From Heliopora coerulea (lineage: Eukaryota > Cnidaria > Anthozoa > Scleralcyonacea > Helioporidae): DNA of 64,000 bases. Location: positions 2,066,001 to 2,130,000 of the forward strand of contig JASJOG010000025.1 in NCBI GenBank assembly GCA_030142905.1, in the 5' to 3' direction. Both the position numbers and the translations under genes were made by a program. Under the pieces are notes generated by a model that made no database searches, was not told the DNA's origin, and saw only the letters and a list, made by a program, of their open reading frames with translations. Shown here one piece after another: positions 1 through 64,000 of the stretch (positions within the stretch are counted from its first letter, which is position 1; each line of letters opens with the position of its first letter).

Positions 1-657
1 CAATTGTTTCATACGCGAAGCACACTTGCTAATTAACCGGTTTATGATATCAAAGAAACGTGAACGGCAGTCACAACCAGGAGAATTACTGGCAAATTTT
101 CTTACGTAGGAAGAGCTGTGCAGTTTCAAAGTAACACAATTTCAAAAGAGGTTTCACGCACTCCTTCGGACTCGTACTATTTTGATAGTCTTTGAAAACC
201 TCACTCGTGCGTGGTATTTTCCAAACTCCACTCGAAGCCATGCTATTTCCGATACTAATCTTTCATACAAAATAAGGGTAACATCTTTACCAAACCAGTA
301 TTACGGATGATGACCCTCAGTCCAAAATTTGTTTCAAAAACTAAAAATTTGCTGACAAACTCAAAGTTGTCTACTAAACAGACACGTCGTTTGATTCGTG
401 ATCCAGGGGTTTTTCCCTGTTTAATATCTGAATTAACTTGAGGTTAATTTTAACATTTTACAAAGGACATGAAGATTGGTCAAAGAAGTGTTCACCTCGG
501 TGACCATTTTAGGTATAAAAGTCGCCAGTAGGCGACTGAAAATGCATTTTACTATGAGCCATCATGTTAAAATGCCTTCATATTTACTTTTGGGCGAGAC
601 ATAAAGTAAATGTGCATCATCACGATACATTTGATCTCTTCCTGTTCTCGACTTTAG
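1..657. other. ACSS3 intron, no feature recognised
   Basis: Upstream intron sequence of the ACSS3-like gene. I see no exon, ORF or repeat that I can name. Confidence 0.5.
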
Positions 658-739
658 CCTACCATTGCCACCTGGTGTTGCGTCGACGCTTTGGAAAAAT
701 GACGAAAGGTTCCTGCAGAGTTATTTTCAAAAGTACCCG
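658..739 (+). CDS. ACSS3: ACSS3-like exon a
   Basis: CTTTAG acceptor and GTAAGT donor. The first base completes a codon from an upstream exon; the remaining 27 codons start with LPLPPG and contain LWKND, the stretch before the conserved YYDTMD motif of ACSS3. It ends in phase 0. Confidence 0.88.
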
Positions 740-3700
740 GTAAGTCCCGATAAGAATCGGCAAAATTGAAAACATGCTTTGTTATGTGAACAAATTAGGC
801 CCAGTTCAAACGTCGAACTTTTCGTGTGCCGAATCAAATGCAAATCAGTTTGGACAAAGGATTTTGCTCACTAACATTAGATTCGGCACGTGAAAAGTTC
901 GACGTTTGAACTAGGCCTTAGCAGGCCATACATACGCCGTAAAAAACATTCGTCCCACTTCCTGTCAACCTTGCTTCCCCAATCCCTCCTTTTCTTTCTT
1001 TACTGCTTCCTTGCTTCCTTGCTTCCTTCCTTGCTTGCTTCCTTCCTCCCTTCTTTTCCTTCCTTCTTTCCTGTTCTTCCTTTCATTTCTTCCTTGCTTG
1101 GTTCCTTTCCTTCCTTTCTCTCCTTGCTTCTTTCTTTGCTTCCTTCCTTTCTTTCTTCCTGTCTCCCTTCTTCATTTTTACTCCGTTTCTTCCTTTTCTT
1201 GCTTTCTTATTCTTCGTTTCTTTTCCTTACTTTTTCAGCTTTTTCTTATCTCCTTTTTTTGCTCCTTCTTTTCCTCTTTTTCCTTTCTTCCTTTTTTTCC
1301 TTACTTCTGCTTTATCGCATTTAGAACAAGGCGACAGACTAGTGTTTCAGATCCGATAAAATGTGTTTTGGGAGTTTTTTTAAATTTGTTCTAAAACGAA
1401 CCCCATTATACGCTCATTGACGAAGAAAATTTGAGGTGTATAGGTGTAAATCAGGCGTATAGGTTCGACACAGTTATGGTTTGCCTTTCTGTTTTCTCCT
1501 TAATTGCTGATGCTTTATGGAAGTTTGTCTGGTAGATAATTGTGTTTCGTTTGATTTATCTTTGACCTGTCGAAGGCCACAGAATGATGGCCGAAAGTTC
1601 ATTTAAATAGTATATCTTCGGCGGGGAGCGCCGTTTTCTTAATGATCCCTAATTCCGGTTGATGCAAGATGAGGATTAACCAGGTTTTTAGCCTCTCGCG
1701 AGCCAACCAAATCGCAGGAAAACTGCACACAGTAATAGATACTGTACGAGTGACCAAATTCCATGGGATTTACACAGCGGCTTAGTTTATGGGTGTGTGT
1801 GGGTGTGTGGCACCTCTTAAAGTTTGCTAAAAAATAGAAAATTCGGGAAAAAATAAATAGTCATTTGGAAAAAATTTGGTAAGGTAAAGTAGGTCAAAAT
1901 CTCACTTGGTTACTAGTTTATATTTAATTTACCTATCGGAGATGAGGTACACCATACATGACCTGAATGCGCTTCAAATTAAATTCGGGCAATTTTTGAA
2001 AGTATACAATGTTTGGGTGGACATCAAAGTGGACATCCCCCAGTCAAAATGGGTTAACTATGCCCCTGAATTTACAACACATCTCAAATGGCCATGAACA
2101 GAATACTTCATGATAAACCTACCCTGCTAGTCAAGTAGAAAAGTTGACTTGAGCGGTATTCGAACTCCCATCTTTGGGTTTCCGGACCGCTGCTCTACCA
2201 ATTGAGCTATCGAGTGAATTGGGAATGGTATGCTCGTTTAGGACATTTTAAGTGCACCAAATATTGTCACAGCTTAACGCTTTATATTCGTTAGAATGTG
2301 CAGTGTTTCAATTCTATTTCAGAATTTAATTTCAGAGTCTCAGGGTAATCTAATACCCAGGGTAATCTCACTCAAGTCAACTTTTCTAGTTGACTTAAAC
2401 AGTGTAGGTTTATCATGAAATATTCTGTTTATGTTACCTAGAGGATGATTCTCAAATCAAATGGCTATGTTTACCAACTATTTTGAAGTTTCAGAGAATT
2501 TTCACATAGAAAATCGAAGGAAAAGTTTATATAAATCAGGACGACCCTGTATCCGATTTATAGCACACAAGTTAGGTGCCAATTTCTCTTGGGTTTTCTG
2601 CATGAACTATTAATGAGGACTAGGCCGGCCTTTCAGGTAGGAAATGAGGCCGACAATGAGGACTAGACCGGGTTTTCAGATAAGAGGAATTCGTTCTAGT
2701 CCGAGGCGAAGGCGAGGATTGGAACGAATTCCGAGTACTTGAAAACCCGGTCTAGTCCGAACTGGAGGCCTTTGAATGACTTCTCAGAATCAATTAGTGT
2801 ATTGGCACAATGAATTAGTGTACTAGTACTGAGCGAATCGATGATTAAACCGATTGTGTGAAATTATACTGTATTTTAAGTCCAATGACTTGAACTATTA
2901 TTTCTAGTCCAAGGACTGGAAAAAAACAGTTCAAGTCCTCTGCCCAGTACTTCCGTGGTGTTTCAAGTTCGCTCACGTTGTGCCATTCAGCGCGTCTGAT
3001 TGAATAATATACTCATGAATTATTAATGCGTTTGAGAATATTGCTTACAACACTAAGCTACAATCATGACATTGAAGAGCATCATGAAAAATAAGTGAAT
3101 GTTACGGGTGACAAGAAGGTTAACGTCCTTAACATTTGAACTTTCGAACCGTTTTTTTTTTTGAACAGTTTAAAACAGCATCCATTTCCTCCAAGGTGAT
3201 TTTCTGTTATAAAACATGTTATTAATATATGAATCTGTACTTAATTTTCCTCTATATTGAGAATTTAAAAAGTTAATCTTTATTTACCTGAGATCTTGCC
3301 TTGACGAATAAAATCGTGTGATCTTGACCAAGGTGAAATAGTTCAGGAATTCCTTGATAGGAGAAGGACTAGAAAACAATTTTATTTCCATAAGGAAATG
3401 ACTTACACGTGATGGTCGTTCCTTAAAATACATGTTCATCCTTTGTTGCATCCTTTTGTGTGTAATTGGTTTCAATCAAAGAATGCTGTCAAGTCGTTTT
3501 TTTTGACTAGTGTGTTGCTAAATTTTCGAAGTGTGATATTCAAAGTGGAGTTCACAGCTCCTTCTTGACGGTTAAAAATCTGTGGAAGGGTGGGAAGGTT
3601 TGAATCGTTTTCTATTCTGTAATACGTCTGCACAATTTTAGGGTCATTATGATACTATGGACGAAGGCATTATGGATTTTAGTGGATGTATATCGATTAT

Positions 3701-6700
3701 GACAAGAACCGACGACGTTATCAACGTGGCAGGCCACCGTCTCTCAACTAAAGGTATTGAAGAGGTATGCAACTCAGTTTAAATCGTTAGAAAGTACTTA
3801 TTTAGGTAATTTATAAATTTGTAAATTGATCTGTTTTGTAACTAGTTAGGTAAATGCTGTAATGAACAGAAATTTTTCATGATAATCTTACAATGCCCAA
3901 GTCAACTTTTGTTGATGGTTCTGAAATACAACCTGTAATGTCATAAGTTGTAAGTAGTTCTAAGTTAAATATCTCGAGAACGGAGCAAGATATTGAAGTG
4001 TGGTCCACGGCGTTTACATTCAAGTTCAAGTTCAACTTTTACTTATACATAATATATTTACATAATATAAGAAAAAAAAAGGCGTTAGATAGTAGACAAT
4101 GATTATAGGTAAATATTACAAGTATTGGAGAATGTAATGTGCAGCAGCAGGACGAGCACAGACTTTCGAGCTAGCCACCGCCACACAACTGTTGTATATA
4201 TGAATAGGTACACCAGGTGTCAGGCTATTAGTTTACCTTATAATTCGACAGCTTTAGTTGTTATTCAATACAACAGAGTGAAAGATAACTGCAACAGACA
4301 AATGAAAACAATAGAAGACATTGCTATCATTGACGACTTCAAAAATACAATTTCATCTTAAGTTTGTGATTTGAGTAAAAATATTTTATGTAATGTTTCA
4401 AACACGAGCAGGAGTGCTTTATCGCCTCGTGTTTTATATCCAATAAAGCACGTCCTACGAGTTTTTTGAACGGCTTAAAAAACAAACCTCTTAATACGCT
4501 GATTCGGTATAAAAGTTTGAAAATTAATGTTTTCTAAGCCAAGAAAATTTGAGGAGAAAAGTAAGCGGGTTTTTATCACATATAAAGACACGAAACGGTT
4601 ATGATTTTCCTTTGTATCTTCCTCATAAGCTTTTAATGAGTTTTTAAAGTGCTTTTCAAACTTAATGTAGTCTAAATTTATTAAATCAAGTGGATTATCT
4701 TTTTAACTGTTTGATAAAGAAAATGTAAACGTTTGTTTGCCATAATCAGTTCTCACTTTAGGTCTAGAAAAATTCTTATTTTTTGCATTCCTGGTATTGT
4801 ACGAAAGTTCATCAGTTTGAGAAACTACTCTACAATGGTATTGTAAGAATATACATCAATTTAAGAAACTACTTAACAAAGAAAAACTTAAAACCAATAC
4901 CAGCCGACAGTCCGAAAAGATATAAAACAAACTATAATCCGAATAAATGCGCCTTGAAAGCGGGAGATTATAGTTAAATCAAGGTGGTGGAGCGAGTCAG
5001 TAATATTTCGACTTTATTTCAAAGTCATTAGTCTAATGATGACTTTGAAATCAAGTTGAAATAGTACTGATTTGCTCCATCATCTTGAATGAACTTCAAT
5101 CGCCAGTTCTCAAAATGCTGCTACTGGAGTTATGTTGTATTTTATAAAGACAAACTTAATTTTCATTTCGTATATACCAGGAGGGATCCAGAATTTTGAG
5201 AAAGGGGAACTCAAATTTTTTTTTGACAAATATCATGCCACTATACTACCAATGGGTACAGAGGGATTTGTCCCGCACTTACTTTCGAACAACTTAAGGT
5301 CAGTTAGCAGGGTTTTGGAGGACCTAATTTTTCACATGGAAATCGATTTTTGAAGACCTTTAAGCCGAGTTAGCAGGGTTCTGGAGGACCTAATTTATTG
5401 TATGGAAATCTGGGATTTGTTCCCCACCTACTTTCAAACACCTTAAGGCCAGTTAGCAGGGTTTTGGAAGACCTAATCAAAAAAATGGAAAAAGAAAAAT
5501 GGAAGAACCATGAAGTAAAAACCTTATGGTGTAAAAAAATCAAACATCAGGGTTGTGAGAAGTGGAAGCCTCTTGTGAGTTCTGTGTTTTGTGGTGATCA
5601 TAAATGTGTTTTGCAGTTGTTATTCCACCTGACAGAATACCAAGTAATGGGATATATGGAGTTATTTTTTCCACCAATGAGAACACATCTCTTTTTAACA
5701 GTTCATCATTTTTCAATTCTTTGCTCAATTCCTCAGAAGATTCAATAGCATCTAGACCACCCAATGTATTTGAGAATTCGCTTATTAGAAGGTCAGTCAA
5801 GAACTCATTAGCTTTTTGCATTCTTTTGCGTTCATAATTTGTATAAAGCTTGTTGATTACCTTGTGACTGGCCTTTTTAATGTAAGCCACGGATTTGTCT
5901 AAGTCACCATCTTCTGCCAATTTCAAAAGGATATTCCTCTTTTTCTCTTCTGTGTGTATTCAGTGTTTGTTTGCGGTTCAACTTTTTCAGGTTTTTCTTC
6001 ATTGTCACTTAACATTCCTTTCAGTTCTTCTCCAGCTGTTGATATTTCTTCAATAGCCTCATCAATAGTTTTAGGTTTTGTATTTTTGCGTCGTGGCATT
6101 ATATATATTATACCATATATTTTATTTTTTTCCATTGACTACAGATTTTAGCGGTGTTATAATTTTATAGTCAAATGGATAGTGCAAATTGATTTCAAGT
6201 GTTGCATATTTAATATTCTTTAGTTTTTCTATAATTTGGGTTCTTTCTGTTTTGGTACTATTTCCTAGATACCTGCGGAAAATGACATTCACATCATCCT
6301 CATCTGGATTGTAAAAAGAAACAACTCTTGCAACATTGTCTCTATAGGGTTTAGAAATGCTGTTTAACTGTTGAGTGATGACTATTGTTGAGAGACCAAA
6401 GTGTCTAGCAGAAAATGCCAATTTGATCAACTCACTGGTTCTATTTTTGACATCCTGACTACTCGCACAGTCATCCAGGATTATTAAACTATTGGTTCCT
6501 TGGTAAACCACTTGGACAATTTGGAGCATTTTATTGACATTACCTTGATCACATTCCACGGCAATAAAATCAGGATCATTAATGTATTTCTAATCTTGGT
6601 ATGTTTTATTCCACGTGAAAGTTGGACAGATTAAAATGATATAATCAAAGTGCTTTTTATAATGTTTCTCAATCATATTTAGCAAATAATAGGTTTTCCC

Positions 6701-9700
6701 ACAGTTTGTCATACCACATATAATCATTTTGAAAGGTGACTCCATCTATATAATACATTATAACTTAATACTGGATGCTCCGCAAATCATTGGTCATGAA
6801 ATTGACAAGATCATCAGATACAACAAATATTTTACAATTAATGTTTCCAGTATGTGCTGTCTTTTTAATTTCCAATAGAATGCCATTCTGAGTGTTTACT
6901 ATCTTTTTGCCATGACCTGTTTTGTTAACCTCTTCGGTAGATCTTAGATCGATGACCAAAGCGAACTTGTCTTTGTAGAACTTTTCAGGTGTCATGAACT
7001 GGTCCTTTTCATCTTTTGATCGAAATAATCTTAGTGCTTCGTCATAGAACCGTGACTTTGTGATTCCTTGTGAGTATACCTGGTTTGGAACACCTTCAAT
7101 TGTTATTTTAACCTCTGTAATATTTGGATGAAGGAATTCTTCACTATCTGTCTTCGATGTCTTCGTAAAAAGCATAACGACGGCTTTCATGGACTTGCGA
7201 GGTATGTTAATGTTTTCATTAATGAGAGTGGACGCGGCGGCCCATGGAACATTCTTCATAAGAGTCACGTGTTCAAATGACAATGAACGACCAACCGCAT
7301 ACATTGATGCCACCTCATCTGCAATAGTTTGGTTTTCGATTGTCTCGTATTCTAATTCAAGGTTTTCAAGACTATAATTTCCAAGTGTTTGACCACTTTG
7401 AGCAACTAATATTTCATTTGATTTGGTTTCCCCTGCAAGCCTGATTTGTAAACGATTTTGGAGAAGCTTAGAGAGATTATTTAAAAAGCTGGTTTTAGTG
7501 TTGCTCACTTTGAAATCGAAGAGTAAATGCAGTGACCCGGGAACCGAACAACTGTCCTGCTTCAGTTTTGGGATATCTATATACAGTTCTTCTCCTGGTG
7601 ATGCTTTGTTAGGGTTCATAGTCACATGTCTTGTTCTTTCACCTTTTATTGCACCCATTTGGCTTCTTCTGAAACCCAGACTCAATTCTTCCTCTGTCCT
7701 ATTCATTGTTGATATATATTAATATACATTTTATTTCCTCTTCCTCGGTTCTTTGTATTGGTCGTATATGAACCATGCCACAGCTATAACAAGGATGTAT
7801 AGCTTGTTCGCAAGCCACGCCAATCCTTTAGCACCCCATGACAATGCTTGAGCGATGATATTCAATATTGGTGCTAATAAAGCTCGTAGTTTCTTTCCCA
7901 GGTTATAGACAGCTTTTGCAAATTTTCCAGTAGCCTGTGCACCTTTTATTAATGCTTTCCTGACGCCCACGATGATTGTTGTTATAATACCAGCGACAGA
8001 GATTGCCAAAGCGCTTAGACCGACTAAGTTCTCTTTGCCCACTCTTTGAATCGTTCTAGTCTGCTGATGTCTGGTATTTTATCTACTAATTCTTTAAACT
8101 GTCTTATGGCTTCTTTGCTTCTCTTAGCCGTGCTATATTTTCTGTCAACTTTTACGATTAGTTTTGGTTCCAATAAAATTCCGTCTTTACCATTTTGTTT
8201 GAAAAATAGAGCACCTTTGTCGTTAACAAATGGCCTATCAACGATCTCTTTTGATATTTTGTCTTCACCTAAAGATTTTTTATATAATTTTTGATTTTTG
8301 TATTTATTATTTGAGTCCTTTTTATTTGATTCACCGCTATTTCTCTATTAAGTTCACTTAGATTTTTTAGTCTAGCCTCTATCTCTTCTTGCTGTTTGAA
8401 TGCTAGATCAAAATTTTCCTGTTCTACACCTTCATAGTTATTATTGACTCTTACGAATTCTACTCCAGAGGTTTTGAATTGGACACCACTCTTTTTGTTA
8501 GTGATGGTTACTGTTTTACCATCGTCATTTTCTGTTAATGATGTTTCCATTTGATTAAATTTTCTCATTCTGATCAAATCCATGTATCTCCTCCTATTTT
8601 GTATATCAGCAAGTTCAGTTTTGTTAGAGTAATTATAGTTTGAAAATTCACTTAAACTGATGGACTTACGCTTGTTAAAGAAATCATCTTTTTGGTCAAG
8701 TTCGTCCAAACTCATATCGTAATCTGTGTAATTTTCACCCAAATCTTGCATTTCAAAATCATCGAATCTTCCTTCGGCCATTTGTATATATCACTCTATA
8801 TGTTGTATATCACTCTCAGGAATCCAACTATTATGTTTACTATCATAACCTAACCATTTAACAAGAACCATTTTTTTACCTTTTACTTTTTTCTTTTTAA
8901 TATTTTTTCAACTTTATAGACATCGTCCTTTTTATCAACACTTGACAATTCCTCTTCGTAGAATTTCCCAATAATTGGTTCACCCTCTAGATCCTCGATT
9001 TCATAAACAGTTGGGTCACCACGTATAACCTTGACCACTTTGAACAGTTCTTCAGTGAAATTGGCTTCATAACCTTTAGTAAAAGTGCTTTTATATTTTG
9101 GTATTCGGACAGTGTCTCCTACCTTAAATTTAGGTAATGGTGACTCAGCATAGAGATGGCCATATAGAGTGGACCAAACCTCGTCTTCATTCTTTTTGTT
9201 AACATCCTTTGGTTTCATTAATATGGTGTTGTACTTATATTATTGTAATTGTACACCAATTGGTCCAACACATCAATCCATTTATAAGTTCCTTTACTGT
9301 AAAAGTATTTCCACATAGCAGTTTTAAGTGCTCTGTTAAATCTTTCTACAACAGCTGCCTTTTTATCAGAGTTTGTGGAGAAATACTTAATATCATGTTT
9401 TTCTTACAACGATTTTACACCAACATTGTAAAACTCCTTTCCATCATCAAATTGAGCTATTTTAGGATAATCACCGAATCTCTCTTTAAATTGGCTCAAT
9501 AGTTCTGTGATTGCTTTTGTCATATTATTAGTATCTTTTCTATAAACAGGAATGGCGAATGCATACCTGCTAAGAATTTCAATAGATGTTAATATCCAGT
9601 AATAACCTTTGTTTTTGTTTTTATATGAACCCATATCAACGAGATCCATCTGTATCTGCTCACCAAGATAGTTAACTTTAGTTTGTCTGAATTTGTTTTC

Positions 9701-12700
9701 TGACAATTGGTTTATATCTGGTGTATGTGTCTTGTGATCTTAACCAGTCTTTCAGCTGTTTTCTACTGACATTTAAACCATCTTCTAATGCTTTTTGATA
9801 TAATCTTTCTGGAGATTGGTAACCAGTTTTAAGGTTGTGGTAAATATCTCTCAGCCCTTGTTCTATCTCTATATCTTTATCCATATACATTACACTAGAT
9901 TATGTATGTCTAATAGTATTTTTCCGATGTTTATTATTCTCCCATCTTGGTCCTTAACATTGAAATTGATCTTATTTCTAACACCCCTATCAATTGGGGC
10001 TCTGAATTCAATGTCGAAAAAATGCTGAACACTACCTTCCAATGACGGTGTAGTTGTTATTGGTAATAAAGCTATAACTTCACTTGTCTTGCCATTTGTA
10101 TTTATATTATCTATCATTTTAGTCAAACTACAAGTGACTTTTATGTATTGTAACCCATTATTTATATTAACTGAGTTACCACTTTTTGTATTTGTATTGG
10201 CGTTTATTACTTGGTCTTTGTTGAATCCCAATATAGGCCCTATAGTTTTCATATTTATTGCATTGTCACTAGTAATAAAGTACGTTCCATCATATTCATT
10301 AGACACCAAAGTAATGCTACCATAACTCTCAATCTCCTTCTTGATCATATTAAATGTCCAATGAGCCTTCTGTATCGTCTTTTTATTGCCGTTATATGTT
10401 AATTCATTGTTCTCATCAGTGATATTATTATAATCCCAGAATAAAGTAGCCTTCTTGACTAACAGAAACGGGTTAACATTATCTATTAAAAATGACTCAT
10501 CCAAGAGCAATTCTTTTGAAGAACCGTCTATCAAGACACTCGGTCTCTCCATATATAATATATCATATATTATATATGGTAACTAAAGAGTTAAGAAAAC
10601 AGGCAGAAAAGATGTTTAAAAATGAATATCCTAATGCAAAACTGGATAAATTCGAATTTGGATATAACTTAGATAATGATGGTAAATTGAAATCAATTGA
10701 TATCTATTACAAAGTCACACAAAAGTACTCAGATTGGATATCAATAACAGATCCAAGATTTAAAAATAATTCAGAAGAAGATCTTTATGGCAGCAAAGCT
10801 GGAACAGCTCAGCTGTTAAAAAAAACAGTAATGGATAACAGCTTAGCTGATACAAGTACACCAGGATTTCCAAAAATATGGCAACCAAATGGTACAATAC
10901 AAAAAATTCTTGAGTCAAATATACAATATGTTGAAGGATATTGTCTCACTGATAAATATCCAGATCATTACATATTGAATTACGATATTGAGAATTTCAG
11001 AATATATATCAACAACCAAGTGACAACCATTGCCGGGCCCAAGTGACAAGTTTTTATTCGGTTAATCAGTGAATACTTGGCAAAATGTTGAAAACTGATT
11101 TCAGTGAAACGTTTCCCGGTATTTTTTGAATTTGAATTTCTTCTACTCACGGTTTCATTTCTTTGCTGTTTGTTCCGATTCCCTTTGAAAATATTCATCA
11201 ATATTCCTGGTGGTCAACATGTTTAATGCTAGTTTATGTAACGAAGCAAAAAGTCAAATGACGACTAATCAAAAAGGGGGGCGCGCGTCCGGTGAGCTCC
11301 TGGCTAAATCCTCCCATGTATACACTTCAATAGCTAAAACGTTTTGTTGCTTTGCTTAGCGTCATCAGCGAATAAATGTTTGTTTAACCCTTTTTGTTCC
11401 CAGGCGTCTCCCCTTGACGAGTAAAATTGTCAGGCGTTAGCCAGAGTCAAATTGATAAGTTTGATAAGGACAGAAAAGAGTTAATTAGATGACTCAACTA
11501 CGGTGTTTTGTATCACGAAATCGTCGTATTTTTCTTAACTTGTTAAATATTACTGAAAAATCATTTATGTCTAAAATAGTTTGGTCTCTGCAGTAGACAT
11601 TACCAGCGCCTGTCACTAAACATTGTTTCTTTCATCCAGGCGCTACTGAAGGATGAAGATGTCATCGATGCTGCGGTAGTTGGTGTCGATGATGAACTCA
11701 GGGGCCATGTTCCTTTTGGATTTATAGTTTTGAAGAAAGGTACACGTGCATGGACTGATTGAAACATATTTTATAGATGTACCGTATAAATCGATGAACA
11801 GCTACGCTATTGTGCTGATCGGACCTTGGAAAGGCATCAAATTGCTGTCTTGGCTTACGCCAGAGTAACGACTTTAATTCACGGAATTCTATCATCTAGA
11901 GCATAAATACAGAAAGGTGGGGGTTGATCCGTCTGTATTTGAAACCGCCAGCCTCGTTGTACACTTTGTCCGACCCTAAACCAGGTTTGTTGGACTGAAC
12001 TTTTTTCAGCTTCGGAGCCTTTATTATTTGGAAACAAATTTTCGACTTTCTGAATCATACATTCAAAGTCCGAACCAGGACCAGCTGTGAAAAGTACATC
12101 TCTGGGGCCTTTGGCTGGTAATCAAATCCCCGCAATCCTGCGAATCTAATGCAGTGCCCTGCCAGCTGAGCCACAAAACCCGTTGTCGAGAGCTTGTTCA
12201 CGGAACTTCGTATTTATAGAAGTGGTAATGCAGCTAAAGTGATTGGTATATTTAAGGAATATTAGGTTCTACACTCGATCACATGAAATGCAATCTATGT
12301 AGGTGAAAGTAAATTTACGAGTTCTATATATGTGCAGAACTCGTGGTCATTTTCTTGACAACGGCCTTCGTAGCTCAGTTGCCAGAGCATTGCACTGGAT
12401 TTGCTGCGTCACGGGTTTGATTCCCAGCCAGAGGCCCAAGAGTTGCATTTGTCGCAAGCAGCCCCGGTTGAGTCTTCAAATGTGTGGTTCTGACACTCGA
12501 AAGTTTAGTTCCGTTTAATACAGACTCCATATCATTGAACTCGGTTTTGTTGTCAAGAATTATCCAGGTCTCAGGTGGTATTGTCAGCCTCAACTTCAGC
12601 TTCGCCCGAGAAAACAGTCTTCGATCTTGATAATTCTTGACATCAAGAAGTCTCATCCAATGTTTGTTTATTAAGGTGATTTCAGTTTATGTTTTAAGGG

Positions 12701-13853
12701 GATACTACTCCTTGAAATCGGGAACAGCGGTCTCACTACACAGTATTTGTTCTCATTCGGAGAATGTAAAAAAATAATCCCAGCAGCCAAAAGCTCAATC
12801 AATGCTCTATAAGAATAACTCTATTGGGAATACACTAATACAAAACTGAGGGAATTACTCGGATACCCAAACATTTCACGGATAACTCAAACCGTTATTT
12901 AGTCTAATCAAGGACTATACCTAACTTGATGATAACAATTCAGAAGTTTACTCACCACGTTACGATGTAATGTGGGATTTTGGAAAAATTATATTGGTAG
13001 TTGTCACGGCAATTGTTTGAAACGTGGAAGTCATTTTGTAATGGTAAAAATGCATTCAAACGCTAAGTTTGCCTGGTCAGCTAAAAAGCATCCATGTTTT
13101 TATGAATCAAAACCTTGCGAGATGACCAAAATAAATGAAAGAGGTTGGACAATCATAAGTAATGAGAACTATCTCCTTAACATTACGTGAATCTTTCACA
13201 CAGGAATTAAGAAATCCCATGATGACATTATTAATGATGCTATCCAGTCAGTTCGTGAACACTTGGGGCCAGTGGCGGCCTTCAAGTCAGCAGTCATCGT
13301 TCCAGCATTACCAAAGGTTAGTCATGTTTAACTCTTTAACATAAGGACAGGAGAAGTATCAGGGAAATGGTAAACGAGCTATTTCACGTGTGATGTTTTG
13401 TCTTGTGACTGTGACCCTGGTGTGTGCAATTAGCCCAGGACAGTCTATGCAGCATGATTTCTGCATATGATTCACTGTAGGACGTCCTTGACGTTCTCGT
13501 GGGTTTAATTCACATGTGAGGATGACGATAGCGGGGCCCAAAATCGTGCCCAGTTTACACAGTCATGACGGGAATACCAAGGACGACGTTTCCTTACAAA
13601 AGATTTTTTCTTTCAACACAAAGAGAATGGTCTAGGTTGAAAACACGGCGCGACTGATTGCATTTGTTCGTTTTCATGACGGCGTTCGGTCTTTCATTTG
13701 TTGGTTCATCCGTTTATTTCATTCATTAAGTCGTTTATTCATTTCATTCATTTACTCATTCATTCAGTCGCACATTGATTCATTTCATTCACTTATTCGC
13801 TCAGTCATTCATTTATTTATTTATTCAATCATTTCATTCATTCCACTTATGTA

Positions 13854-13929
<76 letters not shown>

Positions 13930-16726
13930 GTCTATCTGTCTGACTATCTTTCTATCTGTCTGTCTATCCGTCTATTTATTTATTTGTGTATTTTTTTGGT
14001 GTATTTATTTAAACTTATTTTTGTACGGTGACCTTTTAGTCGTCTAATTCACAGAGCGCCGTGTTTAATTTCTGCCTCACTGTCTCCTTTCCTCGAACAT
14101 AATAGACTTCTAAGCTATTTTGCGACAAATGCTCAATTGTGTTACTAAATTTAAATTGCTTTCAATCGATATCACCATGAAAAAAAGACCTGGATTTTTG
14201 CAAGCCATATTAACGTTTATTTTCGACAGACTAGATCCGGTAAAACCTTGCGTTCGCCTCTACAGAAGTTAATCAACGGAAAGCAATATAAGGTAATGTG
14301 ACGCCAGTATAATTATTGACCCGCATCAAAACCTAATGTTTTCACTCGGCATTATATCAACTAATGTAGAAAGCAAAATTATGCAATTCGAGTTTGTAAA
14401 ATTTATCTCACCGCATTCGCTGATACAATGCAGAGGAAACATAATGTTTTTCGATGAAGGTCAGTAATTATAATAGGTAATTACTGAGGCACCCAGCATT
14501 ATTGCATATAATACAAACAGCTGAGGCCGCAGGCTGAAGCTGCCTGTATTATATCCAATAATGCTGTGTGCCTCAGTAATTATCTATTAAATACTGTCTT
14601 GTTGATTTCTGATTTTTATGCAGCTATAGGATATATTAAACCAGCTGTCTATGGAACTCTTAAACCCCGGGGCAGATACAGTCGCGTAGCCAGAAATTTG
14701 AAAGTGGGGGAGCAGGAGAGATTTTAGATAAATGTACCGACAAGATGTTAGCAATGTACCGACAATTAAGAAAAATCACAGTTAATCAAACCGAGGGTAT
14801 GAGAAACTTGAAATTCGATAAAGGAATAAATGATTTCTAATGTGCTAGCTCTGGTTGGTATAATGGTATTAAATTTCGAAAATGATTCGCAAAACTGCAC
14901 ACATCACGTGAGCTATGATATATACCAACGTATCTTCTTTTTAGACCGTCGCCGCTACCACAACGACTTTGTCCAGAGGGTTGACTGAATCTATCATTTT
15001 CGTCGGTTGAAAAAAACAAAAAAACAAAAGAGAATTCATTACGAACATTTTGTATTTAACGTCTTTCCCGTACTTAACTTTCGCCGCAGCTTATTTAACA
15101 ATATTTTTAATTTGATAATTCAAACGCAAACGGAATCCGCGACGGACAGGGTTAATGTACCGACAAATGTACTGGATGTACCGACTGACCTTGTCAAGAC
15201 GAAAAGGGGGGCAATGCTCCCTGCCCCCCTGGCTACGCTAATGGGCGAATATCATTGTAATGGTCGGCCTTTGGTTGTATTCGGCGCAAATTATGCGTGC
15301 AGCCGTCCAATGATTGTTCAGTAAAAATTTTCGTCGACCATTCAGCCACATTTTAAGCTTCTGGTTGTGAGTTTTTTCGTAACTACCCACAAAAGACTTG
15401 TTTGAAAACCGCTTGTAAGTTTTTTAAGTAAAATTCAAAAACCCCATTCGCTATTTCTTTTTTTTTAAGTGCTTGACTTTTGGTCTCGCAGTTGAGTTTC
15501 CCGTTTCGTGGAATGAGTCGAAATAACTGTTTCCCACTCATAAAGAGGTTAGAAAAACAAGGTGTTAGTGAACAGGAACTCTTCAAGCTATTAGCTCTAC
15601 GAAATAAAACATTCTTGGTGAATAACGGTTTAAAAAGTGTCCATATCGAGATTTGAGAGAAGGCTAAGTGAAAAAATTTAGGAAAATAAATTTCAAGTTT
15701 GTTGTTTTCCTTTGAAAAAAACGTACCAAACAGTGTCAAGTGGTTTATGAGTAATTAGTTCGGTAATAGTCCCCAACCTGGACTTCAAAATGAGAAAAGT
15801 TGAACGTTTTGGAAATCAGAAAATACGTGGCAAACACGCAGCGTAAATAATCCTTTCCCAAACGAGCCTTCGTTCCTGTAGTATTTCAGTTGTAAATCCT
15901 TTGTCAGGATTTGAAAAAGGACCTCTAATGACGCCATCTTTTTTTCGGACACTTTTTAAGCAGAACCCGCAGTCCAGGTTTATTATACAGGTGAGTGGGA
16001 GACAAATAGTATGGTCGGCTGAGTAAGTACAGAAAACAAATAATTTTTACGACATCCGGTGTCTCCAGAGCTTACTTATCCTAGACTGGGGAGTCGGACT
16101 CGGGGGGAGGGCAGAGTATTAGTATGCTCCCCTACTTTTTAACTGGCTGGTAATATACTACAAACTTGTGATTGCCAAATGAGATCACTCCTGAATTAGA
16201 ACTTCTAGAAAATCACAAATTCGACCTCGATCAACATTTAGGTTATCGTTTTTGACACTTGTATAACGAGGGCAACTGGCCATTGGAGTTTTTTTTACCG
16301 TTGGAGCGCACAGTCAGACACACCCAATACAGAGATTGGGACCTCACTACCCCTCGATTTTAATTGTCGTTCTGACGCCTTTGGTCCTGTTGATGAATGG
16401 GCCAGGTCACGTGCCCCAGTGATAAACCATTCTGGTTACGAAACTCACCCACAGACAGGCTGCTATTTCGGAAGATTTAAAACGTTTTCCATGCTACCCA
16501 TTTGTCAAGATAGTCTCATGTTGTAGAGTGCACAGATAATTTGTGCGGCTGCGGTCGACTACTCGGTTCTTTTGACCCGGGATAACTTTCGATTAAGGAG
16601 GCACTTTCGAGAATTTATGTGATATAAACAAAAGTCTGATTCGTTTTTTAGCTCCCAGGAACTGTTGAGAATCCAGAGATTTTTGATGTAATCAAGCAAG
16701 TCCTCAAAGACGATGGACATCTTTAA
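658..16726 (+). CDS. ACSS3: ACSS3-like acyl-CoA synthetase, 3' part of the gene (six exons)
   Basis: Six exons join in phase: 658-739, 3642-3764, 11640-11739, 13204-13316, 14230-14292 and 16652-16726, each with AG before and GT after, the last ending in TAA. The encoded C-terminal part carries landmarks of the acetyl/propionyl-CoA synthetase (AMP-forming) family: LPLPPG and LWKND, then YDTMDEG, DDVINVAGHR, GHVPFGF, REHLGPVAAFK and TRSGK with the lysine that completes adenylation in this family. The order and spacing match animal ACSS3, a mitochondrial enzyme that activates short-chain acids such as propionate. The N-terminal half lies left of the window. The intron 3765-11639 carries a Polinton-like virus remnant. 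Family identity is very likely; ACSS3 rather than ACSS1/2 rests on recalled ACSS3 sequence. Confidence 0.9.
798..917. mobile_element. 120-bp palindromic MITE, Harbinger-like target site
   Basis: Arms of about 40 bp are near-perfect inverted repeats, starting GGCCCAGTTCAAACG on the left and ending CGTTTGAACTAGGCC on the right. TTA is present on both sides (795-797 and 918-920). A TWA 3-bp duplication is typical of PIF/Harbinger. It is non-coding and lies in an ACSS3 intron. Confidence 0.72.
958..1310 (+). repeat. Polypyrimidine tract (CTTCCTT-type)
   Basis: About 350 bp made almost only of C and T on the + strand, with imperfect CTTCCTTGCTTCC and TTTCTTCC units. It gives long Phe/Leu/Ser ORFs that are not genes. 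Confidence 0.85.
1311..2084. other. Intron sequence without recognisable feature
   Basis: No coding signal. There is a short GT-rich patch near 1793-1810; otherwise nothing I can assign. Confidence 0.4.
2097..2457 (+). mobile_element. Foldback retroposon with two inverted tRNA-related segments, copy 1
   Basis: 361 bp between 12-bp direct repeats CAAATGGCCATG (2085-2096) and CAAATGGCTATG (2458-2469). The left and right parts are inverted copies of each other, about AACAGAATACTTCATGATAAACC versus GGTTTATCATGAAATATTCTG. The left part carries a tRNA-like module on the minus strand, with A-box-like TAGCTCAATTGG and B-box-like GTTCGAATACC. The right end adds a unique tail ending GGATGATTCT. The same tail and arrangement occur at 26449-26870. 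Long, variable duplications suggest target-primed retroposition rather than a classical DNA transposon. Confidence 0.75.
2660..2762. repeat. Imperfect hairpin
   Basis: AGGACTAGACCGGGTTTTCA on the left is inverted on the right (TGAAAACCCGGTCTAGTCC), with a second inverted part around GAATTCGTTCTAGTCC. Probably a small MITE; ends not defined. Confidence 0.5.
2763..3641. other. Intron sequence, nothing assigned
   Basis: AT-rich. The short ORF on the minus strand (3284-3475) has no recognisable motif. The last bases hold the polypyrimidine tract and TTTTAG acceptor of ACSS3 exon b. Confidence 0.4.
3642..3764 (+). CDS. ACSS3: ACSS3-like exon b (hinge and DDVINVAGHR motif)
   Basis: 41 codons between TTTTAG and GTATGC, phase 0 at both ends. 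It encodes YDTMDEG followed by RTDDVINVAGHRLS, the A8 hinge region of AMP-forming acyl-CoA synthetases, where the C-terminal domain swings between adenylation and thioesterification. Confidence 0.92.
3765..5263. other. Intron sequence, nothing assigned
   Basis: AT-rich intron before the viral remnant. A short inverted motif of ATTTCGACTTTATTTCAAAGTCAT type lies near 5005-5065. No coding signal. Confidence 0.4.
5264..5478 (+). repeat. Short diverged direct repeats next to the viral remnant
   Basis: GTTAGCAGGGTTTTGGAGGACC-like units occur three times (from about 5303, 5369 and 5452). A longer unit, GGATTTGTYCC...ACTTAAGG, occurs twice (5264-5300 and 5412-5449). They sit immediately left of the Polinton-like block. 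Confidence 0.7.
5540..6099 (-). pseudogene. Small Polinton-associated protein with C-terminal hydrophobic segment, frameshifted
   Basis: Start chosen at 6099 (MPRRK), 2 bp after a TATATATA stretch. The N-terminal half is charged and acidic, with GEELKGMLSD. The reading frame is lost near 5925-5945, and the continuing frame gives a helical region (LAEDGDLDKS, NYERKRMQKANEF) and a hydrophobic stretch, ITPYIPLLGILSGG, before a polar tail. Both halves look like one gene of about 180 residues. I recognise it only as a companion of this element type; its function is unknown. A virion or membrane role is a guess from the hydrophobic segment. Confidence 0.6.
6100..6120 (-). promoter_or_regulatory. 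TATATA element before the small membrane-protein gene
   Basis: TATATATA lies within a few bases upstream of the start at 6099, with a second TATAT-type stretch further up. Confidence 0.5.
6122..6745 (-). pseudogene. A32-like packaging ATPase (FtsK/HerA type) with one in-frame stop
   Basis: The start at 6745 follows TATATAG directly. Walker A GMTNCGKT lies at about residues 11-18, followed after a stop by Walker B SLIILDDCA and a sensor-like region with VITQQLNS. This order and length (about 207 codons) fit the genome-packaging ATPases of Polintons, virophages and NCLDVs, which drive DNA into the capsid. A TAG at 6590-6592 splits the frame after about 51 codons, while the sequence on both sides stays in one frame. 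The neighbours are the capsid-like gene upstream and the small membrane protein downstream. Confidence 0.85.
6746..6753 (-). promoter_or_regulatory. TATATA element before the packaging ATPase gene
   Basis: TATATAG is directly joined to the ATG at 6745. Confidence 0.5.
6765..7706 (-). CDS. Capsid-like protein, candidate major capsid protein of the Polinton-like element
   Basis: Intact ORF of 313 codons, ATG at 7706, just after a TATATATA stretch at 7712-7719. It is rich in predicted beta strands. The segment IPRKSMKAVVMLF, then FLHPNITEVKITIEGVPN, resembles the 'PKRV..G...NPFNF....L..DG...P' block I know from double jelly-roll capsid proteins of Mavericks, and the C-terminus (NCKIFVVSDDLVNF) is of a recurrent invertebrate element-encoded family. 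Its place between ATPase and penton-like genes supports a structural role. It is shorter than most adintovirus hexons, so a different fold or a minor capsid role remains possible. It is the only long enzyme-free ORF here without breaks besides the penton-like gene. Confidence 0.65.
   Translation of the reverse strand: MNRTEEELSLGFRRSQMGAIKGERTRHVTMNPNKASPGEELYIDIPKLKQDSCSVPGSLHLLFDFKVSNTKTSFLNNLSKLLQNRLQIRLAGETKSNEILVAQSGQTLGNYSLENLELEYETIENQTIADEVASMYAVGRSLSFEHVTLMKNVPWAAASTLINENINIPRKSMKAVVMLFTKTSKTDSEEFLHPNITEVKITIEGVPNQVYSQGITKSRFYDEALRLFRSKDEKDQFMTPEKFYKDKFALVIDLRSTEEVNKTGHGKKIVNTQNGILLEIKKTAHTGNINCKIFVVSDDLVNFMTNDLRSIQY
7711..7728 (-). promoter_or_regulatory. TATATA element before the capsid-like gene
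   Basis: TTAATATATATC lies 5 bp upstream of the start at 7706, in a gap of only 24 bp after the stop of the preceding gene. Confidence 0.5.
7731..8781 (-). pseudogene. Polinton-associated protein with two hydrophobic helices, broken by two frameshifts
   Basis: Start ATG at 8781 after a TATATAT stretch. The first 165 or so codons are polar and acidic (FDDFEMQDLGENYTDYDMS) with coiled-coil-like charged repeats (QQEEIEARLKNLSELNREI). Near 8275-8290, at a T run, the frame shifts and continues with VDRPFVNDKGALFF and DISRLERFKEWAK. Near 8035-8045 it shifts again into a segment with two hydrophobic helices, around LSALAISVAGIITTIIVG and KLYILVIAVAWFIYD, ending in a basic tail at 7731. One ancestral gene of about 350 residues is the simplest reading. 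Function unknown; a virion membrane or minor capsid role is inferred from context only. Confidence 0.6.
8785..8810 (-). promoter_or_regulatory. Repeated TATATA elements before the membrane-segment gene
   Basis: GTGATATAYA occurs twice in close tandem upstream of the start at 8781, overlapping the end of the integrase reading frame. Confidence 0.5.
8791..9890 (-). pseudogene. Retroviral-type (rve) integrase with C-terminal chromodomain, broken
   Basis: The start at 9890 overlaps the stop of the penton-like gene (TAATG). The order is: N-terminal helical region with YQSPERLYQKALEDG; DDE core with QMDLVDMG (first Asp), QFDDGKEFYN (second Asp) and, beyond a stop, VERFNRALK (Glu); an SH3-like part with KFKVGDTVRIPK; then a chromodomain half with VKWLGYDSKHNSWIPE ending at 8791. 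This is the Polinton integrase layout. There are four breaks: a frameshift near 9695-9705, TAA at 9404-9406, a frameshift near 9220-9240, and TAA at 8883-8885 just before the chromodomain core. The catalytic D, D and E are all still readable, but in separate pieces. Confidence 0.9.
9890..10552 (-). CDS. Penton-like minor capsid protein candidate
   Basis: Intact 220-codon ORF, ATG at 10552 at the left end of the divergent palindromic promoter. It contains IGPILGFNKDQVI, then INNGLQYIKVTCSL, and ends with INFNVKDQDGRIINIGKI. The pattern of 'LGF', then 'V.CN/SL', then a final 'DQDG...G..I.I' block is what I know from penton or minor-capsid proteins of arthropod Mavericks. Size also fits a single jelly-roll penton. 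Evidence is motif pattern plus context, with no structure comparison, so the call is moderate. Its stop codon overlaps the integrase start by one base, which suggests co-expression. Confidence 0.6.
   Translation of the reverse strand: MERPSVLIDGSSKELLLDESFLIDNVNPFLLVKKATLFWDYNNITDENNELTYNGNKKTIQKAHWTFNMIKKEIESYGSITLVSNEYDGTYFITSDNAINMKTIGPILGFNKDQVINANTNTKSGNSVNINNGLQYIKVTCSLTKMIDNINTNGKTSEVIALLPITTTPSLEGSVQHFFDIEFRAPIDRGVRNKINFNVKDQDGRIINIGKILLDIHNLV
10549..10579. promoter_or_regulatory. 31-bp near-palindromic bidirectional TATATA promoter
   Basis: CCATATATAATATA, one central mismatch region, then its inverse TATATTATATATGG. The minus-strand start (10552) and the plus-strand start (10576) form the two ends, so the palindrome includes both ATG codons. 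Palindrome and positions are seen directly; promoter function is inferred from similar TATA stretches at the other genes. Confidence 0.7.
10576..11046 (+). CDS. Divergent Polinton-like element gene, unknown function, probably cut at its 3' end
   Basis: ATG at 10576 is the outward start at the right end of the palindromic TATATA region; an in-frame upstream extension to 10492 overlaps the penton-like gene and is unlikely. The protein (about 156 codons) is polar, with EFGYNLDNDGKLKSIDIYY and KIWQPNGTIQKILES. I do not recognise a family. AT-rich codon use matches the neighbouring viral genes up to about 11020; the last few codons (TTIAGPK) and the sequence after them look like host intron, so the gene was probably truncated when the element was lost on this side. 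Confidence 0.55.
   Translation: MVTKELRKQAEKMFKNEYPNAKLDKFEFGYNLDNDGKLKSIDIYYKVTQKYSDWISITDPRFKNNSEEDLYGSKAGTAQLLKKTVMDNSLADTSTPGFPKIWQPNGTIQKILESNIQYVEGYCLTDKYPDHYILNYDIENFRIYINNQVTTIAGPK
11047..11639. other. Intron sequence with a GGCGTTAGCCAGAGT repeat fragment
   Basis: Host intron after the viral remnant. Around 11396-11480 lies a repeat fragment (CTCCCCTTGACGAGTAAAAT then GGCGTTAGCCAGAGT) that recurs near 20790 and 37810-37860. Nothing else assigned. Confidence 0.5.
11640..11739 (+). CDS. ACSS3: ACSS3-like exon c
   Basis: 33 codons plus one base, preceded by TCCAG and followed by GTACAC. It encodes AAVVGVDDELRGHVPFGF, matching the family's 'CAVVG.ED.LKGHVP' segment of the small C-terminal domain. 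Confidence 0.9.
11740..13203. other. Intron with tRNA-like SINE fragments
   Basis: Contains an inverted tRNA-like fragment around 12130-12195 (GCCAGCTGAGCCAC) and the better copy at 12361-12432. An inverted pair (CTTGATGTCAAGAATTATC-like and its partner) lies between 12550 and 12650. No coding signal. Confidence 0.45.
12361..12432 (+). repeat. tRNA-like SINE head
   Basis: A-box-like GTAGCTCAGTTGCCAGAGC and B-box-like GGGTTTGATTCCC are spaced as in a tRNA, but there is no good acceptor stem. Treated as a tRNA-derived repeat. Confidence 0.55.
13204..13316 (+). CDS. ACSS3: ACSS3-like exon d
   Basis: Two bases complete the Gly codon left open by the previous exon, then 37 codons follow, including VREHLGPVAAFKSAVIV. 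CACAG acceptor and GTTAGT donor. Confidence 0.9.
13317..14229. other. Intron with simple-repeat tract
   Basis: ATTCATT-rich sequence (13690-13850) leads into the tetranucleotide repeat listed separately. No gene. Confidence 0.5.
13857..13976 (+). repeat. Compound tetranucleotide microsatellite (TCTG)n(TCTA)n
   Basis: Perfect TCTG units followed by many TCTA units, then a mixed tail. The derived Leu/Ser/Ile ORF is not a gene. Confidence 0.95.
14230..14292 (+). CDS. ACSS3: ACSS3-like exon e (catalytic lysine)
   Basis: 21 codons, phase 0, CGACAG acceptor and GTAATG donor. It encodes TRSGK followed by LINGKQYK. The TRSGK lysine is the A10 catalytic residue needed to form the acyl-adenylate and the usual target of acetylation control in the family. 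The residues after it (TLR) differ from the common IPR. Confidence 0.88.
14474..14586. repeat. Small palindromic element
   Basis: TAGGTAATTACTGAGGCAC at the left is inverted at the right, with further pairing of CAGCATTATTG and TATAATACA. A MITE-like hairpin in an ACSS3 intron. Confidence 0.7.
14679..15243. mobile_element. hAT-type MITE, CAGTSGCGTAGCCAG ends
   Basis: 565 bp with ends CAGTCGCGTAGCCAG and CTGGCTACGCTAATG, flanked by GGCAGATA (14671-14678) and GGCGAATA (15244-15251), 6 of 8 identical. CAG termini and an 8-bp duplication point to hAT. It contains repeated TGTACCGACAA motifs and no transposase. Confidence 0.65.
16652..16726 (+). CDS. ACSS3: ACSS3-like terminal exon with stop
   Basis: TTTTTAG acceptor, 24 codons then TAA. 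Contains ENPEIFDVIKQVLK, which matches the 'EDPSIFGHVEEMLK' tail of ACSS3. No clear AATAAA was noted just downstream. Confidence 0.83.
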   Translation, partial: LPGTVENPEIFDVIKQVLKDDGHL

Positions 16727-17626
16727 CCTTTAACTGTACAGTAAGAGTTAGAGTGTAATGTTTACTTATTAACCCGTGTATGAGATCTGTAGTGGAAAGT
16801 ATTTACCTGAGATTTTTACACAGACCGAGCGAAGAAGGACCGAGGTTTGTACCCAAAGAATCCGGATGCAAATACTCTCCCGTACAGACAGAACAAACGA
16901 GCTTAATAAGGAATTTATTATATGGCTTTTATTTCCTTTCATCATCGCCTTTAACTCACTTTGTTTAGCACGGTAACTGTTTAGACTTACTTTCTTTTTA
17001 CCTATTACTTAATATGCTTTTTTTCGTTTGTTTGTTTCTTTTCACCCAGTTTTGTGCTTGAAATCATATTTGAAAGGATTCATCCAGATCGTAAGCATCT
17101 CGTTGGTATTAATCTGTTGTGAAACTTATCTGAATCTGCTTTGCTTGTCGTCAAATCACATGAAGATTTTCCGCCAAAATTTGCCAGTTTGAATGGAAAA
17201 CTTATTGTTCGGTTCAGTCGGCTGGACAGCCAATCAGCGTTCGTCGTTTTGCATGCAGACCAGATAAGGATTCTAGCCATATAATTATCTCAGGTATTGT
17301 TTAGCTCGGGAAATGGATTATACTTTGCAAAACAAGCAACCCGAGGAGGTACTGGACGTAAATACTGATTTGAAAAGTTAGTAAGTAATGAATGATAGTG
17401 TTAGTCCGTACTTCTTAAAAGATTTGTTTCAAACTTAACCCTCCCCTACATACACTTGAACAACAACAACCAATTAAAACAATAGACCAAATGAAAGAAC
17501 GAAGCAGAATATTGATTTGAAAAGTTTGTATGTATCTAATGCCGATGAGGCCGTCGAAAACTCAGTCACTAACAGACTTTCCCGACTCTACACCAACTAG
17601 CCTGCACTATCTACCTTGTCGAAGAC
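16727..17626. other. Sequence downstream of ACSS3, nothing assigned
   Basis: Probable 3' flank of ACSS3. No exon or repeat recognised. Confidence 0.4.
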
Positions 17627-18602
17627 CAGTGGCGCCGTGGTTTTCATGTCGTGTCGACATGAATTTGCTCGAATAAAGTTTGAAACTATTTTCAATTCGC
17701 AGCAAGCTAAAACTGTCACTTTAAGGTAAAAGTTTGATCTGCCGCCTCTAATAATCGATCTGTTTATATGTGACAGATTAACCAAAGAATGAAAATGAAC
17801 AAGCGTGAGAATTTTCACTGAAGTCTTCTGAACATTACAGATAAAATCCTGTACACTGATTCGACTCCTTACGATTTAGAACTACACTGTGAGCTGCTTC
17901 CGTATTGTAACAACTAGCTGGTACCAACATAACTTTTTGAACGGCAAAGGCGGCGCGAGCGGGGGAGGGGGGACTAAGGGAGTATTTACGTCCCCCAATA
18001 TTTTGGCAACAAGTGCCCTTTTTATCATACGCTTAATCTTAGAGATTTAAAAGTACGGGTAAAATGTCTGGGCGCAAGGTATAGTATGGTGTACCCTTTT
18101 AGAAGACAGCCTGAAATTGTACACAGCTAGCGTCAAGGAAGAACGTAAATGAGTCAACGTTGTATTAACCGGATATGGCTTATAGGTACTAAAAGCATAG
18201 TGATGACAAATTCATGGGAAACAGACAACTGGTTATTTTTCTGTTTATAAACTCTCAAGGAATCGTTGCGCTTTCGTTATGATCTCACAAGTAATCTATT
18301 TGTCAGTTTTCTTGTCCTTCTTGATATGTTTACGCAATTCGCATAATGTTCCCTCCAAAAAATGTACTCCCTCAACTTGTTAATGCTCGCGACGCCGGTG
18401 TTGAACAGTATAGTATCAGGCAATTCAGGCTTCGTTTTGAGAATAATATTGGATATTAATCACTTTTGTTCACCTAAAATCTTCAAGTTCCCGTCGTCAA
18501 ATTCTCAACAAGAATACGTCTTCTGTATCGTCGGTATCGACTCGGAAAGGGCCCACCAAGGGATCTATCCCACGGGACCCCACATGCCTAGTTGCGCCGC
18601 TG
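17627..18602. mobile_element. hAT-type MITE copy A (CAGTGGCGC ends) with extra internal sequence
   Basis: Starts CAGTGGCGCC and ends GTTGCGCCGCTG, flanked by TCGAAGAC and GCCAAGAC (6 of 8 identical). Two long blocks match copy B at 49332-49911; between them copy A has about 450 bp (roughly 17930-18390) that copy B lacks. No ORF for a transposase. Confidence 0.65.
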
Positions 18603-21577
18603 GCCAAGACTTACCGATTCTCCCGGGTTCAAACCATTTACTTTGTTGAAAACCTTTCAGGCCAGAGTGACGTCAATTGAGCCACGCCTAACAAATTACC
18701 TCGATCTTTATATCCTGAAAACTGAATCTACGATTATAGGATCACGTCGAAGATCGTCAGTTATATCTTTCAGTCAGCGGAACATCGTTTGAAAAGGTAG
18801 AAGTTACCACATGCTTAGAGCTTGTTATGGATGAGAAAAATTACTTAGCTTGCCCAAGTTAAAATGGTGAAAAAACTGTGAAAGAGTCTTAATACCGCTC
18901 ATAAAATTTAGCTCATACTTGATTACGAAGCATCCAATTCAGGCGAAGGAACCTAGTATTAAACCCCATTTTGGGCTCTGCTCGATTATCTGGGATGGCA
19001 TTAGATAGGAATCAGCTGACTAGTACAAGAATCATAAAATTGTACGGCTCGAATAGTAGTGGCTGCACCTTGCACTAAGCTTTTGGATGATTTACTCCCA
19101 GAATTAAGATGGGCATTATCAACTGAAAGATTATACAATAAGTTAATATGATGTGAAATATCAAATAAACCTGTCCCACAATATTTGATGTAGTCATTTC
19201 TGCATAATCAAGTCGTATAATACTCAATAGTGAGGAACTAAACCATTCCAGGAATTAACAAGTCCTGCCTATATGACAGATTGGTTTTCGTTTCCTCGCC
19301 CCCACCTGCCCGCCCGTCCCTATGCCCATGTCCAGATAAAAGCCACAGAGATCGCATGAGGGGGGATGGGGGCAAAAAACTGGAGAACAATTGAACGCTG
19401 TCATTTTGAGTAAATGGAGGGGCAAATTGTTTTTCTCCAGGCCTTTGTCATCTGTTCGAGAACCTCATGGTCGAACAGTTGTCCTGTAGTGTATTTCTTT
19501 TTCGTTAACTGTGTAGCAGAAAAACCGCTTTTCTGGTTATTAGTGGGTTATTAGTTTTTGCCTTAATTGTTTGATATTCTTTCAAAAGAAGGCAAAAACA
19601 AGAGTCAAAAGTGAAGTAACCTTTGACCATGACTTTGAACTTTTCATCCGGGCTTTGTTTAGCTTGCCTTCCAATTTATCAGGGGTGTATGGGTGTGGTT
19701 TATCCTACATAAACTTTTGAATGACAAGTGTTATCTTACCTAAAATTTTGAATGACAAGCGTCACCCTTCCCAAGATGTTATGGGACGTCATGCTGCACT
19801 ATAAATAATGCAGTAAACGAAATAGGGACACATGGGCAGAGCTAAGATCGGTATTGAACATGTAGTAACGTATTGGTATGTGTGTTGATTGTAGACGTGA
19901 TTTTATAAGGTTAAAACGCTACATTTGCTGGTTTGAAACGCTGGGATAAATCAGTGTGCACGGCGTTGCCGTACTCAAGACGTTACGTCTACACTACTGG
20001 GTACAAGCGCTTTTGACCGTGTAAAACCAAGTTGTGTGTAGCGTGCTGACTTAAAGCCAAAGCAAAAGTAACTTTATTTCAACCTGAACTCAACTGTACT
20101 AGTCCAACACAAAACCTGGATATACATAAGATTTGCCCGTTCATGTGAATAACTGATATTACTTAGAACAGGCCTTCCACCTAAACAATACCTACATATT
20201 GGGCTTACCGGAAAACTACATATTCCCGTTCACACTGTAGTAAAACTACATGTGTGCATATGTCTTATCGGCCTCAGTAATTGTGCCGTAATTTTATATA
20301 TACACTGCAAAAAAATTCAAATCTTTCGTAGATATTTTTTCAAGTTTTAAGATTAATTTCCTGGCTTTAAAAAGTTAATTCTTGATAAGAAAATTCATGT
20401 CGACTTTTTCTTCTTTAAAGAATTTTAATGTCTTGATTCAAGAATAGTTTTCGTGTCTGGTCTAGATATATTTTCTTAGTTAAAGAAATCTTTTAAGAAA
20501 TCGTTTCTTATCAAGATACCTTGTTAAGAAAAATTATCCTGACTACGAGACAAGGATACATTTCTTAATTTTAAAACTCAGTAAATCTATCACTTGTCTT
20601 TTAAGACAAATTATGGCAGATTGGAAATACCACCTTTCCTCTGTTTATCGCCCAACCTCTTTTTAGCCTCCTTTCTAGTTAGCCCACAGTTTAATAGTGC
20701 AGAAAAAAATAAGCCTCCCATCCTCCATTAAACCCTACCCCTGATCGGGGTAGTTTTTTATTTATTAACTTATTAAGGGGCTGGATCAAATCGTCTGGCG
20801 TTAGCCAGAGTAAAAATACTAAACTGTGCCCTTGTCCCTTCATGGGTTAAAAAGCAGATATATTTCAATATTGAAATACAGGTATGACAACTAAGAGACA
20901 ACGCTCTATGAAGAAACACGATCATTTAATTGAAAGTCGGTACATATGAGCGTCAATGTAATAGATTAATATTATGAGTTGAACATGAAATTATATGAAG
21001 CCCTCACCCTCTATTAGCACCGCCTTTTAATAAGCCCCCTGTCCAAAAACACTGAAGAAAAATAAGTCCCCAGGGGGCTAAATAGAAGATATGGAGACCC
21101 AAAATTTGTTGCCGTTCCCAACTTAAGTCATATTCGTAGAAATTTGGTTTGCGAGTGCAAAACTTCCAGTTCAAAGTCAAATTCAAATTATATTTAAACA
21201 GGGTAGTTCAGAAACCTGTCACTACTGGTGCACAACCGTACTGCCAGTCAAAACATGTGTGCATTGAACTTGCTCATATAAAATATTCTGATCGCACTCA
21301 CATGCACGATGGTTGCGACTCGGGAAGCTGTTCAGGAGACGATCAGATTATTATTCTTGTTTCCCGCTACCACACGTGCTGCAATCGACAGACGTTTAAC
21401 CTCATTTTTTGAGCTGCGTCACCTACTGCAACATTACAAAAAAAAATTTCCTCTCAACTTTCCTTCAAATTCTCAAAAAATCCTTCAAATTTCCTTCATT
21501 TCCTCAAAATTTCCTTCAAAAAGGAAATTTCCTTCAAAGTGGAAGCGCTGCTTATGCATTATCGCAGTGCATGACGG
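18603..21577. other. Intergenic sequence, mostly unassigned
   Basis: Contains a CAAGAAA/TTTCTTAAG-rich block at 20330-20570 and a GGCGTTAGCCAGAGT repeat fragment near 20790-20860. A run of TTCCTTCAAA-like units lies at 21440-21540. No coding region I can support. Confidence 0.45.
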
Positions 21578-22924
21578 TAGTTTAGTTACCCTTCAGGAAT
21601 TTTAGAAGATGGAGGACGCTTCGGATCATGTTAAGTATAGTCCCTCCCATAAGTCTTGGAGGACTGAACTGAACACTCATGTACAGAATAATCTCCCCCT
21701 CATATCTATGTTAAAATATAAAATGTGAGCACAGTACAATAAAAAATGTAATGAGTATCGTTCCTTAAATAATTTTTTAATATTTGGCGGTTCTTAAAGG
21801 AACCATTCATCACCTGGCGCCGGCGAGCGATTTCCGTCAAGATGGCCACAAAATGATTACCTCCCGCACGCTCACTCCACATAAATTCGTCGAGGTATCC
21901 GGAGAGTAATTCCTTTTTCAGACGTGGATAAAGGATAATGGAAATTCGGACAGAACTCTAAAAAACGGCTGACTCATCCTTGGTTGAACACAAAGGACTC
22001 ATCAATGTTGTCAACACGTATCCATCGCTTATGAAAGGCTCTGACAAACGCGGATTTGTTCGATATTTCGTCAACCCTGTCAAAAAAACTTGTAAATGTG
22101 TTTGAATTACTGAAAATTAGCCGAAGAAAATGTTTCGACAACCCGTGAAAACAACGTGTAAATGTGTTTGCATAGCTGAAGAAAATGGGGGGGATTATTC
22201 TGAACAATTTTTTCCATGTTCAAAATATTCCCCCCAAAAGTGGGGTGGGTGGGGGCTATTCTTAACATGAGCTTTGATCAAGGTAGTTCTCCTAGCTTCA
22301 TAAGTTTTTACGAATTTAAATGGTAAGAAGGCACAACCAGATCTCGTGTAAGGAAAATAAAACTGGCGGTGCATCGTTTCTCACCGGTAACACTGATCGG
22401 GTTGTGTTGGATTCATGTAGCTTCGAAGATCGTGTTTGAGTAAGTCAAATCGGCCACATATCTTCGTGCAGGCTGATGCATTGTTTGATCCCAAAACCAA
22501 AATACTGAGTGCTTCGGTGCAAAGATAACCGGTCAGTTACACCTTTTGTGTTTTCCTTAACGTCAAAGTTCTTGAAATTTAGTTTGTGGTAATTGTTTTG
22601 CTTTTTTCCGCCTTGTGAATAATATTATGGAAGCTTACACTTAAAGTCCCTGTAAGAGTTGATGTACACCAACCATCAAAGGCCCTGATCAATTTCAAGA
22701 GCTCTTTCCTTGGTATTTTTAACCGCAACAAAGTTAAAGCCTTTCAAAATAGTTGACAGCAAGTTGAAAAAGAAAACAAGGTTCAACGTATTGTGCTCCT
22801 TTGTATACCAACAACAGTGTAAGAATTTGTTTTTGTCCTTTCACCAGTACCCAACAGGGTTCAGGACATAGGGAAACATGTATCAACTCTTGTAGTTGTG
22901 GTAGCTTGGTAGATATGGTTTTAT

Positions 22925-23040
22925 GCGCATGTTCTCAAGCTATTTTACTCAGAAAAACTTTCTGAGTCCCTGATGGGAATCGAACCCGTAACCTGATTGC
23001 CAGTGAGATACTCTAACCATTGAGGTAAATGGACTCAGAT
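22925..23040 (-). repeat. tRNA-like SINE (CTGGGGCTCAGAAA family), inverted copy 1
   Basis: Minus strand: a CCATTTACCTCAATGG A-box region, GGTTACGGGTTCGATTCCC, then GGGACTCAGAAAGTTTTTCTGAGT. The last hairpin typifies the family here. Confidence 0.65.
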
Positions 23041-23145
23041 GGTGAGCAAAGGTTACGTTTATGTACTGGTTCATGATGATGGTAGAAATATGTAATGCCA
23101 GTCTGCAAGTCTCGATATGTTGCCTATTTATAGTGTTGATCAACG

Positions 23146-23235
23146 ATCAGAAGGTTATGGGTTCAATTCCTGTCAGGGACTCAGAAAGTTTTTCTGAGTA
23201 AAATAGCTTGAGAACATGTGCATAAAAATCATGTA
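23146..23235 (+). repeat. tRNA-like SINE, inverted copy 2
   Basis: GAAGGTTATGGGTTCAATTCC followed by GGGACTCAGAAAGTTTTTCTGAGT, inverted relative to the copy ending at 23040. The two form a hairpin in the loop of the foldback element. Confidence 0.65.
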
Positions 23236-25211
23236 TCAATTCATTGGATTCATTGGGTTTGACAAAGCAGGCATTGAGAAAAACTACAAGCACTCTTGCT
23301 ACCTTTTCCAAGGGGTTAAAAGTTGTATTTTGTCTTGGAAAGTTGGTATTTTCCATTCTCTTGAAATATATTGAATAGTAGGAAGTAATTTAATGAAGGT
23401 AAATGTGCTGATTGGAAATGAATATTCATCATTTTTCTCCATCTGAGCATGTTACAACAGGGTCACTTGAGGCAACATACCTATAAATTATATGATGAGA
23501 AAAAAATCCAGTGCTTTAGATGAAAAGCACAAAGTTTTGCCCAGTGAATATGGGACACATACTCTAACTGGAACACATCATAGCAAGTGACAATGTTTGA
23601 ATTCCATGTGAGTTTCTAAAATTATGCATGTAACTTTTAAGGTATCTTCTTATTTTTTGCAACCTGCTTGTAACTCATTTGTGCATACTGTCACTAACAT
23701 ACAATGCTCAAATTTCTTCCCAAACACAAAGTAACCATGGGCCTACAAGATCAGTTGCACCAGAACAAGAAAATGTAAATTTAATGGTCTAAGTAAAATT
23801 AAGATGTATGCTGTTGAAAATTGATGTACATAAGTTTGGCTTATTTCAATACTAATTTGAAGTTAAGTTTTTGTACTACATATTAAGGATTCTTCCTGTG
23901 TGGGCAACAAGTGATGTATATGTTCAGAAAATGTTCAGGAGTCGCCCGGATTCTAACCATAAAAAGCATCATATGATGGTAAATAGCATTCTTGGAATAT
24001 CTCCAGCAGGTTACCCAGCATTTGTCTAAAGCAGGGTTCAGAATGATGTACTACGTGACAAACAAGGATGTATAATGGATTGTTGAAGTCTTTCTTTACT
24101 GAAGCCAGATGATGTGATGGTGACAAAGGTTTCAACATTCAAGATATGTCTAATGGGGTTGGGCTACATACATGTATACCACCTTTCCTAAATGGGGCAA
24201 CTCAATTTTCTGCTGGTGAGAATTGTGAAACTTTGGGTGACAATTAAGTACCTACAGTATCTTATTTTATCTTCCATTACTACAAGAATTGGAAACACAG
24301 GACAAAATATATATCATCAAAAACATTACGATCTTTGTAGCTGCAGATAAATTTATGTAAAACTACATAGTAAGTCGCCCTAGGTTGCATGGTTTTAAGC
24401 CAAAGTTCCATGTGTGTGAACAACAAAAATTAATCATTCCATTACACCCTCTCTGGTACTTACATGTCTTTGTAGCTGATAATGACATGAAGTTGGCACA
24501 ATTCTTCTTTATTGTAAATAAGCCAAACAAGTTGAAACATGTTTCCCTATGTCCTGCAGGAAAGAGCTCTTGAAATTGATTAGGGGCTATTAATGGTTGA
24601 TGTACATCAACTCTTACAGGGACTTGAAGTGGAAGCTTCCATATTATTCACAGGGCGAAAAAATGCAAAACAATAACCGCAAACAAAATTTCAAGAACTT
24701 CGACGTTACCAAAAATTATAAGAAGGGAGAAAAACACAAAAGGTGTGACCGGTTATCTTCGCACCAAAGCACTTAATGTTTTGGCTTTTAAATCAAACAG
24801 TGCATCAAAGCCTGCATGAAGATATGTGGCCGATCTTCGAAGCTACGTGAATCCAACACAACCCAATCACAGTGTTACCGTGAGAAACAATGCACTACTA
24901 CAGTTTTATTTTCCTTACACGAGATCTGGTTACCTTCTTACCATTAAAATTCGTAAAAGCTCATGAAGCTAGGAGAAGTACCTTGATCAAAGCTTGTAAT
25001 GCCATCGCACGCGAAGTATATTTCGATGATCTTTATAGTTGTAGACCAAACACTCCCAAGAGAGACAAAAGAAGCCATATTGAACAGGTAAGAGAATTTA
25101 TTTCTGTTTTAAAAGCGAATTTTTGATAGCAACTTTGTGAAAATACGTCATGATTTCACTTGGAAGGAAGCATCCTCCATCTTCCAAAATTCCTGACGGG
25201 TAACTAAACTA

Positions 25212-25814
25212 GAAATACGTGCACGCAACAACCCCTCGCCCACCCTTCCAATATATCTCTCGAGAATCCAAGTAAAAAATTCTCAAAAAGACAAATCCTC
25301 CTGACTATAACTGGAAGAGGACATACAATAAAAAAATCCACACAGAATTTGGCTGCAAATAAACAACAATCCAAACTGGAAATTATTTTATATTTAAACT
25401 GCTTATAGTCATATTTACGTTTAAAATTTCAATTCTGCTTTATTAAAACAAAAAGTTCGATGCAAATAACGTTCAACGGCTTAACAAATGGTAAGATATC
25501 CATCCTTGATCCTTAGAATTAAATTATTAAACAACGAATGATAAGATCAATACCTTGAATTATTTACGGGTTTATGATAATTCGTGTCGTTTTCCTCACT
25601 CATTTTGCCTTAAAGAAAGATTGTTTTATTAGATGACTAGACTTTCCGTCTTAAAAGTGGAGCATTCTCATAGAATATCAAACGGCTACCAGCATTACGG
25701 ACAGCTCATGATTGAATATTTTTCTGGTATTTTTTTGACTTAAGAAATTGATAAATTATACGTTATCTCAAAGTTGGTTACAAATGTCTTTAAGATGTGC
25801 TATGATAAGGATTT
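25212..25814. other. AT-rich sequence, nothing assigned
   Basis: No repeat ends or coding signal recognised. Confidence 0.4.
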
Positions 25815-27190
25815 ATGCTAAGTATTCATCCGGAGGTACAAGACTTTGGTGACGAAGATGAAACGAATTACGAAACCGACGAAGTAAACAAAGAAAACAT
25901 GAACGAGTTCTGCAGTTTTATCGCTGACCAAAACTCGGAAAATACAAAACATAAAACAAAATACGACAAGCAAACCTTGTGCAAGTTTTGTCGAAAGAAA
26001 AACGAGAAGAGGGAAGTAAAAGACGTACTTTTTCCAACTACGTCTTGGTACCAAGTACCAGTCGAATACGGTAAAGGTCATCATGCACAAATCACTCTTG
26101 AAGTGAGAAAGACTGAAGCGGACAACTGTTTTGCCGAAGAATAATTTGGTGACCAAAAACAAGTAGCTTTGCAGCGAGTTACCTGGTGGCTGTTTACCTT
26201 GCATTTTTGTTTCGAGCCAAAAATACATCCTAACGTCTTCAATGGGGTGACATATCATTGCGAAAAAAATCCTGATTGAGGCAATGAAATCTTTGTGTGG
26301 AAAGCGGAGAAAGCATCCAAAGACTGTCATGGCCTGGACAACTCTTCTGGATGACGAGTGTTCTATCCCACTTCTCAAACAATTGACCATAAACGCTGTC
26401 CGCTTAAATACTGCAAAATGTTCAAAAATAATCGTCGTACAGAGATGATATTTCAGAATCATCCTCAGGGTATTATGAAAACGAAACTTCACAATTAACC
26501 TACACTGCTGAAGTCAACTGAAAAATGTTGACTCGAGCGGGATTTGAACTCGCACCTTCGGGATACCGGTCCGCCGCTCTACCTGTTGAGCTATCGAATC
26601 CACAGGGATTGGAGGCGAGTTTTTATCCAATTTAAGTGCTCGAAATAGAATCGAAACACTGCACATCCATCCTCATGGATAGCGTTAAGTTGTCGCGAGA
26701 ATATTTCGTGCACTTAAATTGGATAAAAACTCGCCTCCAATCCCTGTGGACTCGATAGCTCAACAGGTAGAGCGGCGGACCGGTATCCCGAAGGTGCGAG
26801 TTCAAATCCTGCTCGAGTCAACATTTTTCAGTTGACTTCAGCAGTGTAGGTTAATTGTGAAATTTCGTTTGTACAGAGATGAATGAACCAGAATCTTCAT
26901 TCTACTTTACCAATAAACACCAGCAAAATCCAGGCGGTAATATTTCGTACAAGAAGTCTCCCTTAGGGAAGAATGAAGTCGGGAAGCTACTTTTGAAAGC
27001 TGCTCAAAACAATTTCCCGTTCGCAGAACTTGTACTTCAAAGCTACTCGATTCAGACGTTCTTGTGATTGTGCAGCTCAGGTAAGTGGTTACCAGAACGT
27101 GAAAAGTCCCAAGATTTATACTAATCGACATCTATTCAACTTCAGCGAAGAATGTCGTTTTAATACACTTAGTCGCTTAGCAAATGTCCT
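25815..27190 (+). pseudogene. Crypton-like tyrosine recombinase (DUF3504 type) pseudogene, interrupted by a retroposon
   Basis: The first part has FCSFIADQNSENTKHKTKYD then CRKKNEKREVKDV, the N-terminal core-binding pattern 'ENKNTKRKT.D...F....NE.R.' of DUF3504 proteins, which derive from Crypton tyrosine recombinases. After the 26449-26870 insertion it continues with YKKSPLGKNEVGKLLLKAA and, in another frame, AAQVSGYQNVKSPKIYTN, matching the catalytic 'QLSGHKNLKSLDSY' block (H replaced by Y). The middle is poorly preserved, the frame is broken several times, and no His-x-x-Arg block is intact. It is a dead copy. The family call rests on recalled motifs. Confidence 0.6.
26449..26870 (-). mobile_element. 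Foldback retroposon with two inverted tRNA-related segments, copy 2
   Basis: 422 bp flanked by GTACAGAGATGA at 26437-26448 and 26871-26882. Two tRNA-like modules (AGCTCAACAGGTAGAGCGG and GCGAGTTCAAATCC) lie head to head, on the minus strand at about 26520-26600 and the plus strand at about 26750-26825, joined by inverted AAATTGGATAAAAACTCGCC arms. On the minus strand the end is GAGGATGATTCTGAAAT, as in copy 1. Removing it and one duplicate restores continuity of the recombinase pseudogene, so the boundaries are well supported. Confidence 0.8.
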
Positions 27191-27851
27191 GACAGCTAGC
27201 GAGTTCCCTTACGTCTTTTGTTCATATAAATCAGAAAGAATCAAGACAAAGCGTTGCTGCAAAAAGTGAACAGTTGGCAAATGCATATCCCAAGGAGCTA
27301 ACTTTGAGAACTGCTCTGTCAAGTCATAAATTGTCCAGTTACTGAGGTGGCGAAACCAGCCGCAGGCACCAGGAAAGCCATTTCCTTTGCCGGTCTTAAA
27401 TCATTTACTGGCTTCAGTGTCCAAATAAAGTAAACAACTTGCGAGAGATCCATACAAGGGAAAAAATAACGAGACCAAATCGATTTGCTTCAATACGGTA
27501 CCTAAGTACGGTTTGTTCAATAACATACCAGTCCCCGAGCTTGCACACGGCATTTTTGAGTGACACGAATCCATGGATAAATATATTCCAAGGAGCTAAC
27601 TTTGAGAACTGCTCTGTCAAGTCATACGTATACATATATATATATATATAGAAAGATACACAAAGCGAAAATTTTTCTCCCTAGTCAGCACGCGTGTAAC
27701 AGGACTCCACGCACGTCAAGATTAATACCCTCGCACTGCGCTTCGCGCGGTGGGCGAGGGGACTACCGTCATGCACTGCGATAACGCATTAGCTCCATTG
27801 GTTGGGTCTGCCGTGCGAAGTTATGATTCTGAAACAGGAAAATTTACTTTC
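27191..27851. other. Intergenic, short duplicated segment
   Basis: CAAGGAGCTAACTTTGAGAACTGCTCTGTCAAGTCATA occurs at about 27291-27330 and again at about 27590-27628, separated by 300 bp, followed by a (TA)n stretch near 27630. No gene. Confidence 0.55.
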
Positions 27852-27859
27852 ACATGATA

Positions 27860-28883
27860 ACAGAATAAATAATCCAACCAGAGGTCCAACTCGCGTGAAA
27901 ATTTGTCCCAAATTTTTTATGCGCATGCGCTGACCGCCATGTTCCTGGCAAGTTCCCCCGGCAGTTTTGACCTCATACGAATTTTTGCCACTTATATGTA
28001 AACAAAGTGAAGTTTGATTGTAGTACTAAACTGGTACATTGAAATTAGGTTTTCAAACCTATCGAGGGGTATTTGTTCAATGAGCTTACAAAATAAAATT
28101 TACTCCACAATTTACAAATATCGTACGAACGTGTTGACAACGCTCGATGGATTCAAACATGTGCTGAATTCTTGTTAATCTTAGCACGATTTTAAACAAG
28201 TCAAAAACTGTTACAGTCAAGCCGGATGTTCGTGTATAGCCAACTTTTCGATGGTGCGTAGCAACAATGCAATCTTCATTTAGCAAGTTCGTCAAGGAAT
28301 TTGCTACTTGCAAGTCATCCGAGAAGCATGTTACCCGAAGGGCGGACAACTCAACATCAGATAAAACATGATTCAAGTTATTTCATTTAAGTACCTCACA
28401 ATAACTTGAATCATGTTTTATCTGATCTTGCGTTGTCCGCCCTTCGGGGAACATGCTTCTCGGATGACTTGCAAGTTGCAAATTCCTTGACGAACTTGCT
28501 AAATGGAGATTGCATTGTTGCTACGCAACATCGAAAAGTTGGCTATACACGAACATCCGGTTTGACTGTGAAAGATCAACTGGTACACATATGCTTATCC
28601 GCAATTTTTTCGCTTGCCTCTTCTGGCCTTGCGATCACACTTAAGGTTGACGAAGACGGTAAAACCACTTCAATTATGCAAAAATTCAGTTCACACGAGC
28701 ACGAAAGTTATACCTACACTCGGCAAGCGCTAGACCACTGACTTAGAGGACAGTAGGCTAGACGCTTGCCAGGAACATGGCGGCGTTTGAATTAATAAGA
28801 TGCGCGAGGCAACATGCGCGAGGACACAAACATCAGAGCTGCCGATAGTGAGTTGGACCTCTGGTTGGATTATTTACTCTGTG
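27860..28883. mobile_element. 1.02-kb foldback, hAT-type target duplication
   Basis: ACATGATA at 27852-27859 and 28884-28891 is a perfect 8-bp duplication. The termini are ACAGAATAAATAATCCAACC and, inverted, CACAGAGTAAATAATCCAACC. The arms share GAGGTCCAACTC and the CTTGCCAGGAACATGGCGG block. The centre is a nearly continuous palindrome of two arms of about 185 bp (28200-28385 and 28400-28585). The similar ORFs on both strands are the same arm read twice, not genes. Confidence 0.8.
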
Positions 28884-28891
28884 ACATGATA

Positions 28892-29094
28892 GACAGCTTG
28901 TATTGTTGCGCATGTTCACGGATGGGGTCAGGGCGGGAAATATAAAATAAGCCTTCAACGGCGTGAAGTGCAGCAGCGCCAAATTCTAAAGTCCATTCTT
29001 ATTTTCTTGCGGTTAGACTCTGCTCCATGTGCGAAGGCTCGAAGGTAAGGTTTTATGTTTGTATTTCTTGTTAACTTGTATCGGTTAACGTCAC
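28892..29094. other. Short spacer between two hAT-type elements
   Basis: About 200 bp with no feature recognised. Confidence 0.4.
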
Positions 29095-29292
29095 GACAAT
29101 CCTGTATTTTAGCGTCGGATTGCATTTGGGAAATAAAATAGCGTCGGATTCATTTTATGAAGTGCGCCGGATTCATTTCATATATAACCCTAACCCTAAC
29201 ACTAATATGTTTTAATCCGGCGCTCTTGATAAAATGAATCTGACGCTATTTTATTTCCCAAATGCAATCCGACGCTAAAATACAGGATTGCC
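29095..29292. mobile_element. 198-bp hAT-type MITE containing telomere-like repeats
   Basis: The perfect 8-bp duplication AACGTCAC lies at 29087-29094 and 29293-29300. The ends GACAATCCTGTATTTTAGCG and CGCTAAAATACAGGATTGCC are inverted, with arms of about 65 bp (AGCGTCGGATTGCATTTGGG). The loop carries AACCCTAACCCTAAC, two and a half animal telomere units. Confidence 0.82.
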
Positions 29293-29300
29293 AACGTCAC

Positions 29301-30905
29301 TATAGCTGTAAAAGATAATTGTGTTTTAATGGTTTGGAATAGCATATTAAAGTCAAGCAGCGAAGACGTTAAGGAGCCATTCAATATAGAGTTTCCTGCT
29401 CTAAATGCAAATTGTCAATTGTCTTGTAAGTGACTTTATCATTCGTTGCGGATCCAGTCCCCGATAGTTTTGTGTGTAATTATGTGAATCAACCTTTAAT
29501 GAAATTCATTGTAACTCTTCGATCCCTATACATCACCCACTGCTTATTGAATTGGCGTCCACTAGAATTAAATTTTAAATAAAGAGTAAAGGCTTGGCCG
29601 AACTAACTAAAAAGGTTAGATGAAGTCTAGACCAAACTGTGAAACACTACTTGTCAAGCATTGTTTTGGAGTTGGTCATGTACCATAAATACTGGAAAAG
29701 GTGTTTGGTCTGGCTTTCAAACACCGAGAAGCTTAGTGTGTTGAAAAGCAAGTTTTTTAACCAATTTCGAGGTGTTTAACCGAAATGGAAAATCCAGAAA
29801 TATCACAGACTGCTGCCACAATGTTCCTTTATCTTGTCTTTCTGATTTCTCTTCTACCTGTGCATGTGTATCCAAGTGAATTCAAAAAGAATGAATGGAA
29901 TCAATGGCTCATTTGGAAGACCGACTGGGCTCTCCAGACCTCATTTCAGTATGCCTGTGTTTAAAGTCCTATTTGTATGGAGGAATGGTGATCCTCCTAA
30001 TAGAGTGACTCTTCTTGGATGGCCAAAAGATAGCCACAGTTTACATGATGTAGGGTGACCCTTCTAGCCAGGGCAACTTTACCAGTAGGGTCACCCTACC
30101 TCTGCATGGTCACTAAGTTTTGCTGTTGTCACAGAAGTAGTTTCTTACTTTGTTTCTAAGTTTGTTGAATTTTAACGTGTAAACTCAGACATTTGTTTTG
30201 AGTATTTCAATAAAGACTTAGAATGGTTTTTATGCTGAGGTAGTTCTCCCTTTATTCATGACACCATTGTTATCCTGATATCTTCAAAAGATTTTGCCTG
30301 GAAAATACAATCTTGAAGCCATTGCTGACAATGCACTGTACAATATTTGCTTGCTTTTATGCTGGAACATGACCTGTCTGGGGGGTTACCCTACCTGATG
30401 CATTTACATGGCTTGAATAAACAAAAAGATGGCCCTTGAGCCAAGGTTACCCTGGCAAGCTAATAATGTCACCCTACCCCCAAGGCCCGCCAGCCATTAT
30501 AAACAAAATGTGGAAAGACAATAGATGAAGGTAACCCTACTGCTCGGGTAACCCTTATTGGAGGGTTATACTTCTATGTAAACAGGCCCTAAGATCACAC
30601 TCCCAGTGTCTTGGTACTGATTTCCTTTGTCTTCTCCACACGAATTGTTAATTAGATTTAAAGACCTTGTTGTATTGTGTTTCAACAGCATTTTTTGATT
30701 GATTTAATGAAGTACAGACACTGACAACATTTAGCCACCATTCTTACATCTGACAGAACATCCAAAAATGTTTAACAATACGTTTTTGAAAGGTCATTGT
30801 AGTCTGCTTTTCAACTGAATTTTACAAAGCAAGGGGAGCAATTGCCTGTCACTTTTGAAAGGGGAGACAAACATGTCTTTTTGCCCCCTCCACTTTTTGG
30901 TTCAG
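29301..30905. other. Intergenic; diverged inverted-repeat element with GGGTTACCCT motifs
   Basis: Between about 29962 and 30592 the two ends are similar when inverted (AAAGTCCTATTTGTATGGAGG and GGGCCTGTTTACATAGAAG), and the interior has many AGGGTCACCCTACC or GGTAACCCT units. It is probably an old DNA transposon. The exact ends and target duplication are unclear. The rest is unassigned. Confidence 0.4.
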
Positions 30906-30935
30906 ATTTGACTCTGGATTTGACTTTCACCTGGA

Positions 30936-32770
30936 GTGAACTGCCTGAAGGATGAGAGTGGAAATATAGTTGTGAAACTGGAGATGATAGAGAAGAGATG
31001 GAGGGAGTATATGGAGCAACTATTGAATGTAGAGAATGATTGGAATGGAATTGTAGAATGTGGGATAGTTGAAGGACCAAGAGAGTTTGTCACAGAGATG
31101 GAAGTAGAGAAGGCAATAGGGCAGGTGAAAAGTAGGAGGGCAGGTGGTCTGATGGAATTGGTGGGTGAGATTATCTGTGCAGCTGGTCAGGTAGGGGTGA
31201 AGAAGATGACAGAGATCTGCAATATGGTAGTGGATGAGGAAAAGATACCAAGGGATTGTGAGCTGAGTACCCTTTTACCCATTTACAAGGGGAAAGGTGA
31301 CCCATTGGAGTGTGGGGCACATAAGGCAATAAAGCTGTTAGAACACAGGATGAAGGTATTTGAGAGGGTTCTGGAGAGAAGGTTGAGAGGGAAGGTAAAT
31401 ATTAATGGCATGCAGTTTGGATTTATGCCAGGAAAGGGGATGACAGATGGGATCTTTATGGTACAACAGATACAGAAGAAGTTTCTGGCAAAAAAAAGAG
31501 ACCATTGTATTACGCATTTGAGGATCTGGAGAAGGCATCTGATAGGATACCAAGAGAAGTGGTTAGGTGGGCATTAAGGAAGCTGGAGGTTGAAGAATGG
31601 CTGGTGAAAGCAGTGAGGATAATGTATAACAAAGCGAGAACAATGGTGAAAACAAAGCATGAAAACAGTGAGAAGTTTGCGGTGAAGGTTGGGGTACATC
31701 AGGGATCAGTTCTGAGTCCATTACTGTTTGTGGTTGTGATGGAGGTGCTGACGCAAGACGTTAGGGAGGGCCTGCCATGGGAGCTGTTATATGCTGACGA
31801 TTTAGTTCTGATGGCTGAGAACATTGAGGAACTTAAGTGGAAAGTGCTGAAGTGGAAAGAGTGCATGGAGGTGAAAAGGTTGAAGATGAACATTGGTAAG
31901 ACAAAGGTGATGGTGTCAGGGAAGAATTGTGGTGATGTTGAAAGACTGGGGAAGTGGCCACGTACTGTATGTGGAAAGGGTGTTGGGAGCAATTCTATCA
32001 GATGTATGGGATGCAGTGGATGGGTACACAAGCAATGCTCAGGTGTGAAGGGCTCTCTGGTTAGAGCTGAGGATACATTTGTGTGCAAGACATGTGAAAG
32101 AGAAGGTGATGAAGAGGATAGGAATGTAGAAGAGAGCTTGGATCTGGGAAATGGGGTTCACTTAGAGAATGTTGGAAAGTTTTGTCACCTGGGTGATATG
32201 CTGAATGGGGGTGGAGGAGCGAATTCTGCATCCGTGGCAAGGGCATGTTGTGCATGGAGGAAGTTTAAGGAGTTATCAGAGATCTTGATAAGAAAGGAAG
32301 AGTCACTTAAGCTGAAGGGGAAGGTGTATGTGACATGTGCGAGGAGTGCTATGATACATGGAAGTGAAACGTGGGCCATGACAGCGGAGCAGAGTGGGAG
32401 ATTGGAAGGTACGGAGATGAGGATGGTGAGATGGATGTGTGGTGTATCACTGAGGGATAGAGTGCCGAGTGCAGAGCTGAGGGAAAGAATGGGGATTGAG
32501 TCAGTGTTTGATGCCGTGAAATGGAATTGGTTAAGATGGTTGGGATGTGCTGTGGAAGGATGATGATGATTGGGTGAAAAAGATCATGTTGTTTGAGGTG
32601 GAAGGTAAGAGAGGACAGGGAAGGCCGAGGATGACATGGAGCCAGGTGGTGGAAAAGGACATGAGAGAGTGTGTTGAAAAGAGAAGATGTGAAGGATAGG
32701 GAGAGGTGGAGAAGGCTGCTGTGTAGAGCCTCTGGCCAACCCCAGTGTAAGCAGGGAAAATGGCTGTAAA
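30936..32770 (+). pseudogene. Non-LTR retrotransposon reverse transcriptase with PHD-like insertion, 5'-truncated and broken
   Basis: In order: FMPGKGMTDGIFMVQQIQKKF (fingers), VGVHQGSVLSPLLF, then the catalytic LLYADDLVLMAEN, thumb NIGKTKVMV, a PHD-like zinc finger (CGKGVGSNSIRCMGC, WVHKQCSGV, FVCKTCE), then HGSETWAMT and, in another frame, GQGRPRMTWSQVVEKD near the end. The order fits a LINE ORF2 group (RTE/I-like 'endonuclease-reverse transcriptase') common in invertebrates. The endonuclease domain is missing. There is a frameshift near 31495-31505 and another near 32550. The antisense ORFs are shadows. Confidence 0.82.
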
Positions 32771-34551
32771 ACGACTGTTGTTTGTTGTTATTTGACTGAT
32801 ATTTGCATGGCATAATTTGCTGCTATGCATGGATAATTTTAAATTTGCATAGCATGACCAGTTGCTATGCTTAGCTTTCCCACTGCTTAAAACCATAACA
32901 GTCCAAATTAATTCCATGTTGAAATCAAAACCTTATGAGTACTTGTCAATATACTCTACATGTAATATGCTTGAAAAAAGTTGAGCTGGAAGTGATGTAT
33001 GTGAGGAACAAAATTATGTACAAAAGAAAATTTACCCAAAATGCAGACCACTGATTTCACATGCAACTTCTCCAAATTGCTGTATCCAATGGTTCAAAGG
33101 TCATTTTTGATTGACTCTCAGAGGGTTACAGAAATGTTTTTAGCCAACTGGAATGCTTCCCACAGTGGCTTAAACAAGCTGGTCTGGCAATGATTTAATG
33201 AGCATTTTTGGTGCTCAGGGGCAGGTTTAACCAGTAGTGCACCCTTTCTTGGTTGCCAACTTGAGAAATAGAAATGACACCAACAATGAATAGTGTGGCA
33301 AATGAAGAGCACATACAGTTAGCCCCTGGGGATTCAAATAACAAAAGACATGGCAGCCATGTTTTTGTACCTTAAAAAAGAAATTGATCAAAATTCTTTT
33401 GTTAAGAAGCACTGAAAATGGTGGCTATGAGATCAAATGCATGGGCTTCAGGGCTCAAGCCTAACAGTAGCCAACTAGCCAAAGTGTAGTAAAAATTTAT
33501 TTTTGGCTTGTAGATTTCAGCTTTAACTAGCCATTTTGGCTAATGGAAATTGTGGCATACTGCTGTATTGGTTACCAGAAAAAAACAAGTGAAAATTTAA
33601 TATTTTGTGATCAATGAGTTGTAAAAGTAAATTAAGAGAACCCAACTGCAACACAGTCTCAGTATATGGATATCCTGTGATAAATTAATAACTAGAGCTA
33701 ACTAAAAAGCAATGGCATTTGTTGAGGACCTAAAAAACTGATGAAACTGCATGTGAGAAGGTTTTATTCCCATGCCCTTGATATTTCATTGATGCTCCCA
33801 GTGCAGCTTTGGCTAGTGAAAATTTGTTTTTGATAGTGAAATCAACCCTGTCACTAGCCATTGAACTAGTAATCTGAAAAGTTACTTGTGAGCCCTGGGG
33901 TTTATCGAGGGGGATAAAATTGCAATGATCTACAGTAGGTTTGTGATAGTTTTTACATTTTTGAATTTTTATGTGAGAATGTTTTTCATGACATCACAAT
34001 TTGGCACCTTTTTTGGTGCTCAGGAGCAAGTACTTCCTCTGCTTTGCTTGCTATGCCACTGAATGTGAGAGTAGGTCTTATGGTAGTCATTCATTAAAAG
34101 GAGTAATCCAGGAAAGAGCTAGCCAGAAATTCTGGTAACATTAATGGCAGAGGTACTGTATGATATTATACATATATTGCATAAAAAAAGAATAAACAAC
34201 AAAACAAAAACAACACAATTCTGCCAAAAATTCACCAGTGGTGTATCCTTCAGAAAACACCCACTATTGTATTTCTTAAAGCAGAGTATGAAATTTGCAA
34301 TTTTTTGCAGTATCCACACGTGATAGCAGGTTTTGGAACCTGGTATCCCTTCTGAACATCTAGTATGCCATCTTTGGATACTAGACATTCACGTTTGCAG
34401 TATCTAAACAAGGAAAAGTAACTTTATTAATGAATTAAATTCCAATCATTCGTGTCTCAACGGTTTTGAGGAGTTGCCAAATGAGCTACGGTGGCTGTTG
34501 CCGAGAGATAGACTTTGGGTTCGGTAATCACAATGTCGGTAATTCCGGCGT
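32771..34551. other. Intergenic sequence, nothing assigned
   Basis: AT-rich. Near 34455-34505 is a weak tRNA-like fragment (GAGTTGCCAAATGAGCTACGG). No coding signal. Confidence 0.4.
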
Positions 34552-36185
34552 TACACCTGCTGTTCATTACCAGAAAATGTCCAATCGTTAACGCCAACCT
34601 CGAAGCCGTTAAAATGCATATCCCTTGTGTGTGTTTTACATATTCGTATTCTTTGGATTTTCCCGATCAAAAATGTAATGTATCTTGCTTTTCGAAAATT
34701 TCATCATCTTAGAGATTTGAGGTTAAAGTTCGGAACTTTGAAGTTTGGCCGGGACTGGTCAAAAAACACTGGTAACTACTTACCCGAAATGACGTCACAT
34801 CGGGAACGACTGAGAACAGCAGTAAGTGATTTACACAACGCAAGGTTAGGTTTCTGTTAGGAAAAGTCGATTTTTATTTCGAAGAATTGCTCAGAATTGT
34901 TTGGAAGCGTCCAGAAACACTTTCAAGTGTGTCTTCTTCCTCGAGTACGGATTATAGCCGAAAAGACATCAGACGATGCACGACAAATTATGTATCCAAC
35001 AACGACGCTGACGATACCGTCCAACCCTACCAAGGAGAACCTTTGGCAGACGAAGAATGGACGTCCTGTAACAACAAAGAAATAATTGTGGAAGTAAAGC
35101 GTTTAGAAGTACTTCGGAACAAGACAACACAAAACAGAGACAAAGATGCGGTGATATTTCGACTCTATTCTAAAGTCACTGTCAAACTACCTCAGTTGGT
35201 TTGACAATACATAACCGTGTATTTTCCTGGGCCCAATATTTATTCAATGATTACGATTCCCGCCTTGTTCTTCGCTTACTAGGGGTTCTGCTAAACCATT
35301 GATACATTCAAGGCTGAAGAGAAACGTAATGAGTCTCATACCAGTTATCCACTGTTTCTGATCTTTCCAACCGATGCCGAAGCACTTCTAAGCGTTCTTC
35401 TTCCGCAACTCTTTCTTTGGTATCATGGGACATCCATTATTCGTCCGTCAAAGGTTCTCCTTCGTAAGTGTGCATAACTTTCATGCATCCTCCTTCGACC
35501 TCAGTGACGTCTGACCTTCAGTCTTTTCGGCTATAATCCGTACTCGAGGAAGAAGACATCCTTGAAAGTGTTTCTGAACGTTTCCAAACAATTCTGAGCA
35601 ATTCTTCGAAATAAAAATCGACTTTTTCTAACAGAAACCTAACCTTGCGCTATGTAAATCACTTACTGCTGTTCTCAGTCGTTCCCAGTGTGACGTCATT
35701 TCGGGGAAGTAGTTACCAGTGTTTTTTTCTCCGGGCCAAACTTCAAAATTCCAAACTTTAACGTCAAAAATTTCCACGAAGATGAAATTTTCGAAAAGCA
35801 AAATATATTACATCTTTAATCGGGAAAATACAAACATGTAAAATCCACACACAAGGGGAAAGGCACATTAACGAAAAAATTTGTATCAAGGGCCAGTCTA
35901 TAGTGCCAACAGACGACCCTTAACACCATTCTACTATACATTAGGGATAATAAAATTTCAATTAGGCACGATATTTATCTTGGTTGATTGAAATTTTGTC
36001 CCTAATGTATAGTAGAATGGTCTTAATGGTCGCCTGTTGGCGCTATGGAATGACCTTCGATGTAAATGGTTGCGTATCTACGCTAGTAAATGTTGACTGA
36101 ATAAAATGAATGTATTTTTGCATTAATGACTTCGAGGTTGGCGTTAATGATAGTACATTTCTGGTAATGAACACCAAAAGGTGTG
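34552..36185. mobile_element. 1.6-kb inverted-repeat element, copy 1 (TACACCTGCTGTTCATTACC ends)
   Basis: Outer ends TACACCTGCTGTTCATTACC and GGTAATGAACACCAAAAGGTGT are inverted. Inside, a second large inverted repeat (about 34660-35120 and 35370-35840) shares CGAGTACGGATTATAGCCGAAAAGAC and CGAAATGACGTCA. A small palindrome at about 35905-36045 holds CATTCTACTATACATTAGGG. The end-plus-palindrome part matches copy 2 at 40397-40779. It looks like a short MITE that took up a longer fragment. Confidence 0.6.
34887..35204 (+). pseudogene. Captured coding-like fragment inside the inverted-repeat element
   Basis: Open frame of 105 codons with VQPYQGEPLADEEW, resembling the 'PYQFEP' start of Anthozoan P2X7 C-terminal-like proteins I recall. 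A diverged inverted copy (about 35370-35520) lies in the other arm. No domain is complete. Likely a gene fragment carried by the element. Confidence 0.3.
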
Positions 36186-36746
36186 AAACACGTACTGTAT
36201 GGTGTTCTATATTAGCATTGTTATCTGGCTAGGGTTTCGCTAGACATAACGTTAACTGTCATTGGTGGAATTATGGTCACCTGGCCTTACGTAAATCTAA
36301 ATATATTCCTCGCAGGTAGCGATTTTAAAATTTTTGCCTGAACGAGCTAGTACGTGAACAAAACGTGACTATAGTGCGTGACTGAACCGTGTGCGACAGT
36401 TGTGTGATAAATAGTACATAGTGCGATGGCAGAGTAATGTTTGTTTCCGACGAATACATAAATGGAGTCTGAAGTACAGAAATTTAATTTTTCCCAACTC
36501 GTCCTTTTGGTCTCTATTGCAAGAAATCAACACACTTAATGTTTGGTGCTCCGGGAGTTTTGTTTTCTCGGGAGTCACGATGTTTCGAAGTGTATATTGT
36601 GCAGTAGCAGATTGTGTCTGTTTTCCAGATTTGGTGGTTTTAACGTAAATCCCACAATTGTTTCACCAATAAACCGAACTGCGAGATTCTTATTTAGGCT
36701 TATTTTTATTACTTTTTAATTTAGTTTTGGAGTCCTTGTTTTCAAG
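36186..36746. other. Sequence upstream of candidate exon, nothing assigned
   Basis: No recognisable exon. It ends in TTGTTTTCAAG, a plausible acceptor. Confidence 0.4.
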
Positions 36747-36881
36747 ATGAATCCAAATTCGGCAAAGAAAACGAAACAGCTGAACCTAAAAGATATGGTG
36801 TGTAGCCTTTATAAAATGAGCCACAAAGACATCTTTATGCTTAGGCGCAAGCGTAAGAACACGGATCACGAAGCAAACAAG
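36747..36881 (+). CDS. Candidate N-terminal exon A (135 nt), possibly DNMT1
   Basis: TTTTCAAG before and GTTTGT after, 45 codons, phase 0. Contains [16 protein letters not shown] and [10 protein letters not shown]. Exon B at 45362 has the same length and phase and 14 identical residues of 45. It could also be a first coding exon, since its first codon is ATG. Membership in DNMT1 is by position and strand only. Confidence 0.4.
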
Positions 36882-39800
36882 GTTTGTACATTAAACTGAA
36901 AAGTTTGCTACTAGTTCTGATGCAGGAGCTTTTAATTCTTTTATGGTGAACGTGACGCTGTAGAATTTTATGTTGGCTAATGCTTGGTGAGTTTACCAAC
37001 CGAAGGAGACGTTTGGGTGTTGAGGGGTTATACTTTATTAATTTGGTTTTCAAATACGTTGATACCATGGTGATTGGTAATTTACGATAAAGTAAGAGAC
37101 AATGAAAATAAAATATACTCACTAAAGAGGTATACACAGTTACCAAAGACTGTTGGACTGTTTAGTTCTTAAAAGAACTGTATGAAATTTAAAGAGAGGT
37201 AAAATACTACGTAAAGAGTAGGTCTAAAGAATTAAGAAAGAGCACGTGCATTTCGGCAGACCACTTATCAAGTGCTATACGTCTGCTGACTAAAGAAACA
37301 AATCACCTGCTTGTATAGTCTCAAAAACTGATGACATCGACCCAAAGGTATGCGGGAGGGTCAAAATAGGGCTAGTTGGAAAACAAATTCCTTTTGCCAG
37401 CACAGATCCGGATCATTAAACTTTAATAATTAATCGGGACCTTAAGATCTACGACGTCAACCTAAAGACGACGTCCTTCAAACAAAAGAATTGTTCGTAC
37501 AAAACAAAGAATGAATAATTTTTATTCTCCAAAGCATTCTCAACACCGTCGTCCTACTGCATACAACCATACCCGGACTATTTTCACGCGCTGAGGAAGA
37601 CGTCAGCTCGCGGAGTGAAAAAGCTGTTGGTTAAGACTGAAGTCAACCCGAGCCTGCATTCGTTTTAGGAGGAATGAAGCGTTTTATTAGTCATAAAACA
37701 AGCCACAGTATCAGTATGGTGATCAAGAAGCTTTAAATGTCAAGATTTTATAGGCCGTCGTCGTTCAAGTTGAGGTTTAATAGTAAGGTTCCTGATGTCT
37801 TTCCTTGCAAGACGTCAACCCTTGCGAGTAAAGTCGTGTGGCGTTAACCAGAGTATAATAAAAGTCTGATTGAAATCAATGATATACTCAGGATGCCATG
37901 TGGCCGCTTGGTAATATAGCGAACGATATGTGGACGTTCGTCAAGCTCAAACCTCAGGAAAACGATTTCTGAGCCCCAGACGGAGATCGAACCCGCAACC
38001 ATTTTATGAGTGGTGAGGTGCCCCGACCCAGTGGTTCTCAACCTTTCTCTGGATGAACGCCTCCCTGCCTCATAGTGAAACCTCTTGCCTCCCTCAGCTT
38101 GGCACACTTAGCCCCAGTTCTGTGCCCGCACAAGCACCCAAACTCAGGGCAATACCGAACTAAATAACTGTGTTTTATAGTTATTCAATGCGGGATTTCT
38201 CGAGTTAATCAGTCAGTGATTCTTCATTCTTTGTTTGTTCATCCAGACTTATTAAACGTTAAAAATACCCTTATAGCTGTTTGTTTGTCCGACTTTTCGA
38301 CTCCCTACTCGGAAACCATCTTCAGGAACGTTGAAAAATCAATTGGCGTGAGCGTCATGTTGACGTGGGTATCCTGTTGGCGTGACTATTCGCATGGTGT
38401 TCCTCGCGCGTCCGGTTTGTCCTTGCGCGTTCGGTTTGCAACAAGCCCCGAATAAGTGGCGGGTAGTTCGCGGCAAATGTTGATGGAATTCTTTTCCGCA
38501 CTAGTGTACCTACTTTCCAAATAAACGCGTAGACAGGTTGTATTGTCCCAATCAATGCTGTGTTAAGTTTGCATGTGATGGACAGCTATGTTGTTGGTCC
38601 TGTCTCTTCAAAGTAGGCATCTCTTGTGTTTTTTTTATACCGGTACACAGATTTCGATTTCTTTCATCAATGTAGCTGGCTTGACATTCCAAACAATTTA
38701 TCTTGTAAATAGCTCCTCTCCTACGCTCAGCTGGTGTTGGGTCTTATATTTAGGTCAGGACACTTTGCAAGGTTGTCATTGGTCTGTGCGCAACTTTGAT
38801 GGCGTATGGTCGAAGAATCCGAGGTATCTTTTCAGGCGTATCTTTGGTGTAAGGGAACGTCACTGTTTTTGTTGCGTCCTCTTCTTCGTTCGCTGTTGGC
38901 TTGAAAGGATTTAGTGGTCCAGTTAGTTGTCTCTCGACGAATGGTTGATTGTAGTTGCTTATTCTGAACATCTGTTTTAAGTGGTGGAGTTCTTTATCAA
39001 TGGCGTTGGTTGTACTGCAGACAATTTGTGCTCTTTTTATGAGTGTCGTAATTGTAGAGAATTTATGCGAGACTGGATGGTAGGATGAGTTGTCTAAAAG
39101 CCGGCTGGTGTGGGTTGGTTTTCTGTATACACTGGTTTGAAATTTGTCATTGTCTTTCGTTACCAGGCAGTCTAAGAACGGGAGTTCTCCATTTTCTTTA
39201 TGCTCCATTGTGAATCGAACAGACAAACAGTTATAAGAGTATTTTTAAAGTTTAATAAATCTGGACGAACAAACAAAGAATGGACAATCGCAGCTTTCCT
39301 GAATTCAAACCATTCAGTGAATTAGTCAGTCAGTGTTCGATTATAACACTAAATGACTACTAGAAACTGAAAAATGTTGTGGTGGTTAAGGAATGATGAA
39401 CGTCTAGCATTTGCATCCTAACTCCCACTTCTACTACCTCTAACGTTAAGTAATTATGTTGGATTATGTACTTGAGTGAAGAACTTGCAACCGAAATTTC
39501 ACTGTCATAATGCTGAGCACACCTCACATATACTTCATACATGGGAGTTCTGGTGGCACAGTGGTAATGCATGTGTCTCTCACCACTGTGACTGGGGTCG
39601 ATTCCGCCTTCATACAGTTATCTGATTAAAGTTACCTCGGTCACATGTGAGAAAAGTGTTGTCCAGTTTGACTCTACCAAGCATCGCAGGTTTTCTCCGG
39701 ATACTCCGGTTTTCTCCTGTAGTAACACTGCACCCATGAGGGGTGGCCCTTACTTGACCTCTAGGGAGACCAGCTCAGATAGCTGATAGGGTTATCCAGT

Positions 39801-42800
39801 ATAAATAAAGACACTTTACTTTACTTTATACAGCGGACCCTATATTTTGAATGGAAAATATTTACAGGCCATCAGAAGGTTGCGGGTTCGATCCCCGTCT
39901 GGGGCTCAGAAATCATTTTCTGAGTATCGAGCTTGAAGATCGTTCATCTACCTTAATATATCCAAGCTCTCACGTTTCTCAAGCATTAAACTGCTGGAAA
40001 ATATTTACAGTTGATGAAAACTTTTGTAAAAGGTCCATAAATTTCTTACAACCATATCTTACTCGACTCCACGCCACTTTCAAAGTTCTGAGTACCTCCC
40101 AGATTGCAAAATTTTGTCACGTCTTAGATTTTATCGTCGCACGGTACCTAAATCCAGTGTTGCACTGAACACCTAAATCCAGTGTTGCGTACATCGTTTG
40201 GCTTTGATACCGTGACAGCTCTAACGGACCCAACAATTGCATTAAAAATATACGAACAGACTGGCATTTCTACTTACTGAATAGCTGAAAAACGTCTTCT
40301 AGCTCGGTGTACAAGGAAGACCTTGATAAGAAAGACATGAAAACAATATCGAAATATCACCATACTTTCGTCTATGTCTTACCTTGTTCCAACTATTACA
40401 CCATTTGCTGCTCATTACCGAAAGATATGCTATCATTAACGCCAACCTCAAAATCATTAACGCAAAAATACAGTCATTTTATTCAATTCTAGAACGCCAA
40501 CAGACGGTCATTAACACCATTCTAGAATACGTTCGGGTTAATAAAATTTCAATTAGGCAAGATATTTTACTTGCGTAATTGAAACTTTACTATCCCCAAT
40601 GTATAGTGGAGTAGTGTTAATGGTCGTCTGTAGGCGCTATGGAATGCCCTTTGATGCAAATGGTTGCTTATCTACGCTGGTGAATGTCGATTGAATAAAA
40701 TGAATGTATTTTTGCGTTAATGCGTTTGAGGTTGGCGTTAATGATAGTATATTTTCTGGTAATGAACAGCAAAGGTGTATATAAATCCACAAAATGACGT
40801 TTTTCCGTTTTTGTTCTGTTCCTTTAATATTTTGGGCTGATAATGTTTTCTACATACTCCTTTTTAGGAGAAACATTGAGACCACATGCATTCCATTCTC
40901 CGTTCTCTTGGTTATGTTAAACTCACTTGTTACGATAACCACTTACCAGCTCTTCACACTCAATTTCTCAATTAGCACTTCCATTGACTCACCAACCTGA
41001 ACTATATTGCTCATATACAATCGACTCTCACAAGCGGCCCACTGTAAACTCATGCGATATTACATATAATTACATATAATGTAATGTGGATAACGTGATA
41101 AACACATGTGTAAAACATGTGAGATTGGATTATGTTTAATTAGAGTATATTTTATTAGATTATATTATAGAATTTTAAAACCAGATGTAAAAAGTTACTA
41201 CATATAAAATTCAAACATTTAATCCCTTCACGTGACATCACATGTGATTATACGTGTGACATCACATGTGATTACACGTGTGAAATCACGTGGCATTTTC
41301 GTCAGAGTGCGCATGAATGGTGTTCAAGCATTTTATTACTTATCCAAACAAGTCTTCTCTGGTATAAATATCTTCTCGTTTGTAATGCAAACTAAACTTT
41401 CCTTTAATATTTTTGTAGAATAGTAAACGTCAAAAAGTTAATGGTTATGGTGCAGTATTGAAAGGCTACGAACTGTCATGGTAATGTTATACATCCAATC
41501 CATTTAAGGTGGCTCGATGCAGTTAGGTTAAAAATTGAAGACTGCCAATTAGGCTTTGAAAAATCGGTGAATAAATATTGTTGAGAAGAATGAAGCATGC
41601 CGTAGTGTCAAGAAAAGCGTTTTTGCAATCTATAAATTTTACTAAGGAATGTTGTCTACATGTTGCTGTGGTAACAACGACGTTGTAAAACGACTCCTAA
41701 GTGCCATTTTACACGACTTAACTCATGCAGGGGCAGTGTTATTAAATATTAAATTAAAACATTATTTTTGTTAATATGTGCACAACTAATTGGTAAATAT
41801 TAAAAAACTGTAATTCCGAACTTATTTTTACAAGAAAATTAACCTTTTGGCATTTCAAAAATTGTGCCTTGCAAAATTTTTTACAATAGCTTGTTAATTG
41901 CAAATACGTAAATAAAGAATTTGCAGGGGAAATTACGGATCACCGAGCTATATTATGACTTAAGTTATATCGAACTGTGATTGAAAGCCATTTTGCAACG
42001 TTGTTGCCACAGCAACTGTTTGAACATAGGTCTAAGTGATAATATATGTTGCCAAAAATGTTTTTCTAACTCTCACGTCATGTTTCCTTTTCCTCAGAAA
42101 GTATTTTTTCCCATTTTTGATGTTAGAACAGGTATTATTCTACTTATTAAGAAACTGTAACGCGACAACTTAGTACGTGTCATAGCGTGGGATCGCGTTG
42201 CTGAGTAACTTGATACATTTAATCTAGGATTAAGGTTAATTCTCCAAAGAAATGAACAATAATAATAATAATTCATTTAAACACGATAAATTATTACAGC
42301 ATGGCTGATGTGGTCGTGGCTAACTAAACTAATGAGTACATACTAACAATAACTTAAAATTTTTCCTTTAACTATAAATTCTTAAAATTGTTCTTTAACA
42401 ATTTTAGAAGTAAGAGTTTTGATCGAAGTTTCGGAAAAAAGTGTAGTTCATTATTACATTAGGTCATAATCATAGAAGCTTCATACAGAACAAATTAGTA
42501 TAGCGCTACTTGATTTGAACGATAAAATATAAATTTGGGTTTCATCACTTTGTTTATTGCTGGGTTTTTGTAGAACTAGATGACGAGTTAATGTTCCAGG
42601 GATAAAATATTATCCTTGGGACATTAATTAGGGGTCATTAGATGAATTTAAGAAGCGCGATACTTCAGAGAATATCGAAGTGATGATGAACTAATCTTCG
42701 ATATCTACGTTTATCTGCGGTGTTCTGTCATGATAACCAGAGACTGTTTTTACTTTACGTCATGAAACTGCTAAAATTTAAATTCTATCTGAACTCTAGA

Positions 42801-45800
42801 AAACTGCTCTTTTTCAAGAGCAGGAATCTATATTGTGGACGATATATCTCGGAAAAATGATTTCTGAGCCCCAGACGGGGATGGAACCCTTAACCTCCTG
42901 AAGACCAATGAAGTACTGCTACCATTGAACTACCGAGATTGAGATGACTAGCTAAGGTTCAATTTCGATCTATATGCTGCCATATGACCTGCGAAATTCT
43001 TTTACCATTGAGCTACGGAGACAGATGGAGAGCTTAAGGTGCAAGTTTGACATATATTTGCTACTGCAGGACTTGCGAAATAGTTTACAAGAGTGGTGAC
43101 AACATATTTCCCGCGTAATATTGCCGATATTTCTTTTAATTATTTGATGATGATTTTGGAATAAAGTCGAAATACTTCCATTTCATGTTTATGTCTTGTT
43201 TTGACTTATATCTGAGGTTTTACTAAATGTTCATTTTCGATTTAGTTTTTATAATTCTTGAAAATTGTAAGCTGAGTATGGGCTTCGGGTCTAAAACGAA
43301 ATGTGCTTGCGAACTGTTGTAGTGTTCTGCGCTTACAAAAGCTTGAAATCGGTGATATGACGGGCAAGGTATGTATTAAACTTTTATCGTGTCTTTCTGT
43401 TCAAGCTCTGCATAGTTTTTGGTACTGGGAAAAGCCCTAAAGACCGCAGCCCGTAAGTTTCTAAATCCTAGCTAGACACTTCAACCAATGAGTCACACTA
43501 GAACGCTGATGGAAGAGAAATCTTACTTAAAGTATTTAACTACACCTGGAAAGAGTCGGTAAATTATGTCTTGCTGGACTGTATAGGCGTTAGATGTCAG
43601 TAAATCTCTCATCAAACTAGTGTGTATTTTTATATAGGTTCTTTGGATTTCGAGGGCAACTCACGAATTTATTAAGACAGAGCTTTGTGCATATGCATAT
43701 TTCTCTTTGGAACAATTCATGACCAGAGTTAGCTATAGTTTAGTGGATATTGTTGTTTTGAAAACAAAATCGTCACTGTATCATTCTCTTCTTAGCCTCA
43801 CTCTTCAGGGATCGTTTACCTTTAAAAAAATAAAGAAAAACATTTTGTCAAAGTTACAGGGTAACTTCTTCAAATGTTTCTGGTTTAGGTTCCTAACATT
43901 GTTGGAATTTTGGCTATTAAAGTAAAACTACCAGATTTGGAAACGTTTATTGGAAAGATCCGCCGAAATTTGCAGAGCTCTTTATAAATTTTCCCAAGTT
44001 ACTGTTGTAAATTCCTAACTGCATGCCTTGTCCTGTGAGTTAACTGTATTGGTGGACTATTTTTTTTCCGGAAATTAGGAAAATGCAAAATTTTTGCAAA
44101 TTTGACGGTAACTCAATGTTGTTCCATGAGTGTCGCTGGTCGGTTGAGGACAGGGTAGGACTCTGAAGGGTAGGACAAAGGAAAACCAGATCGTTAAAAT
44201 CCTGCCGTTTCGTTGTTAAACGTAATTAAACATCATCCACTTCTCAGTTGACGATAAACTTCAGATAAAAACAGAGAGATCGCCCGCTCATAAATTTGTT
44301 TGTTTTAAATACATCAGGTGCGAGAAATTTCAGAGCGAAAATTTTCAGATGGTTTTATTCGGGTGCGGAATTTTCCGATGCGCATTTTTCCATTTCGGAT
44401 AAATTTTGGACAGTAATGAAGGAATGTATAACGCAATTGACGTGTTAACACACATTTAACAATATTTGTAATGCAAAATGCGACAACTAATATGAAATGT
44501 GACATCTAAGTTAAATGTGAACGCTGTTACAGAATATATACTGTATAAGCCGTTCTTGAAGTTCTGTATTTAAAGAAAACGTTTTTGATGAATTTTGATA
44601 AACATCAAATCCTAATATGAGTTATAAATTGAATACATTCATGTTCCTTGCATTATACGGTTTAATCAAGATCTGTAGAAGGACAACATGAGCAGCTTGT
44701 TCAATTCCGGCCGACTCAGCCCCTCTTTTAAAGTTTTCGGGCTTATGTCTCAAGGGATTTTGAAAAACATGAATGTTTACATATATTCGTTTCATAAGTT
44801 GTATACGACATTCGCGTCCATGTTGCAAACATTACATGGGGGGGATTGACTTCGACACGGACCACGTTTGTTTGTTTGGCGATTTCACTCGCAACTTCTT
44901 TTCAAATTTCGACGAACATGAATGGTGTGTGACCCACACACCACCAGTTCTCTTTTTTTGTACACTTCCATACTGCATTCAAATATTAAACGGAAATTGA
45001 GCATAGCATTAAATTATCATAATTGTACTTTTAAACCTGGTCTGAATGTATAACTTCGGTACGTTTGCGATAGTTGGAGAGAAATAGCACTTTATAAGGC
45101 CCTAAAAATTTTGTACCCTAAAACATTTGGAAAAAAGTCTTTTATTTTAACACCCAACCGGGACCAGGTGCGAAAAATGGAACTCAGGCAGGAAATTTAA
45201 CCCGCAATTTCGCGAATCTGGTGCGGTGTTCTGAAAAGTGAGCTACGAAGGCCGTTGCCGAAAGCGTGAACACTAGGCCCAAGTTGGGTTTGGTCTTAAT
45301 ATGTAATATTCTGGTACTCGAAAATTACTCTTGAAATAGTTTGTGTTCTTTGATTTTTAAGGTGCTTCCGTATGCCAGAAAAAAACACAGCAAAGTGAAG
45401 ATTAATGATGCGGTATGTAACTTTTATGAATTGCCAAACGCAGACGTCTTGATAACGAATGACGAAAGAGAGAACACGGATTCTGAAAGAAACGAGGTTT
45501 GCGGCAAAGTCAAAATTGTGATTTGTGTTGTAAAATGTGGAAGCTTGGGATATTTTAAGATTAAAGTCCATGTATTTCGTATTTCTGTTTAGCAGGGAGT
45601 TTTTATTTTACCTCCAAGCTTGCTGCATTGTATTCATGCAAGGCCACAGTTCTTTGTTATGGCTGGAGGGCTCACTGCCGATCAAAAAGATTCTCATGGC
45701 AACGAAACTCTTAAATGGATGATGGATAAACGCTAGTCAGACCCTTACCTCAAAAAAACGATTTCCGAGCCCCAGACGGCGATCAAATCGGCAACGTTCT

Positions 45801-48800
45801 GATGACTGGTGAGACGCTACATTGAGCTACCGAGAAGTAGCTTAGGGTTTGCTAACCTTTGGTTAGGGCTTGACGAACATTCATCGATCATCTAAGATAT
45901 ATCCAAGTTCCCACATTTTTACAACATGTATCACATTTATACCATTCATTATATTACTATTCGCTTAGGTTCTTTTGTTCTCAGGAAGTTGACAAATACC
46001 TTATCAACGTCATAAACTTATTCATGAGGTTGATCTCTACTTATCAAACTGTAAATCTATTAGATCGCGCAACCTGGCACTTCCTTGCGAATGTTAAAAA
46101 CGACTTAAAACGTAAAAAGATATGATCCATCAACACGTGCAAACAAACCGACAACATTTATTCTACTAGTAAGCACTATCGCCGTCAATTAGGGTCGGGC
46201 GGTTTATCGATAAACCGAAAAAAACCGCTTTTTTTTGAAAACCGATTCAACCGATTTTTCTTGAGATAAAAAACCGAAAAACCGAAAAAAAATCAGAATA
46301 ATGATTGAAACTCGGTAATATTGAAGCAAAATGGCAGTAAAATTATGTCAAAAAATTGCAGAATTGTAAAGCATTGCCGCTAAGCGCCCGAAGCATGAAC
46401 GTATGTCACGCGTATGACTCATTGTGAAAATATGCGCGTGGTAGAGTTTTCATATTAGATCTACAAGTCGTTTAACAGCTTTACCATGAGTACAAGTTCA
46501 GCTTGGAATTTCTTTAAGAAGCCTGAAAGAGGGCAGGATTTTGCCGAGTGCAAAATCTGTACACGTTCCGTTAAGAACAAGGGAGGAAACGCCTCAAATT
46601 TAATTCAGCATCTTCGAAGAGCGCATCCTTCCCAATATGGGACGATGACTCCATCAGGACGAAAGTCAGCACAGGCAAACGACAGCAGCCCAGTTTCGTC
46701 AGCTACTGAAGTTATCCAACCCACAGTAAAGAGCCTCTTTGCCAGCAGCACGCCGTTAACACCTGGTAATAACCGCCATGAAAGCATTACAGATGCTATT
46801 ACGTATTTTCTCTGCAAAGACAATGTCCCATTTAACGTAGTAAGTCGACCAGGATTTCAAAAACTCCTAAAAGTACTAGAGCCACGTTACAAAATCCCAG
46901 ACCAGACAACTTTTTCGAAGAATAAAGTCGCGAAGCTGTATGATATTACGAGAGAAGCGGTTATGTCAGACCTAAGCAGAATGGATTACTTCGCATCAAC
47001 AACTGACATGCGGTCTTCTCACGACCTGACGCCGTATATGGGATTCACGCTGCATTGGATCGACTCAGAGTGGAAGTTACGAAGCCGAAACCTTGGAACG
47101 AAGTTTGTTCCCGAAGACCACACTGCCAAACAGTCGACTGAGACACTGACCGACATGCTTGCGCATTGGAAGCTAAGCGCTTCAAAACAAATTGCCATAA
47201 CAACTGATAATGGTTCAAACATAAAGAAAGCCTGCCAAGACAACGAATGGACAAATGTCCCTTGTTTTGGTCACAATCTGCACCCCGCCATTACCAACAC
47301 CTTGAAGAACAACCCAAGAGTACAACGTGCATTGGGTGTCTTCAAGAAGATCGTGGCAGCTTTTGGCACAAGCTGGAAGAGACGACGAGATCTTCCCGCC
47401 GCTCAAGTTCAAGAAGAACCTGGACAAAAGTTCAAGAATTTGACATCGGTGAGTATGAAGTAAACAAAGATTGAGTATTTTATTGTTGAGTAATGTGGTG
47501 TGTGTTATTTAGACTAAAAATTACATCAAAATAGTTTTATACTAAATGATTTTTACAATCATTTTAGATGTGCCCAACCCGTTGGGGATCCACTCAGCAC
47601 ATGATCAGCAGGGTGCTGCGCAATAAGAAGGCCATTCGGCGGGTTCTTGGCAACGACAAGGATACTTCCCACTTGGTTCCGAAATGGCAAGACTTGGAAG
47701 TCTTGGGATGTGTTGATAAAGCTCTTGGTCCGCTCAAGGAATTCACTGATATGTCTGCAGGCAGCTACGTAACGATAAGTGCGTTGAAGCCAATTCTCTA
47801 TCGCCTGGCAACAACTGAATTGGCTCCTCAAGATGATGATTTGCCACTGACCGCCGAAATCAAGAACGAAGTTTTGACGACATTACAAGCGTGTTATGTT
47901 GATGGTGCATTGAAAGCTTTGATGAATGTCACATCGTTCCTGGATGCTCGGTACAAGACTGACTTTCTCGAAACAGAAAGGGCCGAATTAAACGAAGTAA
48001 AAGAGGAACTCTTGAAGAATGCTGCTTTCCTAGAGTTCAGCGCCATTGAAGAGGAAGACGAAGTCTTGCCATCGCCTGCTCAAAAGAAGGCAAAACTCAG
48101 CCTTGGGGCATTAACAAGCTTGAAGAAGAAAGAAACGCTGTCACCAGCTTCCTCTCCACGTAGTCGTCTCTCCAAAGAGATTGACATTTACCTGTCACAA
48201 CCAGTCATTGACGGAGATAACGAAACTTTGCAATGGTGGAAGATCAACGCTAAAGAAATCCCGTTGCTCTCGAAGTTGGCAAGAAAATACCTTGCCATTC
48301 AAGCCACCAGTTCGCCATCAGAGAAGCTTTTTAGCAAAGCGGGGCAAATTTCTACTCCAGCACGAACTCAACTGAAGCCTGACAAAGTGGAGAAACTTTT
48401 CCTGGCAGAGAATTTGTGAACTGTAGTCTGTAGCTCGAACTGTAGTGTCAAATGTCAATAGGAGTAAGGAATAAACAAATGTTTAAAAAAATCGGTTTTT
48501 TCGATTTTTTTCGGACGGTTTTCAATTTTCGGTTTTTACCCCGAACCGCCTGACCCTACCGTCAATATTTCTTTTGGAAACTTTCAATATTCTCTACAAC
48601 GATGTCCAAAAATTTACCTGTCTTATATCCTAGAAAATGGAAATATCGGGAACGAAAGTCAACTGAGATTAGCCGAACTTTGCTAAATTAGTTTTAGAAA
48701 ACCTCATCAATGATGATATAAGGCGGTTATATACCTTATACCTAGGTGTTCAAGCTATATATCACCCTTCGGGCTTCGCCCTCAGGTTTATATATCGCTT

Positions 48801-51800
48801 AAACATGTCGGTCATGGTATATAACCTTTACTTAGATACCTGGACTCGCCACCTGGGCCTTGGTAGCTCGACGTTTGGAGCGTATCACCGGTCATCAAAA
48901 GGTTGAGGGTTCAATTCCCGTCTGGGATTCAGAAATCCTTTTTTCTGAGGTTAAGGAGTGACGAACGTTCATCGATCATCTAAAATTAAAACTGCTTTAT
49001 GGTTTATTTGTTCTTGCACGTTTGCATAGTAAACGGTGCCGAGTTAATTTTCCAAATAAAATTTTCCAAGTGTAATTTATCGTATTCAAATAACGTAGGT
49101 TGGAAAACGGAGTGAAACAAATGGCAAAGACACAATACCACAGAGGAACGGAAATTCAGGGTAATACAGCATTAGAGTACTACAACGCGATAATTGTTTT
49201 ATTGAGCTTTTTTGTCTATATATTTTTTTCTGTACAGTTCTTTGCTGGTTAGTTTGTTTGTTTGTCTGATTGAGTTTTGTGTATTTTCTGTCTGTTTATA
49301 CCCCCTAATCAGTATGTGCGTTGGTTTGCTTCGGTGGCGCAGCTACAGGGTGGGAAGGGTGGGTAAAGCCTGCGGGCCCCGAGCAAAAGGAATTAATTAG
49401 GGATCCCGAGCATTTTGTGACGTCATTATTATTTTCTGTCATGATGGCATGAATTTGCTTTAATAAGGTTTCAAACTATTTACAATTGGCAGCAAGATCA
49501 AACTATCACATTAAGGCAAAAGTTGATCCACCGCCTCTTTAATAATCAATCCATTTATTTGTGGCGGACTTACCAAATAATGAGATTGACCAAGCGTGAG
49601 AATTTTCGCTGAAGTTCCCTGAACATTACAGAGAAAATACTGTACTATTTTTCGATTCCTTGTGTTTTAGAGCTACGCTGTGAGCCGCTTACTTGTTCTC
49701 TTGAGCAGTTAATAGTAACAACTTTTTGAACATAATAGTATCAGGTGACTGAGGCGTCATTTTAAGAATAATATTGAATATCAATTGCTTTTGTTTACCT
49801 AATATCTTCAAATTGTCACCCATACGTTTTCCGTATCGTCGACATCGACCTGGATAGGGCCCACCAGGTAATCTATCCCACACACCCCCCCGAAGCCTAG
49901 TTGCGCCACTGGCTCGCTTGTTTCTATCAGTCTCTCTGTAGTGAAAGGGAATGAAACTCATTCTGTGAATGAACTGCTTTACGTTATGGCTCAACGTATG
50001 AGATGTCTTAAGACAGTAGCGTTCATTGGATGAAGTATCGTACTTTAGTTCACTTTGGTAACTTTTATTGGAAAATTATACATTTATATTCCCCGAGACG
50101 GAGATACGTAAATAGGAGACCCATGAACGTTCAAATTATCTTCGGAATTATAACGTTCCACTCTCAGTTCAGAATCTGGTTCCATGTCCGACATTTATGA
50201 ATTACTTACAAAAGATAACTAACGAAAGTTTAGCCGTCTACAATCGACGCCGTCGCGACACGTAACTCAAAGGCTAGGAAACTGATAAAATTCCCTTATG
50301 AAAACAAAAACACAAGCGCGAAGTGCATCACCCTGACACTGACTCATTAACGTAATTGTTATTTTTAGGTTGAGGAAGGCTCCGAAAGAACCAAAACGCC
50401 AAGCAGCAGTTGAAAAGGTAAATATGTAGGAATGATTCATTGCTTGTAATGTGAACCCAAGTGGACACTGGAGCTAGCCAGTACGAGTGCCTCCGGGTGA
50501 ACATGTTGTCATTGATGTTGTTTTGTTGTTTTTATTGTATATATTTTGCATTGTTTTTCCAAGGTGCCTTTAAAGTGTTCTGAATGTGGTCAGTTACTTA
50601 ACAGTCCTGATCTACGCCTGTTCGTCGGTGATACTGAAGATGCAGTAAGTCGTGCATATTCTTCTGTTACCACTAAGACTTCCAGTCAATAAACGCTGTA
50701 ATTCAGATATCGCTGGCAATAAGCCGTCGACTATGCTAATTAGCTTTTGCATTTAACAGGATTTACGAATCTATTCATGCATCGAATTTGCATACATTAA
50801 ATCACGCTTATATGCGCGGTTGGGGGTGAAAGGGTTAACGAGAAAGCGGGGCCGTAGACCCCAAATGGCCATCCAAGCTTCATCGCCTATCTCACGCAAC
50901 ACTCACAATGAGATCATTTTTTTTCTTGTTCAATTTGAGATCGAAGAAACGTTGGTCGTTAAAAATTAAGATATTCTCTCATTAGCATGCGATAAGTGGT
51001 TTATCACACTGTTTTCAAAGGAGAGCAGGGCGATACAGTTGAACTCCTATTAACGGACACCCCTCTTAAGTGGACACCCCTCTTAAGCTAACACCTACCT
51101 TAGGTCCCGGATATTGCTTTGATAAAACTTTATATTCATAACCTCTACTAAGCGGACACCTCTCCTAAGCGGATGCGGACACCTATCTTAGGTCCCATTG
51201 AGCAAAATAACCTCTCTTAGGTTATACCTCGCAGGTGGATAGTGTTTTTTTGCGCAATCTAATAGCGTTCCGCGCAGTTGACTTCACGGATTTTGACACC
51301 TTGCTTGACTCAGACAAACAAACTCACACTTGCATTCATCCTGTTATACAGTCACTATAAAAATGCAGTCTATAGCTAGTACTTCGGCTCACCGTTTAAC
51401 AATTCTAACTGAAGATGATGCTGTCCCAGGTTGTCGCTTTGATAAAGATCCAGATAATTATACTGTAGATCAGATAAAACGCTGGCTTAAATGTAGAGGC
51501 CTCAAGCAAAGCGGTAAGCGAAGTGAGCTTGTAAAGCGCGTTCGTGATTGTAATTTCTCTGGAAATCACCGTATTCTCGACGTAAGCATCGACGATGGAA
51601 AGTGGTTTGCTGCCAAAGTTCTAAAGGAAAGCAAAAGCCCCAGCAATGTGCAGCAAGATGAATCAAATAGGTTACAAAAGACCCCGCCTATTCCATCGGC
51701 TAACTGGAATAATTTTCAGTCACAAGACATACCTTCGATATTCAATTATGGACATATCCATTATTATGCTCTGGAGTCGATTAAGGTTGTCGAAAACGTA

Positions 51801-54800
51801 AACGAAGACAATGAAAATGACGACCATGGCCTTGGCCATATGACTGATAGGCCATTAAAAAACGCAAGGAAATACGTGGACTCCGGGCTTTGTCCATGAT
51901 ATCATGGACGCAAGATCGGACGAACACTACTTTGCTCGAGCGCATGTTTGGCCATCAATGAGGAACGATCTTCCTCATAACGTGTTAGTAATTCTTTCCA
52001 AGGCTAGTGGAGCAGTAATACATGCTTCTTGTGAGCCTTGCAAAGTATCTGCCTTGGGCCGCTGCAGTCATGTCGCGGCGTTGTTATTATGCTTACATGA
52101 CCACGTCGAAAAACATGGTCCTACAGTAACCGTGCCGTTCACATGCAAACCGTGCACATGGAACAAGGGGAAGAAAAAGGACAAAAATCCCCAGAGATTG
52201 TCCTCTACGAGCTACCCTTCCAAGGTAAAGAAAAGTTCTAAAGTGAACCTGATTGACTTTGACCCAGGCCAACAAACAGACGACATGTGAAGAACGAACA
52301 CATTAATGATCTTATGCGTGATTTACGCACAATTTCTTCTAAAAATGAAAATGGTGATGTTTCTATGTGGGAGACTTTGATCGAAATGACCTGTGATGAT
52401 TATAGCCTTGATGCAGAGAAAGAAAACATTCTGAAAGAAAAAATTAAACAACTATTGGAAAATCTTATCCCACCGCGAACGCAGGAAATGCCACATACCC
52501 ACAACCAAAGTGAATCCGAAGATTGGTCCAGTCAAAGGTTTTGGTGACTTACAGCTTCCAATTGCCTAACTGCTTGTCGAATAGGCAAGCTTGTAAGAGA
52601 TGGGAGTAAAGATGCAGCAATTAGAGCCTATAACTTTATATATTCCTATATCTGGAAAATGAAGCAGCATTGTTGTACAACATTTATGAATTATGGCCTT
52701 GAAAGTGAGGCGAGGCCATTCAAAAATATGAGGAACAGACTCCAAATAAAGTATTTCAAACTGGGTTGTGGGTAAATCCTACATTTCCTTTTCTGGGCTG
52801 TTCTCCAGATGGACTTGTCGATGATGATGGTCTTTTGGAAATTAAGAGCTTAAAGGTATTTAAAGAAAATACTATAGAAGATGTCGCCTCAGGAAATGTG
52901 TCCATTGCAAAAGATGTCCTGAGTAGGCAATGCTTCTCGATTAAAGATGGGAAGTGCTACCTGAAAACTTCGCATTCTTATTACTACCAAATACAGATGC
53001 AGCTGCAAGTAACTGAAAGGAAGTTCTGTGACTTTGTATTATATGCCCAACAAGGGCCAGTTTCAATAGAAAGAATCTATGTCAATATTGATGTTAGAGA
53101 TGACATTTTATCTAACCTTACTGCATTCTGGAAGAGAGTTATTGCTCGAGAGTTTTTTGAAATGCGTGTACCCAGGCATCTTCACCCTTTTGTGTTATCA
53201 GATGAAAGTCAAATTTAAGATTCTGTCATGATTATCTAAAATATACTATTTAGGATTTCTACTTTCGATTGTTATCTCAATGTACAATAGAGGAACTAAG
53301 AACTTAGACAGCTGTATATGCATGCATTAACAAAATATATTTACCGTAGGATAAAGAAAGGAATGATTAATTAATTAATAAAAGTATTTTACATTTACTT
53401 ACAGAGAGTAGTTTGAAAATTGACAAGTGCCATGGGAGAGAGGGAAAGTGGAATTTTCTTTCCAATGAGTCGAAATTGTTTTAATCGTTCATTAAAGCGT
53501 TCAACGTGAATCCTTGCCTTTGCGATTTTGCGAGTTTCGAGTTCTTCTCCTGCACTGAGGTTCTTTCTTCCCTTTAAGAAAGCAGGCATCTTCTGGTGGG
53601 CCTTCAGAGGATTCAAGAGTTCTTGGACTGTGAATCCACGATCTGCTAGTATGATGTCGCCAGGATTTATGTGTTTCAAAATTCCACAGTCTTTAAAGAG
53701 TAGTTCCACGTCCCCTATGTACCCTTCATACAAATCTGACACAAAGCAAGCACTTCCATTTGGATTGACTGCAATCAGACATTTAAAGGTGTTGGCGTGC
53801 TTATAGGAAGAGTAGGTATTTCCTTGTCTTGCAAAATTTCTCGACGTCTGTACACTGAATTCTGTACAGCCAACGGTACAACGGATATTTTTCATGTTCT
53901 TGAAAACCTTTGGCACGTATCGCCTTAAAACGTCGCGCGAGGGAAACATGACAGATTCCATGTCTCTAAAAATTTTATACATTAGTTGGATGAAAGTTGT
54001 AAATATCTTTCGAATCGTAGTTTCCCCGATAGTTCTCTGTGGTAAACTCATTAAAATTGCCATAGTTTGTATGGTAAATCCCCTTCGTAGTCTCACCAAG
54101 GTAATGAATAACTTTTCTTTGTCAGAAATCTTTGATTCTGGGCCTGAATTTCCTCTTCAGGAACCAATGGACTCTTTTGCATTTCAGTATGTTATCTCAT
54201 GTAGCGGACAAACATTATTAAGGAATTTGTACAGCGCTTCAAACTGTTCCGTGTTCAGTCCAGTAAAATGTTTCATATTTTCGGGAATTTTAGCAATATG
54301 TTCAAGTGCTAGGCTTGAAATAACTTTTGAGTCTTTCTTAATTGTATTTACTTCATTTCGTAGAAGCATAGTTTCCACTTTCGAAGAAGGAATGTACTTC
54401 GAGTATTGTATTTGCGATCCTTTGTTTAATACCACATGACTAGTACTTGTAGAAATATATTCCGCGGTCTCGTCCGATTCAGGGTCTGGTATAGCATCAT
54501 CATTTTGCACAAATACATCTGCAGAATCTTTTTTGTCATCAAAGCTTGACCTGGAGTCGAATTTACATTTCTTTAGAGGTGAAGACCATCTCGATTTGAG
54601 TGCCTTCCTTTTCGGTGCAGTCGCCTTCTTGTACTCTTGTAGTAAAGTTTGCCTTCAAAGGATCTGGATTTTCAGCAGTGGGTCCCTTATCTCCAACCCA
54701 ATGGACGGCACAGATAAAGGTATTTCTTGTTACTTTAGATGTGTCAAAGCCTTCTCTGGAACAGGCGTTTATCCAGGGCTTGCATTTCTCAATATCTTGA

Positions 54801-57800
54801 GATGGCTTCGGGAATGGAATGAAGATCTTCTTCCCCACCACCTGCATTTCTTTTAGCGATTTCGGCAATCTTTCTGGAGGTTGTGCGCCGAACCATGGCG
54901 GCCATGCAAAATGTGCTCTTGATGATGTTGTTTTATCTGCTTTTAGTTTCCTTTATTTTTCCAAATGAGTTCGTTAGAAATGTCTCTAAGGAGCTTTCCT
55001 TTCGATCTATGGAGAGATTTCAGGATTTCACTACTCTTACGGGACATTTACAACTTGTTTATTTCCAAGCGAACTTCAAGAGATTCATGTGTGCTTCAAA
55101 CTGTCGAATACGGTCTCCGATATTTAAATACACGAAACGTGGCTTCATTTGCTTGGGATTACCGGCACGTGTGTTTGTGATGGACCTACCTATATGTGTT
55201 GATGTTTCAAGAAATCCTGGACCAAACGATGGAAATGCTAGAACGGAAAACCAACCTTTGGAAACAATTCTCCGGTTGGCCGCCATTACATCTGATTATG
55301 CATTTGATTATTCAAGATCTGAGCTTATTGCCTCAAGAAGGTCTTGGTCTTTTACAAGCGAGGATACGGTTCGTTGTTTAAAGGAATTAGGTCTGTTTAG
55401 AAGCAGAGGAACTCGAGCTGGTCGTCAATGGAGGATTAGACAGAAAAATAAGCGGAGAAATGGATTGATTCCTGTGATAATTTCTTCGTCATGCAACATT
55501 GTCTCGAGCTGTCACGGGAATATCTATCGACATCAAAATGGGGTGAGCTTTCGAAATCTGTCGTATTTAAAACGTGCCAATGAGAACCTGGTCGTATGTA
55601 AATCGATGAGGTTCTGCATTTGGAATGCTCAATCAATCTGCAATAAAGGCGCGGTTCTGCCAGATTATTTATGTCATGAAAAGATTGATCTTTGCGCGGT
55701 AACCGAGTCGTGGATCAAAAGCGACCAGGCAGCAGTGAGAGTAGGGTGTACTCCTCCTGGTTATGGTTTCATTCATCACCCTTGAACTGGGCGATCGGGG
55801 GGAAGCATTGCTATTATATACAGATCAACGCTAGCCCTAGCCAAAGTTGATGTGGGTGAGAGAATATCGTTTGAATTTGCAGAGTATCTAGTCTCCTCTG
55901 GAACAAGTAAATTTAGGTTGATTGTCGTGTACCGACCTTCATATTCTCAAGTCCATCGTGTTAGTGTCTCAACATTTCTAGAGGATTTCGCGGAGTACGT
56001 GGAGTCAATTATTTTAACGCCGGAGCCTCTCTTGATAACTGGAGACTTGAGTATTCATGTAGATGTCCAGGATGACTCTGATGCAATTAAATTTCTTGAT
56101 CTCCTCGATTCTTTGGGATTAGCTCAACATGTAAGGACGTCTACTCACCGACTTGGACATTTACTTGATCTTATTATTACACGGGAGACCAGCATTTTAG
56201 TGGGAAATATGCCGATATCAGATTGCTACCTTTCTGACCACTGCACTGTGCTGTGTGATTTAACCATACGTAAGCCATCACTGTCAGTTAGGAAAGTGTT
56301 ATGTAGAAAGATAAAAACGATTGATATCAACGCGTTCAAGGAAGATCTACAACAATCTGACTTGTGTCGTGAAGTACCACGGAAATTGGTCGGTCTTGTC
56401 TCTTGTTACAATTCCATTTGTTCTGGTTTGTTGGATAAGCATGCTCCTGTTGTCAAGAAAACTATCACTGTGCGGCCTCGCGTTCCATGGTTTAATGACA
56501 TCATTAAAGCGGCAAAGAGGGAACATCGTAAATATGAACGTGTTTGGAGGGCCACTGGTCTTGAATCTGATAGAATGGTATTCACTAGGGCTAGGAATTA
56601 TACAAGTCATGTAATTGAAGTGCCAAGAGTGAGTATTACACAGACTTCATCAATAAGAATAGTAATGACCAACAGCGTTTATTCAATGCAGTTAATCACC
56701 TTTTGGGAAGATCCAGTAACGAGTTCTATCCACCTCATATGAACCCTAAGAGTCTAGCAAATGACTTCGGCCAGTTCTTTGCCCAAAAGATTGTGAACAT
56801 TCGTTCTGAGTTGGATTCAATTGAGTCAGCTGAGGATTTACACATGGAGCCAGTCAGACGTTCCCCGTTTGTTGGAACTCCTTTTACTAAAGGCTGGTTT
56901 CCAAATAACCGTAACAGCCGTAAAGAGGCCGGCGAAAGTGCTGCGACAGTGCTGCGGCATCGCCTGCGACGGACTTATCTCTAATGGAAACATTTGTTCA
57001 CGGTGTCTGCGGCAGTCGCCGGCACACTGTCTGCGGTGCCGTGAAAGTTGAATTCATTTCAACTATGCCGACGGTTACGGCACCGCCGGCAGATCAAAAT
57101 TTTAATGGAAACGTCCTCACGCCGGTGCCGGGGACATGGCGCTGTTACTTTATTGTTCCTTGTGAGTCACGTTACGGCCGCCATCCAATCAGAATCACAG
57201 GTCAAAATTATGGCAAGTTTGGGATTCAAGATGGCGAGTAGGGATGGACCGAATATTAATAACGAAACTCCCATGAATTGTATTCAAAACTATCGCGTTA
57301 TTTATGACAAGAGCAGCAAATTTTAGTAAATATAGTAGACTATCGTTTAATCCCCCTCAACGGGGTGTTTTACCCCGGTGGTGTTTTACGAATTAATATT
57401 TCGTTCACTTGTATCTGCAATTTCAATTTTGCTTAAAAACTCTGAGGATGAGAACAGTAATAAACCAGCAACGGTCCACTAACCTGTAGAAATATTCTCT
57501 GTCATGAAGTTTTAATTCCTGAAAGAGAGTATGAAACTGACCACGTACACAGCGTTGCAGGAAAATTTCTCGAACCCAGAATCGGTGTTTTCTTTTCATC
57601 TTTTTTCTCGCCCTTCGTCAATTCAAGTAATTGATAAGGAGAGCAAGTTGACACTTCAACAACCACCTTCGGTTCAAGGCAGCCATTTTCAAATTTAAGT
57701 CTGAGCGCCAATTCTCGAAGCAGACGTGCGATTTGGTCGACTGCCCGCCAATGCCACATTCAAATGGAAACACTTTTTAAGGCGCCGCCGACAGTGTGCT

Positions 57801-60800
57801 ACGCAATGGCGCCGGCGATGCCGCAACACTGTCGCAGCACTTTCGCCGGCCTCTTTACGGCTGGTACGGTTATATGGAAACCAGCCTTAAGTTTGAAGCT
57901 TTCCCGTTAGACTCGGTGAGGAAGCTGATTATGTGTTTTCCTGTAAAATCGTGTGAAATTGAACCGGTTCCTACCTGTGTTGTTAAAGAGTGTCTGGATG
58001 AATTATTGCCTGCTATATCGTCCATGATAAATATTTCCCTCGAAGAAGGCCATTTCCCAAAAGAGTGGAAAGAGGCACTAGTCAAGCCTACGATGAAAAA
58101 ACCTGGTCTGGAGCTCGAAAAGAAAAACTATCGACCTGTTAGCAATCTCCAGTTTCTATCTAAGCTTACAGAAAAAACCGTCGCTGAACAAGCGATTTCT
58201 CACATTATGGCATGTGGGCTTTTCCCTAAGCTACAGCCAGCTTATCGACGGCACCACAGTACTGAGACAGCGTTACTCCGTGTTGGCAATGACATCTTAT
58301 TGAACATGAACAAGCAGCATGTGACGTTGCTGATTTGTCTGGACCTCAGTGCTGCATTCTATACGATTGATCACATGGTATTGCTTCAGCGTCTTGAGAA
58401 TAAGTTTGGTTTTGGCAAAACCGCTTTGATGTGGTTCCTCTCGTATCTGTCGAGCAGATTTCAACAGATAGTAATTGATGGCGTAAAGTCTGACAAGTTT
58501 GACATCAACTTGGGTGTACCCCAAGGTTCCTGTCTTGGGCCACTATTGTTTTCCATCTACACGAGTCAGATATTTGACATCGTTAGTGAACATCTTCCTT
58601 ACAGTGCATTGCTACGCTGATGATACCCAAATGTACCTGGCTTTTCGGTCGGATGATTGTGCTTCTCAAGATTTGGCCGTCGCCGCGATGGAGGCGTGTA
58701 TAAGGGATGTGCGGAGATGGATGATCCAAGACAAGCTTAAGATCAATGATGATAAGACTGAGTTTATTCTTATTGGCACCCGTGCTCAGCTGGAGAAAGT
58801 GAAGATTGACAGTCTAGTAATTGGAGACTCTGTAGTTTCTTCTAGTAGTGAGTCCATAAGAAATTTAGGTACATGGTTTGACAGTAATTTTACCATGAGC
58901 ACGCATATTATGAAAATATATAAAGCTAGTTTCTTTTATCTTCACAACATAAGCTGTATTAGAAAGTTTTTAAGCCAAGAAATTACGGAGACTCTAATAC
59001 ATGCATTTGTGACTAGTCGTCTGAACTATTGTAATTCGCTATTGTATGGGTTACCGAATTGTCTTATCTCTAAGCTGCAACGTGTGCAAAACACAGCTGC
59101 AAGACTGATTTTTAAAGCACCTAGATATTGCCACATCACGCCCCTTTTAACTGAACTCCATTGGCTGAATATTAGACATAGAATCGACTTTAAAATAATC
59201 TTAATTGTACACAAAGCCATTTATGGGGTTGCCCCTGAATACTTACGTGAATTAATATCTCTAAAGCCTGCTTCAAGTTACAGTCTGAGATCTAATAATA
59301 AGTGTATGCTTAAACCTCTGACAGTAAGAACACTGCCCACTCTTGGAGATCGGGCCTTTGCTTGTGCGGCTCCACGACTGTGGAATGGATTACCGTTAGA
59401 ACTTAGGGAAGAACAGAGTATTGAAATTTTTAAACGGAAACTCAAGACGTATCTTTTTAAGAAGGCGTATTGTAACTAGTTGGTGTAAGGATGTTAAATT
59501 CTTAAGCCTTTGTATGTTATTTATGATTGATTGTTAAGGTATTCATATTTAAACTAAGTTACGACTTTTTATGTAAATTACTATTTATTTTTATAGGATT
59601 CTTGTTAAGTGTAGCATTTTCAATACTAATTGTAAAGCGCATTTGAAAACAGTAATGTTGAATTTGCGCTATATAAATAAATATTATTATTATTATTATC
59701 TTGAATCGTTGTTGCACTTTCCCCAACAGCAATGCTTTGTACTTACTATCTTCGCAATTTTTTCGGGATTTTTAGCGTATTTCGAAGAGTTAAAGCAAAA
59801 ACTATAAAGATAACACGATCTCCCGGTCAATCTCTGTAAAATGAGCAAGTTGTTTGTCTGAGTCACAGTGGTGACCGGAAATCATGTGATCTATAAATAG
59901 AAACTACGCGGAACGCTATTGGTTCCTCTATCTCGGAATATCCTGCACTGTTCACCTCCGAGCGAAACAAGATGGCGTCCAGTTATGTTTACGTTACAGA
60001 AGATTATTTTTTCAATAAACGAAGTCGCCGTGCCAGACAACATCAAAAAGGTAACGAAATTTGGCAATTAAGTATTCAAAGATGTGCATTTCTTAAACTT
60101 TTTAGCGATAAATGCACTCAGGGTGTGTTCCAAAATGTTTTGTTTACAAATGATGAGTAGGTGACTAGCCGACATGCCGTAAAATTGTAAACATTTCAAA
60201 AAATGTATGTAAAACAATTTTGCGAGGTATATGCTAAAGCAGTTATTCACCTCAGTGTCGGTGAATAGTGTAGATATTTACCTTCACTTCGGTGAATAAT
60301 TGTTCTTTAAGCGGACACTTCGGGATCGAGTTGACCAGGTTCTTCAAAGTAGCCGAACTTCTAGCAGAGTTCGCTGAATACCGTGGGCTGAACAACTTTT
60401 TAGTACTCTTCTTAATGATACTATGATTTTGAGGGACTTCCAACGATGCGAGCCTTCGAAAGCAAACTCGTATTGGTTTTTTGTGTCTGCTGAAATTTTG
60501 GTTAGCAGACAAAATACCCGCACATCTTGAGGGTTTGTAGGTTTTTGGCTAATTAAATTACGAAGTGGCTTCGGAGGATGACGAAACTTTGCGAAATGGC
60601 CGCCATTCTGTTTAGTCACGCGGTGAAAGCCTGAAAGTTTGCGAGCGAGTTTGCAAGTTTTATCCAAGAGAACTTTCCCGCGGTGTTATAGTATTATATT
60701 ATTTTTTCCTCTTGTTTTGTTTTTCGTAGCCGTCGTAGTTGCACTGTCTGACGCTTTCGTCGGGTTCTATTACGTACGGTCTATGTTGAAATGTTTCTTG

Positions 60801-63653
60801 CTTCAGGTTACCGGTAATGCAGCATTCATTCAGCCTTTACCAGCGCCATTTGTTTCCCCAACAACAGTCCCTGGGCACGACGTTGACTTATTAGTAGCAC
60901 AGTGAAAATATCAACATTCTTGTGATCCCTCAACACACGACATTTTATAACGCAACATGGCGCCGCAACAAAATTGAAATTTACAACAGCCCATTCGTTC
61001 ATAGATTTTAACGATATTCTATTGGGACGATATCTTGCCTTCCCAAAAATCGTTCCGTCTATACCACTCGAGGAACCGTCGTCACGCTTAGCAACCACTC
61101 TCCACACTCTCACCAGACCTACTTACAAATTATGCTCATTCAGCGATTACCTGTTAGTATCAGCACAACCCCTCAATCACTACAAATCTACAATCAAATC
61201 TTCCGTTTACTTGCAATCAAACTGTCATCAGACGCATATACGCACTGCGTACCTATTTTTCTTTAACTGTTTACACTTTTTATCATATTTTCAGTTGGTG
61301 TAGACTTAGAACTTGTTTCTAAGTCAGTGCTGTATTACTTCTACATTCTGAACTTAATTTCATAACTAAGTATTAAAATAAAAAACTCTAGTCACCACTT
61401 GCATACCCCTACTGTGTCGACCCTTTTCAAGCGGACACCCTCTCAACAATTTTTCCATGGTTGTGAATATTTTCGAGGACGAACTAAACAAAAGTTAAAG
61501 ATTAAAATCGTGTAAAAGACTGGGCCTGACGTACAACATTTCCCTCCATGGGAGGACATCTTAGCTTCACTTTTTGCCTGGTCAATAAATGGAAGCTCGT
61601 ATTCAAGTTACCTAGAGAGTTCACTGGTTTCACTTTATCGGCAAATGGCCTTTGTTCGTCTTTGTTCGATCTGAGCTGCATAAATTAAAAACTCATCAAA
61701 ATGATTGGAGAATTAATATCCTATTTAGGTAAATGAGGCTGTCATGTTAACTCATCCCAAACTGTCACTATCCACTGAAAATGAAAGCCCGCATGATGGT
61801 ATCGATCAGGACACGCCACAGCAAAGAATAACGCATTTCAAGTAAGTTTGAATTGCATTAATGCTTCCTTTTTTAGCGATTTATTTCGCGGCTTACGACT
61901 AATCAGAAAGTAGGAATGTTCTCATTCCTGTAACAAGGGATTAAAAATTTTAGAAGTTAAGAAATATCTAAAGAGCCGTTTATACGTGCGATTTTCTACA
62001 TTGAGAATGTCATCTTTGTGTATGAAATAAACCCATGACTGTCTATATTTAACAATTACTCATCGAAGTGGAGGTGAATTGTGGTGGATATTTACTGGGC
62101 CGCGAAGCTGCGTGGTAAATATTTACACTATTCACCAACGCTGAGTTGAATAATTGCTTTAGCATATACCTCGCAAAATTGTTTTCGCATATTTATTTTT
62201 CAAATATTCAAAACAATTTTACCGAACTTAGTCGGCTTGTTGCCCACTCATCATTTGTAAACAAAACATTTTGACCTCATCCTGAGTGCATTTATCGCTA
62301 AAAAGTAAGAGAAATGCATATTTTTGAATATTTTAATGCCAAATTTCGTTGCTTTTTTGGTATTGTATGGCACGGCGGCTTCGTTGATCTAAAAAAGTTC
62401 TTCTTCCGTAACAGAAACAAAACGGGATGCCATTTTGTTTTGCTCTGAGGTGAATAGTGCAGGATATTCCAAGATAGGGGAACCAATCAGATTGCGCAAA
62501 AGACACTATTCACCTGCGAGGTATATGCTAATATAAGATATCCGCCAGTGTTGGGCTCCAGTTTTTCCCAGGTGACATCGTCAGATTTAACACATACTCC
62601 AAGATGTGAATCGCAAGGCACAAAATCGCTAGGGGTCCTAATGGTTACTTGTGTTTGGATGATGAGATCCAAAATAGCGGGACGCTGCGAGAAAGGAGAA
62701 AACCGTTTAGAAACATGATCTTCAGCTTTTTTTACTATCATAAAAATTCCACATAGCTGATTTCACATGTGAAATTGTTTCTCATAGTGAAATGTGAGTA
62801 TTGTATAGTTAACAAATAGAAAATTGGTTTAGTGTCTCTGTGAGGGGTGATAGAAACATAGATGACGTAAGTTCAATCTTGGCTTCATCCATGTCTCTGT
62901 ACTCTAATACAAAATGAAAATGACGTCAGTCGTGTCCCTGTTCTCTGAGAGAAAATGAGGCTTGTCAAATTAGAGCGTGGGTAGGAGGCGTGTTATTTTA
63001 TAATATATAATGTAGGGTTAGTTTTTAGATTTATTAAATTGATAGGTACATAGGGCTCTTAGAAAGACAAGACACAGAAGTTTGGATGCGCCTCCGCTCT
63101 TTAACAAATTTAAGTAAAATAAGTTAATGTTATAAAATAAGAAAATTTTGTAAGAAACATCGTGGTTATTTCTTAAATGTAGTGTCCTTGCTCGTAAAAA
63201 GTTAGGATACAGTATGTCCGAGCACTCTTAATTTCCATTATAACAGTTATAAACGAGCGTAAAAATTGTACTTCAAAATCATCGTCAGGTTAACATGTCA
63301 GGAAATTTTTCATCAAATTGTCAGGAAATTTATTATAGGAAATTATTATAATTAATCAATGATAAATCATTATAATTAACTGTAATTAATTAACTATTTA
63401 TTATAATTATTTTATTAATTATATAATTTATCATTATTTATTAATATTGTCAGGAAATTATTTACCGTAAATTTTTTTTATCCTTCCTCTTTATGTTATC
63501 CTAAAGAGGATTCTCTCATTCCGTTTGTTTTAAGTTTGTACGACAAGAATAATCATCTCTGTCCGTTCGATACTGGATTAATTGAGAAAAACAAGGAGTT
63601 GTTCATCTCTGGATATGTGAAACCGATATACGATGACAACCTGAGCAAAGACG
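36747..63653 (+). CDS. DNMT1: DNMT1-like maintenance DNA methyltransferase, 5' part of the gene (continues right)
   Basis: Four exons join in phase: 50369-50417, 50564-50644, 61729-61841 and 63535-63653. They encode a basic linker, then [18 protein letters not shown] (cysteine pair of the RFTS zinc site), [14 protein letters not shown], and [13 protein letters not shown] followed by VKPIYDDN. This is the start of the RFTS domain of DNMT1, which targets the enzyme to hemimethylated replicating chromatin. Two upstream 135-nt exons (36747-36881, 45362-45496) are tentative N-terminal parts; exon 45362-45496 does not join 50369 in phase, so at least one exon is missing. CXXC, BAH and catalytic exons lie beyond the window. 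The introns are full of transposons. Confidence 0.85.
36882..38209. other. Intron or intergenic, SINE and repeat fragments
   Basis: Contains a CTTGCGAGTAAAGTC...GGCGTTAACCAGAGT repeat fragment at about 37810-37855 and the tRNA-like SINE at 37962-38035. No exon recognised. Confidence 0.45.
37962..38035 (-). repeat. tRNA-like SINE (CTGGGGCTCAGAAA family)
   Basis: Minus strand: GGTTGCGGGTTCGATCTCC, then CTGGGGCTCAGAAATCGTTTTCCTGAGG. Confidence 0.6.
38210..39295 (-). mobile_element. Penelope-like element remnant with inverted flanking segments
   Basis: The coding remnant 38455-39226 is flanked by inverted segments of about 80 bp: GTTCATCCAGACTTATTAAACGTTAAAAATACCCTTATAG near 38238-38280, and its diverged inverse near 39228-39285. 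Paired or inverted pLTR-like flanks are known for Penelope elements. Confidence 0.65.
38455..39226 (-). pseudogene. Penelope-type reverse transcriptase C-terminus and GIY-YIG-region remnant
   Basis: The open part (39226-38750) has [31 protein letters not shown], read here as two adjoining conserved blocks, then [18 protein letters not shown] and [14 protein letters not shown]: the thumb and linker of Penelope-like RTs. Downstream, in other frames, [16 protein letters not shown] recalls the end of the GIY-YIG endonuclease domain. The catalytic RT motifs upstream and the GIY-YIG core are absent or broken. It is 5'-truncated, as is common for this class. Confidence 0.78.
39541..39832 (+). repeat. 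tRNA-derived SINE with CTCCGG-rich body and ACTTT tail
   Basis: Head: GTGGCACAGTGGTAATGC (A box) and GGGGTCGATTCC (B box). Body: GTTTTCTCCGGATACTCCGGTTTTCTCC. End: TAAATAAAGACACTTTACTTTACTTTA. The parts are in SINE order. Confidence 0.75.
39858..39930 (+). repeat. tRNA-like SINE (CTGGGGCTCAGAAA family)
   Basis: AGAAGGTTGCGGGTTCGATCCCCGTCTGGGGCTCAGAAATCATTTTCTGAG, about the best consensus-like copy of the family in the window. Confidence 0.7.
39931..40396. other. Unassigned sequence
   Basis: Contains a short tandem duplication, CACC TAAATCCAGTGTTGC-like, at about 40148-40190. No gene. Confidence 0.4.
40397..40779. mobile_element. 383-bp palindromic MITE, copy 2
   Basis: Ends TACACCATTTGCTGCTCATTACC and GGTAATGAACAGCAAAGGTGTA, inverted, with TAT on both sides (40394-40396 and 40780-40782). 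The interior palindrome shares ATTCTAGAATACGTTCGG or CACTATACATTGGGG parts with copy 1 at 34552-36185. A short form without the captured fragment. Confidence 0.68.
41226..41294 (+). repeat. 24-bp tandem repeat of CACATGTG/CACGTG palindromes
   Basis: ACATCACATGTGATTATACGTGTG is followed by ACATCACATGTGATTACACGTGTG and a partial third unit ending in CACGTG. The units hold E-box-like palindromes. Confidence 0.75.
42840..42962 (-). repeat. tRNA-like SINE (CTGGGGCTCAGAAA family)
   Basis: Minus strand: CTCGGTAGTTCAATGGTAGCAG (A box), GGTTAAGGGTTCCATCCCC, CTGGGGCTCAGAAATCATTTTTCCGAG. Confidence 0.68.
45362..45496 (+). CDS. Candidate N-terminal exon B (135 nt), paralogue of exon A
   Basis: TTTTTAAG before and GTTTGC after, 45 codons, phase 0. 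Shares KK, DxVC, Y, D, R, NTD, E and N with exon A at the same positions. Open on both sides only in this frame. Confidence 0.42.
45497..46181. other. Intron sequence before the hAT element
   Basis: Holds one tRNA-like SINE (45752-45838). An unseen exon may lie between here and 50369, because the flanking exon phases do not match. Confidence 0.4.
45752..45838 (-). repeat. tRNA-like SINE (CTGGGGCTCAGAAA family), diverged
   Basis: Minus strand: CTCGGTAGCTCAATGTAGCG, ACGTTGCCGATTTGATCGCC, CTGGGGCTCGGAAATCG. Confidence 0.6.
46190..48558 (+). mobile_element. Complete hAT DNA transposon
   Basis: 2,369 bp with termini TAGGGTCGGGCGGTT and, inverted, TAGGGTCAGGCGGTT, then a diverged AACCGAAAA-rich subterminal region on both sides. 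The perfect 8-bp duplication CCGTCAAT lies at 46182-46189 and 48559-48566. It encloses one two-exon transposase gene without any stop or frameshift. All parts needed for an autonomous copy appear present. Confidence 0.93.
46486..48419 (+). CDS. hAT transposase, ZBED-like, two exons, intact
   Basis: Exon 1 46486-47448 and exon 2 47568-48419, joined in phase over a 119-bp GTGAGT...TTTTAG intron, give 604 codons. Residues about 1-50 form a BED zinc finger ([22 protein letters not shown]). The RNase H-like DDE core has [15 protein letters not shown] and ITTDNGSNI, then CFGHNLHP. After the intron come [12 protein letters not shown] and, near the end, the hAT dimerisation block [32 protein letters not shown] and [11 protein letters not shown]. 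It is closest to ZBED1-like hAT proteins. The length is typical. The intron-containing layout and clean frame suggest a recent copy. Confidence 0.93.
48567..49323. other. Intron sequence with one tRNA-like SINE
   Basis: Around 48725-48840 is a TATATAACC-rich inverted stretch (GGCGGTTATATACC and GGTATATAACC). A SINE follows. No exon. Confidence 0.45.
48862..48952 (+). repeat. tRNA-like SINE (CTGGGGCTCAGAAA family)
   Basis: CTTGGTAGCTCGACGTTTGGAGCG (A box), GAGGGTTCAATTCCCG (B box), CTGGGATTCAGAAATCC. Confidence 0.66.
49332..49911. mobile_element. hAT-type MITE copy B
   Basis: Starts CGGTGGCGCAGC and ends TAGTTGCGCCACTG, flanked by GTTTGCTT and GCTCGCTT (6 of 8 identical). The body matches copy A at 17627-18602 in two blocks. 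Confidence 0.65.
49920..50368. other. Intron sequence before DNMT1 linker exon
   Basis: Nothing recognised. Confidence 0.4.
50369..50417 (+). CDS. DNMT1: DNMT1-like exon, basic linker
   Basis: ATTTTTAG acceptor and GTAAAT donor. One base plus 16 codons: [16 protein letters not shown], resembling the KEP-rich linker before the RFTS zinc site. The other frames contain a stop. Confidence 0.6.
50564..50644 (+). CDS. DNMT1: DNMT1-like exon, RFTS zinc-site start
   Basis: 27 codons, phase 0, TCCAAG acceptor and GTAAGT donor. [16 protein letters not shown] matches the 'CxxCxxYLDDPDLK' signature of DNMT1. Confidence 0.9.
50645..51035. other. Intron sequence after DNMT1 exon
   Basis: Nothing recognised before the pogo-like end at 51036. 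Confidence 0.4.
51036..51218 (+). mobile_element. Pogo/Tigger-like terminal fragment
   Basis: Begins TA then CAGTTGAACTCCTATTAACGGACACC, followed by several TCTTAAGTGGACACC or CTAAGCGGACACC units, the usual look of pogo-type ends. A matching piece (CTTTAAGCGGACACTTCGG) lies at about 60303-60325, on the far side of the nested insertions. No transposase and no clear right terminus. Confidence 0.45.
51363..53218 (+). pseudogene. SAP / SWIM / YqaJ-nuclease protein of the ISL2EU-like element, broken
   Basis: ATG at 51363. In order: a SAP motif ([20 protein letters not shown]) for DNA binding; a SWIM-like zinc finger ([19 protein letters not shown]) in the next frame; a [15 protein letters not shown] stretch; and the YqaJ exonuclease core [20 protein letters not shown] and [11 protein letters not shown], with the D...E.K residues of the PD-(D/E)XK nuclease fold visible. 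Frames break near 51885, 52285, 52545 and about 52760, so it is dead. The nuclease's role in transposition is not established, to my knowledge. Confidence 0.82.
53395..54896 (-). pseudogene. THAP / DDE_Tnp_4 transposase of the ISL2EU-like element, broken and catalytically altered
   Basis: Read from 54896: a THAP-like part ([41 protein letters not shown]) without a clear first Cys pair; a helical region with [17 protein letters not shown]; then the DDE_Tnp_4 core with [13 protein letters not shown], the block around VGCTEF, ILADRGF (second Asp) and [13 protein letters not shown] (Glu). In family members the first block reads DCTE; here Asp is Gly (GGC), a one-base change that would remove catalysis. 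Frameshifts lie near 54870, 54550 and 54150. The gene converges on the YqaJ gene. Confidence 0.82.
54895..59479 (+). pseudogene. L2-like LINE polyprotein: 2A-like motif, APE endonuclease, reverse transcriptase (broken)
   Basis: ATG at 54895, hydrophobic start, then DVSRNPGP at 55201-55224, a 2A-like ribosome-skipping motif with Ser for the usual Glu. The APE endonuclease region has [18 protein letters not shown], a TAG or TGA break near 55785, then [27 protein letters not shown] and SDHCTV. A frameshift lies near 56622. The RT is split by the MITE 56891-57887, then continues with [40 protein letters not shown] and, after a frameshift near 58600, [11 protein letters not shown]. The C-terminus includes [13 protein letters not shown] and [11 protein letters not shown]. 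Order and motifs fit L2/CR1. At least three breaks besides the MITE. Confidence 0.88.
56891..57887. mobile_element. 997-bp Harbinger-type MITE nested in the LINE
   Basis: Inverted ends of about 80 bp: AGGCTGGTTTCCAAATAACC at the left and the inverse, with one or two changes, at the right. TAA duplicates at 56888-56890 and 57888-57890. Removing it and one TAA makes the LINE reading frame continuous. No transposase. A 3-bp TWA-type duplication is typical of PIF/Harbinger. Confidence 0.85.
59677..59699 (+). repeat. (ATT)n microsatellite at the LINE 3' end
   Basis: ATTATTATTATTATTAT directly ends the LINE and is typical of L2/CR1-type 3' tails. Confidence 0.85.
60307..61728. other. DNMT1 intron sequence, nothing coding
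   Basis: Contains a pogo-like piece at the start and AAGCGGACACC again at about 61428-61440. No exon until 61729. Confidence 0.45.
61729..61841 (+). CDS. DNMT1: DNMT1-like exon, RFTS domain
   Basis: TTTAG acceptor and GTAAGT donor, 37 codons plus two bases. [14 protein letters not shown] matches the 'EP.MLT.E.LS.FD' part of RFTS; the middle is acidic and diverged. Confidence 0.85.
62050..62530 (-). mobile_element. Crypton-like repeat 'E' copy B
   Basis: On the minus strand: AGCATATACCTCGCAGGTG, ... TGGAATATCCTGCAC, then a frame with [14 protein letters not shown], a stop, and [17 protein letters not shown], the N-terminal pattern of DUF3504/Crypton-type recombinases. An inverted GCGAGGTATATGCT lies near 62160. 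The copy is uninterrupted, so it shows the empty site for the ISL2EU-like insertion in copy A. Confidence 0.68.
63335..63480. repeat. AT-rich block
   Basis: Almost pure A/T with repeated TAATTAAT and TTATTATAAT units. Confidence 0.8.
63535..63653 (+). CDS. DNMT1: DNMT1-like exon, [17 protein letters not shown]
   Basis: TTTTAAG acceptor and GTGAGG donor. One base completes Asn with the previous exon, then [19 protein letters not shown] and VKPIYDDN follow, almost the vertebrate '[13 protein letters not shown]...KPIYDD' core. It is the clearest DNMT1 evidence in the window. Confidence 0.94.
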
Positions 63654-64000
63654 GTGAGGACTGAGAACTAAGAACTCAACTGTAATACACCGAGGTTTGA
63701 TTGAAAATGGCGCTTCCGGAGTCTTAAGTTCACTTGGCTAGACAAGTGAAAACTCCACCTTAACAGGGGTTCAAACTCGTGACCGTCGGTGTACCAGTCC
63801 CACGTTCTACCGACTCAGCTGCAAGCGTTGAACTCTAAAAAGACTGGAATGATATCTCGTACCAGGCCTCACGATTGAATGAAGTCGACATGGGGGCATC
63901 CATGTAGGTCAAAAACACGCGCGGGAAAAAGTTGTATTGAACCTTTGCTTTTCATTCACAGTTAATTGTGACAAATATGCAGTCCTACCGACATTGTCCT
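63654..64000. other. DNMT1 intron start, tRNA-like fragment
   Basis: Minus strand at about 63765-63830: CTGAGTCGGTAGAACGTGGGAC and GGTCACGAGTTTGAACCCC, a tRNA-derived fragment. Nothing else. Confidence 0.45.

What the first reader, a model, noticed from the sequence alone, without database searches (positions are those of the whole stretch)
5540..11046. Endogenous Polinton-like virus with an unusual small capsid-type protein, inside an ACSS3 intron
Integrase, packaging ATPase, penton-like and capsid-like genes lie together with two hydrophobic-segment proteins and one orphan gene. The capsid-like protein is only 313 residues, shorter than most known adintovirus or Maverick hexons, so this may be a poorly described lineage. 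Gene set and compact spacing are seen; lineage novelty is inference.
Basis: partly seen in the sequence, partly recalled or inferred. Interest (0 to 1): 0.82.

Follow-up and report, generated by a model that had tools for sequence, protein, structure and literature searches.

The report
Decayed Polinton-like virus, shortened capsid gene
A broken fragment of a capsid-forming DNA virus sits in an intron of an enzyme gene; its oddly small capsid gene is only a deletion, but its many relatives in the same genome seem to copy their DNA with a fused polymerase-helicase of a kind described from a ciliate's mobile element.

The parts
5245..5539 (.). Left end of the fragment, with imperfect repeats of roughly 75-80 nt shared with relatives
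   Evidence: Direct repeat 5263-5342/5412-5491; homology to L014 begins at 5245
5540..6138 (-). Last gene of the module, frame-shifted; 5540-5926 is the 128-residue ORF of the finding
   Evidence: One 201-codon ORF in L014
6122..6745 (-). Packaging ATPase, cut by a stop
   Evidence: Pox_A32 E 5e-7 on 6122-6559; uncut in L014, E 2e-16
6765..7706 (-). [quoted passage not shown]
   Evidence: fold of a full-length relative
7731..8781 (-). One gene with a hydrophobic end, broken into three ORFs (170, 106 and 103 residues)
   Evidence: Single ORFs of 423, 461 and 389 codons in L016, L010, L015
8883..9899 (-). Retrovirus-type integrase, broken into four ORF pieces
   Evidence: rve E 1e-7
9890..10552 (-). 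Single jelly roll penton protein, open over its full length
   Evidence: Homologues of 198-223 residues among the best
10576..11046 (+). First ~150 codons of a longer divergent gene, then cut off
   Evidence: 44% identity over 149 residues to L015, where the gene goes on
3642..3764 (+). Flanking host exon, acyl-CoA synthetase (not viral)
   Evidence: Best E 8.6e-10
11637..11742 (+). Flanking host exon, AMP-binding C-terminal domain (not viral)
   Evidence: E 1.7e-8

Best explanation
A dead, truncated copy (about 5.8 kb) of an integrating double-jelly-roll DNA virus of the Tlr1-type Polinton-like group, antisense in an intron of an acyl-CoA synthetase gene. Shown: broken integrase and ATPase, a capsid gene with an internal deletion, one side cut off inside a divergent gene, and capsid genes open over full length with the same gene order elsewhere in the genome. 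Inferred: a longer parent (one relative is flanked by inverted repeats and spans some 17-20 kb) inserted by its retrovirus-type integrase, was copied by a fused palm-helicase protein and could package DNA with its ATPase into capsids of the ~412-residue protein and pentons; the replication half was later lost here by deletion or rearrangement. The fragment most likely does nothing now.
Against: The palm was recognised by recalled motifs, not by a profile or fold; none of the 20 database relatives is listed with a polymerase domain. No replicase lies on the expected side of the window copy; the one within 20 kb is on the other side and the same strand. L016 has ORFs that look polymerase-like beside an integrase end and were named by no Pfam model. 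The penton model is modest (pLDDT 60.5). Exact ends and any target-site duplication were not found.
Confidence: 0.82

Rival explanations
1. A true Polinton/Maverick or adintovirus fragment, whose parent used a stand-alone protein-primed DNA polymerase B.
For: rve integrase, Pox_A32-type ATPase, penton and DJR capsid are shared features; the genome holds DNA_pol_B_2 copies (89 matches), one of them 16.9 kb from a capsid place, divergent; the Hydra Polinton capsid also hits PBCV-1 VP54 (PMC4028283); polymerase-like ORFs in L016.
Against: Of 51 polymerase places entered, one lies within 20 kb of one of 127 capsid places, against 27 for the replicase. The polymerase list is partial: 91 of 919 candidates were scored.
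Confidence: 0.12
2. A genuine lineage with a miniature capsid protein of about 313 residues.
For: The ORF is open and the missing block keeps the frame. Two other relatives also lack in-frame stretches in this region: C157 (columns 41-142 of A4, against 99-196 in the window) and P0072 (45 residues).
Against: 111 of 127 own-genome places break at this block and 14 are partial; the one other that runs through has different deletion ends. In-frame deletions are the only ones this search shows as running through, so such cases are picked out by the method. The block carries parts of the first jelly roll in the model, and neighbouring genes are broken.
Confidence: 0.03
3. Viral genes kept by the host, for example the penton or the short capsid as an antiviral interferer.
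For: The penton ORF is open and the capsid ORF too; dN/dS of the window against four copies is 0.20-0.32.
Against: That ratio mostly reflects evolution before insertion; other genes of the block are broken and the block is antisense to the host gene. No expression data were at hand.
Confidence: 0.03

Closest known systems
Tlr1 element of Tetrahymena thermophila (PMC4028283, PMC4642659, PMC11071308)
   Same: Retrovirus-type integrase, packaging ATPase, DJR capsid, penton, and a large SF1 helicase instead of a DNA polymerase gene; palm and GIY-YIG parts are described for the Tlr1 helicase, helicase and GIY-YIG domains are seen in relatives here.
   Different: Host probably an animal; extra genes in a relative (RING, Bro-N and VRR_NUC, a long divergent gene). 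No Tlr1 sequence was at hand for a direct comparison.
Polintoviruses and PLVs of stony corals (Stephens et al. 2024, doi 10.1093/ve/veae039; not held, known here only from citations in PMC12220804, PMC12945077 and PMC12721341)
   Same: Endogenous Polinton-like elements in cnidarians; one replicase relative here is named from Montipora foliosa, from recall a stony coral.
   Different: Cannot tell; the paper could not be read.
OmPLV of the dinoflagellate Oxyrrhis marina (PMC12721341, passages)
   Same: Bro-N with VRR-NUC, and an SF1 helicase fused to polymerase parts (here).
   Different: In OmPLV the fusion has the other order, a tyrosine recombinase is present and the rve integrase was not detected.
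Vertebrate Mavericks (PMC8097293) and adintoviruses (PMC11071296), passages
   Same: Integrase, ATPase, penton and capsid genes; two divergent modules; most vertebrate copies degraded.
   Different: They encode protein-primed polymerase B; here the regular neighbour of the capsid gene is the helicase protein.

Membership tests
[quoted passage not shown]
Tlr1-type Polinton-like virus | Single jelly roll penton | tested here: met
Tlr1-type Polinton-like virus | Retrovirus-type integrase and packaging ATPase | tested here: met
   rve 1e-7, Pox_A32 5e-7
Tlr1-type Polinton-like virus | SF1 helicase fused to a palm domain in place of a DNA polymerase gene | tested here: inconclusive
   Absent from the truncated window fragment. 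In relatives: SF1 helicase and co-location met, GIY-YIG in 8 of 20 database relatives, palm only by recalled motif
Tlr1-type Polinton-like virus | Sequence relatedness to Tlr1 proteins | not tested
   No Tlr1 sequence was at hand
Polinton/Maverick | Stand-alone protein-primed DNA polymerase B | tested here: inconclusive
   No match among the window ORFs scanned; 1 of 127 capsid places has a listed DNA_pol_B_2 place within 20 kb, but only 91 of 919 polymerase candidates were scored
Polinton/Maverick | Adenovirus-type (Ulp1-like) protease | tested here: inconclusive
   No protease among the ORFs scanned of window and relatives; not every ORF was scanned
[quoted passage not shown]
   None of the 12 inverted pairs in window 1-20000 flanks the fragment; a 1676-bp inverted repeat flanks the C146 relative; target duplication not looked for
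Adintovirus | Hexon recognisable by BLASTP with adintovirus hexons, and PolB with OTU-like domain | not tested
   Definition seen in a passage of PMC11071296; no reference sequence at hand
Virophage | Virophage-type capsid | tested here: inconclusive

The most novel reading that the evidence does not exclude
Animals (probably cnidarians) carry a large, until recently mobile clade of Tlr1-type viruses: capsid, penton, ATPase and retrovirus-type integrase kept, the usual polymerase B replaced by a palm-helicase-GIY-YIG replicase, with more than a hundred capsid places in one genome and capsid genes under purifying selection. It would be the animal counterpart of an element type described from a ciliate.
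Probability: 0.58. Interest if true: 0.55.

Novelty: new member of a known kind. Interest (0 to 1): 0.36.

Why it matters
The window item is ordinary decay. The relatives matter more: Bellas et al. (PMC10120064) found cnidarian capsid genes to be the only metazoan ones outside the Maverick-Polinton cluster. A helicase-type replicase paired with this capsid would fit that, and makes it testable whether animal and protist Polinton-like viruses exchanged replication modules.

Tried and rejected
Viral contigs scanned with the capsid alignment: 7 pattern matches, no relative. Capsid against phage records: no match. Pfam gave no capsid or penton family for the two proteins or for four full-length capsid relatives; PHROGs gave nothing useful. 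PDB by sequence gave only hits I take for chance, or none. VIA-align rows for the penton mix pentons with unrelated beta proteins at similar Z, so I lean on BFVD. A VLTF3-like factor was suspected in the C146 relative and not confirmed. The genome search for the terminal repeat did not complete and was dropped. Host identity through COX1 (PF00115) was asked six times and never answered; the cnidarian host is an inference from named relatives (Paramuricea clavata, Montipora foliosa; their taxonomy is recalled), while the closest proteins are unnamed.

Literature seen: PMC4028283 parts 1-2 of 4; PMC11071308 section 10 and passages; PMC10120064 section 9 and passages; passages only of PMC8097293, PMC11071296, PMC4642659, PMC12220804, PMC12721341, PMC12945077. 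Starrett 2021 and Stephens 2024 are not held; nothing of them was seen. In the listings of searches I noticed no paper on Tlr1-type elements in animals, but the unread coral paper may cover them.

Full report
What was claimed.

What is in the window. Every named ORF is there. On the minus strand, in reading direction, the module is: penton (9890-10552), integrase (8883-9899), a gene with a hydrophobic end (7731-8781), capsid (6765-7706), ATPase (6122-6745) and a last gene (5540-6138). On the plus strand a divergent gene starts at 10576. Profile matches: rve integrase core, E 1e-7, and Pox_A32-type ATPase, E 5e-7. The flanks are coding: 3642-3764 matches acyl-CoA synthetases (E 8.6e-10 to 5gxd) and 11637-11742 the AMP-binding C-terminal domain (E 1.7e-8), both on the plus strand, so the fragment lies antisense in an intron. 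That the gene is ACSS3 in particular was not tested.

The small capsid is a deletion. The 313-residue ORF has 447 homologues at E<=1 among 1308 candidates; 120 are listed, many of them 410-417 residues long and many from Paramuricea clavata. In the alignment with ten of them the window lacks one block of 98 columns that nine full or partial relatives carry at least in part, plus one single residue; against the C146 copy 99 columns are missing in all. In the own genome (430 Mb) the capsid search gave 197 matches, with 127 of 1471 candidates scored. Of the 127 places I entered, 111 break at this block, 14 are partial, and two run through: the window and C157. The C157 copy has its own in-frame deletion, columns 41-142 of alignment A4 against 99-196 in the window: the two overlap but share no end. 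P0072 from Paramuricea lacks 45 residues in the same region. In-frame losses there have thus happened more than once; the search shows only in-frame ones as running through. In the model of the full-length relative the missing block holds the end of one strand, a helical stretch and two further strands of the first half, so a normal capsid fold is unlikely for the window product.

The rest is broken. Integrase is spread over four ORF pieces; the ATPase is cut by a stop. The 170- and 103-residue ORFs match the two ends of single ORFs of 423, 461 and 389 codons in L016, L010 and L015. The 128-residue ORF is the end of a 201-codon ORF in L014. The 184-residue ORF matches the first ~150 codons of a longer gene (44% identity to L015 over 149 residues), and the homology stops near 11018. 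On the left, homology to the C146 relative ends near 5245, after repeats that relatives share. None of the 12 inverted pairs found in window 1-20000 flanks the fragment.

The family in its own genome. The same gene order, in whole or with gaps, is found in L009, L010, L012, L014 with L015, and L016. Among the loci I fetched, the longest close match is contig C146, 91.8% identical over 2.1 kb; it is flanked by a 1676-bp inverted repeat, 99% identical, and its genes lie between the arms over roughly 17-20 kb. Parts of that repeat look like retrotransposon ORFs from recall, so its outer limit is uncertain. Beyond the module known from the window this relative has the long divergent gene, Bro-N (E 6e-23) and VRR_NUC (E 9e-6) genes, a RING protein (E 5.5e-11), and a broken gene whose pieces recall a polymerase palm, SF1-helicase motifs and a GIY-YIG start; Pfam named none of these last pieces.

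The replicase. A palm-region piece of that gene has 143 matches in the genome, with 137 of 263 candidates scored. Comparing 127 capsid places with 114 replicase places gave 27 pairs within 20 kb, 26 of them with the replicase on the capsid's 5' side and divergent; random placement on the same contigs gives 6.3 pairs (maximum 14 in 500) and 2.1 such pairs (maximum 7). The only odd pair is the window's own capsid with a replicase fragment on the other side (L035). One hundred capsid places have no listed replicase within 20 kb, which decay and the partial lists may explain. Of 51 polymerase-B places one was near a capsid place, from a list in which 91 of 919 candidates were scored. Longer natural ORFs of the replicase carry SF1 helicase domains (Viral_helicase1 4e-10 in L031; AAA_19 4e-12 in L033). 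Of 20 database relatives 17 have helicase domains and 8 also GIY-YIG; one is named, from Montipora foliosa. This is the architecture described for the Tlr1 helicase: palm, S1 helicase, C-terminal GIY-YIG in some (PMC11071308). Not shown: the palm was not tested by a profile or a fold, and no Tlr1 sequence was at hand.

Selection and state. Pairwise dN/dS among five natural capsid copies, the window included, is 0.20-0.41 over ten pairs, so capsid genes were kept by selection for most of that time. The window copy shows a similar ratio, presumably because most of its changes predate its death.

What is known already. Polinton capsid and penton (PMC4028283), Tlr1 with integrase and helicase (PMC4642659), mostly degraded Mavericks (PMC8097293), cnidarian capsid genes outside the Maverick-Polinton cluster (PMC10120064), and endogenous PLVs in stony corals (cited; the paper itself not held). 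The window is therefore a new member of a known kind, and dead. The open point worth work is the Tlr1-type replicase of its relatives in what is probably a cnidarian.

Noticed in passing
L035 1803-5654 (C168:2059302-2063153), left of the window: Broken replicase fragment of the same family (86% over the search piece) on the other side of the window element; perhaps its lost half, moved, or a second insertion.
   Followed up: partly
window 4921-5028 and 5039-5146: Inverted repeat of 108 nt with 10 nt between the arms, 73% complementary, near the left end of the viral fragment; perhaps a small hairpin element.
   Followed up: no
L016 1732-5060 (minus): ORFs of 659, 244 and 212 codons beside an integrase end; they look polymerase-like from recall, but only a weak Endonuclease_7 match was found (E 2.5e-4, under the cut-off).
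   Followed up: partly
L015 4655-5404 and the genome: The end of the divergent gene next to the penton has 1131 first-look candidates in the genome, many listed ones with open frames of 340-490 codons at 42-46% identity: a very common viral protein, perhaps lectin-like (weak Laminin_G_3 match in L010, E 0.0076).
   Followed up: partly
G000, DNA_pol_B_2 places: Polymerase-B copies, several with open frames of about 1320-1350 codons, mostly lie apart from the listed capsid places: perhaps a second Polinton-type population in the same genome.
   Followed up: no
window 30001-34000: Strong GC skew (up to +0.52 in 2-kb steps), unlike the rest of the window.
   Followed up: no
window 13775-14047: A simple-repeat-like stretch gives a chance ORF on the plus strand.
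   Followed up: no
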